Shown in pieces: positions 1 through 64,000 of a stretch of DNA of 64,000 bases; within the stretch, counting starts at the first letter, position 1; the number at the start of each line of letters is the position of its first letter. Source of the DNA: Conoideocrella luteorostrata (Eukaryota > Ascomycota > Sordariomycetes > Hypocreales > Clavicipitaceae). The stretch lies in contig JASWJB010000068.1 in assembly GCA_032433595.1 (NCBI GenBank), forward strand, positions 94,546 through 158,545, given 5' to 3'. The position numbers were made by a program, and so were the translations under genes. The notes below the pieces were generated by a model. That model made no database searches, had not been told where the DNA came from, and saw only the letters and a list, made by a program, of their open reading frames with translations.

Positions 1-1094
1 CTCGGGAAGAGATGATGGATTGGCTGAGCTGCGCAGCCTGCCGGAGTGCGCCGAACGAGAGGGCAAGCTCCCTCGCGTACGGACTATCCATTTTGGTGAG
101 CGACTTGGGATGGCGAGCAACTGAATATCGGTATCTGGTGGTGCAGAGCTCGTGAGGTTTGGGCGAAGACGAAGGCAAATGCGCCGGCCGAAACGACCGA
201 AACGAAAAGTGGATAACTTGGCCAAGCATCTCTGAAGGGTTGTGCAACCCTGTCTCCCTCACCTCACGTTGGCCGGCCATTAACAATCGAAAACTTGTGA
301 ATTAAATGAGGGAAATTCGTTTAGACAATGCTTGTTTGAAAGTATTTGTTCCTTGCTTTGTGCATCCATCTTGCGTAAGCTCAGTGCGGCAGGCAGGTCA
401 CCCGTAATTTAATTCGCACAAGACGGCTCAGTTGCTGGTTTGGGCAAGAATCGCGATGTACAAGGTATCTTTTCGACCGCCCACCGAAACTGGAGTATCG
501 TATCGCAGTTGCATACTACTGCTACGCGCATGTGACCCGGGTTATCTCCCGCGATTGGTCTGAGGCAAGGAGGAAATCAAGAGCTTGTCTCATTCTCCTG
601 GTGCTTAATATGGCGTGAACGCAAGTTCCCGCGGCGGCACTTTTGCGGTCAGCATAGCTCGTACGAACAGATTCAAAGTGGAGACTCGAGCGAGATAAGT
701 AGAAGCATCTCCCTCTGTGTTCATTATTTAAGTCTCTGGGTATGAGAAGAGCATCGAATGAAGTAACCATGTCCCAAGCACAATGTCTTATTGCACGCTT
801 CACTGTACGCGATGTGTAGCCGGACTCAGTTTCAGATTTTCAAGGTTTCATGATGTTGTTCGTCTACAAAGGAAATGTCTTTGAGCAGCAAAATGGGCTG
901 AAAGAGAAAAGAAAAAAAGGGTATCAACCTGTTGTACAATTTATAAATCTTCGTCGCACCCAACGATCGCAAGGATTCACCAGTGCTTGTTCCAGCCCCC
1001 CCAACATCAGCCAGGTCGCGAGACCGTAGGGGAGCCACCTCGACATCATTCAATACCACCGTGCATTCAATCTTCTCGAATGTCAGCCGTCACA
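1..1094. other. No supported gene (left edge)
   Basis: I find no convincing gene. The short open frames between 522 and 1598 have no recognisable motif, and those beyond 1095 are shadows of the flotillin gene. Most of this stretch is probably the 3' side of that gene plus an intergenic spacer. Confidence 0.5.
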
Positions 1095-2729
1095 CTAGTT
1101 GTTGGCCTTGTCGCCATTTGTGTTGCTCTGGTTCATAGCCTGCATTCCAGCATTCATCTTTCCAAACTGCCACTCCGGCAGCGTAATCCCTGTCTGGTCA
1201 TGGATCGTTGTCATCAAAGGCGGGAGCATCTGGTACACGTTGCGCATAGCGGAAGCTGCATCACCACCAGACTCGCCGTTTGCGTTGCTCCCAGTGTTCC
1301 AGACGCTGATCTTGGGCTGCAGACCCCGGATAGCCTCGGCGTTGGCCTTGGCGAGTTCCACGTAGGTACCCTTCTCGATCATCATGTATTGGATGAGACC
1401 GGCAGGTCCACCAAAAGCATGGGCAAGCTTACCATAGGCATCGGCCATGGCGGAAATACCCTCCGCCTCTTTGATCTGGCGAAAGACGCTGGCATCAGCA
1501 CTCTGCTGGGCGGCATAATTGTCGGCGTCGGCCTCAATGCGGGTCTTGTAAGCGCCGGCGTCGGCCATGCGCTGGGCTGCTTCCTGCTGGGCGCGTGAAT
1601 CAGCAGTGACTTCGTAAGCAGCAGCATCACTAGACTGCTGCTGGCTTTCTCGGGCGATTGTTGCGGCGACGACGTCCTTGGCACGCAGACGCTCCACCTC
1701 AGCGGCGGCGCGCTTCACCTCGACCTGCTTGAGGAGTTCTTGGTCCTTGGACTCAAGAGCACGGTTGGCTTCGACACGGGCAATTTCGACATCGCGATCA
1801 AGCAGCGTCTGCTTGGTTTTGAGTTTGGACTCTGCTGTGGCGCGCTCGATGTCGCGCTCTGTCTTCTGCACAGCCGTCTCGGCGCTGATCTTGGCAAGCT
1901 CACGATCCTGTTCGCCCTTGCGTTTTGACTCCCCGACATTACCGCGAAACTGGGCGTCTGCTACGTCGATTCTTGCTTGGTTTGTGGCGCCCTCGTGGGC
2001 TTTGCGGGAGAGTGACTCGAAGTAGACGGATCCAGGGGCGTCCTTGAGTTCTTTGACCTGCACAAAAGGTTAGTTAAAAGCTTTGATAGGGACGGAATGA
2101 TGGAGGGAGTAAGTAAAAGGTGGATGGACTTGCGTTTGCATTATATATCTTCAATCTAATGCGCTTGTTAGTCTTTTTTTTCCGATCGATCTAGCAATAT
2201 CGCGGCGCGGTATGGAATAAACATACCCAAACTGATCAAGTTCACTCTGAATGTTGCGGAAAATGCGTTTCTTGAAAACCTCCCGCTCGGTGAAGATCTC
2301 CTCCATGGTCATGCTCGACACCAGCACACGAGTTTCACCCTCAATGATGCCCTTGATGATACTCTCGACATGGGCACCATGGTCTCTCTTCCCGTTCTCA
2401 GACTGCGCCAGAAGCATGGCATACTTCATCAGGGCGTCACCGCGATCCTCTCTAAGACCGGGTGTCTCATTGTCAGGCGAATCATCGACACGTGCATTTG
2501 CGCCGCGTTGGTTGACGTCTGGGCCAACGGTGAAGACAACCGGAAGAGCAAACTGAAGCTTTTCTCTCGTCATTGCCCGCATGTCCATAGCATAGTCATG
2601 CGGCTGGACGCTGAAGCGGGTGCATCGCTGGAGAGGCCATACCCAAGATGCTTTGGTAATCTTGACGGTATGGACGCCCATACCAGTGATGGCGAGGTAC
2701 TCATCGGGTCCGGAGACTCTGTACGACAT
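1095..2729 (-). CDS. Flotillin-like SPFH/band 7 membrane scaffold protein
   Basis: A predicted 495-residue flotillin-family protein. Flotillins scaffold ordered microdomains at the cytosolic face of membranes. I read three exons: 2227-2729, a 22-nt micro-exon at 2134-2155, and 1095-2057. Joined, they are in frame (1488 nt) and restore the block QFGLKIYNANVKELKD that is typical at the end of the SPFH domain. The C-terminal half is a long Ala/Glu/Lys-rich coiled coil with repeated AEAxxxR-type heptads, as in flotillins, followed by a Gly/Ala tail with a KISVWNTG segment. The first intron (2156-2226) is GT-AG. The second (2058-2133) begins GCAAGT and would be GC-AG. The start at 2729 (MSYRVSGPDEYLAITG) fits the family. 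This looks like an ordinary housekeeping gene outside the metabolite cluster. Confidence 0.88.
2134..2155 (-). other. 22-nt micro-exon of the flotillin gene with a downstream GC-AG intron
   Basis: The micro-exon encodes LKIYNAN and is needed to join QFG to VKEL in frame. Its acceptor is a TAG at 2156-2158 on the minus strand. Its donor side reads GCAAGT at 2133-2128, a non-canonical GC donor with an otherwise consensus context. Using a nearby GT instead breaks the frame. Single-frame ORF calling misses this exon. Confidence 0.75.
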
Positions 2730-4501
2730 GTTGAAAGCGAAAGGCGTAGGGTTCCAAGTGAAAGGGCGTCAAGAAGTGGTCAGGCAGCAACCGGTAAAGG
2801 CCGCGAGATGAGGAGAAGGATGCAGGCTAAGAGGGTCAAGCGTAATTCGTTTCCAAAACACGGATGCGTGAGAGATCATGAGGAACTCCAGACAATGCTG
2901 GGGATGGCGATGGGTCTTATACCGTTTGAGTTGGCTTCTGTGCAAGGGAAGTATATCACTGCATGCATGTTTGAACTCTGCCGCGACTAAAACCTAAGTT
3001 CAGCGGAACCCAACGTGTGCAAGGCATAGCCAGATGCAGCAGCCTGCGCCACTGATTGGAAGTGAGGCTCGCAGAAAGCCTTGGCTAGGTAAGGTTAATA
3101 CGGTTTGTGTTCACGAGAACGTTCCACCTTTCTCCCTGTAAGCCCGCCCCCCAGGCAGCGAGTTAGCTAGCCACCTAGCCTTGATCCTTCTGGAAGCCTG
3201 CCTCTTCCGGGGGCCGTCGGGTGGGGCCCAGTCTGATGCTCAACGCTAGCACTCCGTAGTTATCGCCCCTTCCCTTTCTTGAGACCGGGCTGTGATGGAG
3301 GAGGAGACATCCATGAATCCTCCACCCGAGTTAGGTAATTGCTGGGAATAGGTCCAGGAGGAATTCTCTCTGTCTGAGGCTGGAGGTGAATGCACATCAA
3401 CCGGGCGGCTCACCAATTAGGGGCAGCCGTGAGCAAACCTGCATTGCACTGCCTGTCCCACGGGGACACGGAGATGTGATTTGCCAGAGGCTGAACGGAA
3501 TTTTGCGGACGTAGCTTGTGCGGAGACCTGCATCATCAGGCGTTTGCACGAAGTACACGTAGGGAACACATTCACGTACATGCGCAGCTGCTGCCATTAA
3601 AGAGCACGTTTGCTGTGCATTAGTGGTGACGAGCCCAAGAAAACAAAGGGGAAAACAAGAGAGGACGAAACACATGTTGAGCAATTTACCGCGTTTGTTT
3701 TTGCTTGTCTGCCAGTCAGCCACAACTGGCGACAAGCCGATCACTACTCAATGCTCCGTGACACCCAATGGCCGTCTGCTCCTGGCAATGCCGCGAGGCA
3801 ACAAGCCGTCCACGTTCATCCAGCTCCTGCTTCAGCCCTCGCTTCAGTGTCCCCATCACATAATAATGAGGTGCTCAAATTGTTAGAGGCATGTGCGTTT
3901 ATAATTCTGGAGCGCCAATAGAAGCACACTTAGCCTGCCGCCAAGTTGGATGCTGCGCCTCACAGACACAGCCACCACGCAATTTACGCAATTTACGCCC
4001 TCTGTACTCCGTAGTTTGTGCTCGGCGTCACCCAAGATCCAGATGGCGCACTTTGCCCACCTTTCCGCTCCACACTCCACACTTCACGCCTGTCATTGCC
4101 ACCTCCCGTGGGGGTATATCGTCTACTTCGAAGCACCCAAACCACATCGCCGGGGCTTTAGTTTTGCCTCGCTGCCTCACTGCCTCACTGCCTCGCTTAT
4201 TTTTTTCTCCTCTTTAATCTCAGGATCCGTCCACGCTCACTGCATTGGTGCAGCATTCAGTACCGCGGCGCCCGTGTGCAATGCACGACGTCATTTCTTT
4301 GTCCTGTTGTCCTGTTTGCCAAGCTCCAGACGGGTAATACGGAACAAATACGTAGTTAGGCGGCTGCCAAGTGTATCGTGGCCTTGGCGTAATACGGACC
4401 TTGAGCAGTGACCCCAGCTGCGTTTGCACGGACAGACTGTCGTTCAAGATAGCATTCAGTTCAGCATTCCCATCTCGCTGCTGCATCCAATTACGGTAAA
4501 T
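2730..4501. other. Intergenic stretch with no supported gene
   Basis: About 1.8 kb between the flotillin gene and the PPxY protein gene. Several overlapping frames exist on both strands but none carries a recognisable domain or convincing splice structure. A short imperfect CTGCCTCA tandem repeat lies at about 4166-4197. The last few hundred bases are pyrimidine-rich, as expected for the promoter and 5' leader of the downstream gene. Confidence 0.5.
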
Positions 4502-5410
4502 ATGTCTTTCGACACTTCAAAATACGTTGAAGATGAATATCTACCGCCACCATATTCTACCACTCACGGAGCCGCAGCAAGAGCGATCGGACGATCCCCA
4601 GCGTTCGCGATTGCTCCGCCAGACTCATCGTCCCTTTTCTCTGCGCAACTCTCCAGCTTAAGGGGACAGATGCGTGAGGAACAGGCTGCTCATTCTTCGG
4701 CTCGAGAGCAACAGGATTATGAAATTCTGTCGCTTCTGGTACCATACGTCGAGACGCTTCTGCATTCTATCGCGGCTGTTAACCCTCCGCCTAGCCTTGT
4801 TGAGGCAACGCTCGTGCCGGACGAAGCTGTCAGCAGGGAGTGGCTGTTCAGCGATGCTGAAGCACAGCAAAACGGGCATTTCACAAAGCTAGTACGGGTG
4901 GAACGACATCTCAAGCTGGATAGGGGCGATCAAAAGCGGGCACCTCTGACCTCTACAAGCCGCAACACCGATGTCGACAACAAGGAGTTTGATGGATGGG
5001 GCAGATGGAAAACCGAAGAAGAGGCAGACAAAACCAACTCTGAGATGGAAATGTGGTGGTTGGATGAAGACATGGCACATCGCCTTGCCAAGCACCTACA
5101 GCCAAGTCCGGCCCCGGCGTCCGTTAACAGACAGACCGTCAGGACACAAGTGGAGCAAAACAAAGAGGCCAAGAAAGGTGGTCGTTGGTCATTTTTCAAG
5201 AAGGACGAGCCTCTGGCAAAGGCATCAACACCGTCTGCATCGTCTTCACCGTCTCCAGCGGCTTATAACACGCCGTTGGATGATATTAATATGACAGTTA
5301 AGGCAGAGGAAGTAACCTTTAGGAGGCAGAATGATATGGGTTTATGGGAAAGCAAGACTGGATGGGGTCTGGTGGTGAGAGTGAACATTCGAGGGACACA
5401 GCTGTGCTAG
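4502..5410 (+). CDS. Conserved-looking protein with N-terminal PPxY motif, function unknown
   Basis: A single-exon 302-residue protein. I chose the ATG at 4502 (AAATATGTC context, protein start MSFDTSK) over the in-frame ATG 78 nt upstream, because the intervening residues resemble leader sequence. Near residue 15 is LPPPYS, a PPxY-type motif that in fungi can bind WW domains of Rsp5-family ubiquitin ligases. Residues about 50-95 look helical and charged. Farther on come Trp-rich acidic blocks (FDGWGRW, WWLDED), then a basic segment (KKGGRWSFFKKDEP) and a Ser/Pro-rich linker. I do not recognise an enzyme fold. A role as an adaptor or arrestin-related regulator would be pure inference. Confidence 0.6.
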   Translation: MSFDTSKYVEDEYLPPPYSTTHGAAARAIGRSPAFAIAPPDSSSLFSAQLSSLRGQMREEQAAHSSAREQQDYEILSLLVPYVETLLHSIAAVNPPPSLVEATLVPDEAVSREWLFSDAEAQQNGHFTKLVRVERHLKLDRGDQKRAPLTSTSRNTDVDNKEFDGWGRWKTEEEADKTNSEMEMWWLDEDMAHRLAKHLQPSPAPASVNRQTVRTQVEQNKEAKKGGRWSFFKKDEPLAKASTPSASSSPSPAAYNTPLDDINMTVKAEEVTFRRQNDMGLWESKTGWGLVVRVNIRGTQLC

Positions 5411-6178
5411 AGATCTGATAGGCGCAAATGGAAAAAATACCCAAGTTGATGAAGTGCTGAATGTCATAATAATAGGCTATGCTGAACAATATCAATCTAT
5501 GCAACGGACTCGCTAGCACGATTCTAACTGTTATGTTATTGATAATCCCAGGATCCAAATCCAAGGTTCCATGGTTTTGCCAAAGCTCCATCGCTAATGG
5601 CAACCGTCACACAGCATAACAGGGATACATAAATAAGGCTGTACATACAGGAGTAGCTGGCTAGAATCCATCATCCTCGTCAATACCCTGTCACAGTAGC
5701 GGCCGGTTATTATGGATTCTCGCAGTCGTACCCACTTCCTACAACTTAATTAGCACTGCTGTATAAACCTAAGACAGCGGTGAGGTATTATATCTCACGC
5801 TAGGTGAAACCTGTTATTCCGTCTATTAATGTAGAGTTTCACCATTCGCTGAATTTAGCCACAAGTTAGTAGCGCCTGGTAAGAATAATATAGATTATAA
5901 TTTATTTAAGGATTATATTTGTATGTATCTATATCTTAATTTTTTTATTTGTTTAAGACCCTTTTGTTATTTTTTTCGATATTGTCTCTAATTACTAAAA
6001 ACCCCAACCGCTCAACGCGCCACCTTACACGACCCGTGCGGTGCTCCTGTGCGGCTCGTTGCCGTGCAGCTACACAGTCTTGTTTAAGTTCACACGGCCG
6101 GCTGCATCTGATATCCGGCACCATAGAAGTATCCACAAGCTCGTAGCTCATATAACCTGCTTCAAAACTACTAGCATG
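5411..6178. other. AT-rich spacer, no gene seen
   Basis: AT-rich non-coding sequence between the PPxY gene and an F-box-like pseudogene. Short frames around 5945-6151 have no recognisable motif. The composition (many TA-rich stretches near 5880-5990) suggests an old mutated repeat, but I could not identify terminal repeats. Confidence 0.45.
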
Positions 6179-7460
6179 TTATAGGATGAAAGACTTTAGC
6201 ATGGGCATCCGTGGCGCTACTTCGGCTGCTGCTCTGAGCACCTCGTTGACTTTTCCTGGTAACTCATCCACAATCATTTTCTTTGAACTTATGACAAGCC
6301 GCTCAATATGTTGCCATATATCGGAACGTGCTGTCAAGAACTCATGTACATCGATTCTGTATTCGATTATCAGGGTAGTCAACTACAAGGACAAATCGGC
6401 CAACTTGGATCCAAGAAGTGCGAGGCTCCGTCGCCGAATGCGAGAATCTAAATTGGAAAGATTTCTTTGGGTAAGGCGCAATTCTTTTAATGACAACCCA
6501 CAGCCCGATATTGCATGAGAAAGATGATTATTGAACGCATCTTTAGCATTAGGACACACATGCGACCATGTAGCCCAATTCAATACCTCAAGAGTTGGAA
6601 GGCGCTGAAAATTTTGCATGCAGCTCTTGCATGGAAGTTTCGAGTGGTAAAGGGTTAATAGAGCCGAAATGACGTCTACTTCGGGTCATGCCGCTGCATG
6701 GGGACTACCCAAGTCAAGCTTGAAGTAGAAGTCTATTTCGGCTGCTTGGATACATTTTCTCCCCACGCGGGGGATAATAGGTATAGTCGCTGGCGATTAG
6801 TGTTCAGAAAAATCTCAATGGGCTCGTTGCGCTGTTGAACCGTCCTTGCCATCTTTTGCCAATAGCTCTGTGCTTCTGAGAAAATCTGAATGGAGATGCC
6901 ACCACGAGACACCTCTTTCTGTGTCCAATTAGCTAAAAGGCAAAAAAGTGCGTGTATTGCGCGACCTACAGAGACATTATTCTCTGTCTTCTGGAGCTCT
7001 AGTTCGAGCATTGGCGAGTATGCGACACTGCGGTCGATGCTAATCGCCAACATCTCAGCCATAGCTACTTGCTCCTGCGTCCCAGTCACGCTATTCCAGT
7101 GGAAGATTTTATGCTCAGTGAGATCAAGTACTAAGTCAAGTTGTCGAAGAAATCTCCTCTGATGTGTTGCCCGAAATAACACTCGGAAACCGTCGAGCTT
7201 AGATATCTGAATGCGGGATTGTCTACATGTCACCCTTTCATAGAGAGCTGCCACTCCTGAGAGACACTCGCATATTCGCTGACGGAATTTCCATGAGCGT
7301 GATATTCGGCCTCTACAAAACAAGTCAGGATTATCCGTCGAATATCGAAAGGGAAATCGTACCAAAGCATGGTGTCTTGGCTGCAAAAATATGTGGTTAG
7401 AGTTAATTCAGCCACATCCTCTGGGGAATGTGACATAGCTATGATATAGCTTTTTGTCAA
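6179..7460 (-). pseudogene. F-box-like / fungal leucine-rich protein pseudogene
   Basis: Reading 7460 to 6179, the N-terminus (LWYDFPFDIRRIILTCFVE ... YASVSQEWQ) resembles the F-box-like start of large fungal families that act as substrate adaptors or are uncharacterised. The frame then fails. After SVSQEWQL the continuation (YERVTCRQSRIQISKLD) is in another frame and would be regained by one extra base, so a 1-nt loss near 7235 is likely. The next block (to 6733) ends in a stop inside an inverted repeat. A third block (from 6619) has an in-frame TAG at 6383-6385, after which the same frame continues to 6179. Several independent lesions make this a dead gene. The exact family is uncertain. 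Confidence 0.65.
6662..6743. repeat. MITE-like 82-bp inverted repeat inside the F-box pseudogene
   Basis: The left arm (6662-6682) and right arm (6722-6743) are near-perfect reverse complements, starting AGCCGAAAT and ending ATTTCGGCT, with a spacer of about 39 nt. The arm supplies the TAG stop at 6733. No clear target duplication is visible. It could be a tiny non-autonomous DNA transposon or a hairpin produced by local duplication. Confidence 0.5.
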
Positions 7461-7776
7461 GGAAAGCAGTCTAATGTCTCATCAAGTAAGCTTTGTAGTC
7501 TCCACATAGTTTGGGCTCAACTTTTAACCTTGCAAATGGAAACTTAACAGAATTCAACTCTCACCAGCAAGACCGAGTCGTAAAATAGGCAATGGAACCC
7601 GGAAAAGGGTTAGTAATGCTATCCAAGCATTAATTTTATTTGGCATCAAGCACGGACTAAGTCAACCTGCCCCCCGCTAATTTTCTTGCAAAAAACCGCT
7701 AAATAACACCCAGGGTTAAAGCCAAAACGCCTGCGAATAAAGATTAGGTAAACTTAACCTAGCTTACTAAATCATA
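7461..7776. other. Spacer, nothing identified
   Basis: A stretch of about 300 bp between the pseudogene and the PQ-loop gene. No open frame of note and no terminal repeats seen. Confidence 0.4.
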
Positions 7777-8518
7777 TCAGCTAGTACTAGCTTCCGCCTC
7801 ACTGTCATGAATCTTGCGTCGATTCTTAAAGCGAAAATAGACTACAATGCCAACAAGAAGCATCCATATAGCCAGCTCGGATCCGTAAATCACTAACCCA
7901 TATATTTTAATACTAGGTTGAAAAACCACAGACACTAGAGATGTAAAATCGCCGCTTAGATCAAGAAATGCGAACCTGAGGGAGACGCCAGCATCAGATT
8001 TTTTTCCGGCCATTTCAAAACAATGCCATAGAACCCCGCCGGCTAACAAAACAGCCGCAATGACAGCCATCAGTATCGATGCCCACTTATGCCCACGTTC
8101 GCGTGCAACTCTAAGCGCAAAGACTAGGCCGATCTCTGCTCCTGCCAGGAACGTAGCCATGGCGCCAGCAATCATAATAGCCTTCGTTAATGGCCATTTT
8201 TCGCCGTAATATTTGCACTGGCACCATGTGAAAAGGCTAAGGAAAATGAGTATATTTGGCTGAATTTGAAGGGCAATATTGAAGTCGTCCGCAATATTGT
8301 ACACGCCTAGCGGAAGGCCAGCTCCGGCCCAGGACAACAAAAAGGCTGAAGTCAACCCCTTTGAGTCATGGCGCCTCCAGTTCTTCCAAATTTGGGGTAG
8401 GAGCTGTTTCCTTTTTAAGTCTGAGGCTTGTGAAGGGAGGGGAAGGGAAGCTCACCTGAAGCGACCAGAGCACGGCGCCTAAAGTGCCAAAGACAGTTGC
8501 GACGACCGGATTGCCCAT
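7777..8518 (-). CDS. PQ-loop repeat membrane protein
   Basis: Two exons, 8456-8518 and 7777-8403, with a 52-nt intron (GTGAGC...CAG), give 229 residues. The splice restores SLQLLPQIWKNWRRHDSKGL, a classic PQ-loop in which the PQ dipeptide follows the first helix. A second, weaker PQ-like loop follows GVSLRFAFLDLSGD near residue 150. Six or seven hydrophobic segments alternate with short loops, and the C-terminus is basic and cytosolic-looking (RFKNRRKIHDSE). PQ-loop proteins (the cystinosin/KDELR/SWEET fold) export amino acids or sugars across vacuolar or other endomembranes; the substrate cannot be read from sequence. It shares a roughly 260-bp upstream region with the divergent Ada/AraC gene at 8776. 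Confidence 0.82.
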
Positions 8519-8775
8519 CGATGAGCCTATAGTGAAAGTAAAAGTGAAAGTGAGTACTATTAGTCTTGCCTTACTTTTTAGCTACGACAGCATTTTATAA
8601 TCGTTTCATGGTGGTTCGAGACTCACAATAACGTAGACTATCCATAAGCGGGGCTCGCCTAGAACTAACCAACCACGCTTCTGTATTTGTTCCCGCAGTA
8701 ACGTCGAAGTGGCCAATTAGAACCTAGCAATGGCGAGAGATTTTCCTGCTTTATCTTCCTTACCTGGACCCTACA

Positions 8776-9507
8776 ATGGAGTCTCCGCAGGTAGTCACAT
8801 CACATTATTATTTTAAATCTCAATCTTTATTAGATTTCATGGGCCAAGAATCGGATCGATTAACCCGGTCACGTTGGCTTGCGGTTTCCCGACGCGACCC
8901 TGCTGCCAACTCGTTATTCCTTTATGGTGTCACATCTACTCACATCTTCTGCCGCCTAACTTGTCCGGGTAGGGTCGCCCGTCGGGCCAACGTTGTCTTC
9001 TTCAACAATTTGCACGATGCTTTGGAATCAGGCTATCGACCGTGCAAGCGATGCCAGCCGCAAAAGTCCGGTTGGACTCGAGAGAGCCAGCATCAGCTTG
9101 TCGCAAATCGCGCTTTCGACCTGATCGCCAGTGCAGTGGTGCAAGGCGTCCCGTGGACGGTGCAAGATATTGCTAAGAATCTAAATATTAGCGGCGCGCA
9201 TCTACACCGGCAATTTAAAAAGTGTTATGGTTTCACACCTAAAGCTTTTGCGTTATTGTTCCAAGAAGCGAACCGAGAACTCTTACAACAGCACTACTAT
9301 CAGCCCAATCTTACAAAGGCGCAATGCTCGACTTCAGAACTTTCACAGGCATGGTTTGAGGAGTGGATATCAGCGCCTAGTCTATCAGCTGTTAGTTCAG
9401 TTCCGATGTCCAGTGAAGCAATTGAGGATAGCTGGCTTCCCCCTTGTGATTTATTTTCGTCTTTGGTTGATGATAATGCTCGCATGGACGATCTTAGACT
9501 AGCTTGA
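8776..9507 (+). CDS. Ada-type zinc-binding / AraC-like HTH protein (methylphosphotriester-DNA methyl acceptor family)
   Basis: A single-exon 243-residue protein. Residues about 35-95 match the N-terminal Ada domain: an RDPAANSLFLYGV-type start, FCRLTCPGR, then YRPCKRCQP, giving the four zinc cysteines C-x3-C and C-x2-C. In bacterial Ada, one of these cysteines accepts a methyl group from DNA phosphotriesters and so activates the adjacent HTH. Residues about 110-175 form an AraC-type HTH (TVQDIAKNLNISGAHLHRQFKKCYGFTP). The O6-methylguanine methyltransferase half of bacterial Ada is absent. Similar short Ada-AraC proteins occur in some filamentous fungi and are usually explained by ancient bacterial transfer. 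The expected role is alkylation sensing or repair in the nucleus. It is divergent from the PQ-loop gene. Confidence 0.85.
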   Translation: MESPQVVTSHYYFKSQSLLDFMGQESDRLTRSRWLAVSRRDPAANSLFLYGVTSTHIFCRLTCPGRVARRANVVFFNNLHDALESGYRPCKRCQPQKSGWTRESQHQLVANRAFDLIASAVVQGVPWTVQDIAKNLNISGAHLHRQFKKCYGFTPKAFALLFQEANRELLQQHYYQPNLTKAQCSTSELSQAWFEEWISAPSLSAVSSVPMSSEAIEDSWLPPCDLFSSLVDDNARMDDLRLA

Positions 9508-9635
9508 TCCCTAGCCCCTCTGGGCTTCGGCATCTGTCTTTTTTCTTTAACTAGCTACTAGTTGACAATATTTAATCAGCGCTAATATACCGCCTATATA
9601 ATTATACAACCAACAGGGCGGGCTTTGGGTGCACT

Positions 9636-9700
9636 TGTTACATGTTAAGATAGCTATAGTGAGCTCGGGTCACCCTAGTCACTCACGTAACGGATTCAAC
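9636..9700. repeat. Partial LTR relic (TGTTACATG family)
   Basis: Starts TGTTACATGTTAAGATAGCT, matching the start of the LTR-like repeat at 20331 with C/T differences, then stays similar through GTCACTCACGTAAC before diverging. No matching right end or target duplication is visible. Confidence 0.45.
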
Positions 9701-10253
9701 TGTCGCGTCATGTGCCTTTATACGTGTGAGGGAGCAACTTGCAGCAGTGGCAATCGGCAGGAATAGATAGATTTGAATTAAATGAATTAAATTGCAGAGC
9801 CATGAAAGTGATGACTGCCGACGATAATAATCGTGATGCCTTTTCTGAAGAATACTATAATCCTCCTATATAGTCCTTCAGCAGCCGGAACATTTCCTTG
9901 AATTTAGTGACCATAGGCCTACATTTCTTAGCATTGTGCCACCAGCTTCCCCTATTACACAATTCTATCTAATCGAGGCTTTGGTAATTTCCGAAGGACC
10001 ATCTCCGGGAGATATAAGAAGGACAAAACTTACAAAACTACGAGCAAACAGGAATAATCTATTTATAAACTAACGTTAGGCCTTAAGGATAAGACCACGT
10101 GAGAGGGACATTGTGTTATAGCCCTAGCTAGCAGGCTGCAAAGAAGCTAACCACAGGCGCTACCCCTGCTACAGTACATAACTCCCAGCACAGAATAAGG
10201 ATTGTTCCGTAATAGAGGGAAGAGTTTACTAGGCACTCACGTGAACCGGTAGT

Positions 10254-10463
10254 TGTTGCGTATTAGGATAGCCATAGCTAGCATAGGCTACTCAGGTCAC
10301 TCACGTGATAGACTCAGCACATAAAAGGTCGAGTCTAGCCCGTTAGTAGATAAAATTAATAACTATCTTACAACAACTTTACATCTGACTTGTGTTTTAC
10401 TTTGAATACTGACAATCCACGTGCTACATCTAGCATCCCACTAGGCGTATCCAGCACGTAACA
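10254..10463. repeat. Degenerate LTR-like repeat (TGTTACATG family)
   Basis: Runs from TGTTGCGTATTAGG to CCAGCACGTAACA. It shares with the copy at 20331 the TATA-like ACATAAAAGGTCGA block, the ATCTAGCATCCCACTAG block and the terminal CACGTAACA. The ends are imperfect inverted repeats (TGTTRC/GTAACA), as expected of an LTR. The flanks do not form a clear 5-bp duplication. Confidence 0.5.
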
Positions 10464-11487
10464 CCTAGTCGGCAGACCTCGTGGGGTTGCACCTAGTGCA
10501 ATATTGTCGCATAGAATATAAGCCCTAATTACAGCCACTAGAGAGAATTCGGTAGGCCTACACTTTTTCTTTATAGTTAAATAGTAAATTGTTCTAAAAA
10601 ATATAGTAATTTGTAAATCCCTAGGTTGCTGTAATAGACTAGCCTTAGGGCATCTGCAAACAAGCGTCAATTGTAATCCAAATAACAGCGCGGCCTCACA
10701 AGTGAAGAAATTAAATAGCAGAAGCAACATGGGCGTAGGGGCCACGGCAGGTCTCGTGGCTATTTAAGAGCAGGTGAAAATACTAGGGCAATTAAATTAT
10801 TAGTTATACAGGAAGAGGAAAACACACTGTTATCGCTGTCTATAGTTACTACCGAGGCTACTGACAAAGCCACGAACGAGACTAGCAGCGAGATTATAGT
10901 CGCAACGCCTAGATAGATAGCCCGGAAAGCCCGGAATAACTAGTCCGACTGGTCAATGTGAACACATTCAAAGAAAACACTAGAAATCGCGTTTTTGAGC
11001 GAATTGGCCCTCGCGCTGCTAAAAAATCCGTTAAATTCCGTGGCACCCGGCCGCGTTTAGTGAGAGGGGTAAGTTTCTAGGAATTTGTGTGTGTTTTACG
11101 CAGTGGGGTGTGGCAACTAACCTTCTAGGCCAAAACAGGCTAGATGAGGACTACGGGGTTTTCTAGCGTATTTCTTAGCAGCTCAGAGTAGAGATACTCC
11201 AAAATAGAACATTACGAGTTTTCTCGTATAGAGCTGCTTATTACTCCGTAGATGCCCCGTATTTTCTGTGGCAGGGCATGGTGGTGGTGATGTGTGCGTA
11301 TCAAATGTGGATTACAGCGATAACTAGCGCGTTTTGCAACAGTTGCGATTAGAGATACTTAAGTGAGGGGTCTCCGCCGTACTGCTGCCCCAAGTGTCGC
11401 TTCCTACAACATGGCCGCCTGGTTCTTTGGTTTGTAACCCCGCGGGCGGTACACTTCCTCACATTCCAGACTATCCCTATCACCACT

Positions 11488-12319
11488 ATGCCGTTGTCTC
11501 GCCACTACCAGAGTTTCGTCACCAAGGCTCTCAAATTAGTGCCTCTCTTTGCGCCAGAGCCTATTTCACCTCGCCGGGCTCATGAACAAGATGCGTCATT
11601 TTTCTATAGGCTCCCTCTTGAGCTGCGTGAGATAATCTGGCGGCAGTATTTCGGAAAGCACGCAGTCCACGTTAGGGTACTCAAGTCTAAGAGGCTTTAT
11701 AGTATAGAGTGTTTACTTTGGAACATAGATGACGACTACGAAAAGCTCGCTCATTATATTGAACACAGGGACGCAGCCCTCTGCGACCATATCTCGCTTC
11801 TACTAACGTGCAAGAGGATGTATGTCTTCTGGCTATTCTATTTATATCCTTTGGCTAACGTGTGTTGAAAGCTACTTCGATTGCTTCCCTCTTCTGTATC
11901 GAGAGACTTATTTCGATTTCTCGCACAATCCGTCAGCTCTTACAGCGATGTGCAGACGACTTCCAGCATCTCATGTTGCTAGTATATCCAAAGTTCACCT
12001 AGTTCATGACATAAATCGGCCTCTCTACTTGGATCGCAAGGATCATGGCGAGATTGAGATGGAATGGGTAAACATCTGGGATACTCTAGCGTCCATGAAA
12101 GGTCTTCAGTGGCTAAGGGTTGTAGTAACATCACCCGAGTATAATGCCCGAGAGTTGACAGAGCGCGAGTGGACTCTATGGGAAGGGATTAGAAAGGTAG
12201 CACAGCCTGCGCACTTTGAGCTTGTTCTTCCTTTCCCTGCTGCTGCCTCGACGCGGGAGGAGACATTGCCATGCACTATTATTCGCCAGGTACCAACACT
12301 AGTGACAAACCCCGCTTGA
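11488..12319 (+). CDS. F-box-like (DUF7730-type) fungal protein
   Basis: Two exons, 11488-11819 and 11872-12319, with a 52-nt intron (GTATGT, branch-like GGCTAACG, AAAG) give 259 residues in frame. Splicing joins LLLTCKRI to YFDCFPLLYRETYFDF, the usual pattern of this lineage-expanded fungal family: an FYRLPLELREIIW box at residues about 35-50, then LLLTCKR and LYxxxTFxF-like blocks. Later segments contain VHLVHDINRPLYLD and WDTLASMKGLQWLRVVV, again family-like. Such proteins are abundant in accessory regions and mostly uncharacterised; an F-box adaptor role is conjecture. The C-terminus may continue in a further exon. Confidence 0.7.
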
Positions 12320-12402
12320 GAAATTTTTCAATAACTATGCACGTTGCCGTGAGACAACAATCCCAGTTAGCTACCTAGTTTAATATTAGGAGCAACCAGA
12401 CT

Positions 12403-13857
12403 TCAAGAAAACCACCGTTCCTTAAAGCGTAGCGCATCGGATGGTGACTCTCGGGCCCGAAGGGCCGCTTTTCTTGTGACACCTGGCTTTGATGCAGGCT
12501 CCGCATGTTCCTCCATCTTTCCAGCTTCCTGAGCTCCATGGTCATTGTTGTGTCCGTCGCCCGGGCTTGTAAATGTACCATCTGCATTAACCATACCGCC
12601 CTGATTTATCAGACCGGAAATGGAAGTAAACAGAGCGATGGAATCTGTTATAGGTTTTAGACTTAGATGTCGGAAAATAAAGGGTTTATAGGACAACTTA
12701 CCAGCGTTATTTTGCGGCACATTCTCTCCACCTCGCTTTGTAGACAGGGTGCGACAGTTCTTCCATCCTAGTGACAAAAGTGTTAGTCCAGTTTCTTGCT
12801 CCATTCAAGAACAGAATGGAATAGAACATAGCCTTAAGCTTACCGTAACCCTTATATCCGCCAACATCCACTGTTTTGCCCCCACGTCGCGTATGTGATA
12901 ACTTTACCTCAGATGAGTCAAAAGATGTGAAAGTTTTGCCGAATTAAATCCTCACCTCATGGACCATGACTTTGTCAAATAGTTGTAACAGATCAACAGG
13001 AGTATATTTGACCCAAGTCGCGAGTCTATCTAACTTGAGCGCGGAGATCATGGAACCTAACACACCAGGTCGAAACTGGTTTTGGAATTGGAAATCCTGC
13101 TTTATAGCATAGGCAAGAAACCAGGGGCAGACTTGTAAACTATCTGGCTCAAAGCGGTTGTGTGGTAGAATAGTAAAAGCGAGTGCAGTGGCGCAATCGA
13201 ACCTTGACCGCAAGTACTCTTTTATAGCTGCGAATTACAATTTTCTTGGATCAATAATATTGAACTTCCTCTATTGATAAAGAGGGGTTATAAAAGCGCT
13301 CTCACCTGTGTCGAAGGTTCTTTCAGAACCGTCTTCGGCAGGGACTCCTACTTTTAGACGTTTGTGTGTGCAATACACTCGCTAAAGGGGTCCGTCAGAA
13401 CTTCAAGGGGGGAAAACATCGACCTGTTCACCTAATACCATGTAGGTAGACTTACCACATCGGCATCTCTGGGGCCTCTTCCCGTCGGCTCACCATGAAC
13501 AGGTGTCGCGGCATCTGCTATCCCTTGCAAGTCCTCTTTCATATATATCCCGATAAGCAAGACAGACTAACTACGGTTGGAGAAAGGAAAATCGGGCGCC
13601 AATCATGAACTTACTATTGATCCTCACGCGGAGAACATCTGTCTCCTCAGTGCCATATAAATACTGGAACAATTGATCCCCGTTACGACTAAATCCCGGC
13701 TCTGTATTTGACTGACCAAGCTCAGCAAGAATACTAGCAGACGCAAAAGCACGAGTGAGAAAGGCTCGCTCATCTGCGTTGCCTATTAATGTAAGCATGT
13801 AGGAGCAGTGGCCAGACCAGGACCAAATGTCAACTTACTGAATTCCATCAGTATGGG
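12403..13857 (-). CDS. M35/aspzincin-like zinc metallopeptidase, N-terminus unresolved
   Basis: I reconstruct consecutive in-frame exons at 13839-13857 (partial), 13628-13782, 13456-13566, 13306-13381, 12956-13227, 12844-12901, 12702-12767 and 12403-12644. The zinc motif is HELSH. Its HE is the last codon pair of the 12956-13227 exon and LSH opens the next. Downstream, TVDVGGYKGYGWKNC resembles the aspzincin GTxDxxYG motif that supplies the third ligand and a tyrosine, followed by NADSIALFTS as in deuterolysin-like fungal proteins. A secreted protease role follows from the family. Upstream of 13857 I could not find a continuous coding path or signal peptide: the candidate exon before about 13921 runs into a stop. 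The gene may be N-terminally damaged or may use an exon I missed. Confidence 0.65.
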
Positions 13858-15055
13858 CTCAAGTTTTCAATATCTGGATATGAAATTCAAAATAAAATAT
13901 AAAAGCACAGCGAAGCTTACCAGTCATCCTGAATTGCGTACCCGGCGTGACATCGTTGGTTGTGGAGAAGAAACAATGCAAGCAAAGAAACCGAAAAGAG
14001 TGGTTTAAAAAAGGTTAAGAGCATTATCGCATCGAAGTTGTTTGTTGTCAAGGCTATACTGTCGCTCACCTAAACGAAAGGTAATGAATCAGAGTGCTAG
14101 GGGGGATCGGCAACTTATATCTCTACTTGAAGCGGATCCATGGCTAGACTACTGATTGTAGGCATAACACACATGAGTCCTTGCATACTTCTTTAAGGTA
14201 ACAGCTGTGTCTGTTACCGTGCTTCTGCAAAAACGTCATAGAAATAAACTGTCGTCTTAAGATGACGTGATCCTTGAACAGATCCTTGAAGGTACACGCT
14301 GCAAGCCGTCGAATCCTTCGTGAGTTATAAGATGGCCAATGTGGGAAATAAAAAATAGTAATGAAAGGCAAACTCTGGTGATGGGGGTTAAAAAATAAAC
14401 AGTCTCTCAGTAATGATACTTGGAGCTTTATGTAAACATGTACATTATGAATCAGTCGTATACGAGAAATATGTTATTAGATATTAGACAGTTCCCAAGG
14501 CGGTAGTAGTATAGTCCACATGGCGAATCAGCACGATAATGGAGAATGTGCTATTACTCATTAGTTAGTTACCAACGCGGTAATATCCTCAGCAGAAAGG
14601 CTATTAATATAAATGCAGCGACTATTAATCTATTAGGCACACCAGGCAAGGGAGTTTCATGACACGAGCGAGCTTACATGCACACTGGGGTCTCTGACCA
14701 ACAACAGGCGTAAGACAATAGAAAGGCTATTAATATTAATGCGGCGACTATTAATCTATTAGGCACACCAGACAAGGAATTTTCATGACACGAGCGGGCT
14801 AACATGCGCACCGGGGTCTCTAACAATGACAGTCATGAGATCATTAGGCACGGGAGCACAAATACATGGGATTTGATGACGCGAGGACAGCAAGAGCAGA
14901 ATGACAGCACAGCAAAATAACTCCGTCTCACCATCATTTCTGATACCGCTAGTATCTGCTGCCATCATAAAAAGAGAAGATCCCCCCCAAACGAGTTCTT
15001 CGGCTCTTGTAAATGCACGCCACTGTGCAGTTAATTGCACGAACCGACAGCAATC
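13858..15055. other. Spacer with a tandem repeat, no gene supported
   Basis: May contain the missing 5' end of the peptidase gene near 13920-14000. The frame at 14144-14371 has no recognisable motif. The rest is moderately AT-rich and includes the duplicated block described separately. Confidence 0.4.
14594..14822. repeat. Two-copy tandem repeat, about 126-bp period
   Basis: Two direct copies start AGAAAGGCTATTAATAT at 14594 and 14720. Both contain GGCGACTATTAATCTATTAGGCACACCAG-like sequence and end near GGGGTCTCT. The differences I see are mostly C/T or G/A transitions, consistent with RIP on a local duplication. Confidence 0.75.
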
Positions 15056-17142
15056 ATGCATAGACAAATTGTACTAGCTTTATCTGGCGCGCAGCTGGGC
15101 TTTGCGCACGTCCAACGATCTCAGATAACCGATGGCCCCAGGAATCTGGTGAGACGTGATTCTGCCAATATTGAGATTCACCAGATTTACGGGGCCCCAA
15201 TCGGTGTAGACACCCATTATCTTGCGCGGGTGGGCACTTCAATAAAGGTAAACCACCTTCTCGTCTTCTCGAATATGCGCTGCTTTCGCATGACAATGGG
15301 CCAACCATCGATACCTTAATAGTGGATCGGTCACAACAACGACTACCTCACGGAAGTGCCAGAAACCACCACCATAAACGGTGTCAAGACAACGATGGAA
15401 GTCAAGCAACAGCTTCTTGTCGTCACTGCGACCGCAGCGGCGGAAGGGGTTGCCGCCGGTGACGTGTCGCTGCTTATTACCGAGTCGATGCAGCGCGAGC
15501 TGCAAACCTTGGTCAAGGCAGCTGCTGCATCTTGCGGTGCGCCGGCTAGGAAGAGTAAACGTGACGGTAAGCTTTGCCGTCCGACATGCTGCAAAACAAT
15601 TTTCGACTTTCTGCCCGGTCAAGAAGGGGGTAAGGACAAGACAGAACAAGCAAAAAGAAAGCTAACTCTTGTTCTTCTTGTCTCTTAGGTATGAGCTGCA
15701 TGATCAATGCGTTTCAGACAGCGGCCCATAACGACCACGCTCTCGCCGCTATGAATCCGGCAGAATGGGGCGATTTCTTGCTCGAACCTGCTCGCAACGC
15801 ACCCCAGATTCTCACGGCCGCCTTCCAGGTTCTGAAGACGCAGGCTGAGAGGAACAAGTTCGCAGTCATGGTGGCTGCGGCCAGCGTGTCAGGGGCCTGG
15901 GTGGCGGGCCAGGTGGCAGAACCCGCCGGCGAAGTGGCCTACAAATACGTCTTTGATAACGGTTTGTTTGGGAGTTCACAGGACCACCCGGGTCCAGATC
16001 AAAAGACCGTGACGACGAAGCCAACTGCAATTTCAACGGCGTCTGCGTGTAATCCTACAGGTACTATTGACGAAAACTCTGTAGGTCATCTTTTCGGTTG
16101 ACGTTGGTCCCTCCGTGAACTCTTCTCGGCTAATTGACCCCAAAGCCAGCTTGTGATGACAAGGATTGCAAGGGAGACGACAAGAACGTCTGCGCGGCAG
16201 AGGTGAGTCAACCCTTGTGGTGCATGTTTAGCTGGTGTCTAACATGCTCCATATCCAGGGCAAGTTCAAGGGTTGTCCCTGTGCCCATTTGACCGAAGAA
16301 ATGATCGGAGATCCTTTTTACAAAGACTTTTACAATGAATGGGGCAACGTGCAGCAGAAGATTCTCAAGGAACTCAAGGACGGGCTGCCCGAGATTATTC
16401 CCCCTCAATGTTTTAAAAATTCGCTCGGCAACGCATTTGATGGCAAACCGTTGGCTGAACCTTCGGGATACTGCGTTTGTTCAAGCGCAAAGAGTGGAGG
16501 AAGTGGCATGACCACTGGCCTTTACTCTACCATGTCGGGGACCGGCAGCTCTGTATGCGCATACTCAACCATGCCAACGAAGCCCATTAGCCTTAGCAAG
16601 AAGCCTATCAAGACCGGAGTTCCTGTTACTTCGTGCAGGGTGGAGTCAAGGTAAGCGAGCCTTATATCGGCTTCATAGACGAGGTGTGAAGACCTTTTCG
16701 AACTGACTTGTCTGCGTCATTCTATAGTTACAGTTTGTCTCCCTATTGCACGTGTAATGATGATGCGATCCATGGGCATATCACCACGACATGGCTGGGC
16801 AAGGTGACCACGGTCTGCCCCGATGCAAAGGCTACCTTGACGAGCACCACCAGAAAAATGACGCCAACCCATTCCTCTTCGCCGTGGCCAGTACAGTTTT
16901 TAAAATGTTCCAATGACAAAGGCTGGAACTGGTATCTCGTTCTGCTTAAAGGAGGGCCGGCTTCGCTAAAACAATATCTTGTGGACAAATTAGGTGGCAA
17001 TAACGTTTTGGTTTACAATAGGAATGATCTGTCTGTTCCTGATATGCAGGGATACGATTTTGTGGTTTCTATAGCTATTAAATCTGCATCCGCGACGGGT
17101 TTTACTAACCTCTATCCCGATTTCCGTGGCAAGAGTTGTTAG
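15056..17142 (+). CDS. Cys-rich, probably secreted protein of unknown function
   Basis: Six exons (15056-15247, 15323-15566, 15689-16060, 16150-16202, 16259-16650, 16728-17142) join in frame to 555 residues. The N-terminus (MHRQIVLALSGAQLGFAHV) is a weak signal peptide candidate followed by a dibasic RR. Residues about 80-270 form Ala-rich helical blocks (TATAAAEGVAAGDVSLLITE, MVAAASVSGAWVAGQVAEPA). Then a Thr-rich linker leads to a Cys-rich C-terminal half with paired motifs (CPCAH, YCVCS, YCTCND) and many spaced cysteines, ending GKSC. This arrangement is typical of secreted fungal surface or effector-like proteins. I do not recognise a catalytic domain. Exon 1 is the least certain part. 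Confidence 0.65.
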
Positions 17143-17430
17143 GATAATTTATGGCCGTCTATAACCATATAGTAATGTTGAAGAAATAAACAATTGTATG
17201 ACTTTCACAACTCAACAAGTATAACAGACGTTAATTATTCGCTTCATAACAGTACTATAAGCCGCAAGGACAGGCTGCCCTTTTTCCTTGTCGATGTAGA
17301 TTTTGGTAATGTGTGGGCGGAAAACGCACCATGAGCGTGGCTGCCGCGAGGTGTAGGGGGTGTAGGAAACATTTGTATATTTATTTATAGCTAAGAACAA
17401 CTACTTTGTCTTACAGAGAGGCAATATAGC

Positions 17431-17625
17431 TGTTGGAACGCCGCCAAGCAGCATCAAGCCCGTCACGTGGCCACCTTCAAGCCACGATATTTATACGGCG
17501 ATATCGTGACTTCCACCTTGACTTCTTTTCTTCTTCTTAGATAGACCCGACCATTTTATTCAATATATTGTATTTTGATGCATTTGATCTAGATCGAATT
17601 GCACAGCACCCCTGTGCAACCCACA
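17431..17625. mobile_element. Solo LTR, 195 bp, with 5-bp target duplication ATAGC
   Basis: Begins TGTTGGAACGCC and ends GCAACCCACA (TG...CA). It is flanked by the direct repeat ATAGC at 17426-17430 and 17626-17630. Size, termini and duplication together indicate a solo LTR left by LTR-LTR recombination. No internal retroelement sequence adjoins it. It is unlike the LTRs at 28.5 kb. Confidence 0.75.
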
Positions 17626-20330
17626 ATAGCTTTTACATACGCTTTTGTATGCACTTTATAGATAAATGGAATTCTTTTTTTTTTTTGCCTAACCTACGAA
17701 TTATAGCTTTATTGGTTAACATCTGACTCTGCTTGCAATGCCTGGCTATAGATTGCTTATTGTTTTAAACGCCCTGACCCTGTCTACATAGTAAGACTTA
17801 GTATAGACTACGCTCTTGTTTTCGCTCCCGATTTCGCTAACACCGCACGCCACGCCATGTGTAATTAAAGTTAAAGTTAACGGAGCATTTGAGCATTTGA
17901 CTCAAGCTATTTAGTTTCTATAGTTATATATAATTCACTTAAATTAATTTATTTAAGCAGCAGCGGAATTATTCTCTTTTAGGGTTATTGTTTGCTAGCT
18001 TTCCCCCGACAGAGTAAAAATTGTCGTTAGCTTCTTAGACTTAGCCACAATTAATCGATAGCTCATATGCACGCTGCAACATTTAAGTTTCTTAGACTAC
18101 TGCCTAAAATCCGACGAGCAGGCTAACCTTGCTTGTCGATTAATCTGGCATCATTTTCTTAGGCCAAGCCTTTAGGTGTTTGCCATAAAGGACTGTGGGA
18201 GATTGTTATTATTATTAGCCAATGCACAGTCTATTTTGGTTTGGCTCGGATTGTAAAATAGCCTCGTACGCCTTCGCTAACGTTAGGTTATTTCTGTTAA
18301 TAGTGTCATAAGCGTTGGTCTATAATCGGCCTGGCAGGCTCGGGAAAATAATCGTAGTGGCAAAAGGATTCCCGAAGGTAGTGGATGCCCGCGCGGTGTG
18401 GTCTCCTGAGATGTTGGATTCGTGATTCGTGACTGTTCTGTAGTAGCGGCCAGAGTCGCTGTCGGCACTTGATTACCAGCATTGGCAATTGTGGTTCGAG
18501 CCTTCAGCTCGTGTGAGACAGGAGGCAGTGGAGCATTCGCGGTCGTCTTCGATTGCGAAGGTGGCGTGACGCCGTTATGATAGCCGTCTTTTCCACGAAC
18601 CCGGCGGACCATCCTCTTCAGAAAGGTAGAAAGCCATGGAACGGACCAGCTTGCTACCGCTCTTCATTTTATCGACTAAATCCAGCGCCACAAGTACCAA
18701 AAATGCTTTCCAAAAACGCTTGATAAAGTGGGGCGTGGCACGAGTAGTGGGATGTTATTGGGCTGGCGTAATATTCTAGTATAGTTGGCCGGGCGCGGAA
18801 GTCGAATCACCCCATACATACATAGTCAACTGAGTTACTCCGTAAGTGTATTGGATAAGACAAATATACTTTAACCTATAATTTTTCTCGCCCCACTACT
18901 TGTCCTGCCCTGTGGTGTTTCTTAGATTGACATGAGCTTGCAAGGCGAAATGGCAGGAACAAGTGAGACAGAACTTAATACCACGAGCCTACCCGCATCT
19001 CTTTTATCTTCAATTTAGTATTCTCATAATATAGTGGTAGCTCCGTTTTGTTAATCCAAGCAAGTCCCGTCACAATGTGCATCTGCTTTTTCTACTGCTT
19101 ATATGTGAAATTTGAGATCAAAGATCCGAGATCCGATATTTACGTTTGCTTACTGTCTTGTAGCGAATACGCTTCTGCTGTGTAACTGCGGAAACAAGCT
19201 TAAACCTACACCGCTACACAGAGGCAGGTTTAGTTTTAGACGTATGTCTACGTGCACGCTATAATCATGCCATAACTTCCACACATGACAAATACATTAA
19301 TATAGTCTGACGTCTGTATTAATATGCTGTAGTTTGAAGAGAGAGAAGAAGGTGCTGGATCAGCAGCCAAGAGGGTCGTCCTACTATTGTCAAAGCTTAG
19401 AGTCAGGGTCCTCGAAATAGGTTTTATGTCTAGCAACGTTCCTCGCGCTGGTGGATCCATCAATATGTCGAAACCCAAACTCAAGTTTATTGCAGATGGG
19501 CGAATGCTTCAGGTTTTAAATAGCATCGCACCGACTTTCTGTAATACTCACTTGTCCCACAAATCCCCATGCCTTCTTGTTGAAAAGAAGGCAGTCGTTC
19601 AAGTTAAGTTTTGCCGCAATGTTGATGCATAATAAGCGGGCTGCACATGATTTGATCAGAGAGGATGCGAGGAGCCATCTTGTAGATTACTCAGAAAAAA
19701 GTCTACCACGTTTGGGTCTACCTGATAGACAAGACTTCGCTGTGAGCCAGCGAAATATCGGACGGTATATGAGTGTCCAAAGCATTCAGAGTGCTTGATG
19801 GATAGATTGTCAATCTAGATCCCATCAGGTCGAGGCCGGAGACCATCCAATTGAGAGAGCAGATAGTACATCGCAGGGAGGCAATCAATGCAAGTCGTCG
19901 ACGTGGCCACATTGCGGTAGGTGCTACGATTACAGCTGATGCTTATTTTCCATCACGAAGGTTTCCATCCCACGAATTTGTCAGGGCCGAATCCCGTAGG
20001 CAGATCAGAATAAGCAAGCGCTGGCACGACTTGAGCAAGAAGAGTTCGCCGTATACCTTTTATAACCCGAGCCTCTAGCTCGAGTCTATAACACTATAGT
20101 TTAAAAGACTTCGCTTTAGGCTTTAGCTAAGGCGAAGCTATATTTAACCGTATTAATATAGGTTAAGCTAAGAATAGCATGTTATTACAGATTAAATGTA
20201 AGCAAACTATTCTTTAAGACTTATAAAAAATATAGGGGCTAGTAATTAATAAAATTACAATAAAATATTAAACTTCACCTTGGAAATTGAAACTATGTGC
20301 CTGTCCTTATAGGCATCTCCTGTTACATGC

Positions 20331-20676
20331 TAAGATAGCTATAGCTAGCACAGGACACTTGGGTCACTCGTGACAGACTCGACACATAAAAGGTCGACTC
20401 CAGCCTGCCAGTAGATAGATTCAACAACAATCTAACAACTATCTTACATCTCAGAATTATACCTTGTGACTAATTATATGTTCACCTATGCCCCTACAGC
20501 TATTCTTTAGTATACCCTAGTTCGACTATATACGTGCAGAATCTAGCATCCCACTAGACGAACCAAGCACGTAACATTACACTTATCTATGCCTTTATAA
20601 CCCTTTCTTACACATCCTAATTCGATAACTCACGTACAGAATCTAGCATCTCACTAGACGAATCTACCACGTAACA
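20331..20676. repeat. LTR-like repeat with an internal 100-bp duplication
   Basis: Starts TGTTACATGCTAAGATAGC, contains the TATA-like ACATAAAAGGTCGA, and ends CACGTAACA. The terminal part is duplicated: CAGAATCTAGCATC...CACGTAACA occurs ending at 20576 and again ending at 20676, with transition differences. It is the best-preserved of three related copies (9636, 10254). I see no clear target duplication, so it may be rearranged. Confidence 0.55.
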
Positions 20677-21162
20677 GTCAACTTGCTTTAAGAAAAAAAG
20701 GCACGCGTTCTATTTACTTTCTAAGTAGCTAATTCTCATATAAAAACGGCAGCCAAGGATTACTAATATCTTCCCTTAGGGCAAGATTTCAATCTGTGTT
20801 GCTGCTACCCTTATGTGGTCTTAAAGACACAAACAAAGCAGAAAGTACCATACTATTTCTCGCATCACATTTAACAACTAAGGCTGGCGGAGCTGGAATT
20901 TTGGCATTACACAAAGCCTATGTTTTGAAATCAACCTTCCGCTCGCGTCTATACAAACATGTGGCGTGCATGCACTTAGCATGCAGCACGCATCCCCAAG
21001 TAGAGGAAAAGGGTGAAAGAATGCCCCTTATAAGGATCGCATCCGTCGTAGAAGAAATATTGGTGGGGACGAGAGACAGTGTTCTTCTATCCATTTAAGC
21101 TTGTAGATATCATAATCAAAGCTTTTTTGCGGACGCCCAACGGCTAGTCTATGACAGCCTAT

Positions 21163-21405
21163 ACTAATAACGCAGTTTCATTAGGCGTAAACACAAACGC
21201 TCCGTAAAATGACGCCAGATAACGCAATTAGATAAGGGGCAAGTATAAACGCCACATAAGTTTATCTTAGATAACACGGTCAAGTAAGGAGCAAGTATCA
21301 GCGACACATAGTTCTATCTTGGATAATACGGTTCATTAAGACGCAGATGTAAACGCCACGTAAATTGTGTCTCGGATAGCGCGGGTCAAAAAAAGCGTAA
21401 GCGTA
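21163..21405. repeat. Degenerate tandem array, about four units of roughly 65 bp
   Basis: Successive units share GGATAACRCGGTYA, a GCAAGTATAAACGCCACATA-like core and TTTATCTTRG, with progressive C/T and G/A changes. The best-conserved core is near 21230-21275. This is a minisatellite-like array in otherwise non-coding DNA. Confidence 0.55.
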
Positions 21406-21929
21406 CTCCGTAGAGCCACAGTATTTCATCCAAGCCCTAGAGAGGTGTAGGGATATCAAACTTGCCTATTAATTCAGAATAGCTGTGGTGCTGCTTAGGA
21501 TACCTCACTAGGTGGCTGCTTATGCCAAGGCAGCAACAGCCAAGTAATCTTTCCGAGAAGGGGAAATTCCCCATTATTCAGCGTGAAAACGTACAACATT
21601 AACGATGATAAAAATATTTACTGGAATAATTACTTCTAGAATGGCCTTCCGAAAACACCAACTTGGAACCAAATGAAAAACGATTTAACTTAGTGAGAAG
21701 AGAAGAAAATGTATTCTGGTGTAGTCACGCCCTCTTTGACGGCAGCTAGCGGACTGTCAAAAGTGTACTCAGTTCAGTTGCCACAGACATCGCTTCGTTC
21801 AGTACCCATAAACAGGGATAATATTAGAAATTGATCGCTTTATTGAACCAGGATGACGGCAAGGCAATTTAGACAGTTTGCATATTTCACATCCAGAAGT
21901 CATGTCTGTGTCCGGTTGGGGTGCCTCTC

Positions 21930-21947
21930 CGACGTGAAATCACGTCG
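21930..21947. promoter_or_regulatory. Perfect CGACGTGA-AA-TCACGTCG palindrome upstream of the cluster regulator
   Basis: Eight-base arms are separated by two bases, about 860 bp upstream of the Zn2Cys6 gene start. The arms contain ACGTGA/TCACGT cores, the kind of sequence bound by bZIP or bHLH factors. Binding is inferred only. Confidence 0.35.
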
Positions 21948-22802
21948 CGGTGTCCGTACGGAATAAGCGCCTTGCCCCGCGAGTGGAGCTCACGACGGCT
22001 AACGGCTACACTCGAAGAGCAACGGCGGGGACTTCTGACGATAGTCAAGTCGTTAATATCTTCAATCCCAAATGATGAACTATGCTGATGACCTCGGAAA
22101 CATACCGGGAAGGATGCTATCGCGCGCTAGCCCAAGTCGCTCGCAGGGTAGGATGCCGTGATGCCGCGAGATTCTAACTACAATCCGCAGCTAAACCTGT
22201 TGAGCCTGACCTTTGGCAAGTTGCCCCCAATTTCGGCCGTTTGTTCGGGTTACGGCACTTGTCTTACTAGCTAGCCGGCTTGACTCCGCTAGGTAATGGC
22301 ACCTACAGTACGACTTGCACTGCACCATGGGCAAAAAGATCAACATGTACGGAGTACTGTCGGCGATTTCTAGTCGTTCGCGTGGATGCCTTTCATTGGT
22401 ATACCACTGCAGCAGTGCAACCTTAGGGCCGGAACAAAAAGCGGATAGTGATGGCTGTGCACGCAGATACGCAGCTATCCCTATTGGTTTGCTGCAGGAA
22501 ACGCCTGCGCCGATAAGGGAAAAGTAACATGTCAAAGATCTGCTCCATTGTCCTAAACCAACCGAGGCGTCAATAGCCAGTTGGCGTTCGCATGGGGAGT
22601 GAATCCCGCGGCAGGCAAAGCCCGTCAGCCTTGTTGCTCAGCTAAACGTTTTTTGGCCCTGCCGTGAGATAGCCCACATAAAAAGAAAAGAAAAAGAAAG
22701 CACGACAAGGAAGCGGATCGACGTGGTCTTTCTCTCTCTCGCTCGTCTTCTATCATTTACCAGCTCTCACTGCCAGAAGCAACGAACGCGACCGGAAGAG
22801 AC

Positions 22803-24973
22803 ATGTCCTCCGCGCCCCCCGAGCAGTCCTCTGAACCTCCGGATCCCCGTGTCAACGGCTCCAGACGGCACGCGACAGCAGAAGGCGACGGTCAACCCCA
22901 GCCGCAGTACGGCACTGCTTGCGTGCGATGCCGCGCGAAGAAGCTCAAGTGTGATAGCCAGCGCCCTCGTTGCGGCACATGCACTGGTTCCAATGCAGTC
23001 TGTGAGGTGGCAGCACCACAAGTCCAACGCGGGCCTAAAAAAGGTTATCTGAAGACGCTGCAGAACAAGATTGGTATGTGATGGCTTCTGTCCCACCCCT
23101 CCAGAAGACCAAGAGATTCCCGTTGCGTGAGCGGAAACAGAAAAATTAAAAAGGCATGCTCACTCTGTGCTAGCAACACTGGAGAAACAGCTCGCTGAGG
23201 CACAGGGCGCGATGCTCCCCGTGCCAGACGCGCCGCCGCCGCAAGCCCATATGCCGCATCCCCATCCCGAACTCGATTTTCTGTCCATGGACACCATGCT
23301 CCCTGACATCCCGGATGACTTCCACTACAACTCGGCCACCGCTTCCGGCTTGGCCTCGTGCTCGTCTGATCTGTCACTGGACCCACTGCCACTGCCGCAT
23401 CCCATGTGGGCTGGCTTTGTCTTGACTTCGGCCGGGCCGATCCCTGCCAATCCCTTCCAGTCGCCTGGTTCTGGCTCCGAGAATAACTCTGGTCTGATCG
23501 AAGCAATTGCCCCCTCCCCCGGTGTCACGGAGGAGTCTTTCTATCCAACCAAGTTACTGCAGTCCGATCTGTATGTGTGGCGTAGTTTGTCCATTACTCC
23601 CCAAGCCGACAATTAGTAATACCTAACCAACACCGTCCAGAAACCAGGTATACTTCGAGAGGACACATCAGTCGGTTCCCATCTTGCAACGTCGGCAGTA
23701 CTTTTCCTGGGCTCATTCGGCTAGCAAAACCCCGGCGAGAAAATGCCTACAATATGCCATGTGGACTTCGGCGGCCTCATTGTCGTCGCACCTGCAGCCG
23801 CTGCAGGAATCACTCTACCAGACTACGCAGAGGTTGTTGACCGCCAGCAACGACAACCCTGACGCTGCCGCCAGTATCGAGTATGTTCAAGCGCGCATCC
23901 TCATGTCTATCCACGACTTCGTCCATCGCAGTCATTGTCAAGGCTGGATCAGCGCCGGGCAGTGCTTCCGCATTGTCCAACTGATGCGTTTACACCAGCT
24001 GGACGACCCTCTGCAGCCCGAAAAGCCCCATGAACACGACGGCTGGATCCATCTTGAGGAAAAGCGCCGAGCGTTTTGGATGGCATACTGCCTTGATGTC
24101 TTGGTTAGCAAACGCGGACAGTGGCCATTAACCTTGCACGAGCACGTGGTACAGTCTTGTCTTCTGTCCTCGATCCGCAGGCTGGGTTTGAACAGCTAAC
24201 CAAACGACCCATAACTCATAGCGTGCCACACGACTACCATTATCAGACGACGCCTTCCAAAACGACGAACCTTGCAAAATTGCATACCTCCACGACTTGT
24301 TTGAAGCGCCGGCCGAATTCAGCCCGAGCCCCTTTCTCGAGCTCATCATATTTTGCACAATATCTCGCAACATTGCATCTCTCAAACGTGTTCATCTCGC
24401 TGATAGTGACAAGATCGCGCCTACACCCAGCCTCTTTAGCCATCACGCCAGTCTGTCGAGCACATTGGAGCAGCGCACCGAGGCGTTACAGACCAACCAC
24501 TCGCCCTCTCTACATCACTCCGATCCCATACTGTTGTTCACGCGTATGTTTGCCCACGCCCTCAACTTGTGCCTGTGTAGCTGCTTGAAAAAGACGCTGT
24601 CGAGAGATGCCGAGGACTATCATGAGCAGGTCCTGGCCTGGCAGCATCGCGCTTTAAAGGCAGTATTTGGCATTGTCGGACTCGCGGAGTCCATAGCATC
24701 ACTGAGCTACTTTAAGGTATGTGTACTTTTTAGTGATATTATGAGTGCTTTCTGGGCCAGCAGAGTTCTCTAATGCCAAATTTTTGCGAACAGATGCACC
24801 CGTTTACGCCATTACCACTTGGAATCTGTCGTGACTTTCTGAAGAGTGGACAATGGGTCGATCAATCGACCGAGTCACAAATTCAGGAACTCTCCCATTT
24901 GCTATGCGACATGAGCAGCATCAACAACGTGGCTCAAGACTATCTGGCCGAGTGCGAATCTCAGGCCATGTAG
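22803..24973 (+). CDS. Zn2Cys6 transcription factor, likely cluster activator
   Basis: Five exons (22803-23073, 23174-23570, 23641-24148, 24222-24716, 24794-24973) join in frame to 616 residues. Residues 38-66 carry the binuclear zinc cluster, starting CVRCRAKKLKCDSQRPRC and ending CGTCTGSNAVC. A basic linker and a short coiled coil (LQNKIATLEKQLAEAQ) that would set dimer spacing follow. The middle region (ARILMSIHDFVHRSHCQGW, RAFWMAYCLDVLVSKR) is the fungal-specific transcription factor domain. Pyrimidine-rich promoter sequence (TTCTCTCTCTCGCTCG) precedes the start. It sits next to, and converges with, the 3' end of the PKS gene, the usual place for a pathway-specific activator that binds CGG half-sites. 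No broken splice site or premature stop was seen, so it appears intact. Confidence 0.88.
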
Positions 24974-25880
24974 CTATTATCGTGCGAAAATCAAGCTTTC
25001 TGCTTCCGCAATCTTGTCAATTTGTAGGTGACGAAGAGTATTGGGTTATGATGTACTTGGGCTCGGGACATTTTCTTCAATTTGCAAAGCACGAGCCAAG
25101 AAATTTGCCTGGTAAACTGCCAAGCCGTTTTGCCAGTGCGTTATTATTTTCCCTTGCTTCTTCTGCTGGCCTAACTGAGACCTGTGATAAATATGCAGAT
25201 TTTTTGTAATAGTGCTCCGCAGAGGAAGCAGGCTTTGCGCAAGACAACAATATTCTCTGTCACTTTATTGCCTAGACCCTCGCTTCTGTGATTGAAGTTG
25301 GACATAGCTACCACTCTGTGCTGTACGCCGTCATAGACACTTGATCTAGAGATTTTGACCGCTTTACAAAAGGAACAGGAAGAAATCGGAAATAAACAGT
25401 ACAAATCTAGCATCAAAACTACAGCGCGAAATAAAGAGATAAAGACAAATTAAAGAACTAAAGGAAGAGAAAGCCTGCGTCTGGTGCTGCGTTAGAGCGC
25501 CGCAACAAAGTACGCTATCTGCAGAAGTGGCTTGCACCCACCACATATGAAGTGTATGAACGTGCTATAGCAACACTGCAGGTACTATAGTCGGAAATTT
25601 TAGTTTTTTAGTGAATCTTGTATTGTATTATGCCATTTGCCGGTCTCTGTATATAAGTCTGCGGGTTTGCTGCTGCAGAAAATGAGTAGTGCGGTAACGC
25701 TCAAGGTGCCTCCACCGATACACATCATCTGCAACGCAGAATGATTCACAGATTTTCTATCCCTGTCTACTGATGATAGTAAAATGAGCAAAAGACTCGG
25801 TCATTTCTCGTACGAAAACTTGGTGTTACCAGAGAGCTAAATACAGCTTTCCAATTTCGCGCGGCGAGAAATCATGATTG
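24974..25880. other. Convergent intergenic region, no gene seen
   Basis: This is the space between the 3' ends of the regulator and the PKS, likely terminators and 3' UTRs. Small frames at 25171-25791 have no recognisable features. Confidence 0.5.
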
Positions 25881-28529
25881 CTACAGCGAGCATAAAAAGC
25901 CGCTGTCCTTCCAGTACTGAACATATTTGCACGCCAACTCTGCGCTGACGGGTCCTGTTTTCGCAAGTGTAGGGGAATGTTCTGTACTATGCGACGTTGA
26001 GAGCAAGAGTCCGCCGCACGACATCCGCTCAAAGTTATTCTCGAGAAAATCGACCAGCACCGACGCCGGGTTACCTGTGCCTAACCCCCCAGGCATGGCG
26101 CGTACACGTTCTAGCCAGTCTTTGAAAGGAATGATGCCGTCCGGCAGACTCACACCAAGAGCATTGGCAAGCACAGGCAGTAGATCGGACCATTGCTGAC
26201 GAACAGGATTGTCAATATTGTAAACGGGATATGGATCACCAGTCAGGATCAAATCTGCCAGTGTTCCAGCGACAATATCGACGGGTGTCCACGACAATAG
26301 GCCCTCGAGGCGTGGAATGCATTGGATTGTTTGCGTCGACTTCAGTAGGAACGGTAAATGCTCTTGTGGGTTCCAGTAACCGCCCCTGGTGGCGCCTGCA
26401 ATCTGACCTATACGCACGCAGCTCGTTGCAAAGCGATCGGCATGTTTGTGCAGAGTCTCGTCTAGAGCGCGCTCGCACGCGTATTTTGCCTCACCGTAGC
26501 CATTTGGCAAAACAGCTTCAATACCGACGCGGATTTCAGGGACATATGGTGTGTTGTACACGACAGGATAGTGGCCAACCACGGCTATAGATGAGATAAA
26601 CTGAAAATGAATTTTTCGAGACCCAATGACTCTGCTGGACGCATCCCATGCTAGCTTTATCACGTTGCGCATAATGTTGAACTGCGACTCGAAGCCGTGG
26701 ATTGGTCTCTTTGCAGACATCGCCCATGCCGAGTGGATAATATGCGTAGTGGCCGAGGCAACGTCATTGTAGACGTCAAGAGGCAGACCCAGGTTTGGTT
26801 TACAAATGTTAGTGTCGTAGACTCTTAACTTCTCCGCAGCGGTGGCGCTCAGGGCAATACCTCGCGATGAGAAAGCTTCAACCTGGCGCTTCATGGCATC
26901 CACGTCAGTACGACGATTCAGCACAATTACCCTGTTAATATTTGCACGCTCTGCTATGTCGGCCACGATGTGGGATCCCAAACTACCCGTGCCGCCAGTG
27001 ACCAGTACAGCTAGCTCTCCCGCGGGTGCATCACCAGTTGATGGAGGCGGAGTCTCCTGTTGCCACTCGCTTGACATTCCACTAACGTAATGGTCAATTA
27101 CGGCTTGGCGGGCGTCGTGATCTTGGATCGAGCTCACCGGTTGTTTCTCACATGAAACTCCAATCAAGAGTCTCTCTACTTTATTCTCTGGGAGCAATCC
27201 GTCCGTCCAGTCAACGAAGCCAAAGCCTGCCGTCTCCAGAGCTTGACGCCACTGCGTTTCGGAAGCAACAGCATGTTTGCGACCGTCCTCAAACAGCCAC
27301 CAACCTTCAAAAATACCAAATATCATGTCTACCCAGTAAAGCGTACCTGTCATCTCTAGCATCATCAAGATACCATTTGGCTGCAGCGCCTTGCGAATGT
27401 TCGCAGTGGACTTCGTCATGCTGCGAGTGGCGTGCACGGCGTTACTGGCAATGACTATATGCTGCGTGCCGAGCAGATCGGGTGCGGGCTCCTTTTCGAT
27501 GTCGTGCGTGCAGAAATTCATAAATGGGTACTCCTTGAACCGCTTGCGTGCTGAGGCTACAAATGAAGCAGCCAGGTCGGTAAACGTGTACTCAACCGGT
27601 TTGCCAAGGCTTGCCAGCAGCGAAACGAGCCACTTGGTCGTACCGCCAGTCCCTGCTCCCATCTCCAGTATCTTGAGTGGTTTTTCAGGTTCCAACGGCA
27701 GACTATTGATTAGAGTGGAGAGGAACGCCTCCATCTGCCGATAATAAGTGCGGTTGAGGGGCCAGTCGCCATAGACGCCGGAAACGAGATTGCGGCCCTT
27801 TTCGGACCCAAAGACCAGCTTGATACCGTCCGTCTTTCCTGTAAGGATGTCGCTCAGATGTGAACCAGCGTAATACGTCATATTGTTGGCGGTGGTCTCG
27901 TTCGGGGCTGTCTTTTGCAGATCCTCTAAAATTGCCTGACTCGATCTGATCGAATATGGTTTCTCGGTCCTGGTAATAAATCCATCTTCAACATTAACAA
28001 GCAATGACTCTCTTTCGAGCATCTGACTCAGATAAAGCACAAGCTGTTTGTGGGTAGCTACATATTCGAAAAGACGGATCTTCTCGCCTGTTTTAGCCCG
28101 TTTGATGGAACAGCCTAGCCGCTCGAACGCCTCTAGTGTGATTGCAACGCATAGCTCGTTTTGCTTGGGTAACACATCTAGAATATAGTTCGCACTTCCG
28201 CTCTCTGTAATAAATTTATCGGTCTGGATTTTGACAGCATTGAAGGCTTCTGTAATAGTTGCGAGTGAGAGCAGAAGCTGATTGTTTACTTGGGGTGAAG
28301 TAGCTGCGGTTGGAGAATGGGCTGGGATTCGAGAAGGAGCGCTAACGGCTGTTCGTTCCAAACAGCTGGTAGCGTCGTTAACAATCCTATCAAGCTCTGT
28401 TGCTGTCATACTCTCAATGCTGAGGTGTTGATCTAGTTCGGCTCCGAAATCAGACTCAAGGCCGGCGCGTATTTCCATGGCCATCAGTGAATTAACGCCA
28501 AAGTCGCCCAAGACAACTGTAGGAATCAT
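25881..28529 (-). CDS. 3' part of the NR-PKS: end of ACP2, C-methyltransferase, reductive release domain
   Basis: An 882-residue open frame. Its first ATG is formed by the terminal A of the LTR plus the TG of the target duplication, so it is accidental. It opens within ACP2 (DFGVNSLMAMEIR; phosphopantetheine Ser present, but the preceding residue is Asn where Asp is usual). The CMeT domain follows, with SAM motif LEMGAGTGGTTKW (about 27645-27669). Then comes an NAD(P)-dependent reductase domain with TGGTGSLGSH (about 26970-26998) and the Tyr-x3-Lys pair in YGEAKYACE (about 26480-26502). R domains release the thioester as an aldehyde. No stop or frameshift interrupts the frame, suggesting the insertion is recent relative to pseudogene decay. 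Confidence 0.9.
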   Translation of the reverse strand: MIPTVVLGDFGVNSLMAMEIRAGLESDFGAELDQHLSIESMTATELDRIVNDATSCLERTAVSAPSRIPAHSPTAATSPQVNNQLLLSLATITEAFNAVKIQTDKFITESGSANYILDVLPKQNELCVAITLEAFERLGCSIKRAKTGEKIRLFEYVATHKQLVLYLSQMLERESLLVNVEDGFITRTEKPYSIRSSQAILEDLQKTAPNETTANNMTYYAGSHLSDILTGKTDGIKLVFGSEKGRNLVSGVYGDWPLNRTYYRQMEAFLSTLINSLPLEPEKPLKILEMGAGTGGTTKWLVSLLASLGKPVEYTFTDLAASFVASARKRFKEYPFMNFCTHDIEKEPAPDLLGTQHIVIASNAVHATRSMTKSTANIRKALQPNGILMMLEMTGTLYWVDMIFGIFEGWWLFEDGRKHAVASETQWRQALETAGFGFVDWTDGLLPENKVERLLIGVSCEKQPVSSIQDHDARQAVIDHYVSGMSSEWQQETPPPSTGDAPAGELAVLVTGGTGSLGSHIVADIAERANINRVIVLNRRTDVDAMKRQVEAFSSRGIALSATAAEKLRVYDTNICKPNLGLPLDVYNDVASATTHIIHSAWAMSAKRPIHGFESQFNIMRNVIKLAWDASSRVIGSRKIHFQFISSIAVVGHYPVVYNTPYVPEIRVGIEAVLPNGYGEAKYACERALDETLHKHADRFATSCVRIGQIAGATRGGYWNPQEHLPFLLKSTQTIQCIPRLEGLLSWTPVDIVAGTLADLILTGDPYPVYNIDNPVRQQWSDLLPVLANALGVSLPDGIIPFKDWLERVRAMPGGLGTGNPASVLVDFLENNFERMSCGGLLLSTSHSTEHSPTLAKTGPVSAELACKYVQYWKDSGFLCSL
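28524..28528. repeat. Left target-site duplication AATCA
   Basis: AATCA immediately precedes the TGTCACA terminus of the outer element and is repeated exactly at 41765-41769 after its TGTGACA end. Confidence 0.95.
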
Positions 28530-28883
28530 GTCACAAGTGAGCAGCTATAGAAGTCGATCTCTAAGGCAGTGGAAAAAATATCCTTAATTTCTATCTAATT
28601 AACGGGAATTTAGCTACTATTTATCTCTACGATATCCCTCTTCTTGTGCATTTATTCTATTCTATTAATTCTAATAATATTGTTAATATTATCTATTTCT
28701 AGTAATATTAAATTCCTCGCGCGGGGTATATTCCTTAGCATTGTTTAATTTCAATAATATTAAATGCTTTTAGTTATATAATTCTATTAAATTTAAACGC
28801 TTCTAATAATATTAAATAATTCTAGTTATATTATATATTTTTAGTAATATTAAGTGTATTATTATAGAATACTTCCTATGATA
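28529..28883 (-). repeat. Left LTR of the copia element
   Basis: 355 bp. The outer (left) end keeps the unmutated TGTCACAAGTGAGC, while the inner end is mutated (TATGATA instead of TGTGACA). Polarity is opposite to the right LTR. Confidence 0.92.
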
Positions 28884-29921
28884 TACCCCTCTAGCTTAAA
28901 TATTCTATAATATCCTAAGCTAAATCTTCTAATTAATCCTGCTTTTTAATAAGGTTTATGATATTTATAAGGCTTAATTATTTAATAAATAATTTAAATC
29001 TCTAACCTAGGAGGGCTTTAGTTAATCTATTAGTTAAGTTATTAGTTAAATATATATATTTAATATTAAAGGTCCCTTCCTAATAGGCTTAATAAATCTA
29101 GCTACTATAAATATTAATATACTTTAGTGCTATCTTTATCCTAGGAAGGAGGCTATTAATAATCTATATTATTTAAAGGTTATTACATTAGATAATTAAA
29201 TTCTAGTTTAATTAAAGGTTTAATTGCTTAAATAGTTAAGTTATAGTAATAACCTCTTTTGCAGTGTGTGTAAATATAAGTAATTCTGCTTCTATTAATA
29301 ATGTTATAATAGTTACTTGCTTTGTTGTGTTCTAGCTAATTAAGCTATTAAATAATTAGATTACTAAGCCTTATAATAAGTAATAGGTTATCTAATTATT
29401 AGCGAACGTAGCATCTAACGTAATTTAAAGGTCTAGCTTACTAGATTCCTAACTTTTATTAAATTTAATTACTAGATATTGCATTATATATAGATATTTA
29501 ATAACTTAATTAGCTATCTTCTAATGTGTTTTTAATAGGTTATGTAGGAAGCTTACTAGCTTACTTGTTATAAATATAATATTAAGTTTACTAATAACCG
29601 CGATATAATTAATTAACCCTATAGTTTGCTAGTATTAATAGATTTAATTATCTGTGGCTTAACTTAGATTTAGCTATAGCTAGTTTCTAGGTATTAGATT
29701 TCCTTTAAAGGTCTAACTTCTAGGGATATTAAATATTATAGTTATCTTTTTAATATAAGAATCCTAATATAGCTATATTCTTTAGGTCTTTTAGTCTCTT
29801 ATAATTTAGATTCCTAGAAACTATTGTAATGTTCTAAGGTCTTGTATATTATATGTGTCCTTTAGGTTCTATATTAATTAATTAGTAAGGTTAAAATCTA
29901 ATAACCTATATATAATAATAA

Positions 29922-29977
29922 TATTGTTTACGTAGACAAATACTGTGATTTTATTATTATTAAAGACATAGGGGTCT
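29922..29977 (-). pseudogene. Copia reverse transcriptase remnant
   Basis: Minus-strand reading gives DPYVFNNNKITVFV followed by YVNNII. The context D-x-C-V-F...YVDD is diagnostic of Ty1/copia reverse transcriptase. The Asp-to-Asn pair and Cys-to-Tyr are G-to-A changes expected from RIP. Confidence 0.8.
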
Positions 29978-31798
29978 TTTAGGCAGGTTTATAGTCTTAG
30001 TTTTTTAAAGGTCTAACTTAGGTCTTGTTACTATAGCATAGAAGACCTTTGTAATTTATATAATGCTTGTAAAAGCTTTAATATTTAGCTAGATTATTAT
30101 ATTCTATCTAGGTATAATACGTAAACCTCTTTATTTAATAAGCTATTTATAAAGGCATTAACTATATTTAGCTGCCTAGTCTTTAGGTTAAATTTAGCCA
30201 CTATTGCTATTATTATATAGAAGGTCTTCCTAGCTAAGGTTACTATATATATATCTTTTTCTAATAATTCTTAAAGATCCCCTTTAATATATAACTAGGC
30301 CTTGAATTTTATTAGATATTTATGCTTATTAAATTTATATTTAAATACCTAGGTTAGTGGCAAAGCCCTCTAACTAGTATTATTATATTAGATAGATTAA
30401 AAGGTCCCTTATTAATAAAGGTTATTAAATTCCTTATGGGTAGCTTCCTTAAATTAATGCTTATATAGGTAGTTTACTAATTCCTTCTAATTCCTAGGTA
30501 AAAGGGGTAGTATATATTAGTGGGGTTATTCTATGCAGCCTAGTGCAAATACACTAAGGAATACTTACTTTTGTAAGGCTTTTTGCGTGGGTTAGCAGTA
30601 CCTTTCAGAGCGCTAAAGAGGCCTATCTCTAGTATTCTCCTCTAGCTCTAAGCTGCCTTGTATAGTGGTTCTAGGCGTTAATAATTTGTGATATTTAGGC
30701 CTATTATTAGATTCCGGACTTCCTAGATAAATTAAATCTAGGCCTATTATCTAACTAAATAACTAACTAGTATTATATGTGTTAACATAGATAGTAGACC
30801 TAATATTATTAAATTTATTGTCTTTGTCTTCTAATTCCTTAATATTTAGTAGCATTTATACCTACAGCGTTTAATTAATTTAATAATTTAATTAATAACC
30901 TAGATAGTAGGTATTTTCGTTAAAGGTTATATCCCTAACTTATCTAACCTTAGATTTTAAAGGAATCTATACGCGGAAGATATTTATAGAGTTATATTTA
31001 ACTAGATATCCTATTTTAGTGTGTAGGCTTATCTTAAGAGATTATTTTTATATGCCTTGTAATACCTCTAGGGTTATTAGATAGGCCTAGCATCTATAGG
31101 CTTATAGATGCTTAATATTTAGTCTTAAATCTAGATATCCTGTATCTTAGTTGTTTTCTATAAGCTAAGTCTATAGATTCCTAAAAGGCGTTTTCTAGCT
31201 TCTTCCTTATTAAGGAGACTTATTATAAAGGTATATAGCTATAGACTAAGTCTCTAGCTATAGGTTTTCTAGTAAATTAGCTACTATTTATATTATATAG
31301 GCTTTAGTCCCTATAATTCCTCCTGTATATTTAGTGGCTTTATTCTAGGCAGGCGTATAAGGTGTAGATAGCTTGTCTTTAATGCCTTATTAACTAAGCT
31401 ATAATATAAATAATAACTAAAGACCTTAGTTATTATTGCAATAAATCTTATAAATATCTAGCTAGTACTAATATTATACATAGGCTTAAAAATTCTATAA
31501 AGACTCTATAAGGGTATCTTACGTGGAATTCACATATAAATAAATATAGACTATACCTATAAATTAGTTAATAATTAAAAGGGTAGCCTTCTTATTGTTA
31601 TACAAGGTATTTAATTAAAATAAGTTAATTAATATCTTATAATATAGTCTTAGACTAGGTCCTAGAGGTAGTCTTCTAAATATCTATCTTTTAGCCTTAG
31701 CCACAGAATAATCTTTATAGTTAATTTACAAAAGTCCTTTAATCTAGCTTTTAGTAGTCTTTTCCACTAAATATTTAAGGGCATTTATGCTAAGATAA

Positions 31799-31803
31799 CC
31801 TAG
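31799..31803. repeat. Left target-site duplication CCTAG of the nested element
   Basis: CCTAG precedes TGTGACGG at 31804 and is repeated exactly at 39637-39641 after CGTAACA. Confidence 0.92.
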
Positions 31804-32215
31804 TGTGACGGCTGTGGTTGGTTCCCAAGGGATAAACCTAAGTCGTGGTTTATGTTGGCAGAGGTTATAGGGCGTCGTATATTCTTAAGCAAAGAGATAT
31901 TACATTACAATGGTTTAGGTAATTAATAGATATAGATAAACAATTGTAATAATTAAATAACTATTAAAGACTAACTATCTAAGATATCTAAAGAGCGTAA
32001 TTTAGTAGTGCTTATATAGTAGGTGGTTTACCTTTGGTTTACGGTAAACCTATAGTGACTTTTTATATAGCTCACTAATGGTTCACGGTGAACTTATAGT
32101 GAACCATACTCCTTAGATAGAATATCTCTAGTTCCGCCCGGTGGTCACGTGTGGCAATAGGGGTTTAGCGCCCTATAACTAGCCTTCTTGTAGCCTGCTA
32201 GCTAGGGTTATAACA
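31804..32215 (-). repeat. Left LTR of the nested gypsy element
   Basis: 412 bp. Its outer end, TGTGACGGCTGTGGTTGG, is unmutated, and its inner end (CTAGGGTTATAACA) carries transitions relative to the right copy. Confidence 0.9.
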
Positions 32216-32282
32216 TAATGTCCCCTCTCTAATGGTTTTATCCTTAAGACCTAATATTGTTTTATAAATAGGTTATTACCCA

Positions 32283-32552
32283 TTGGTTTTTATTTATAAG
32301 TTCCTTTCTTCTTTTATCTCCTTGAGATATATTGCTTACGCTATGCTTAACTACGTAGAGAAATCCCAAGCGAAATTAAAATCCGCTATTAATTATGCCG
32401 CTACTTCTGCCTTTATTCGCGAGCAAGGCTTTAAGATTCCCTTGTGTTCTTATTATAAAAAGAGAGGTTTTGCTTACATAGCTATAAAGGATATTAATTA
32501 CTATTCCTTGTGTTATTCTCTAGGTTATTCTTATAATAGTAACCCTATATAA
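32283..32552 (+). CDS. Antisense Cys/Tyr-rich ORF carried by the gypsy element
   Basis: An 89-residue open frame on the strand opposite to gag-pol, 68 bp inside the left LTR. The C-terminal third has a row of Cys and Tyr with regular spacing (CSYYKKRGFAYIAIKD, then SLCYSLGYSY). Several Tyr could be former Cys changed by TGY-to-TAY mutation, which would give a compact zinc-finger-like module. Downstream plus-strand sequence to about 32900 reads as a broken Glu/Gln/Arg-rich coiled coil. I recall similar Cys-knuckle hypothetical proteins as frequent in repeat-rich fungal genomes, but function is unknown. It is probably non-functional here. Confidence 0.5.
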   Translation: MVFIYKFLSSFISLRYIAYAMLNYVEKSQAKLKSAINYAATSAFIREQGFKIPLCSYYKKRGFAYIAIKDINYYSLCYSLGYSYNSNPI

Positions 32553-33339
32553 ATAGTAAATAGTATATGCTTATTTTTCCCCTTTGTTCTGCCTTAGCAC
32601 TAACCCCCTTCTCTTAGTTAGATATATTAATAAGGAGCTTCGTTAGCTTAATTACAAAGAAAAGCTTACTAAGAAGCTAATGTTATTACAACAGCGCGAA
32701 CAAGAGAAGCGTTGCCTAGAATAGGAGAAAATCCTTTAAAAAGCATAATAGGATACAGAGGAGGCTTTTAACTGCCTTTTGTGACTTTATTATATAAAAC
32801 ACTAATTATGTGATAAGGGTGTTATAATAGTACAATAGGAAATAAATTCCTTAGAGGAGTTAGAGGAAACAGAGAAACAGGAAGAAGAGGCCTATTAAGC
32901 TAAGCTTACTAAAGTGCAATAACAAGAGTCTAAAGCTATCTGCAATATGTAAAAGTGGGGAGGCGCTAGTGTCTTAGACTAAGAGTCTATTTTACAAGAC
33001 ATAAGTATAAAGGTCCCTAGTATATTGTTATAGTGCTTATCCTTAATTAAACTATTGTATTATAGCTTTATATTTTCCTAAATTTTAAATTAGTTCCTAT
33101 GTGTTTTCTTCTAATCTATATCCTTTCTACTTAATAAGGTATTATTATTGTTTCCCTTTTATTTATATGTCTATTATTTATTTTACCTTATATTTTATTT
33201 TATTTAAGACTTTAATATCTTCTTTAGCTATTACGTTTTTTAGTGCTAGTTCAAGGAGTAAAATATAGAATATTAGGTGTATTTATATTTTTATTAGTAA
33301 TAAGAGTTTATAGTTATTTTCTAAAATCTATTATTTTAC

Positions 33340-33386
33340 CTTAAAGGGTCCTAGTTTTTTATAATCTAATTTGTTGCTTAGTCGCG
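33340..33386 (-). pseudogene. Gypsy integrase C-terminal remnant
   Basis: Minus-strand RLSNKLDYKKLGPFKVK corresponds to the RPSKKLDxKxxGPFxV block that ends fungal Ty3/gypsy integrases. Neighbouring frames are full of stops. Confidence 0.75.
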
Positions 33387-35317
33387 TTGTTTTAATATTT
33401 TATTAGAGTAAATAAACTATATCCCCTCCTAAGAAAATTAGTCCCTTTAATCTTTTTTAATTATAGTATTTTTATATTCTAGTGTAAATAAATTTAAGTT
33501 CTATCCTTATTTCCTTGTAAAGTTTCTATATATTTTCTACATTAAGTATAGCTTTCTTAGTGTTTAGCCCTTATATAGGTGTTCTAAAGACTTCTAGATT
33601 ATATCTATAGTTTATATATACTAGTAATGTTTTCGTTAATTCTAAAACTACGCTATTATAAGCTAGTTAGGCTATTAGTAATTTCTTTACCTAATTGTTT
33701 TAATTATAATTAATGTAACATTAAAGGTACTATTCTAACGTTTAGTTTAATCTTTTGGTTTATTTATTAGTCTATAGGTAATATACTATGCTAAGCTTAT
33801 GTTTTATTCCTAATTATACTATTAGGGCTTGCTAGAAGTTAGAGGTAAATATAGTTTCTTTGTTTAAAACAATTTCTTCTAGTAATCTATAGTTGCTTAT
33901 AATTATTCGTAGGAACACATAAGCTAGTTCTTATGCATTGCTTGCTTCTTAGAATAGTAAGAAGTAGCTATACTTTATAAGTCTATTTATGACTATAAAT
34001 ATACTATTATATTCTGCGTTTATTAAGGGTTCTTTAGATAATAGTAATTTAGTAATGTGGTTAAATGCAATAGACTCCTAAGGCTTCTGTGGCACCTAAA
34101 GTGGTTATAAGTGTTTATATAGTTTATGCCTAGAGGCTTTGCTTTATGCGTATTCTATATATTCTCTAATTACTTTTTATATAACTTTCTTTAGTCTAGG
34201 GAAGTTATAGCTTTGTTGTATTTTATTTATTGTTTTTTGTATCCCTTAATGTCTTAAGACAGAATATATATATAAGACCTCCATGCATTCCTTTTGTAGT
34301 TCTAGTGGTATTTAGACTTTTCCTTTATATTGTGGTATATCTAATCACTCTATATCGTATTCTAGGGGTACTTCCTAAATGTGTTTAATATAATTCTTTG
34401 TTTATTATAGTACTAAATAATATACTAGGTTATTTGTTACTACTTTAAAGATTGTATTTAACTATTATTATTATAAATTGCTTTATGTGTTAAACTCAAG
34501 TAACTATTCTTTAACAACAGGTGTTCCTGTGTTATAGTTACTTTGTTAACTAAGAGCGTCTGCTTTACTATTTTCTAATCCCTTTTAATAAGTAATCTTA
34601 TAATTAAATTCTAAGAGATATTCTACCTATTAAATTTATTATCTATTTAACTATTATGTTATAGAAAAGTGTGTAATATTCTTATAATTTATATAGACTT
34701 TAACGCGGTGTTTTGTGCCTAATAAGTAGTATTAAAATTCCTTAAATAAGTTAATAATAGCGAGGAATTCTTTATTATAGATAGGGTAATTAAGTTCTGC
34801 TCTATGTAGCTTCTTTAAATAAAAGGCTATTAGATGTATCTTTCTATTATTATCTTTTTGCTTAATCTATGCGCCTAGCGTAAAGTTAGATACATTAGTT
34901 TCTAGTTTTACTAGTTTTTCTAGGTTAAATGTGATTAAAATAGGTTCTAAGAGTATTAACTTTTTAATGCTATTATAGGCTTTTTATGCTAAGTTACTCT
35001 ATTCCTATGTTTTGTCTTTCTTTATAAGTTTATATAATAGTGTTATAATTTTTCTAAAGTTCTTTATAAATTATTAGTAATAATTTACAAATCCTAGGAA
35101 ACTTTATACCTCTATAACATTTCTTAGTACTAGCTATTCTTTTATAGCTTTAATTTTTGTTTTCTTTATTCTAATTTTGTTAGGTTAAATAGTGTATCTA
35201 AAGAAATCCACTTCCTATGTGTAGAACTTGCTTTTCTCTAGTTTTACTAATAACTTTGCATTTTAGAGTGCTACTAGGACCTTATATATATATTCCTTGT
35301 GTTCTTTAAGATTCTTT

Positions 35318-35690
35318 AAGAAGATTAAGATATTATTAAGATATATAACTATAAAAATATTAAGGTACTTTCGTAGTATATTGTTAATTATTCTTTAGAA
35401 TATTATAAGTATATTTATAAGTCTAAATAGCATAACTAAGTATTTAAATAGTCTAAACTTTGTTCTAAAAGCTATTTTCTATTTATTACCTTTTTTTAAC
35501 TTAAATTAAGTTATAAGCTCCCTTAAGATCTAGAGCTATAAACTAATTTATTCTATGTAATTAATCTTGTAATTCTGCGATAAGTAATAAGGGTATTTAA
35601 TCTTTAATAGTAATATTATTAAGTTATTAGTAATCTATAATAAGTTATAACTTCCTATTTTTCTTTAGTATAAACATAATAGGGTATCTT
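35318..35690 (-). pseudogene. Gypsy reverse transcriptase remnant
   Basis: YPIMFILKKN (fingers, from a VLFVKKK-type block) at 35654-35690 and VIYLNNILIF at 35318-35352, the catalytic YxDD with both Asp replaced by Asn. The spacing of about 110 residues is normal for gypsy RT. Confidence 0.8.
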
Positions 35691-36477
35691 ACTTCTAAAG
35701 TTAATATTTATATATAGCCCTTAGCTAATATTTTATTAATATATTCTTGTAGTATCTCTAGTTACTTTCCGTTAAGACTATAGATTTTATTAAATATTAT
35801 TAATGTTCCTTCTTTTAGAATAATCTTATAATCCTATTTACTATGTTCTAGTAATCTAGTGTTAAGTTCTTCTTTAAACAGTTTTGTGTATTTCTAGTAT
35901 TCCTTAGGGATATTTTTTAATTATTCTTCCTTGGTTTTAAGACTTTCTTCTGTTTTTATAGGCTTTTCTATTGTATTATTAATATATATAAGGTCTTTCC
36001 TTAGAGTAGTAATAACTCTTTAGATCTTGTGATTCTTTAATTTTGTTTGTTTGTAATGTATTCTAGGTTATAATATAGTCTTTATTATTATAGATTTAGC
36101 TTTTACCTTATATATCTTGCTTGCTTCTATAGTAGCTAAGTTATAGTAAAATTTCGCTTCTTCTAAATTGTTCTAATGCTATTAGTTTACGCTATTATCC
36201 TAACGCAAATAGCTAGTCCTCTAGTTAATTAATAGGTTGCTCTCCCTTAGCTATAGATATCCTAGGACTATATTATGCTCTAATATATCTATAATATTAT
36301 AGGTAATAGTTTCAAAATGTCCTTAAATAACAAACGGTAGGTAAGGAGTCTCTATGTTAATTATCCTATTATTATAAGAAAACGCTTCTTCTTTAATATT
36401 ATAAAGTTAATAGGGTTTCTTTTTTGTGTTCTATAGTAGTTAGTAATAATTAATAACTCTAGGTAAGACATAGTTAC

Positions 36478-36507
36478 TTATTATGCTACTATCTATTAGT
36501 ACTTTCT
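36478..36507 (-). pseudogene. Gypsy aspartic protease remnant
   Basis: Minus-strand VLIDSSIISN matches the D-S/T-G-containing protease core (Gly now Ser, a G-to-A change). Its position between zinc knuckle and RT fits a gypsy pol. Confidence 0.65.
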
Positions 36508-38167
36508 TTACGCGATGTCCTAAGATCTTAGCTTCTAATACTAGCTTGTGTTGTGTTCTACTGTTGTTAGTTTCGCATAGAGTTATTAGTTTCTTTCTTG
36601 TTAAGCTAGTTTATAGCCTTTTTATAGATAGCGTACCTTGTTTTTTAAATCTAGAATAGTTTCTTTGTTAATTTGTTTTTTAATTTCCTTATGCTATTCT
36701 ATAGCGTTACTGTTTTCAATAGCTTGTTTAAAACTTATTTTTTGTTTATATAAATATATAAGTTATATATATATTTAGCGTTTTATTTCTATGTGCTAAT
36801 CGCAATAATAGTCTTTATAGTTTACTACATATTTCCACTAATAGTTTCGTATATTATGTTAGCACTATTTATTATAGTAATCCTTGTTTTATTGTTATGA
36901 TTTCTTAGCTTCCGCAGGGTTTTTATGTTTATATAGCTTAAAAGATTACCTTATATTTTAGTATACTTTAGGTGTACTAAATTGCTATTTATGCTATTCC
37001 CTTGCCTTATTTACTAGATATTCTAGGTATTATAGCAGGTTATATATATTATGATTAGTTATTCCGCAGGCTTCTGTTCCTAGTAACTATTTATATTATT
37101 AAGGGTTAATATTTTTCTCCTATTAATGCTATTTAATTACTTTCCCTAGTATATGTATTTAGCATATATCTATTTTATATAGCAGTATTAGTGCTTCTGT
37201 ATTTTAGTACTATAGTAGTGTACTTGCGTTAGGTTTAAGAATAGTGATATATTCCTTGTTTCTAAGTGTTATTCTTTATTCTCTAAGTTTATAGGCTAGG
37301 TATAGTTATGTGATTTTATAACCTACTATTTGTTTTAGGAAGATATCTAGTCTTGCCTTAGTATAAAAATGTGTTTTGTATCTAAAGTATACATATAATG
37401 CCTATAAGATATAATAATATTTATTATAGTGTAGGTGTATTTATAGATTATCCCTAAATTCTCCTAGTGGTTCCTATAATCCTATAGCTACTACTATAAA
37501 GTTATTGCTTAGGATTAAGATTACTATGTCTTTTCCTTGTGGTGTAGGTTAGTATTAAGTAAATATTTATTTTTAATTAAACGTAAGAGGTTTAGGTTTA
37601 ATCTGCGTGAGAATGTTTTAGTATTATGTATTATAATATTCTATGTTATATTGTGAGGTAGTTTATTTATTTTTATTGCTTTCTTTATATAATAATGTTT
37701 TATAGTCTTGGTTAAACTTATTATCACTACTACTGCCTTTGGGTGTGTCTTGATCTTAATCTATAGTGTTAAACAAGCTAGTGTTGTTAACACTTAGTGC
37801 CCTTTTTTCTTGTAGTTATATGAGAAGTTATGTAGCTTCTTCTTCTTATTATTAAAGGTTATCTTCTATTGCTTATTGTGCTTTATTTATTCCTGCTTAG
37901 ATTTCTTGGTAGGTTTTTTGCCTAATTTATTATAGTTTAATTCCTTGTCCTCCCTTTAGTAGGGGAATCCTGCTAGTTATAGCTAAAGTTTTCTTAGGCT
38001 ATTTTAGAAACTATCTACTACCTTATTTTTCGCTAAGGTACATAATATAGTTATTATTATAACATCCGGTCTAGTTAAGGTTTTAATGTTTAATATCTAT
38101 GTTAGTATTATTAAGTTATTTCTTACTGTCTAGAGCTAGTTTCTATTCCTTTTTGGGTTATTTATAT

Positions 38168-38213
38168 TCCCTAGAGAAATATCCCTTTTTCCCATAATTA
38201 TAGCACTTTACCT
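38168..38213 (-). pseudogene. Gypsy gag zinc-knuckle remnant
   Basis: CYNYGKKGYFSREYK corresponds to CCHC (C-x2-C-x4-H-x4-C) with Cys and His changed to Tyr by transition mutations. Confidence 0.7.
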
Positions 38214-39224
38214 TTTCTTTGTTAAACTTCTTTGTAGCGTCTAGGTTTATTTATCCTGGGTTAGTAGTATATATGTATATAATAGGCTCTTGTTGTTATT
38301 TGCCTTAATTACTAAGGTTTCTTTGTATATTATTATGCTAATTCTTATTACCTTAATTCTTTTCTTAGCGTTACTTATACTATTTGTCGTTAATATATAC
38401 TATAATGCCTATATAGTTAGCAAGGGTATTTAGTTAGTTTAATTTATAGAGTTTATCCTTAACTTCTTCTTTAAGTCCTTTATAATATATAGACATAAGG
38501 TAGGCTTATTCCTATAGAAGTTTAGATATAATCTATAAGAATATTACAGAATATTTAGATACTAATTCTTTTTAACGTAAGTTCTGTAATTTACTTTCTG
38601 CCTTTTATTCTTTATCTATAGTTCTAAACGTCTAATAGATAGAGTTCTTAAATTCCTAATAAGATAAAAAGATATAAACTATGTTTAGTTTATAGGTTCC
38701 TAAAAAAGAGTTTTCTATGTAATTACGTAATATAGGTTTAAACTAAGAGAGTGCTAGTCTAGTGAGTCTACCTGCGGTATACTACACCCTAGATGCCTTA
38801 TTCTTAAATTATATTAAGAAATACATAAAGTAGGCCTAAAGCTAGGTAAGGAATAATTATAAGGTACTTATAATACTGTTAAATAATCCTAGTAATATAG
38901 GCTTTAATACTTCTCCTAGATCCTTGCCCTTTATAGTAGTGGTAGTAAGTCTGTTAAGTTTATTAATTTAGCCCTAGTATATATTAGCTTATTCTTGTAT
39001 ACACTAAGCTATTTCGCCTATGTATTATTTAGCTTATTTAATTTAACTTTAAAGAAGTTAAATCATATTATTGCGTTTATTATTAGAGTTAATATCTATA
39101 GTATCTTAAGGATCCTTCTCCTTTCCTTTAGAGCTTAATTTATACTTAGAGTTAGGAGCTATATTAATAGTATAAGGTATTACTTAGAGTAACGTAGTGT
39201 AAGTCTAAACAAGAGTCTTTAATA

Positions 39225-39636
39225 TATAATAGCTATAGTTAGTTCCTAAGGGATAAACCTAAGTTATAGTTTATGTTAGCAAAGGTTATAGGGCATTATA
39301 TATTCTTAAGCAAAGAGATATTATATTACAATGGTTTAGGTAATTAATAGATGCAGATAAATAATTATAATAATTAAATAACTATTAAAGACTAACTATC
39401 TAAGATATTTAAAGAGCGTAATTTAGTGGTGCCTATATAGTAAGTGGTTTACCTTTAGTTCACGGTGAACCTGTAGTGACTTTTTATACAGCTCACTAAT
39501 AGTTCACAGTGAACTCGTAGTGAACTATACTCCTTAGATAGAATATCTCTAGTTCCGCCCGGTGGTCACGTGTGGCAATGGGGGTTTGGCGCCCCATGAC
39601 CGGCCTTCTTGCAGCCCGCTAGCCAGGGTCGTAACA
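39225..39636 (-). repeat. Right LTR of the nested gypsy element
   Basis: 412 bp, ending GTAACA before CCTAG. Here the left, inner end is mutated (TATAATAGCTATAG) and the right, outer end is intact (GGCGCCCCATGACCGG), mirroring the left LTR. Confidence 0.9.
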
Positions 39637-41409
39637 CCTAGTTATTAGTGCCAGATTTCTAACTCTAATATTTAATCTAACTTCTGTTTTCTTAAAGATT
39701 AAAAGCATTTAGCTTAAATACCTTTAATTTAGTTAGGTTAAATATTATTAATTTAGTTAGGTTACTGCTTAATAGGTTAATTAGTCTAACTAATAGGATT
39801 AAATTTAATTACTAGTTAACTATAGATTTAGGTTATATAGAAGATAACTTCCTTGCCTTTAGTTATATTACTAGTATTTAGATTCTAATTAAATTCCTTC
39901 TTAATAAATATATTTAAGGACGCTATATTTATGTGGAAAGAAGGGATATAAGCTACTCTTTATAGCAGGAAAACCCCTTCTTAAATTTATAGATATATTT
40001 AACTATATCCATGGATTTTAATTTATTAATTTCTAGTGTAAATTATCTTAATTGCTTAATTTAGCTTATATTCCTTAAGGCATTAAATATTATTATAAAT
40101 ATATAAATTAGTATATAAGTTAAGAAGGAAGGAATCCTATAATAAATATATTTAATAACTTCCTTCCTAACTAGCTTACTAACTATCTTCCTAACTAGTT
40201 AACTAACTAGGATTTTAATGTGTATAGAATCTAGTAAATATAACGCCTTTTATATTCTTCTTATCTTTATTTTCTAGCTTTTGTTCTAGCTTATTAAATT
40301 TTTTCATAATTTTTTTATAGTAATCCTTTATATTTAGGTCCTTTAGCTTCTCTTTAATACTAGCTTAGATAGCCTAGTTTAGCTACTAATTAGCTAGTCT
40401 CTTCTGCTTAACTAAATACTAGTAATCCTAGTACTAGTGTAGTTAGCTATATAGGCACTTTAGTAGCTACCTATAGCTTATATTAGTGGATAACAAATTT
40501 AACGAATTTAATGCCTAACTAGGATATTAACCTTGTTAACTAGTATCCTTGCCTTAGAAGGTTACTAAAAATACTCCTCTAGTAGCTTCTTAAGTTTTTT
40601 AACTTTAGAAGTGCTACTTATAAAGCTTACTTATCTTCTAACTATTAGGAATCTTATCCTACTATTTAGGCTTATTGCTAATTAACTTATCGCGAATCTA
40701 GTTATTTTAATAGTTTAAAAATAATAGCAATACAGTAGCTATAAATATAAGGAAATTTAGTGTTAGCCTAATTCCTTAAACATTAAGGAGCTTAATATTT
40801 AAGGCTTTTTAATAAACCTTATGCTAGCTTATAAGCTAGGTTTAAATCTTTGTATAATTTAGTGCCTTTAAGACCTACTTATATCTTGTGAGAACCTCTT
40901 ATTACTAGTTATAAGATATAAGCTTAAATTAATTTCTTAGTAATTTTAACTAATAAGTAAGGCTAACCTTAAGTGTAATAATATTATAGAAGTTACTAAT
41001 TATACTTATAATATGCTTCTAAAGGCTTGCAATAGCTTTTTAATAACAAAGGTATTCCTATAAATATAATTAGTATAGTAAATTTATGTATTTAAGCCTC
41101 TTAAATTAGTTAGTATCTAGGTTTATAATGCCTGTGGCATTAGGGTTAATATCTTAAGGACTTAGCTTAATAGGCTAAATGAATTCTAGAAGATTATCTG
41201 CTTTAGGGTTTAAATACTTCTAGATACTCTCTATAATAGTAATCTTTTAAATAATTAATATTTACTATTCTTAGTTACTAGTCCCTTAAAGATAAGCATA
41301 GGAAGAAGGACCCTTAGAGGTATTTATAATAGCTTTATATAGTATTATAATAATAGTGTAATTATAATAGTAAAATAGTAAGAATACTTATGTAAACTAG
41401 GCTTATAAC

Positions 41410-41764
41410 TATTATAAGTAAGTAGCTATAGAAGTTAATCTCTAAGGTAGTAGAAAAAATATCCTTAATTTCTATCTAATTAACGGGAATTTAGCTGCTA
41501 TTTATTTCTATAATATCCCTCTTTTTATGTATTTATTTTATTTTATTAATTCTAACAATATTGTTAATATTGTTTATTTCTAGTGATATTAAATTCCTCG
41601 CGCGGGGCGTATTCCTTGGTATTGTTTAATTTTAATAATATTAAATACTTCTAGTTGTATGATTCTGTTGAATTTAAACGCTTCTGACGATGTTAAATAA
41701 TTCTGGTCGCATTGTGTGTTTTCGGTGATATTGAGTGCATCGTTGTGGAATGCTTCCTGTGACA
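41410..41764 (-). repeat. Right LTR of the copia element
   Basis: 355 bp. Its left (inner) end is mutated (TATTATAAGTAAG) and its right (outer) about 120 bp is nearly unmutated, ending CTTCCTGTGACA. It supplies the last 23 codons and stop of the truncated PKS frame. Confidence 0.92.
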
Positions 41765-44700
41765 AATCAGCTCGTGGCGTTTAATGCCAATCAGTTCTGC
41801 CAGGACTCCAACAATATCGACCTTGGAACTAATAGCAGCTGAAACTATTGCAGGATCTTCGATCGAAGTAGTGCTCTTGATAGGCGTTTTAGGGGATACA
41901 CTACCGGAGTCAAGTGTGGAGTCGAAGTCACTTTCCTCTCCAATTTCATCTTCCCCGTCAATGGCTCTTATTTCACCAGCTTCAATAGTCTTGCGAGTAC
42001 ACTCGACAAGACTCTTCACGTCGATGACTTCAGCGGCTTCATCTAGAGAGAATTTGCAGTTGAACTTGTTTTCCAGCTCCGTGACAAGCTCCATACCCAT
42101 CAAAGAGTCTATGCCTAGGTCGGCGAGGTTGCTCTCCAGTGTGATATGATCTTCGTCAATGCCTGACAGCTCAGATATGATGGCTGTGAGCTTGGGTAGA
42201 ATGTCATTTTGAATCGTTCGCGGTGGCCTTGAGCATTTCATCTCTTGCAGCTTGGACTTTTTGGTTGGAGAATTTGAAGTAGCCTGAATTACAGGCACTG
42301 TGGTCTGTGGATCATTCACAAAGATGGCACGCTCGCTGACCGCTTCTTTAGGTGGCACTGGTTGTATGGTGGAACTGTTGGTGAGGCGATTCAAAAGCTT
42401 TTTGATGGACTCCTTGTGTACTTGGACATAATTAATACCAAGAATGGCCTCCACCAGAGCGCCGGTGTCAGGATTAAAGACGAAGATGTCGCTTAGAAAA
42501 CCACCGCTAGCCGTTGAGCCATTGTGATAGGCGAGGATGTCATAACGCTGTGGACGATCATGTAAGATTTTCTTAGACCTCATCCAGCGCTCTAGACCGC
42601 GGGATATGTAAATATCGACCGAGGGCCTGTCCGTCATGCAATTAACAAAAATGCCACCAACCTGGCAAAACGTGTCTGACAAATGTGCGTCGAACCATGT
42701 CTCGTTGTTGTAACTCTTTACGACATGACCAGCAGAGATGTTACCTTTGCCAACCAGCTTAACAAGTCCACGGTATTGGTCGCCATAATCCACGACCTCT
42801 GCGAAGGTTTTGTAAATATTGCGTCCCTGTATGGCATCATCGGGGTCTAGTGAATTCAACAGCTCTAAGCAGTGGTCGTGGCTGATGATGCGCTGATATC
42901 TTGACAAATCTAGTTCAGTTGAAAGATCTTTTGTTGAAGGAATAATGCGACCTGTGGTGTGGGTTGCAGTCGAACGTCGGGAGGCTGGGCCGCTTGTGCT
43001 TATTAACTTGAACAGCCACTCTCCCACTCGAGCTTCGGAGGCAACTAGGTCAAGCGACAACGATAAAGAAGAGTCAACACAAATCGGTGCGAGGTTTTCG
43101 AGGCCATAGATCTCTGGATTGAAGTCGGCGCCAAGTGACACGAGCTGCGACAAGGCATCGATGGCAAGGTCAATCTGCACTGTCGCCGGGCAGATGGGAG
43201 CAGTGTGCGCAATTTTGTGGCCGATCATGAGATTCTCAAATTTCGGGATCATGGTATTGACACGGAAGCGAGTATGGCGCTTAATGGTTCCGTCCTGGTA
43301 TCCGACGAAAGTCAACAACGAGGCAGGAATCTTTTCCGGTTCGGATGTCACTGATGGCTTTTCCACAGCTTCTAAAGGCGGCCCCTCTTTGAGTTCAATC
43401 CAGTGCTTCGATTTCGCGAATTGGTAAGGCGGAAGGAGTTGAACAGAATATTGAGAAGTTTGCAGACTCGAGTGCTCCCAATAAGTCACATCTATACCGG
43501 CTTTCCATAAGTTGACTGTCGCATCTGCCAAATTATCGCAGGCTGAATCGCTGGTAATATTGACAGGTACAAAGCTGTTTCTCTGCGGCGCTCCCAAGGC
43601 TCTGCTGACCATGGCGGTTACCGTTGAGTTGGATCCAGCCTCGAGCCAGACGCATTCGGGATATCTCTTGGCGAGCCTCTGCACGCAATGCTGGAAGTAG
43701 ACGGGCTGGCGCATGTGTTCACCGAAGAATTCCGCAGAAATCTCAGGCTCAGACTCGGTTTCAGTACAGCGAGCCCACTCCATTATTGGCCGTTCAAATG
43801 TCAAGTCAAGTGCAGATTCTTTCAGAGGAACCAGAAGGGGCTCCACCAGTGTCGAATGAAAGGCGTTTGTAACGGCCAGCTTCTTCGATTTGACGGGGAA
43901 GGACGTATCGCTGGAGAGAATATTAGCTACAGCCTCAATAGCGACCGAGGATCCAGCCAGTGTAAAACTGTGCGGGCCGTTGAAGCAAGCAATAACCGCA
44001 GGGTCTCGATCCTTGTCAAGTGTGGCGTTTGACAGCTCGATAAGACGCTCGACATCCTTCAAATTGGCTTCGACAGCCATCATGGCGCCTTTGTCGGCAC
44101 CCCACTGGTCGCGAATGATTCGGCCACGAGCAGCGATCATGGTGAGAGCTTGCGGCAGTGACAATACGCCGGCAATACATAAGGCGGTCAGCTCACCAAA
44201 GCTATGACCCAATACGGCGACAGGCTGAACACCGCTATCAATCCAGCATTTTGCACATGAGTATTGGAGGGCAAAAAGGGCAACTTGCAACCGAACAGCA
44301 TCGTTGATTGGTTCACGCTGGAAGATATGAGGGAAAATGCTTGTAATACCCAGCGAGCGGCAGACATTGTTGCATTCGTCAAGGTACTTCCTGAGAATAC
44401 GTACGGACTCATAGAGCTGACGATGAAGGCCGACAAATTTGGATATCTGTCCCCCAAAGCAGAGGATGACAGACTGGCTGCAATCAGTGTTCTTGTCAGC
44501 GAGCTGGAGAGGGCTACCCTTCTTCGCTGCGGTTTCTAGCTTTTCTTCCAGCTCACTTAGAGAGTGGGCAGTAAAGACCACACGACGAGGGAGAGTGCGA
44601 TTCGACTGACGCGCGAGGTTGAAGGACAAATCTGCGATTGAATTGGACTTGTGCTTTCGCACAAAGCGAAGGAGAGCTCCTGCGTACGCGCCGAGACTCT

Positions 44701-47293
44701 CGTCATCCAGGCCGCAAATCCAGAATGGTCGCTTCACTATGCCATCTCCAGAGGCCGCCTGCTGCTGCAGGTCATGACAACTTGGCGGCGCTTCAACGAC
44801 AATCATTGAAGCATTGGAACCAGAGGCACCATAATTGTTGATTAAGGCCGCTCGGAAACCATTATTCCAAGACGTCACGCTTGCTGGGATGGTGATGCGG
44901 TCTGACGGCTCAGCTTTGATGGCAGGGTTGAGAGTCTTGAAGCTTGCCTGGGGCGGTATAGCTCCATTCTTGATCATCAACACGGTTTTGACAAGAGAGA
45001 TGATACCTGATGTGCATTCCAAGTGACCAATCAAACCTTTGACCGAGCTCAACATTAACTGCGACGTGCGTTTGGTGGCATCTCCGCCTAGAATTCGCCG
45101 TATACTATCGTACTCGGCAGGGTCACCGACGGCAGTGCCCGTGCCATGGGCTTCCACTACGCCAATTTGCTCAGGGCGAAGATGAGCCTTTCGGATGACT
45201 GTTCTGAATAGATCCGTCAACGAAGGAGCGTTGGGGACGATAATCGGCGTACAGTTTTCGTTTTGTTGCACTGCGGTACTTGCGATCACACCCAAGACCT
45301 GGTCGCCATCTGCAATTGCCGAGCTCAGTTTTTTTAGAAAAACCGTAGCACATCCTTCGCCGCGACAGTATCCATCAGCCAAAGCATCAAAGGGCTTACA
45401 TTGCCCCGTTTTGCTCAGGAAAGAAGCTCCAGCGAGGTTCTGGTAGCACAGGGGACTTGTCATAACATGTGTACCGCCAGCAATAGCTGCATTGCATTCA
45501 CCATTCAAAATTGCCCGACAAGCAAGATGTACTGATACAACGGAAGAAGAGCAGGCTGAATCAATCGTTAGACCGGGACCAGTCCAACCGAAGAAGTGGC
45601 TGATCTTGCCGGCAATAAATCCTCTCAGAGTTCCCGTCGCTGAAAAGGCATTGGATGGGTGACAAGCAACGTTATTCTCATAGTCGACCGCGCACACACC
45701 GATATAGCAGCCGACATTCTTGTCCGGGCGTGACCTGCGGAAGTAGCCTGATTGCTCAACCGCTTGGTATGCAAGTTGCAGGACCTGACGCTGCTGCGGA
45801 TCCATTGAAGCCACTTTCCGCGGCGTCTTCTTGAAGAACTTGTGGTCAAATGCGTCATGGTGATTAATGAAGTTACCGAACCATTTCCTTTGGCCGTCCG
45901 CCTCGCGATACGCTGACTTGAAGGTGAATCTGTCCGCCGGAACTTCTCGGTGCTTCGAGTTGCCCTCGCATAAAATCTGCCAAAATTCTTCCAGGTCGTC
46001 GGCACCTGCGACCTTGCATGACATACCCACGATGGCAATGTCAGTGTCTGTATACAACCTGGAGCTCATCGCGGCATCTACCCCGCCTGTTTGACGTTCT
46101 AATTCAGCCATATTCACTAGCTGTGGAGTCAACGTCCTCGACAAGGACGGCGGCACGTATCGGTCCAAGCCGAAGCTAATGAGCAGTGACTTACTGTCCT
46201 GCAGCGTCTTTTCCTGAATACGGGACATTGTCTGAAACCATAGAGGCGGTTCTAGTAAGATCGATTGGATAATTTCGCGATGTAGAGGACCATTAAAATC
46301 CTTGCCTGAATTTGAATGGGTGGGTAGAATTAAGTGATCGCTGTCCAGAAACTGAAATTCCGCATGGGCATCCGCAAAGACAACAGCTCTTTCGGCGTTT
46401 TCTTCATGTCCCGGCCAGTGAAAACGTCCATGAAGGCCAACTTCGGTAGCCGTCACACCAATTGTCTTGAGCTGTTGGCGCAGTGCCGCGGCATATTTTG
46501 TCGGCAGTGTCAAAGTCGCCCTAGTCTCGTCATAAAAGACGGAAATATATGTCTGACGTGGTTATTAGTAAATGAATTTGAATTTTCGTGTTAGTAGTAG
46601 CGGCACAAATGAAAAAGGAGGGCTAACCTCTGGAAAACTTTTAAGCATCTCACACATTTGCTCTTGGGCTTCATGTGAATGCCACGCCGTGGCCAACGAA
46701 ATGGCCCGATCTTCCTGTTCTGAAAAGTTTTGCGCATCGACAATCAATCCACAAAGCATTGCAATCCGAATCGATGTAGCTCCATACTTTGCAAAACTCT
46801 CCTCATCTCTCGAGCAAGAAACTGCAGACGCACTCAACAAACCAGTGCAAAATCCAGCGGTCTGAGTCGAATATCGGGGTAGAGCGAGCGCTTGATTCAA
46901 ATCTAATGTCGGATATGCAATCTTCAAGTACGCTACGTACTGCATCAGCTGGTTAATGACAGTCAATGGTGTAAGGATGATATTGGAGGATTTGAACGAT
47001 GCTCTCGGCCCGCTCCCAGTCTTAAACCATACGTTCAGATCGACGAGTAGCTTCTCAGCAGTCTCATGGAACGCATTGGAGACATGTTTCAGCTTTGTGA
47101 TCCAATCGGGTAGGCCTGCTAGAGTCTGAAGAATCCACAAATATTCGTCTGAACTCAACACAGAGCACCGAATAGATTCCAGCACGTTATCGGCGGGGCA
47201 AAGCGCCTGCGACCCATATATCAGGACCGAGTTGGCTTGGCGAGCACGGGCTAAACGGTCAACCATGTTGAAGAATTGACCAATGACGCTCAA
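41693..47293 (-). CDS. 5' part of the NR-PKS: SAT-KS-AT-PT-ACP1 and start of ACP2
   Basis: SAT domain with GFCTGL (nucleophile Cys) near residue 147. KS with active Cys in DSACSSS (codon 45551-45553), VEAHGTGT and GLIGHLE histidines. AT with GHSFG near 44200. Product-template domain with catalytic His in HKIAHTAPICP (about 43190-43230) and Asp in DAHLSDTF (about 42670). ACP1 with LGIDSLMGMEL (42091-42119). All catalytic residues I looked for are present. After 41765 the frame runs 23 codons into the LTR and stops, so the present-day product would be truncated and lack C-methylation and release domains. It is divergent from the flavin monooxygenase gene at 47870. Confidence 0.9.
41765..41769. 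repeat. Right target-site duplication AATCA
   Basis: Exact repeat of 28524-28528. On the coding strand it lies within the Leu-Ile codons of ACP2 helix I. Confidence 0.95.
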
Positions 47294-47869
47294 AAATCGT
47301 ACCAGGCTATTAGATAAAGTAGATATAGACGACTTCTAGCTATTCGTGTAAAGTGAAGAACACTCTTTAATCAGAGTCGTTGAATAAGGCAACAGATCTG
47401 TCGTTGTCATCATATTTATCCTCCGCATGCTCCTCATGCTTGCTTATCTGTAAGACAGTTCGAAGACTATAGATTCGTTGATGTCAGACTGGCTAGCGTG
47501 TTAGGTTTGTGCTTGAGGGAGTCGAATTGTAAAGGTCGTACTGCAAGCTTGTCGGGCTCGGGGCTACTCTGTCCCCCTCGGACCAACTTCATCGTCTAAG
47601 CCTCAAATCTGACATAAGAGGCTACCGGGCTTGCAATAGTTTTCTAAACTAAGATATCTACAAAACGCGTCGGGATCAATTTTGTTCCCCAATCATCCGA
47701 GCAGCCGTGATAGTTTCAACCATATCGACACGGGAGTCGGCACACCAGCGACCTAGGACAAAAACGGACATCATATTCACGCTTGAGGATAAAATCTAGG
47801 CCATACATTCCTAACTTCTGACGTGAATTACGGCGGTGGCGTCAGCTATTCTATCATACTTTTGAAATT
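47294..47869. promoter_or_regulatory. Bidirectional promoter between the PKS and the TropB-like gene
   Basis: A 576-bp region separates two divergently read biosynthetic genes. Several CGG triplets cluster at 47551-47583 (GTCGGGCTCGGGG, then CCCTCGGACC), the half-site type bound by Zn2Cys6 dimers. No TATA box is obvious. Joint control by the regulator at 22803 is inferred. Confidence 0.4.
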
Positions 47870-49289
47870 ATGGCTTCCCCAAAACCCGAACGAAAAGAGG
47901 CGCAGGCAGAGACACACAGTGCTATGGACATAGCGATCGTCGGCGGAGGCATCGTTGGCTTAATGCTCACCGTTGGGCTACTCCGAATAGGTGTAAGAGT
48001 GAAAGTGTATGAGCAAGCTAGGAGTTTCCGTGAGATTGGAGCAGGTATCGCCTTTACCTCCAACGCCATCCGCTGCATGGATCTCATTGATCCGTCCATT
48101 GTAAGCGCCCTCCGGTCAAGCGGGTCCATTCCGACGAGCCGCGACCCTGACGACCCCAACGACTATCTTCGATGGGTCGACGGTTACAGCCAAAGGGCTC
48201 TCTACAGGATAAACGCCGGGGTTAGCGGGTTTGAGGGTTGCCGGCGAGATCAATTCCTTGAATCGCTGGCAGAACTGATCCCTGTGGACGGGATTGCTTT
48301 CCAAAGCCGACTTGTTGATATTATCCAACAAACTGATCTTAAAGCACCCGTCCAGCTAATCTTTGCTGATGGTACTACGGCTAGTGCAGATGCTGGTGAG
48401 TCTTGTGGCCTATCAATTCACGTAATTGTTGTAGCTGACCAAGCCCTACCGTTCCAAAGTTGTTGGATGCGATGGAATCAAGTCTCAAGTGAGAAGGGTC
48501 ATTCATGGTAATGATAGTCCAGCATCGTACGCCCACTATAGCCATACGTTTGCGTTTCGCGGCCTCGTGCCCATGGAGCAGGCAATCATTGCACTTGGCG
48601 AATACAAAGCTAAGAATCAACATATGCACGTTGGACCAGGTGCACATCTGTTACACTACCCAGTCGCAAATAATACCATGGTCAACGTGGCCGCTTTTGT
48701 TCGTGACACAAATGACTGGCCAGACGAGAATCAAATAGTGGCACCTGCAACTCGACGAGAAGTGCAGGAGGCGTACCGTGACTGGGCCCCGTGTCTTCGT
48801 GACTTGGTGAGTCTCTTGCCTGAAAATCTCGATAAATGGGCTTTGTACGATACGTGGGATTTTCCAGCGGCACGGTTCAACAAGGACAAATTATGTCTTG
48901 TTGGAGACGCCGCCCACGCGTCTACGCCACACCACGGAGCAGGTGCCTGCATGGGCGTCGAAGATGTTCTGTGCTTGGTTAGGCTAATAGAAGAGGTCAA
49001 TTCCATCGTGGTTATCGGGAAGGCAGCTGATTCCAAAGTAATCATGCTGGCCTTCGAAACCTTCAACACTATGAGACGCACACGGACACAGTGGCTCGTG
49101 GACAGCAGTCGCCGAGTATGTGACCTCTATCACCTGCGCGAATGGGGCGATCGTGAACTTTGGACGAAAGCAGAGGTATGCTTTGAGGAAATTCGCGACC
49201 GGACCTTAAAAATTTGGCACTTTGATTATGAAGCTATGTTGAAGGAGACAACTAGGAACTTTCGTGAAGCACTCGTTCGCTTGTCTTAA
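47870..49289 (+). CDS. FAD-dependent monooxygenase, TropB/SorbC/salicylate-hydroxylase type
   Basis: Two exons, 47870-48395 and 48460-49289 (64-nt intron), give 451 residues. The splice restores the DG motif [13 protein letters not shown]. The N-terminal dinucleotide fold is [17 protein letters not shown] with a following YE. The GD motif is [20 protein letters not shown]. These three motifs define class A flavoprotein hydroxylases. Next to an NR-PKS that makes a methylated aryl aldehyde, the closest functional model is TropB or SorbC, which hydroxylate the ring at the methyl-bearing carbon and dearomatise it. The gene is divergent from the PKS. A short N-terminal extension (about 18 residues) precedes the fold. 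No lesion seen. Confidence 0.87.
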
Positions 49290-49959
49290 GTTGTCGCTCG
49301 AATGTATCTCGCACACTATTGAAAATCATTGAATGGGAAGCACGTTTCAAGCTACTGCGTTTCATCAACCCCGTTGCGTGAGGTAATCATCCATTCTTGC
49401 GTAAGAAGCTGATAAAATATGAGTCTTGTTCGATTTGAAGTTAGTACAGCATGTAAGGGTATGATCCTGCATCCCGCCTGTCGGACCTATGTACGATACT
49501 TGCCGTACCGTTTCAAAAGTTGATTCGAAATGCACATTGTTGTTATTCATTGAGATCAAAGAGCCTCAGTCACTCTGCAAAGCTAAAAGACGTAAAACTA
49601 ACTGCAAGTCAAACGCCGATAAGAGTGGTATTTTTTAGAAAAAGTGTGTATCTACATGGCACAACATCCTCAGACAATCGCCTAACGTGTTTCTTGTAAT
49701 TTTGCATCTGAATATTTGTCTTGTGACTTTATCTCAAAGAGATCCTCTTTCAAATCATAGAACAAACTCTTTGGGAAGCACAATATCTGTCATTACACTT
49801 CCGCCGCCCCAAGACAGGAAAATATATCTAACGTTGGCTTGTTACGATAAGAACACATCATGGTATAACGCGCACTAATTGCCCATTGACCGCAAGGTCG
49901 TTCAGATATTTTCTTAAGATGTATTATATGAATACATACAAGTTAGATAGCAAGGCTAA
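49290..49959. other. Convergent spacer, no gene seen
   Basis: Between the 3' ends of the flavin monooxygenase and the dioxygenase. Short frames at 49365-49559 and 49687-49878 have no recognisable content. Confidence 0.5.
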
Positions 49960-50997
49960 TTAAGAGAAAATAGCTTTGTTATCTGTAGAGAGTGTCCTGA
50001 CGAATCGTCTTTGAATGTGTTCACCGACTATGTCCTCCTGACCAGACCCATCTAGCGCAGTGATTTTGAGCTTCATATTGCCATTGAAAAAAAACGGAAC
50101 GCTATAACGATCTTTTGCACCATACGTGATTACCCGATGTCGCGCGCTGCGATAGTAACCGTTGGTCCACATTTGCATAATGTCCCCCATGTTAATGACA
50201 AAAGAGTTCTCCTTGACGGGGACCGGAATCCACCTCTCGGTGGGCGGATACCAGACTTCGAGGCCTTCGCGATTAGGCTCCTGCAGGAGCACCGTCACGC
50301 CACCAAAGTCTGTGTGGTCGCCAACTGTGTAGTTTCTAGTTAGCTTTGCCAGTCGTCTAGTTTGAAGAAAGTTTCATGCCTTACCGCCGTATTGTTCTTC
50401 GTCGTTGCCAGTTTTAGGTGGATAGTGAAGTAGTCGCATTGGCAGCGACGGCTTGATCGTAAAGTCATGGAATATATCGTGAGGTTGGTTCCACGATGCT
50501 GGCAGGCCTTGGGCTAGAATTCGAAGGATAACGCTGACTAATTCGACCATCTTCTCTCGATAATCCATGATGGGCAAGCGAAATTGTTCGTCTGGCAATG
50601 ACTTGGGCCACAAATTGGGACCCATGGAAAATTTGCCTGCATCAGGATCATCTGCTGGGATCTCTGCACCGATGACAAAGGCCTCCTTGGTGTCCGGACG
50701 CAGGACATTATCGTGTGTCTGCAGGTCAGAAGGCTCGTAGCCGCGATTGGACTTGCCCATTGAATTGCCAATCCAGAGCTCCATGCGCTCCTCAAAGGGC
50801 AATTTAAAAAAGACCCGTGCACATTCAAGAATCTTGGCCTGATCTTCTATTGAAACGCGATGTCCGATTAGATAGAAGAACCCATACGTATGGCAGGCGT
50901 CGCGCATGGCCTGCACAACTTGATTTTTCTCAATTTGGGTCGAGGACGGTAGCAGCCAAGAGCTAATATCAACAGTGGGAATAGCTTCAGGAGCCAT
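49960..50997 (-). CDS. 2-oxoglutarate/Fe(II) dioxygenase, TropC-like
   Basis: Two exons, 50385-50997 and 49960-50324 (60-nt intron), give 325 residues. The N-terminal DIOX_N block ([16 protein letters not shown]) and C-terminal catalytic jelly roll are both present. The splice restores [10 protein letters not shown] with the His and Asp iron ligands. The third ligand is His in RSARHRV and the 2-oxoglutarate-binding Arg is in DRYSVPFF. In the stipitatic acid pathway the homologous TropC oxidises the methyl group of the dearomatised TropB product and triggers ring expansion to a tropolone. Presence beside a TropB-like enzyme suggests the same chemistry. Alternatives are a simple hydroxylase or desaturase. 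Confidence 0.87.
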
Positions 50998-51502
50998 GAT
51001 ACCGTCACTAAGTCTTGAGGATACAACGGTCGAACTTTGGAGATGTGGTAGTGCTTGATCACTAGATAATAAACTCAGATGCGCTCTGTTGTGTGAATAG
51101 ACTTGGACAGATCTTCCAGCTCATTACATTTTCTTATAATCCACAGAACCTAGAACTGTGTAAAGCTATCGGGTTTTTAGTAGCACAGTGGCGTTAGGGT
51201 CGGCTTACCTTACATTTTGCTTGCAGCAACTCATTGTGACATTGCAACCTATAGCCGGAGCTGAGATTCCCCGGGGACTTACATGCCCATCAACGTATGT
51301 TTGTTGCTAATAAGTGAGAGGTGATTGCTCGAGTATACTAACTTGTCATGGATCCACACATGTCTACTTTAATTCACCAACCATATTGACGTGGAGTGCT
51401 TATCCTACAAATCTGAGTGCAGTACTATACAGGGACATGGCGCTCCATGACAGGTTTTGGATTCCAATTTTCAAGCTACCGACCTAAGATGTGACTGAGA
51501 AA
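50998..51502. other. Spacer and dioxygenase promoter
   Basis: About 500 bp, no gene. It contains the upstream region of the dioxygenase and the 3' flank of the SDR. Confidence 0.45.
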
Positions 51503-52452
51503 TTATGTACGTAAATGCAACCTGAGGAGATTTTGGGAGACAATGTCTTCCTTACGTGCTTCTAGGGCCACAGTGTCCCACTGCGCACTCACAAAGCGAT
51601 TCTGTAGCCAATGTCGCCGTTCCTTCGTCAGCCAAACAACAAAGTCCCCACACAGTTCGGGAGTGTCAGTGAGAATTGAGTGAAATTCCTTTGGCATGGT
51701 AAGCGACAAGTCGGTTTTGACCCCACCAGGATGAACATTGTGCACAAGCATTCCCTGGTTGCCGTATTCGATGCGGATATGGTTGCTCATGCGGACAACG
51801 GCGGCTTTTGTGCCCTGATAAGCACTTCCCCCAGCCCCAGTTGACAAAGCTCCAAAACTACTAACTTGTACGATGGTCTTTGTACTACCTCGAAGGAGTA
51901 ATGGGATAAAGGATCGACATATCAAGTAAGGTCCCTTGACATTGACCTCCCACGACTTCCACCAATCTGTAGGGTTTGACTCGGCAATGGGTTTCCACTC
52001 CTCCATGTAGCCAGCATTATTCACTAGGATGTCCAGGCTGCCAAATGCAAGCTCCACCTGTTTAGCCGCAGCTTCGACCTGTGCCTGGTCAGTTTGGTCG
52101 GCTCGGAGCACTAGCACCTGAGGCTTCAAACGTCCGGCAGCGGTGGCCACTTGCTGAAGCTGTTTAACCAGCTCTGCCATGTCCCGTCGGGCCAAGAGTG
52201 CGATCCGAGATGCCCCTGCTTTGACGAATGACATGGCTGTCGCAAATCCACAGCCACTAGACGCGCCAGTGACCAAAATTGACTTCCCAGTTACATCAGC
52301 ATTTTCCGATGCGATAGCTTCATATGTATCATGGTGAATTACACTGGTAAATTCCTGAACTTGATATATGTTGGCTTAACTGGGTGTAGGTAAATTCTGA
52401 AAGGATGAATACCTGAAGGTGAAGGTAACTCCAGCGTAACTTCTAGTGACAT
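51503..52452 (-). CDS. Short-chain dehydrogenase/reductase
   Basis: Two exons, 52413-52452 (13 codons, starting MSLEVTLELP) and 51503-52359, with a 53-nt intron, give 298 residues. The nucleotide-binding motif is TGASSGCGFATA, the structural motif NNAGYM, and the catalytic set Ser in VSSFGALS with Tyr-x3-Lys in YQGTKAAV. Classical SDRs oxidise alcohols or reduce ketones with NAD(P)(H). An aldehyde- or hydroxymethyl-processing step on the polyketide is plausible, as SDRs occur in tropolone clusters, but the substrate cannot be read from sequence. Same strand as the dioxygenase and about 500 bp upstream of it. Confidence 0.85.
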
Positions 52453-53289
52453 TCTTATTGGCTTGGGTTTTCCGACAGACGCTGAACTGCAGAGCAAACC
52501 CTGAATACTATGCGATGGCGTTGTCTAAACTTGATTTCGCTCGATGAAAACTGCAATGTTGACTGTAGGGTAGATCAAGACGTGTACCTTTCTTTTTTGT
52601 AATGAAGAAAAAAAAAAAAAAACCCCTCGTTAATACAACTGTCGTTTCTATGGTTTTCTGGCTAGGCTGGACTCTGGGGAATCGAGCATGGAGAATTCCA
52701 CGGCCGGTGGGTACACATTGTGAGCCACTAATCCTACGGGCCGAAGTTGCCCCAATAAAAGTAAAACCGAGCTAGAAAGTTGGAAAGCAAGAAGGCAATA
52801 TTTTCGTTGGCCGTTATCAGCCGGTCTTGCAGATGCCAAATTCTTTCGGAGAGATTTCTTTATGTCCGGCGGCAAAAGTGCCGAGATTGTCCTCAGTGCT
52901 GGAGGGAAGGTACATAGATTCTGAGATCGGCATTTACGGGTCCGGGGTTTCTTTATATTATTATGATCCGAGCAACAATAGAGGGGCAATGCGTCATCAG
53001 GCAGTGCAACATGTCTGCTATGCCGGGTTTTCCGATCGGAGTAATGTAACGTGGCAGTCAACAATCCTATGTATGTCTTTCAGTGAAATCTCAATTTCGG
53101 ATGTGCTAAGAGAAGAAGCCTCGCAAATGACTGAAACATTCTAAGTGGTCGTTGCCTATTCGGATGACTTTGTACGGTCGTTTGATATCGTCGTCACATG
53201 GCTGACACGAAAACTTTCCTCTCCCTGCTTCCCCACTCATCAGACAGCATCTCCTACCCTACGTCATATTCAACTTACCCAAATCAATC
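52453..53289. other. Divergent intergenic region with a poly-A tract
   Basis: Promoter region shared by the SDR (minus) and the EthD-like gene (plus). A run of A residues lies at about 52605-52622. The frame at 52827-53144 has no recognisable motif. Confidence 0.45.
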
Positions 53290-54127
53290 ATGAATATGTC
53301 TTGTTCATTTTTGCTCAGCGTGCTGTCGAGGCCGCACAGCATCCCGGATTCTTCTTGGGAGCAGTTCTACTATGATGATCATTTGGATAATTTGATCCAA
53401 CACAAAATAGCCACCAAAGGCTGCATGTACACTCTTGTGCCGAATCCAATGGGCAGAGACCCTCCTGATACACACACGCACTTAGTTCTCTTTGAAACAG
53501 AGCACGAAAAACCGTTTGAGTCTGCTGGCTTCAAGGACGTCAATAACACAAGCCGGCTATTCCCGCCAGGTGCGAGTACGCCGGACGTTTCTGACCTCGA
53601 GTGCCGTCACTACGAGTTGCTCGAGGTATTCGACCCAAAAGGTCTTGGTAAACCAGGTGAGATACTCTCGTGGCATGATTCGGTTAGACATCCAACTGAC
53701 ACGCTCACTACAGGCAACCCGGCACCGTTTGTCTTGCAGACCGAGATTAGCATCGATGACATTGAAGCTTTTTGCCAGTGCGTACAACTTTAAAATTTTC
53801 AAGTGTATACATACAAAAAGACTCCAGCGCTGATGAGAGGAAAGATTTTACCGCGAGGACCACATCCCCATGACGGCCAAACACCCAGGCTACCGCCGCG
53901 CGATCATGTACCGTTACATCAACACCAGCGTTGTCTATGGTGTGACGCCTGACCTCGATCCAGGCTCTGTCATGGTTGTGCATGAATTCGAATCTTTTGA
54001 TGGCTTGGGTGGTCCCATAACCAAGGCCGCATTGGAGACTAAGTATGCCGTGAGGATGCGCGGTGCCATCAAGACAATGAAAGCGCGAACTCTCAAACTA
54101 GTGTGCGCCGATTCCTCACAGCGCTAG
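53290..54127 (+). CDS. Protein with duplicated EthD-like (dimeric alpha-beta barrel) motif
   Basis: Exons 53290-53781 and 53840-54127 (58-nt intron) give 259 residues. The acceptor chosen (GATGAGAG) is the one that opens the frame with ERFYREDHIPMTAKHPGY. Two related segments, WEQFYYDDHLDNLI near residue 25 and CERFYREDHIPMTA near residue 165, share the aromatic-Y-x2-D/E-D-H signature seen in EthD-like ferredoxin-fold proteins, so one chain may form a complete two-unit barrel. Members of this fold in fungal clusters can act as decarboxylases, cyclases or small oxygenases without cofactors. No particular reaction can be assigned here. Confidence 0.7.
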
Positions 54128-55111
54128 CCCTTTTTAAACCATAGTTGAATGTACGTGGTGACAGGCTATAAGAGGGTTAGACAACACGATATCTCTGAAG
54201 ATCCTAATTAGCTTAAATAATTACCATTAATCTCTACTTGACAAGGTGGTTTTGGTCTACAGCTACTACCGAAGGACGTTAAATTCCGTGAAAGTTCAAT
54301 GGGATCCCCGTATAAGCTTCATTCCTGACTAGAATAGGTTGGTGGAATCCAGCTGCAAGCTAGACCGATCAAGAGTAGAAAACCTGGCCAAGTCATAGAA
54401 TACTTTCCCATCGGATGAATAGGAATAATAAGAAACTATCGGATCAATAAATTCAAGAAATTTTAACTGAATTTCCAGATCACCTGAACTTAGCGAGGAA
54501 TTCCAGGTATAGATGTGAGTTCAATTCCTCGTCAAATTAGATAGAAATTAGTGACAACACTCTACCACATGCATCAAATGGTTCATAGCTGCTCCTAGTG
54601 ATACGACCCATGACCAATGTGACATTAAACATTTAGCATTAAGATCTTAGATTATACCCCTAGGTATAACACCGTAGGGGATAACGGTGGATGCATACTA
54701 ATGTCTCGGAGCCACTTTGCACCGGAGTAGGCCTTGTATGGGGTCTCGTATTGCGAGGTTTGTAGTACCACCGCCCTACCCCGCTGATCTACAAGTTTTA
54801 TCTGAAACATTTAATAGGCACAATAGATATTTTGTACTTAGGGCAGCAGCCTCACTGACTTGACTTTGGCTTCTAAAGGATATTTGATCACTTAGATACC
54901 CTTATTGTCACTCCGTCCGCTAGGTAGTTAGCGTGTTGTTTCTGACCTGATAAAGAATAAAAGAGGATACATGCAGTGTAAGGAAATTTTTCTGATAAAT
55001 AACAGCTAACTAATCTGTTAAGTAATCTAGCTACCTGCTCTGAGCTTGTTACTCTCTTTTAGCTACAAAAGTTCACGGCCTAACCTTTGTATTAACATCG
55101 TTCTCGTGAAG
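54128..55111. other. Intergenic stretch with a possible fragment of the copia LTR
   Basis: No gene seen. Near 54505-54560, sequence containing AATTCCTCGTC and TTAGATAGAAATTA resembles the reverse complement of part of the copia/solo LTR, followed by GTGACA. It is too short and truncated to define ends. A hairpin-prone block (CCCCTAGGT...CCGTAGGGG) lies near 54657-54680. Confidence 0.4.
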
Positions 55112-57286
55112 ATGATACTCTTGTCTTATGGCCTATATATCAGGCTTGCATTTTTTCTTTTTGGACTCCCGCGCAACTACGTTAGAGGCTCGCCTTATGT
55201 TGCTAGCAGCAGCGTACAGTTTCCACCCACATACACGCTACGTGTTACAGAGCAAGATATTTTACTAGCATGTCGTTCTCGGTTGAGTGCTGTTGTTAAT
55301 GGTTAGCATAAAGCAAATCATTTGCGGAATAAGTCGTTAACAACTGCCCAACGTAGGCACATCTCCAGGGCCAACGATATATATGCGAGAAAATCACACT
55401 ACTTGGGTTAGAGTATACAATGACATCCCCAACCAAAATTTGACTATAGTAGGTTTTCATTACTATTTGATGTAAATACATTTAACTGACTATTCTCACA
55501 AGCATTGGCATGGTTTGTCGCAGTCATCCGCGCCGTTCTCAGACGGCACACCTTTGGCTAGCCAGTGGCCCATCAAAGTCAGTTCCATGCTTGTGTTTGC
55601 ACGCATGTCTCCTCACTAATGAAAAGTAGCCGGGCCACTTCTTTGATTATGAGATCAGGCCACAGATTGGTGAAGCTGGGACTTACTTCTATCACTCTCA
55701 TGTGGGCTTACAAGCAGTGAGCGCTGCTGGACCAGTTATTGTGGCTTCTTATAACCTCCAACCGGCATACTCTTATGACGACGAGCGAACCTTGTTTGTT
55801 ACAGAACTGTGGAATAAGACGGACATTATTGCTCAGCAAGGCATGGAACAGGGCTTAAAAAATTTTACGTGGTAAGTTTTAGATTGAATTAACTTAATTA
55901 GAGGTGTAGTCTAACAGATAACTTGAACCAGGATTGGCGAAGCTGAGGCGCTGCTTGTTAACGGAAACAGCTATCCAAGTTTAGATGCGACCGAAGCTGG
56001 TACCAGCCCACCTTATTCTGAACCCAATTACGACAAGGAAACGAGCTGTGGCCCCGAAGTTATTACCGTCCAGCCCAGCACGTCGTACAGAATGCGGGCT
56101 ATTGGTGGAGTTGGTCTAACCTTGGTCTCATTTGGTTTTGAAGATCATAGGAACCTCTCAATCATCTCGGTTGATGGTAAATATACCATGCCGCTCGAGA
56201 CTGAACATATCCAAATCGCTAGCGGGCAGCGTTTTGACTTTGTTCTGCAAACTAAATGCGAGGCTGAGTTGCGTAAGATGGGCAAGGCTCAATTCTGGAT
56301 TCAGTTTGTATCACGCTATCGTCCAACAAACGTCACATCGTGGGCCTTACTCCGGTACAATATCTCCAACTCAAAGTTCCCAGTCATTCCTGCGAAGCCC
56401 CCGTCGGTTAAAGTGGTCAACATTACGAATAATATTCAGCAGTGGCTTGAATACAAGCTGAGTCCAATGGAGCCAAATAGCTTCCCAACCGCTAACAAGG
56501 TCACGCGAACCGTTTATCTTCGTTCAGCGGAGCTACTTTCTTCTCGTGTCTTTTGGAGTATTAACAATCGCACTTGGACTGAGAATAACGAGCATTACCA
56601 TCACACTAATGTGTCGAATACGACTTTTGATACTCATACGCCTTATCTCGTCGACATATACAATCGTGGAGAAGCCGCCATTCCCAACTACAACGAGGCT
56701 ATTAGCCAGCACAACGGTTGGGATCCAGAACTGAATGTATATGCCGCCAAGGTTGGTGAAATTATCGACATTATTATAATCAATCAGCCTGATGGCGTTA
56801 TGGGTGGTTACGATAACCACCCTTTTCACATCCACGGTGGCCATATTTATGATCTAGGGAGCGGCCATGGGGAGTACGACGCCGCCGCCAACGAGGAGCG
56901 ACTAAAGGGATATACACCTGTGTTGCGCGACACAACAATGCTGTACAAGTATTCCACGAGCGATCTCGTCGGCACGGGTTTAAATTATACCGACCAAGGA
57001 TGGCGCGCGTGGAGACTCAAAGTCACTGATCCAGGGTATGTCTTTTGCGTCTTTCCATTTGCCTCTCTATCAGATGCTAACACAGCCCAGTGTCTGGATG
57101 CTGCATTGTCACATCTTTCCACACATGATTATGGGCATGCAATCCATCTGGATCATGGGAAATGCCTCTGAGATTACGCGTGGAACCAGCCCGGATCTTG
57201 TGCACGGGTACCTGACTTATGGTGGTGATGCGTACGGCAATGCTTCGTTTGATCCTCTTGTGTTGCAATATTTTCCGGAAGACTAA
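55112..57286 (+). CDS. Multicopper oxidase (laccase / ascorbate-oxidase type)
   Basis: Six exons (55112-55301, 55357-55448, 55503-55577, 55630-55871, 55932-57035, 57091-57286) join in frame to 632 residues. All four copper motifs appear: HWHG, HSH in GTYFYHSHVG, HPFHIHGGH, and HCHIFPHMIMGM, so the trinuclear and type 1 sites are complete; the type 1 axial position is Met. The start MILLSYGLYIRLAFFLFGLP is a hydrophobic signal or anchor. Many N-x-S/T sites suggest secretion. Fungal cluster-borne multicopper oxidases couple phenols or oxidise them to quinones, so phenol coupling of the polyketide is a reasonable guess. The first three exons are short, hence easily missed. A solo LTR lies 65 bp past the stop. 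Confidence 0.9.
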
Positions 57287-57351
57287 AACCATTTCACGCT
57301 ATTGTTTAATTTGTTTTTCGCTTAGAGCAATATAATTCTGCCATTACATAC

Positions 57352-57544
57352 TGTCACAATGTGAGCAGCTATAGAAGTGATTCTCTAAACCAGTAAAATT
57401 GTTCGGAGTCTTCTATCTAATTGACGAGGAATTGGACCTCTTCTTATTAATGAATTCTAGCTAGTCTGACTGACAAGAAAAAAAAGGAATCATCGGCCTT
57501 AAGGGAGATAACGGAATTCACGGAAATATACGATATTCTGTGAC
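57352..57544. mobile_element. Solo LTR (193 bp) related to the copia element, duplication CATAC
   Basis: Starts TGTCACAATGTGAGCAGC and ends GATATTCTGTGACA, with exact CATAC direct repeats at 57347-57351 and 57545-57549. The first 90 bases align with the 355-bp copia LTR (shared GTGAGCAGCTATAGAAG and TCTATCTAATT), while the middle differs and is shorter. It is much less AT-shifted than the copia LTRs. It is a solo LTR of a related subfamily, sitting between convergent genes of the cluster. Confidence 0.88.
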
Positions 57545-57584
57545 ACATACATTTTTGTGCTCTTAGAGCTGCCACGCAACGGCA

Positions 57585-58675
57585 TTATCTGGCAAAGTAA
57601 TTACTCCCGAGCTTTTGTGAAAGCCACCACAGAGCCTCGCGAATCTTTGTAAAATCTGTGTCTTGCCTTGTCAAAAGTGTATCAAAATCGTGCGGCTTGT
57701 CCGATACCAAAAATAGTGCTGTGTCAACTCCATGTGCGTTGAGAGACGCGTGTGCTTTTTCTGATATTGTATGGGGGCATACCACATCTGCAGTACCGTG
57801 AACGAATGCTGTTGGCGGAAATTCGGGGCCGAGCAGTTTTGCTGGGTCAATTTTGTCGTAGTCATCGTCTTTAACGATCTCCTTGAGCCACCATCCCTCC
57901 TTAAGGGAAGTCAGTAGCCAAGCATTGCGGGGCTTGCTTAGATCAGGTCCTCCCGGACCGCGGGTCGAGGGAGCAGCAACTACGATGCCCTCGTCGTATA
58001 CTCGGTCATACAGATCTTTGCCAAGGTTAGGTAGTCCTGCAAGTGCAGCTTTAGGTTGGCTCCACAATGGGTCAGACCAGAATAGCTGACCGTAAAAGGT
58101 CAAGCATGCAATTGGTTTATGCCTTTCTGCCGCCTACATCGAGTTTTTGCTTAGTTTTAGTATTGTTTTGCTTAGTTTTAGTATTGTTCTTGTGCGGGAC
58201 AATATGTCTTAACTCACAAGAAGTAACGCCAGAGTGCCACCAGCTGAAAAGCCAATGGTAGCGATCCGCTGGACGTCAATAGCTATCTTTTTGTCGTTTG
58301 CTAGTATCTTAGGGAGCGTGTCGTGTACCCATGTCAGGCAAGCCTTTGCGTCTGTGACAGGGCCGTTCCAGACTGAGATGGTAGGACAAAGGCGATAGTT
58401 AGGAACTACTGCGACGATGCCTAGTTCCAAGACCAGGCAGTCAATCACGCCTTTGGAGACCAGGTCTTTATTGCTCACGACGAAGCCCCCAGGATGAAAT
58501 AAGATCGCTGAGACCTTGTCAGCTGAGATGCTTTCGGATTATTCTGACCGTTCCTTGTTTGATACTAACCTACTGGCCGAAGTGCATTTGAACCATTCGA
58601 GGTTGGATAATAGACATCTGTAGTGATCGGGGGACTCTCCGCTGGATTTGTGTAAATGCACTCTTTCTTCTCCAT
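57585..58675 (-). CDS. Alpha/beta hydrolase (esterase/lipase, BD-FAE/HSL-like)
   Basis: Three exons (58570-58675, 58218-58507, 57585-58133) join in frame to 314 residues. The oxyanion-hole motif is HPGG in ILFHPGGFVV, the nucleophile elbow GFSAGG near residue 108, the acid likely Asp in FVHGTADVVCP, and the base His in KPHDF near the C-terminus. No signal peptide, so cytosolic. Such hydrolases in polyketide clusters cleave esters, lactones or enol acetates, or edit the PKS. It converges with the multicopper oxidase and is divergent from the flavin monooxygenase at 59298. Structure appears intact. Confidence 0.82.
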
Positions 58676-59297
58676 TTTCCGTTTTATTTGGCCCTTTGGT
58701 GTTAATACAAACGAATTATTCACTAAAATAATCGTCTCGGAAGCAAAATTCTATCAGCTACAACTAAAACTAGACTAACTGTTATACACGTTTTATTCAC
58801 GTGCGGTTTGCAAGCCGACCCGCCGACACATTGAATTCGCTCCCTTGTCTCTATCAAAACGTTTGGTCCTAGTTCTTTCATATTTAAAATAAATATGCTG
58901 TATCCATAGAAACTAGGAAATGCCGAGTTAGAAGAGTGGCTCCAGGAACTATCCCGGCCCAATCGGCTTTTTGGATAATAAAACCGAATACACCGCAAAC
59001 TCAAAACGTAGCCCCGGTGCACTCGAGTTCGGGCCATCTTTTTCCGTGTCTCAGTGGTTGAAATTGTTTGTTACTCCTCCTCACTAAAGCCTATATTGAA
59101 GTGCGGCTCCACCTTCCGGCCGGGTTACCCAGTTGGTGGCGTTGTTAGACGCCGCTCAAGTCCTAATATATGTATTATATCAAGATGGCAATTACAGGTA
59201 TCATAGAAGCTCATTGACACCGCGACGTGTAGACCCCAGCATCTCTTGTCGCACAATTCAATTGCCTATGTTCTCAAGCCACAATAAGTCCAAGAAG
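58676..59297. promoter_or_regulatory. Divergent promoter region (hydrolase / class B flavin monooxygenase)
   Basis: About 620 bp. An in-frame ATG at 59133 upstream of the chosen start probably lies in the leader. The frame at 58723-59037 on the minus strand has no recognisable domain. No specific factor site is evident. Confidence 0.4.
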
Positions 59298-61494
59298 ATG
59301 ACTATTGATAACCTCGGTTCCACAGATACCGGTAAAGCCGTGGTGAATAATGGGGTTGACCAGTCGAAGGATATTTTAGGGATGCTACCAGGTAAACTGC
59401 CTCAAGGTAGCCTTCCTGCCGATGTCAAGCCTGTTGATATCGCCGGGCAGCTCGTCACTAATTTGCCCGCCTTGGCGTCATTGCACCTGAAGGATGATGC
59501 CATATGGCGCGACACCTTTGCGCTCAGTGGGACAATGCGTACATTTTACAACAGAAATGAGATTTTAGAGATTTGGCAGGAGCTTACAAGGGACCGTGGC
59601 GCCAAAAACTTTGAGCTATTTGCTCCTGCTGTACAGTTGGTCAAGCTTGACGAGCAGACGCAGTGGATCGAGGCTCGTTTTTTCTTTACAGTTGACAAAC
59701 CTATCGAGACAACATGCTCAGGGTTCCTTTCCATCGTACCAACATCAGGCGGTGGCTGGAAAATTTGGGTTATTAAGACGATTCTGGAACAGATTGCTGG
59801 CCAGGCTGATGTAGACAAGATGGCCACATTAAGAACGCCTGATATGTCGATGCAAGCACGGGTGAATGGCTCCATCGATGGAATAGTGTATTTTGACACA
59901 GTCATTGTTGGAGGTGGCATGTGTGGCCTCGCAACGGGCGGTCGACTACAGGCTCTCGGCATGTCTTATGTCTGCCTGGAGCGCGAGAAAAACCTGGAGG
60001 ATCCTTGGGCGAAACGTTACAAGTCTGCCAAGCGTAAGAGTTTTTTTTTATTTTTCTTGTGATTGGACGATACAGCATTAACAATAGTAGTGCACACTGT
60101 AAGAAACTACGGTATGTTCGATCACTTACAACTAGAATATAATAGCTTCTAACAAGTATCACTAGCACATATGCCATTTGATCGCACGTTTGGCACCGAT
60201 TTTCAGGAATTCTTAACGAAAGATGAAGTTGCCAGAGGTCATTCTGACTGGGCTAAACGTTATGGGATTGTTCGTCTCTACCTTCAATTACAACCACGTC
60301 GCCTAGCTAACAGCGCGGACATGTAGAACGTGTGGCTTTCCACGAGCCTTAACTCTGGAAAGTACGACAAATCCACCGGTCATTGGATGTTGGATATTGC
60401 CAGAGACGGTCAAACAGGCCAACTTCGGAGCAAACACGTTATCTTTGCTACCGGTGCAGGCTGCCACACTCCCGTTATTCCGCCATGGGCCGATCGCAAC
60501 AAGTTCGGTGGCCAGATTATTCACTCGGTCGATTACCAGGACGCAGACTCTTGGAAGGGTATGCGCGGCGTGGTTGTTGGTGCTGGAAACACAGGGCACG
60601 ATGTAGCTAGCGATATGGTTGCTGCAGGCCTCTCCTCGGTGACAATGGTCCAGCGATCTCCGACTTGTAAATATCATATCCTCCTAACGGTAACGACCTT
60701 GTTCTAACCTACACTACAGTTGTGTTGCCCGTGGAAAATATGATGCAACGGTACAAAGGCAAGCCCTTCCGCCATAGAATACCATGAAGTCACTTTTCGC
60801 AGTAGTTAACACTTAGAAATAGGCGTCTATAACGACGTCATACCGACGGAAATCAGCGACCGCATCTGGTTCTCTGCTCCGATGGCTGTCGCACGTCTTG
60901 TCTCGGGCAAAAATTTCCACCGAATGGCCGCCGAAACACCAGAGCGCTGGGATGCACTGGCCATGGTTGGCTTCAAGGCTGACCCGTTTGGCGACATTCA
61001 GCGCGCCATCAACGTCAAACTTGGCGGTTTCTACATTGATGTTGGTGCCGGCAAACTGATCTCGGACGGGCAGATTAAGATGAAGTCAGATACCGTACCG
61101 GTGGCCTATAATGAGACGGGATTGGTGTTCAGTGATGGTTCTGTGATTTCCGCAGATGTAATTGTGCTCGCAACTGGCTTCCTGGGTAACCTGAAAGAGC
61201 ACGTCGCTCGGTTGCTTGGCGCTGATGTGGCAGAGCGTGCAGGCGACTGCTTTGGTGTTGACGAGGAGGGCGAGCTACATGGCGTTTTCAAACCTACAGG
61301 CCGTGAGTATCTTCTGTTGTCACTGCATTCAAATTGATATTAACAATACCTCTGCGGCAGATCCTGGACTGTGGTATATAGGCGGCGGGATGGGCCATTC
61401 AAGGTACTACTCGCGATTCCTGGCGCTGCAAATCAAAGCTGATATTATGGGCACTCCATTTCCCGTGTATTCTAAGCACAAGCACACACTATGA
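59298..61494 (+). CDS. Class B flavin monooxygenase with N-terminal NTF2/SnoaL-like domain
   Basis: Seven exons (59298-60033, 60091-60111, 60166-60269, 60327-60666, 60720-60758, 60823-61302, 61361-61494) join to 617 residues; two are only 21 and 39 nt. The start MTIDNLGSTD was chosen for its AAGAAGATGA context. Residues about 60-180 resemble an NTF2/SnoaL cone. The FAD fold follows (VIVGGGMCGLATGGRL), then the flavin monooxygenase fingerprint F-x-G-x3-H-x3-Y (FGGQIIHSVDY), the NADPH fold (VVVGAGNTGHDVASDM) and an ATG motif (LATGF). The Tyr ending of the fingerprint indicates an FMO rather than a Baeyer-Villiger enzyme. One intron starts GTTCGT and one is GC-AG (60759-60822). It likely oxygenates a late intermediate. 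Confidence 0.85.
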
Positions 61495-61782
61495 GGCAGT
61501 TCACGCATGGCAGGCAATGTCAGGCATTTTTCTGACATGGTTTTATCACGACTATGGAATAGGATGCTCATTACTATATATATGCATTAATTTTTTCTTA
61601 CCAAGCATCTATAACTGTGACTATCGCCTGGGTTTACTTTAATTTTTGTAGCTTTTTATGGTGTATTTTTGTGTGGTTTTTTTTCTCTTCCTTTTAGCCT
61701 TCTAAGATATTAAGTTATCCACTTTATATAGCATCTCCTCTACTATCTTGTTAGCTGGCAGAGAATACCGCCAGCCATTAGT
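61495..61782. terminator. Convergent 3' region between the flavin monooxygenase and the MFS gene
   Basis: A short T-rich spacer (runs near 61590 and 61678) in which both genes presumably end transcription. No gene. Confidence 0.35.
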
Positions 61783-63416
61783 TCAGATAATTACTCTCAG
61801 CTTGGGACCCCCTGCGACCAGTCGTGCGACAATAATCATGACGGCCCCGCCGAGCATGAGCATTCCCGCAAAGGCTTGCAGCTTCCAGAAAGGGTCAACT
61901 GAGATGTTCGGCACCAAAGAGCCGGCAATGGGATTGCCAACAAGTGAGGCTATCGCGATAAAAGCGAAGCATGTGCCTTGGCGCGCGCCAAGCTGGGGAA
62001 GCGGCGAAATTTGTGCGAGGATCGCCGGCGCGAGAGAAATGAAGGCACCAGAGCTGAAGCCGTAGAGGACACAGAATGAAATGATGGCGCCGTCATTCTG
62101 GCCAGGGATCCAGATTGCTAGAACGGTGATTACTGAGAAAAGCGTCACAAGGACTGTTAGGAGAGTCACAAATTAGCAATCGGATCTTTTTGCTGTCGGG
62201 GATTTCCACAGAACCACGTACTCATCATGTTGAACCTTCCAAACTTGTCGGCAAGCCATCCTGGGGCAATACGACCGATTGAGCTACAGAATATGGGATG
62301 TTAGCTATAGGTGTTTGCCAAAAGGAAAGGAGAGTAGCTGACCTACCCTCCGGCGTTGAGGATAGGAACCAAGTAGGCAGCCAGACTTTGGGACATGCCG
62401 TAACGTTCAGCTTCTAGGATAACAAAGTTATAGGGTACGAAGAAGCCCAGGTAAAACAAAAAATAGCCCAATGTAAAAGTGGCAAAGGGAGCCTCGCGTA
62501 AAGGTCTCCAGTAGTCGTCGAGGTTAACCGGCTTAGGTGAGTGTTGAAGCCGCGATTTTACCGTAAAGTTGGCAAAAATACAGAGCCCCAGGATGAGAAA
62601 CGCACATATCCGCATTGTCCAAGGAAACCCAATCCTCGGATTAAGATGGTTGACCATGATAGGGAAAATGACGCCGCCTAGACTGGAGCCCGCCACCGTG
62701 ATCCCAAGTGCCAGCGCGCGATGGCGCACGAACCAGGTAGACACTGCCGTCACCCCGGCAAAAAAAAGGATAGAGGCCCCTGTGGCACTACATATGCTCT
62801 GGGCAAGAATAAACTGGTAGTATGTGGTGCATAATGAGACCATCATGAGACCAAAGACATGCATGAGCGTGCCGATAACGAGAAGCCAACGAGGACCATA
62901 GTTGTCGAACAGCTTGCCCACAACTGGGCCCTATTTTTGACCATTAGACTTCTCATTCCTTTTATATAACACCTTTTATCTTCACCAGCCAAGGGCAACC
63001 TACCCAGATAAACATGATACATGTCTCGAGAGAGGGGATCCAGGCGATGGTACTCGATGAGTACGAGCTTAGTTGGTGGGTTTGATAGTAATCCTGGAAC
63101 ACGCCGATGCCTTTATTTGGTGATTAGCCTCGCCCTAGAAGACCCATGCCGATAGTAGCTTACATGTAATCCAGCCGAAACTAACGAATAAGAGGCCGAA
63201 TCCTCCGGCCACGGTTAACCATGCCGCGGCACCCTGGTCAGGCGGCGGCAGCGTTAAAGCGGCCGATTTTTCCTCCGAGCCCACAGGGCTAGCGGTGTGC
63301 TCCGTAGGTCGAGTAAAGGTGCGGTTGTTTTCCATTTCTGCGAGGCTATGGTGGTCATTCGCTTTGCGGTCAAGAGGCGTTTCAATGTTTATGCCGCAAT
63401 CGTTCTCACAGTGCAC
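61783..63416 (-). CDS. MFS transporter, monocarboxylate-permease-like
   Basis: Five exons (63164-63416, 63004-63110, 62347-62930, 62222-62283, 61783-62153) join in frame to 458 residues. A hydrophilic N-terminal tail of about 65 residues precedes DQGAAAWLTVAGGFGLLFVSFG, the usual first helix of fungal MCT/MCH-like permeases. Further signatures are GVFQDYYQTHQL, GPVVGKLFDNYGPR (loop 2-3 motif) and STWFVRHRALALGI. I count about twelve hydrophobic segments, with the cytoplasmic loop (SPKPVNLDDYWRP) in the middle. It probably exports the cluster product or imports a carboxylate. It forms the right boundary of the visible cluster. Confidence 0.85.
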
Positions 63417-64000
63417 GCAGTTCGGCCTCGCCCAAAAAATTATAAATGAAACAAAATTAAATTAAGGAAACAAAATTAAAAATCGCGATGTGCTGTATCG
63501 CTGTTTCTGACTGCCAGTTTCACAATTATCACTTTACAACAGAGGTGATTAGCGCTCGAAGGGTTAGTCAGGTAAATTTGAAGATACTTAATGACGAGAG
63601 GCTAACTATTCGTTGGGAGGGAGGGAAATATTAAGAAACACGTGACCATTAATGCACATGGGCTTGCGCATTGTCGGCTGCTGCTGGCGTTGTACGAATT
63701 CATTATTCATTCTATCATTAGGCTAAATTGCTCGGGGCGCCCAAATGATGCCTCCCTCTGTCTCGGAATTGCGCTCAGAGTGTAATTCCCTCTTAAGAAC
63801 GCACTTTTCTTAGCGGGCTCTGAATGTGATATTCAAACCTGGCTGGTGGACATCTTTTCTCCGGCCCACTGTGGGGTTAGGGTTGGGATAGGGTCTATTT
63901 TGCTAAAGAAAGCTAATCTGCTCGCCTAGTCTAATCTAATCCCTTATTTACATAAGCTATCTAGAGAGAGGAGAGGTTCTGTACAAAGGAAAAGAGAGCT
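63417..64000. other. Right edge, MFS promoter and spacer
   Basis: No gene seen. It is AT-rich just upstream of the transporter, then mixed sequence to the end. The cluster may continue beyond the window, so the right boundary is open. Confidence 0.45.

What the first reader, a model, noticed from the sequence alone, without database searches (positions are those of the whole stretch)
25881..47293. Intact-frame NR-PKS cut inside its second ACP by a 13.2-kb retroelement
The LTR ends and AATCA duplications are exact. Both PKS parts are open, carry every catalytic motif checked, and the coding lengths on each side are multiples of three. The element therefore entered a functional synthase, and no other lesion has accumulated. 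The cluster may be silenced by a single insertion in this strain while sister strains still make the compound.
Basis: seen in the sequence. Interest (0 to 1): 0.9.

Follow-up and report, generated by a model that had tools for sequence, protein, structure and literature searches.

The report
Tropolone-type synthase cut by nested retrotransposons
In one sequenced strain of an insect-killing fungus, a gene that probably starts the making of a tropolone-type compound is cut in two by one jumping element that carries a second one inside it; both elements are full of the fungus's own repeat-silencing mutations, while the split gene beside them is almost untouched.

Summary
The insertion is real. 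In Conoideocrella luteorostrata a SAT-KS-AT-PT-ACP-ACP-CMeT-R non-reducing PKS is cut inside ACP2; each half, aligned apart to an intact homologue, stops at adjacent residues. The "13.2-kb retroelement" is two elements: a Ty1/copia element (28529-41764, AATCA duplication) carrying a Ty3/gypsy chromodomain-type element (31804-39636, CCTAG duplication). LTR pairs differ by transitions alone, mostly in RIP (repeat-induced point mutation) context. RIP fades toward the copia edges and nearly stops at the gene. "No other lesion" is doubtful: the residue before the ACP2 serine is Asn here, Asp in 48 of 48 homologues. No second copy of either half was found. An empty-site allele, producing sister strains and loss of product are untested. 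Best view: a fairly young natural knockout, known in kind.

The parts
46628..47266 (-). PKS exon 1, SAT domain (213 codons)
   Evidence: PF16073 in ORF 46565-47335; matches residues 1-213 of P0125
41765..46557 (-). PKS exon 2 up to the insertion: KS about 44939-46045, AT 43592-44458, PT 42389-43276, ACP1 42002-42193, first part of ACP2
25881..28528 (-). PKS after the insertion: rest of ACP2, CMeT (about 27222-28238), thioester reductase (about 25893-27014)
28524..28528 (.). target-site duplication AATCA, left copy
41765..41769 (.). target-site duplication AATCA, right copy
28529..41764 (-). outer Ty1/copia element (13236 bp with the inner element, 5398 bp without it and its duplication)
   Evidence: LTR ends; RVT_2 on the minus strand
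28529..28883 (-). outer LTR, left (3' LTR of the element)
41410..41764 (-). outer LTR, right (5' LTR of the element)
31799..31803 (.). target-site duplication CCTAG of the inner element, left copy
39637..39641 (.). target-site duplication CCTAG of the inner element, right copy
31804..39636 (-). inner Ty3/gypsy element, chromodomain type (7833 bp); LTRs 31804-32215 and 39225-39636
   Evidence: RVT_1, RNase H, H2C2, SH3_Tf2-1, Chromo, gag on the minus strand, some under cut-off
47822..49289 (+). TropB-like FAD monooxygenase (two ORFs)
   Evidence: 173.2 and 359.8 bits to TropB
49960..51120 (-). TropC/SpoC-like 2-oxoglutarate dioxygenase (two ORFs)
   Evidence: 256.0 and 173 bits to SpoC; NCBI QQS21_004584
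51503..52375 (-). short-chain dehydrogenase
   Evidence: PF00106
23627..24199 (+). fungal transcription factor domain; may belong to the cluster
   Evidence: PF04082

Best explanation
A tropolone-type cluster of Conoideocrella luteorostrata has probably lost its starter synthase by insertion. Shown: a Ty1/copia element lies in the ACP2 coding region of an otherwise continuous NR-PKS, in the gene's own orientation, with a 5-bp duplication; a chromodomain-type Ty3/gypsy element lies in the copia body with its own 5-bp duplication; the LTRs of both carry C-to-T (G-to-A) changes of RIP type, and in the copia LTRs their density falls toward the gene. Inferred: copia came first and was at least partly RIPped before the gypsy element landed; the N-terminal protein ends at a stop in the LTR and the methyltransferase-reductase half is cut off from it; so the aromatic aldehyde that the neighbouring TropB- and TropC-like enzymes would use is not made. 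If RIP works here as in Neurospora, at least one sexual cycle followed the insertion.
For: Halves end at adjacent residues of one intact homologue; exact duplications and LTR ends; copia and gypsy domains; LTR differences 56 of 355 and 42 of 405, all transitions, no gaps, 50 of 56 and 40 of 47 in CpA/TpG context (the 47 are over 413 positions, one past the inner LTR); gradient against six unmutated solo LTRs; normal composition of the PKS flanks; no second copy of either half; TropB- and TropC/SpoC-like neighbours; PKS and dioxygenase homologues on contigs of equal length in 7 other sources, 6 with matching organism names.
Against: No expression or metabolite data. The genome paper says that the core PKS and NRPS genes were checked for frame shifts and premature stops (PMC12352038). 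The published assembly is short-read only. The product class rests on neighbours, not on chemistry. The order copia-RIP-gypsy is weakly supported: the nearest 100 bp of copia are slightly less RIPped than its body.
Confidence: 0.85

Rival explanations
1. The PKS had already lost function before the insertion, and the element landed in a dying gene.
For: Asn before the ACP2 serine where 48 of 48 homologues have Asp; Lys at a KS position that is Glu in 114 of 114 others; the C half is on the high side for changes at conserved columns (rank 83 of 109).
Against: Frames open; the N half is ordinary (rank 43 of 115); two homologues, P0126 and P0127, also have one such unique change each in the N half. 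The ACP2 change is about 35 bp from the insert and of a kind that RIP leakage could give, so it may be later than the insertion.
Confidence: 0.08
2. Assembly chimera: PKS pieces were joined through repeat DNA.
For: The published assembly is Illumina 2 x 150 with SPAdes, and both LTR families have about 40 scored places in this genome.
Against: Exact duplications on both nested elements, adjacent end points in one homologue, no other copy of either half, mirror-image RIP gradients in the two outer LTRs, no N in the window.
Confidence: 0.04
3. The split gene still works as two proteins: the junction of LTR and duplication forms an in-frame ATG for the C half, and the sense-oriented LTR drives it.
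For: The database's own prediction for the C half starts at that Met, 882 aa (P0004); ACP1 stays whole on the N half; element and gene share orientation.
Against: About two thirds of the C/G positions on the inner, promoter side of that LTR are changed in RIP direction (that U3 lies there is recalled); ACP2 is cut and its motif altered. No expression data.
Confidence: 0.03

Closest known systems
Fungal tropolone clusters (TropA-B-C of Talaromyces stipitatus; dba/troA of Aspergillus nidulans; sepedonin-type clusters of Hypoxylaceae)
   Same: CMeT-R NR-PKS with a TropB-like monooxygenase and a TropC-like dioxygenase next to it (PMC10512232 and PMC8403587, passages)
   Different: The PKS is interrupted; the TropD-type enzyme was not looked for by name and no P450 domain appeared among the 28 ORFs scanned
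Transposon-damaged secondary-metabolite genes of fungi (Cladosporium fulvum; ACE1 of Magnaporthe, the latter recalled)
   Same: Mobile DNA breaking a core biosynthetic gene or cluster
   Different: Here a nest of two superfamilies with intact target duplications in one domain; in C. fulvum mostly rearranged clusters and pseudogenes (PMC3895014, passages)
RIP leakage next to repeats (Leptosphaeria maculans AvrLm1-AvrLm6 region; Neurospora)
   Same: C-to-T changes at CpA/TpG in repeats, graded with distance
   Different: Leakage of at least 930 bp is cited for Neurospora (PMC2973834, passages); here RIP already falls inside the outer LTR and the flanking gene shows no excess

Membership tests
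NR-PKS of the CMeT-R type | SAT, KS, AT, PT, ACP, CMeT, reductase in this order | tested here: met
   spread over three ORFs
NR-PKS of the CMeT-R type | tandem ACP | tested here: met
   two ACP sites in the closest homologue P0125; two motifs in 46 of 114 homologues
Fungal tropolone cluster | TropB-like monooxygenase | tested here: met
   TropB first, ahead of AfoD and SorC
Fungal tropolone cluster | TropC-like ring-expansion dioxygenase | tested here: met
   SpoC and TropC first
Fungal tropolone cluster | makes a tropolone | not testable with these tools
   no chemistry; no paper holds both Conoideocrella and tropolone
Ty1/copia | RVT_2 reverse transcriptase between LTRs with 5-bp duplication | tested here: met
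   48.8 bits, cut-off 31.6
Ty1/copia | integrase part before the reverse transcriptase | tested here: inconclusive
   SH3_retrovirus before RVT_2 but under its cut-off
Ty3/gypsy chromovirus type | RVT_1, RNase H, integrase in this order | tested here: met
   RVT_1, both RNase H models and H2C2 over cut-off
Ty3/gypsy chromovirus type | chromodomain at the integrase end | tested here: inconclusive
   Chromo 21.4 bits, cut-off 25.1
RIP | C-to-T changes in repeats, mainly at CpA/TpG | tested here: met
RIP | RID-type DNA methyltransferase present | tested here: inconclusive
   PF00145 matches on two contigs, C327 and C34, not identified further

The most novel reading that the evidence does not exclude
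The insertion turned one synthase into a two-protein system: the LTR end and the target duplication form an in-frame ATG, the sense-oriented LTR drives the methyltransferase-reductase half, and ACP1 on the N half hands the chain over in trans.
Probability: 0.03. Interest if true: 0.75.

Novelty: new member of a known kind. Interest (0 to 1): 0.3.

Why it matters
A fungus described for its biosynthetic and biocontrol potential carries a tropolone-type cluster whose core gene is broken in the sequenced strain, which a cluster count would not show. It is also a convenient natural case for asking how RIP stops at a gene: unmutated solo LTRs in the same genome let the fade be measured position by position, and in five other LTRs that belong to mutated longer copies the outer 90 bp are spared in 5 of 5.

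Tried and rejected
Single 13.2-kb element: rejected. General RIP leakage into the PKS: not supported; RIP-context residue changes within 90 bp are 1 of 24 on the C side and 0 of 15 on the N side, against 20 of 1790 further away, counted where P0125 and P0127 agree. General decay of the PKS: not supported for the N half, undecided for the C half. Plus-strand frames of the copia body gave no Pfam match; the inner element was scanned on the minus strand only. A dN/dS test was not possible: no DNA of a close relative was fetched, and the nearest proteins are about 74% identical. No structure was predicted. In one search two rows bore the same label and one (outer LTR 100-200) was lost; it is not used.

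Papers: PMC12352038, part 1 of 2 of the text; PMC10512232, PMC8403587, PMC2973834 and PMC3895014, passages only; all others only as listings. The ACE1 case is recalled.

Full report
What is there. The window is contig C68:94546-158545 of a genome of 46.4 Mb in 620 contigs. Its PKS N half matches QQS21_004582 of Conoideocrella luteorostrata, an annotated 1832-aa 'polyketide synthase'. I infer that this is the assembly of strain ARSEF 14590 (PMC12352038; 864 scaffolds, 47.39 Mb), though the figures differ somewhat. On the minus strand lies a non-reducing PKS with the order SAT-KS-AT-PT-ACP-ACP-CMeT-R. It is cut inside ACP2. Aligned separately to the intact 2688-aa Monosporascus homologue P0125, the N-terminal side ends at residue 1804 (73.7% identity) and the C-terminal side starts at residue 1803 (74.4%), so no sequence seems lost at the cut. 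Next-best places in the genome are 48% and 49% identical, so no second allele or close paralogue was found.

The insert is a nest. The outer element, 28529-41764, has 355-bp LTRs, ends TGTCAC...GTGACA and an exact AATCA duplication. Its minus strand matches RVT_2, so it is Ty1/copia. Inside it, 31804-39636, lies an element with 412-bp LTRs and an exact CCTAG duplication. Its minus strand matches RVT_1, two RNase H models and the H2C2 integrase zinc finger over cut-off, and SH3_Tf2-1, Chromo, zf-H2C2 and gag under cut-off, in Ty3/gypsy order. Without the inner element and one duplication the outer one is 5398 bp; a copia copy on C201 is about 5.39 kb long and has GACGA on both sides.

RIP. The outer LTRs differ at 56 of 355 positions and the inner ones at 42 of 405 compared; all are transitions, without gaps. 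In CpA/TpG context are 50 of 56, and 40 of 47 over a 413-position comparison that runs one base past the inner LTR. Of the 38 matches listed outside the window (a lower bound, 40 of 124 candidates were scored) I fetched 20. Ten are solo LTRs with exact 5-bp duplications and no sign of RIP; six have element sequence next to them; four could not be classed. Against six of the solo LTRs, RIP-direction changes per 71-bp bin in the left window LTR rise from 3-5 at the gene edge to 19-23 inside, and in the right one fall from 11-16 to 2-3 at the gene edge. Of the six LTRs beside element sequence one, L037, shows no RIP; in the other five the outer 90 bp are unmutated in 5 of 5, and the inner 90 bp are mutated in 4 of 5, L032 being nearly clean. 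The PKS flanks have normal composition. The gypsy edges are lightly RIPped beside strongly RIPped copia sequence, which fits copia being RIPped first; but the nearest 100 bp of copia are slightly less RIPped than its body, so this order is a weak inference. That chromodomain integrases favour silent chromatin is recalled.

Other lesions. The residue before the ACP2 serine is Asn; it is Asp in 48 of 48 homologues with residues at all nine motif columns and in 66 of 66 others at that column. It lies about 35 bp from the insert and could be a RIP-type change, but one such change among 24 sites is no excess. In the KS a residue that is Glu in 114 of 114 others is Lys; P0126 and P0127 also carry one unique change each in that half. 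Over conserved columns the N half ranks 43 of 115 and the C half 83 of 109, counted from the fewest changes. So the gene is not plainly decayed, but 'no other lesion' is too strong. With no transversion or indel in 760 compared LTR positions, open frames are expected and do not show that the gene was in use.

The cluster. Beside the PKS lie an FAD monooxygenase closest to TropB (359.8 and 173.2 bits for its two ORFs; AfoD 216.1 and 66.5, SorC 194.6 and 80.8) and a dioxygenase closest to SpoC and TropC (256.0 and 251.8, then 173 and 161.5). With a CMeT-R PKS these are the published marks of fungal tropolone clusters (PMC8403587 and PMC10512232, passages). PKS and dioxygenase homologues lie on contigs of equal listed length in 7 other sources, 6 with matching organism names (one search shows the best 120 of 7749), which suggests linkage; in Monosporascus MC13-8B the listed contigs differ. 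A short-chain dehydrogenase, a multicopper oxidase, a hydrolase-like and an MFS gene and a transcription-factor domain lie around. No paper held has both Conoideocrella and tropolone.

Mechanism and rivals. Most likely the pathway is blocked at its first step: the N-half protein ends in the LTR and lacks methyltransferase and reductase, and the C half has lost the gene's promoter. A two-protein rescue is possible in principle, since the junction makes an in-frame ATG and the element has the gene's orientation, but the inner side of that LTR is heavily mutated. A chimera is unlikely for the reasons given under the rivals. The genome paper states that the core PKS and NRPS genes were checked for frame shifts and premature stops; this locus does not fit that if it was among the counted clusters, which I cannot tell.

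Verdict. A well-preserved natural knockout by nested, RIPped retrotransposons in a tropolone-type cluster: known in kind, with a useful view of RIP stopping at a gene edge.

Noticed in passing
L040-L046, L048-L050: Ten solo LTRs of the copia family with exact 5-bp duplications and no RIP, while most longer copies looked at are mutated; this fits a length threshold for RIP.
   Followed up: partly
PMC12352038, Table 1 footnote d: The genome paper states that the core NRPS and PKS genes were manually confirmed free of frame shifts or premature stops, which this PKS would not pass if counted.
   Followed up: partly
14594-14821: A 126-bp unit repeated 1.8 times in tandem, 91% alike.
   Followed up: no
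8728-9507: An ORF with an Ada zinc-binding domain and an AraC-type helix-turn-helix, as in bacterial Ada proteins.
   Followed up: no
P0126 (Amphichorda felina homologue): A PKS 72% identical in the N half whose predicted protein shows only one ACP motif, so the second ACP may be absent or mispredicted there.
   Followed up: no
55927-57171: A multicopper-oxidase ORF near the cluster, not reported for the tropolone clusters in the passages I read.
   Followed up: no
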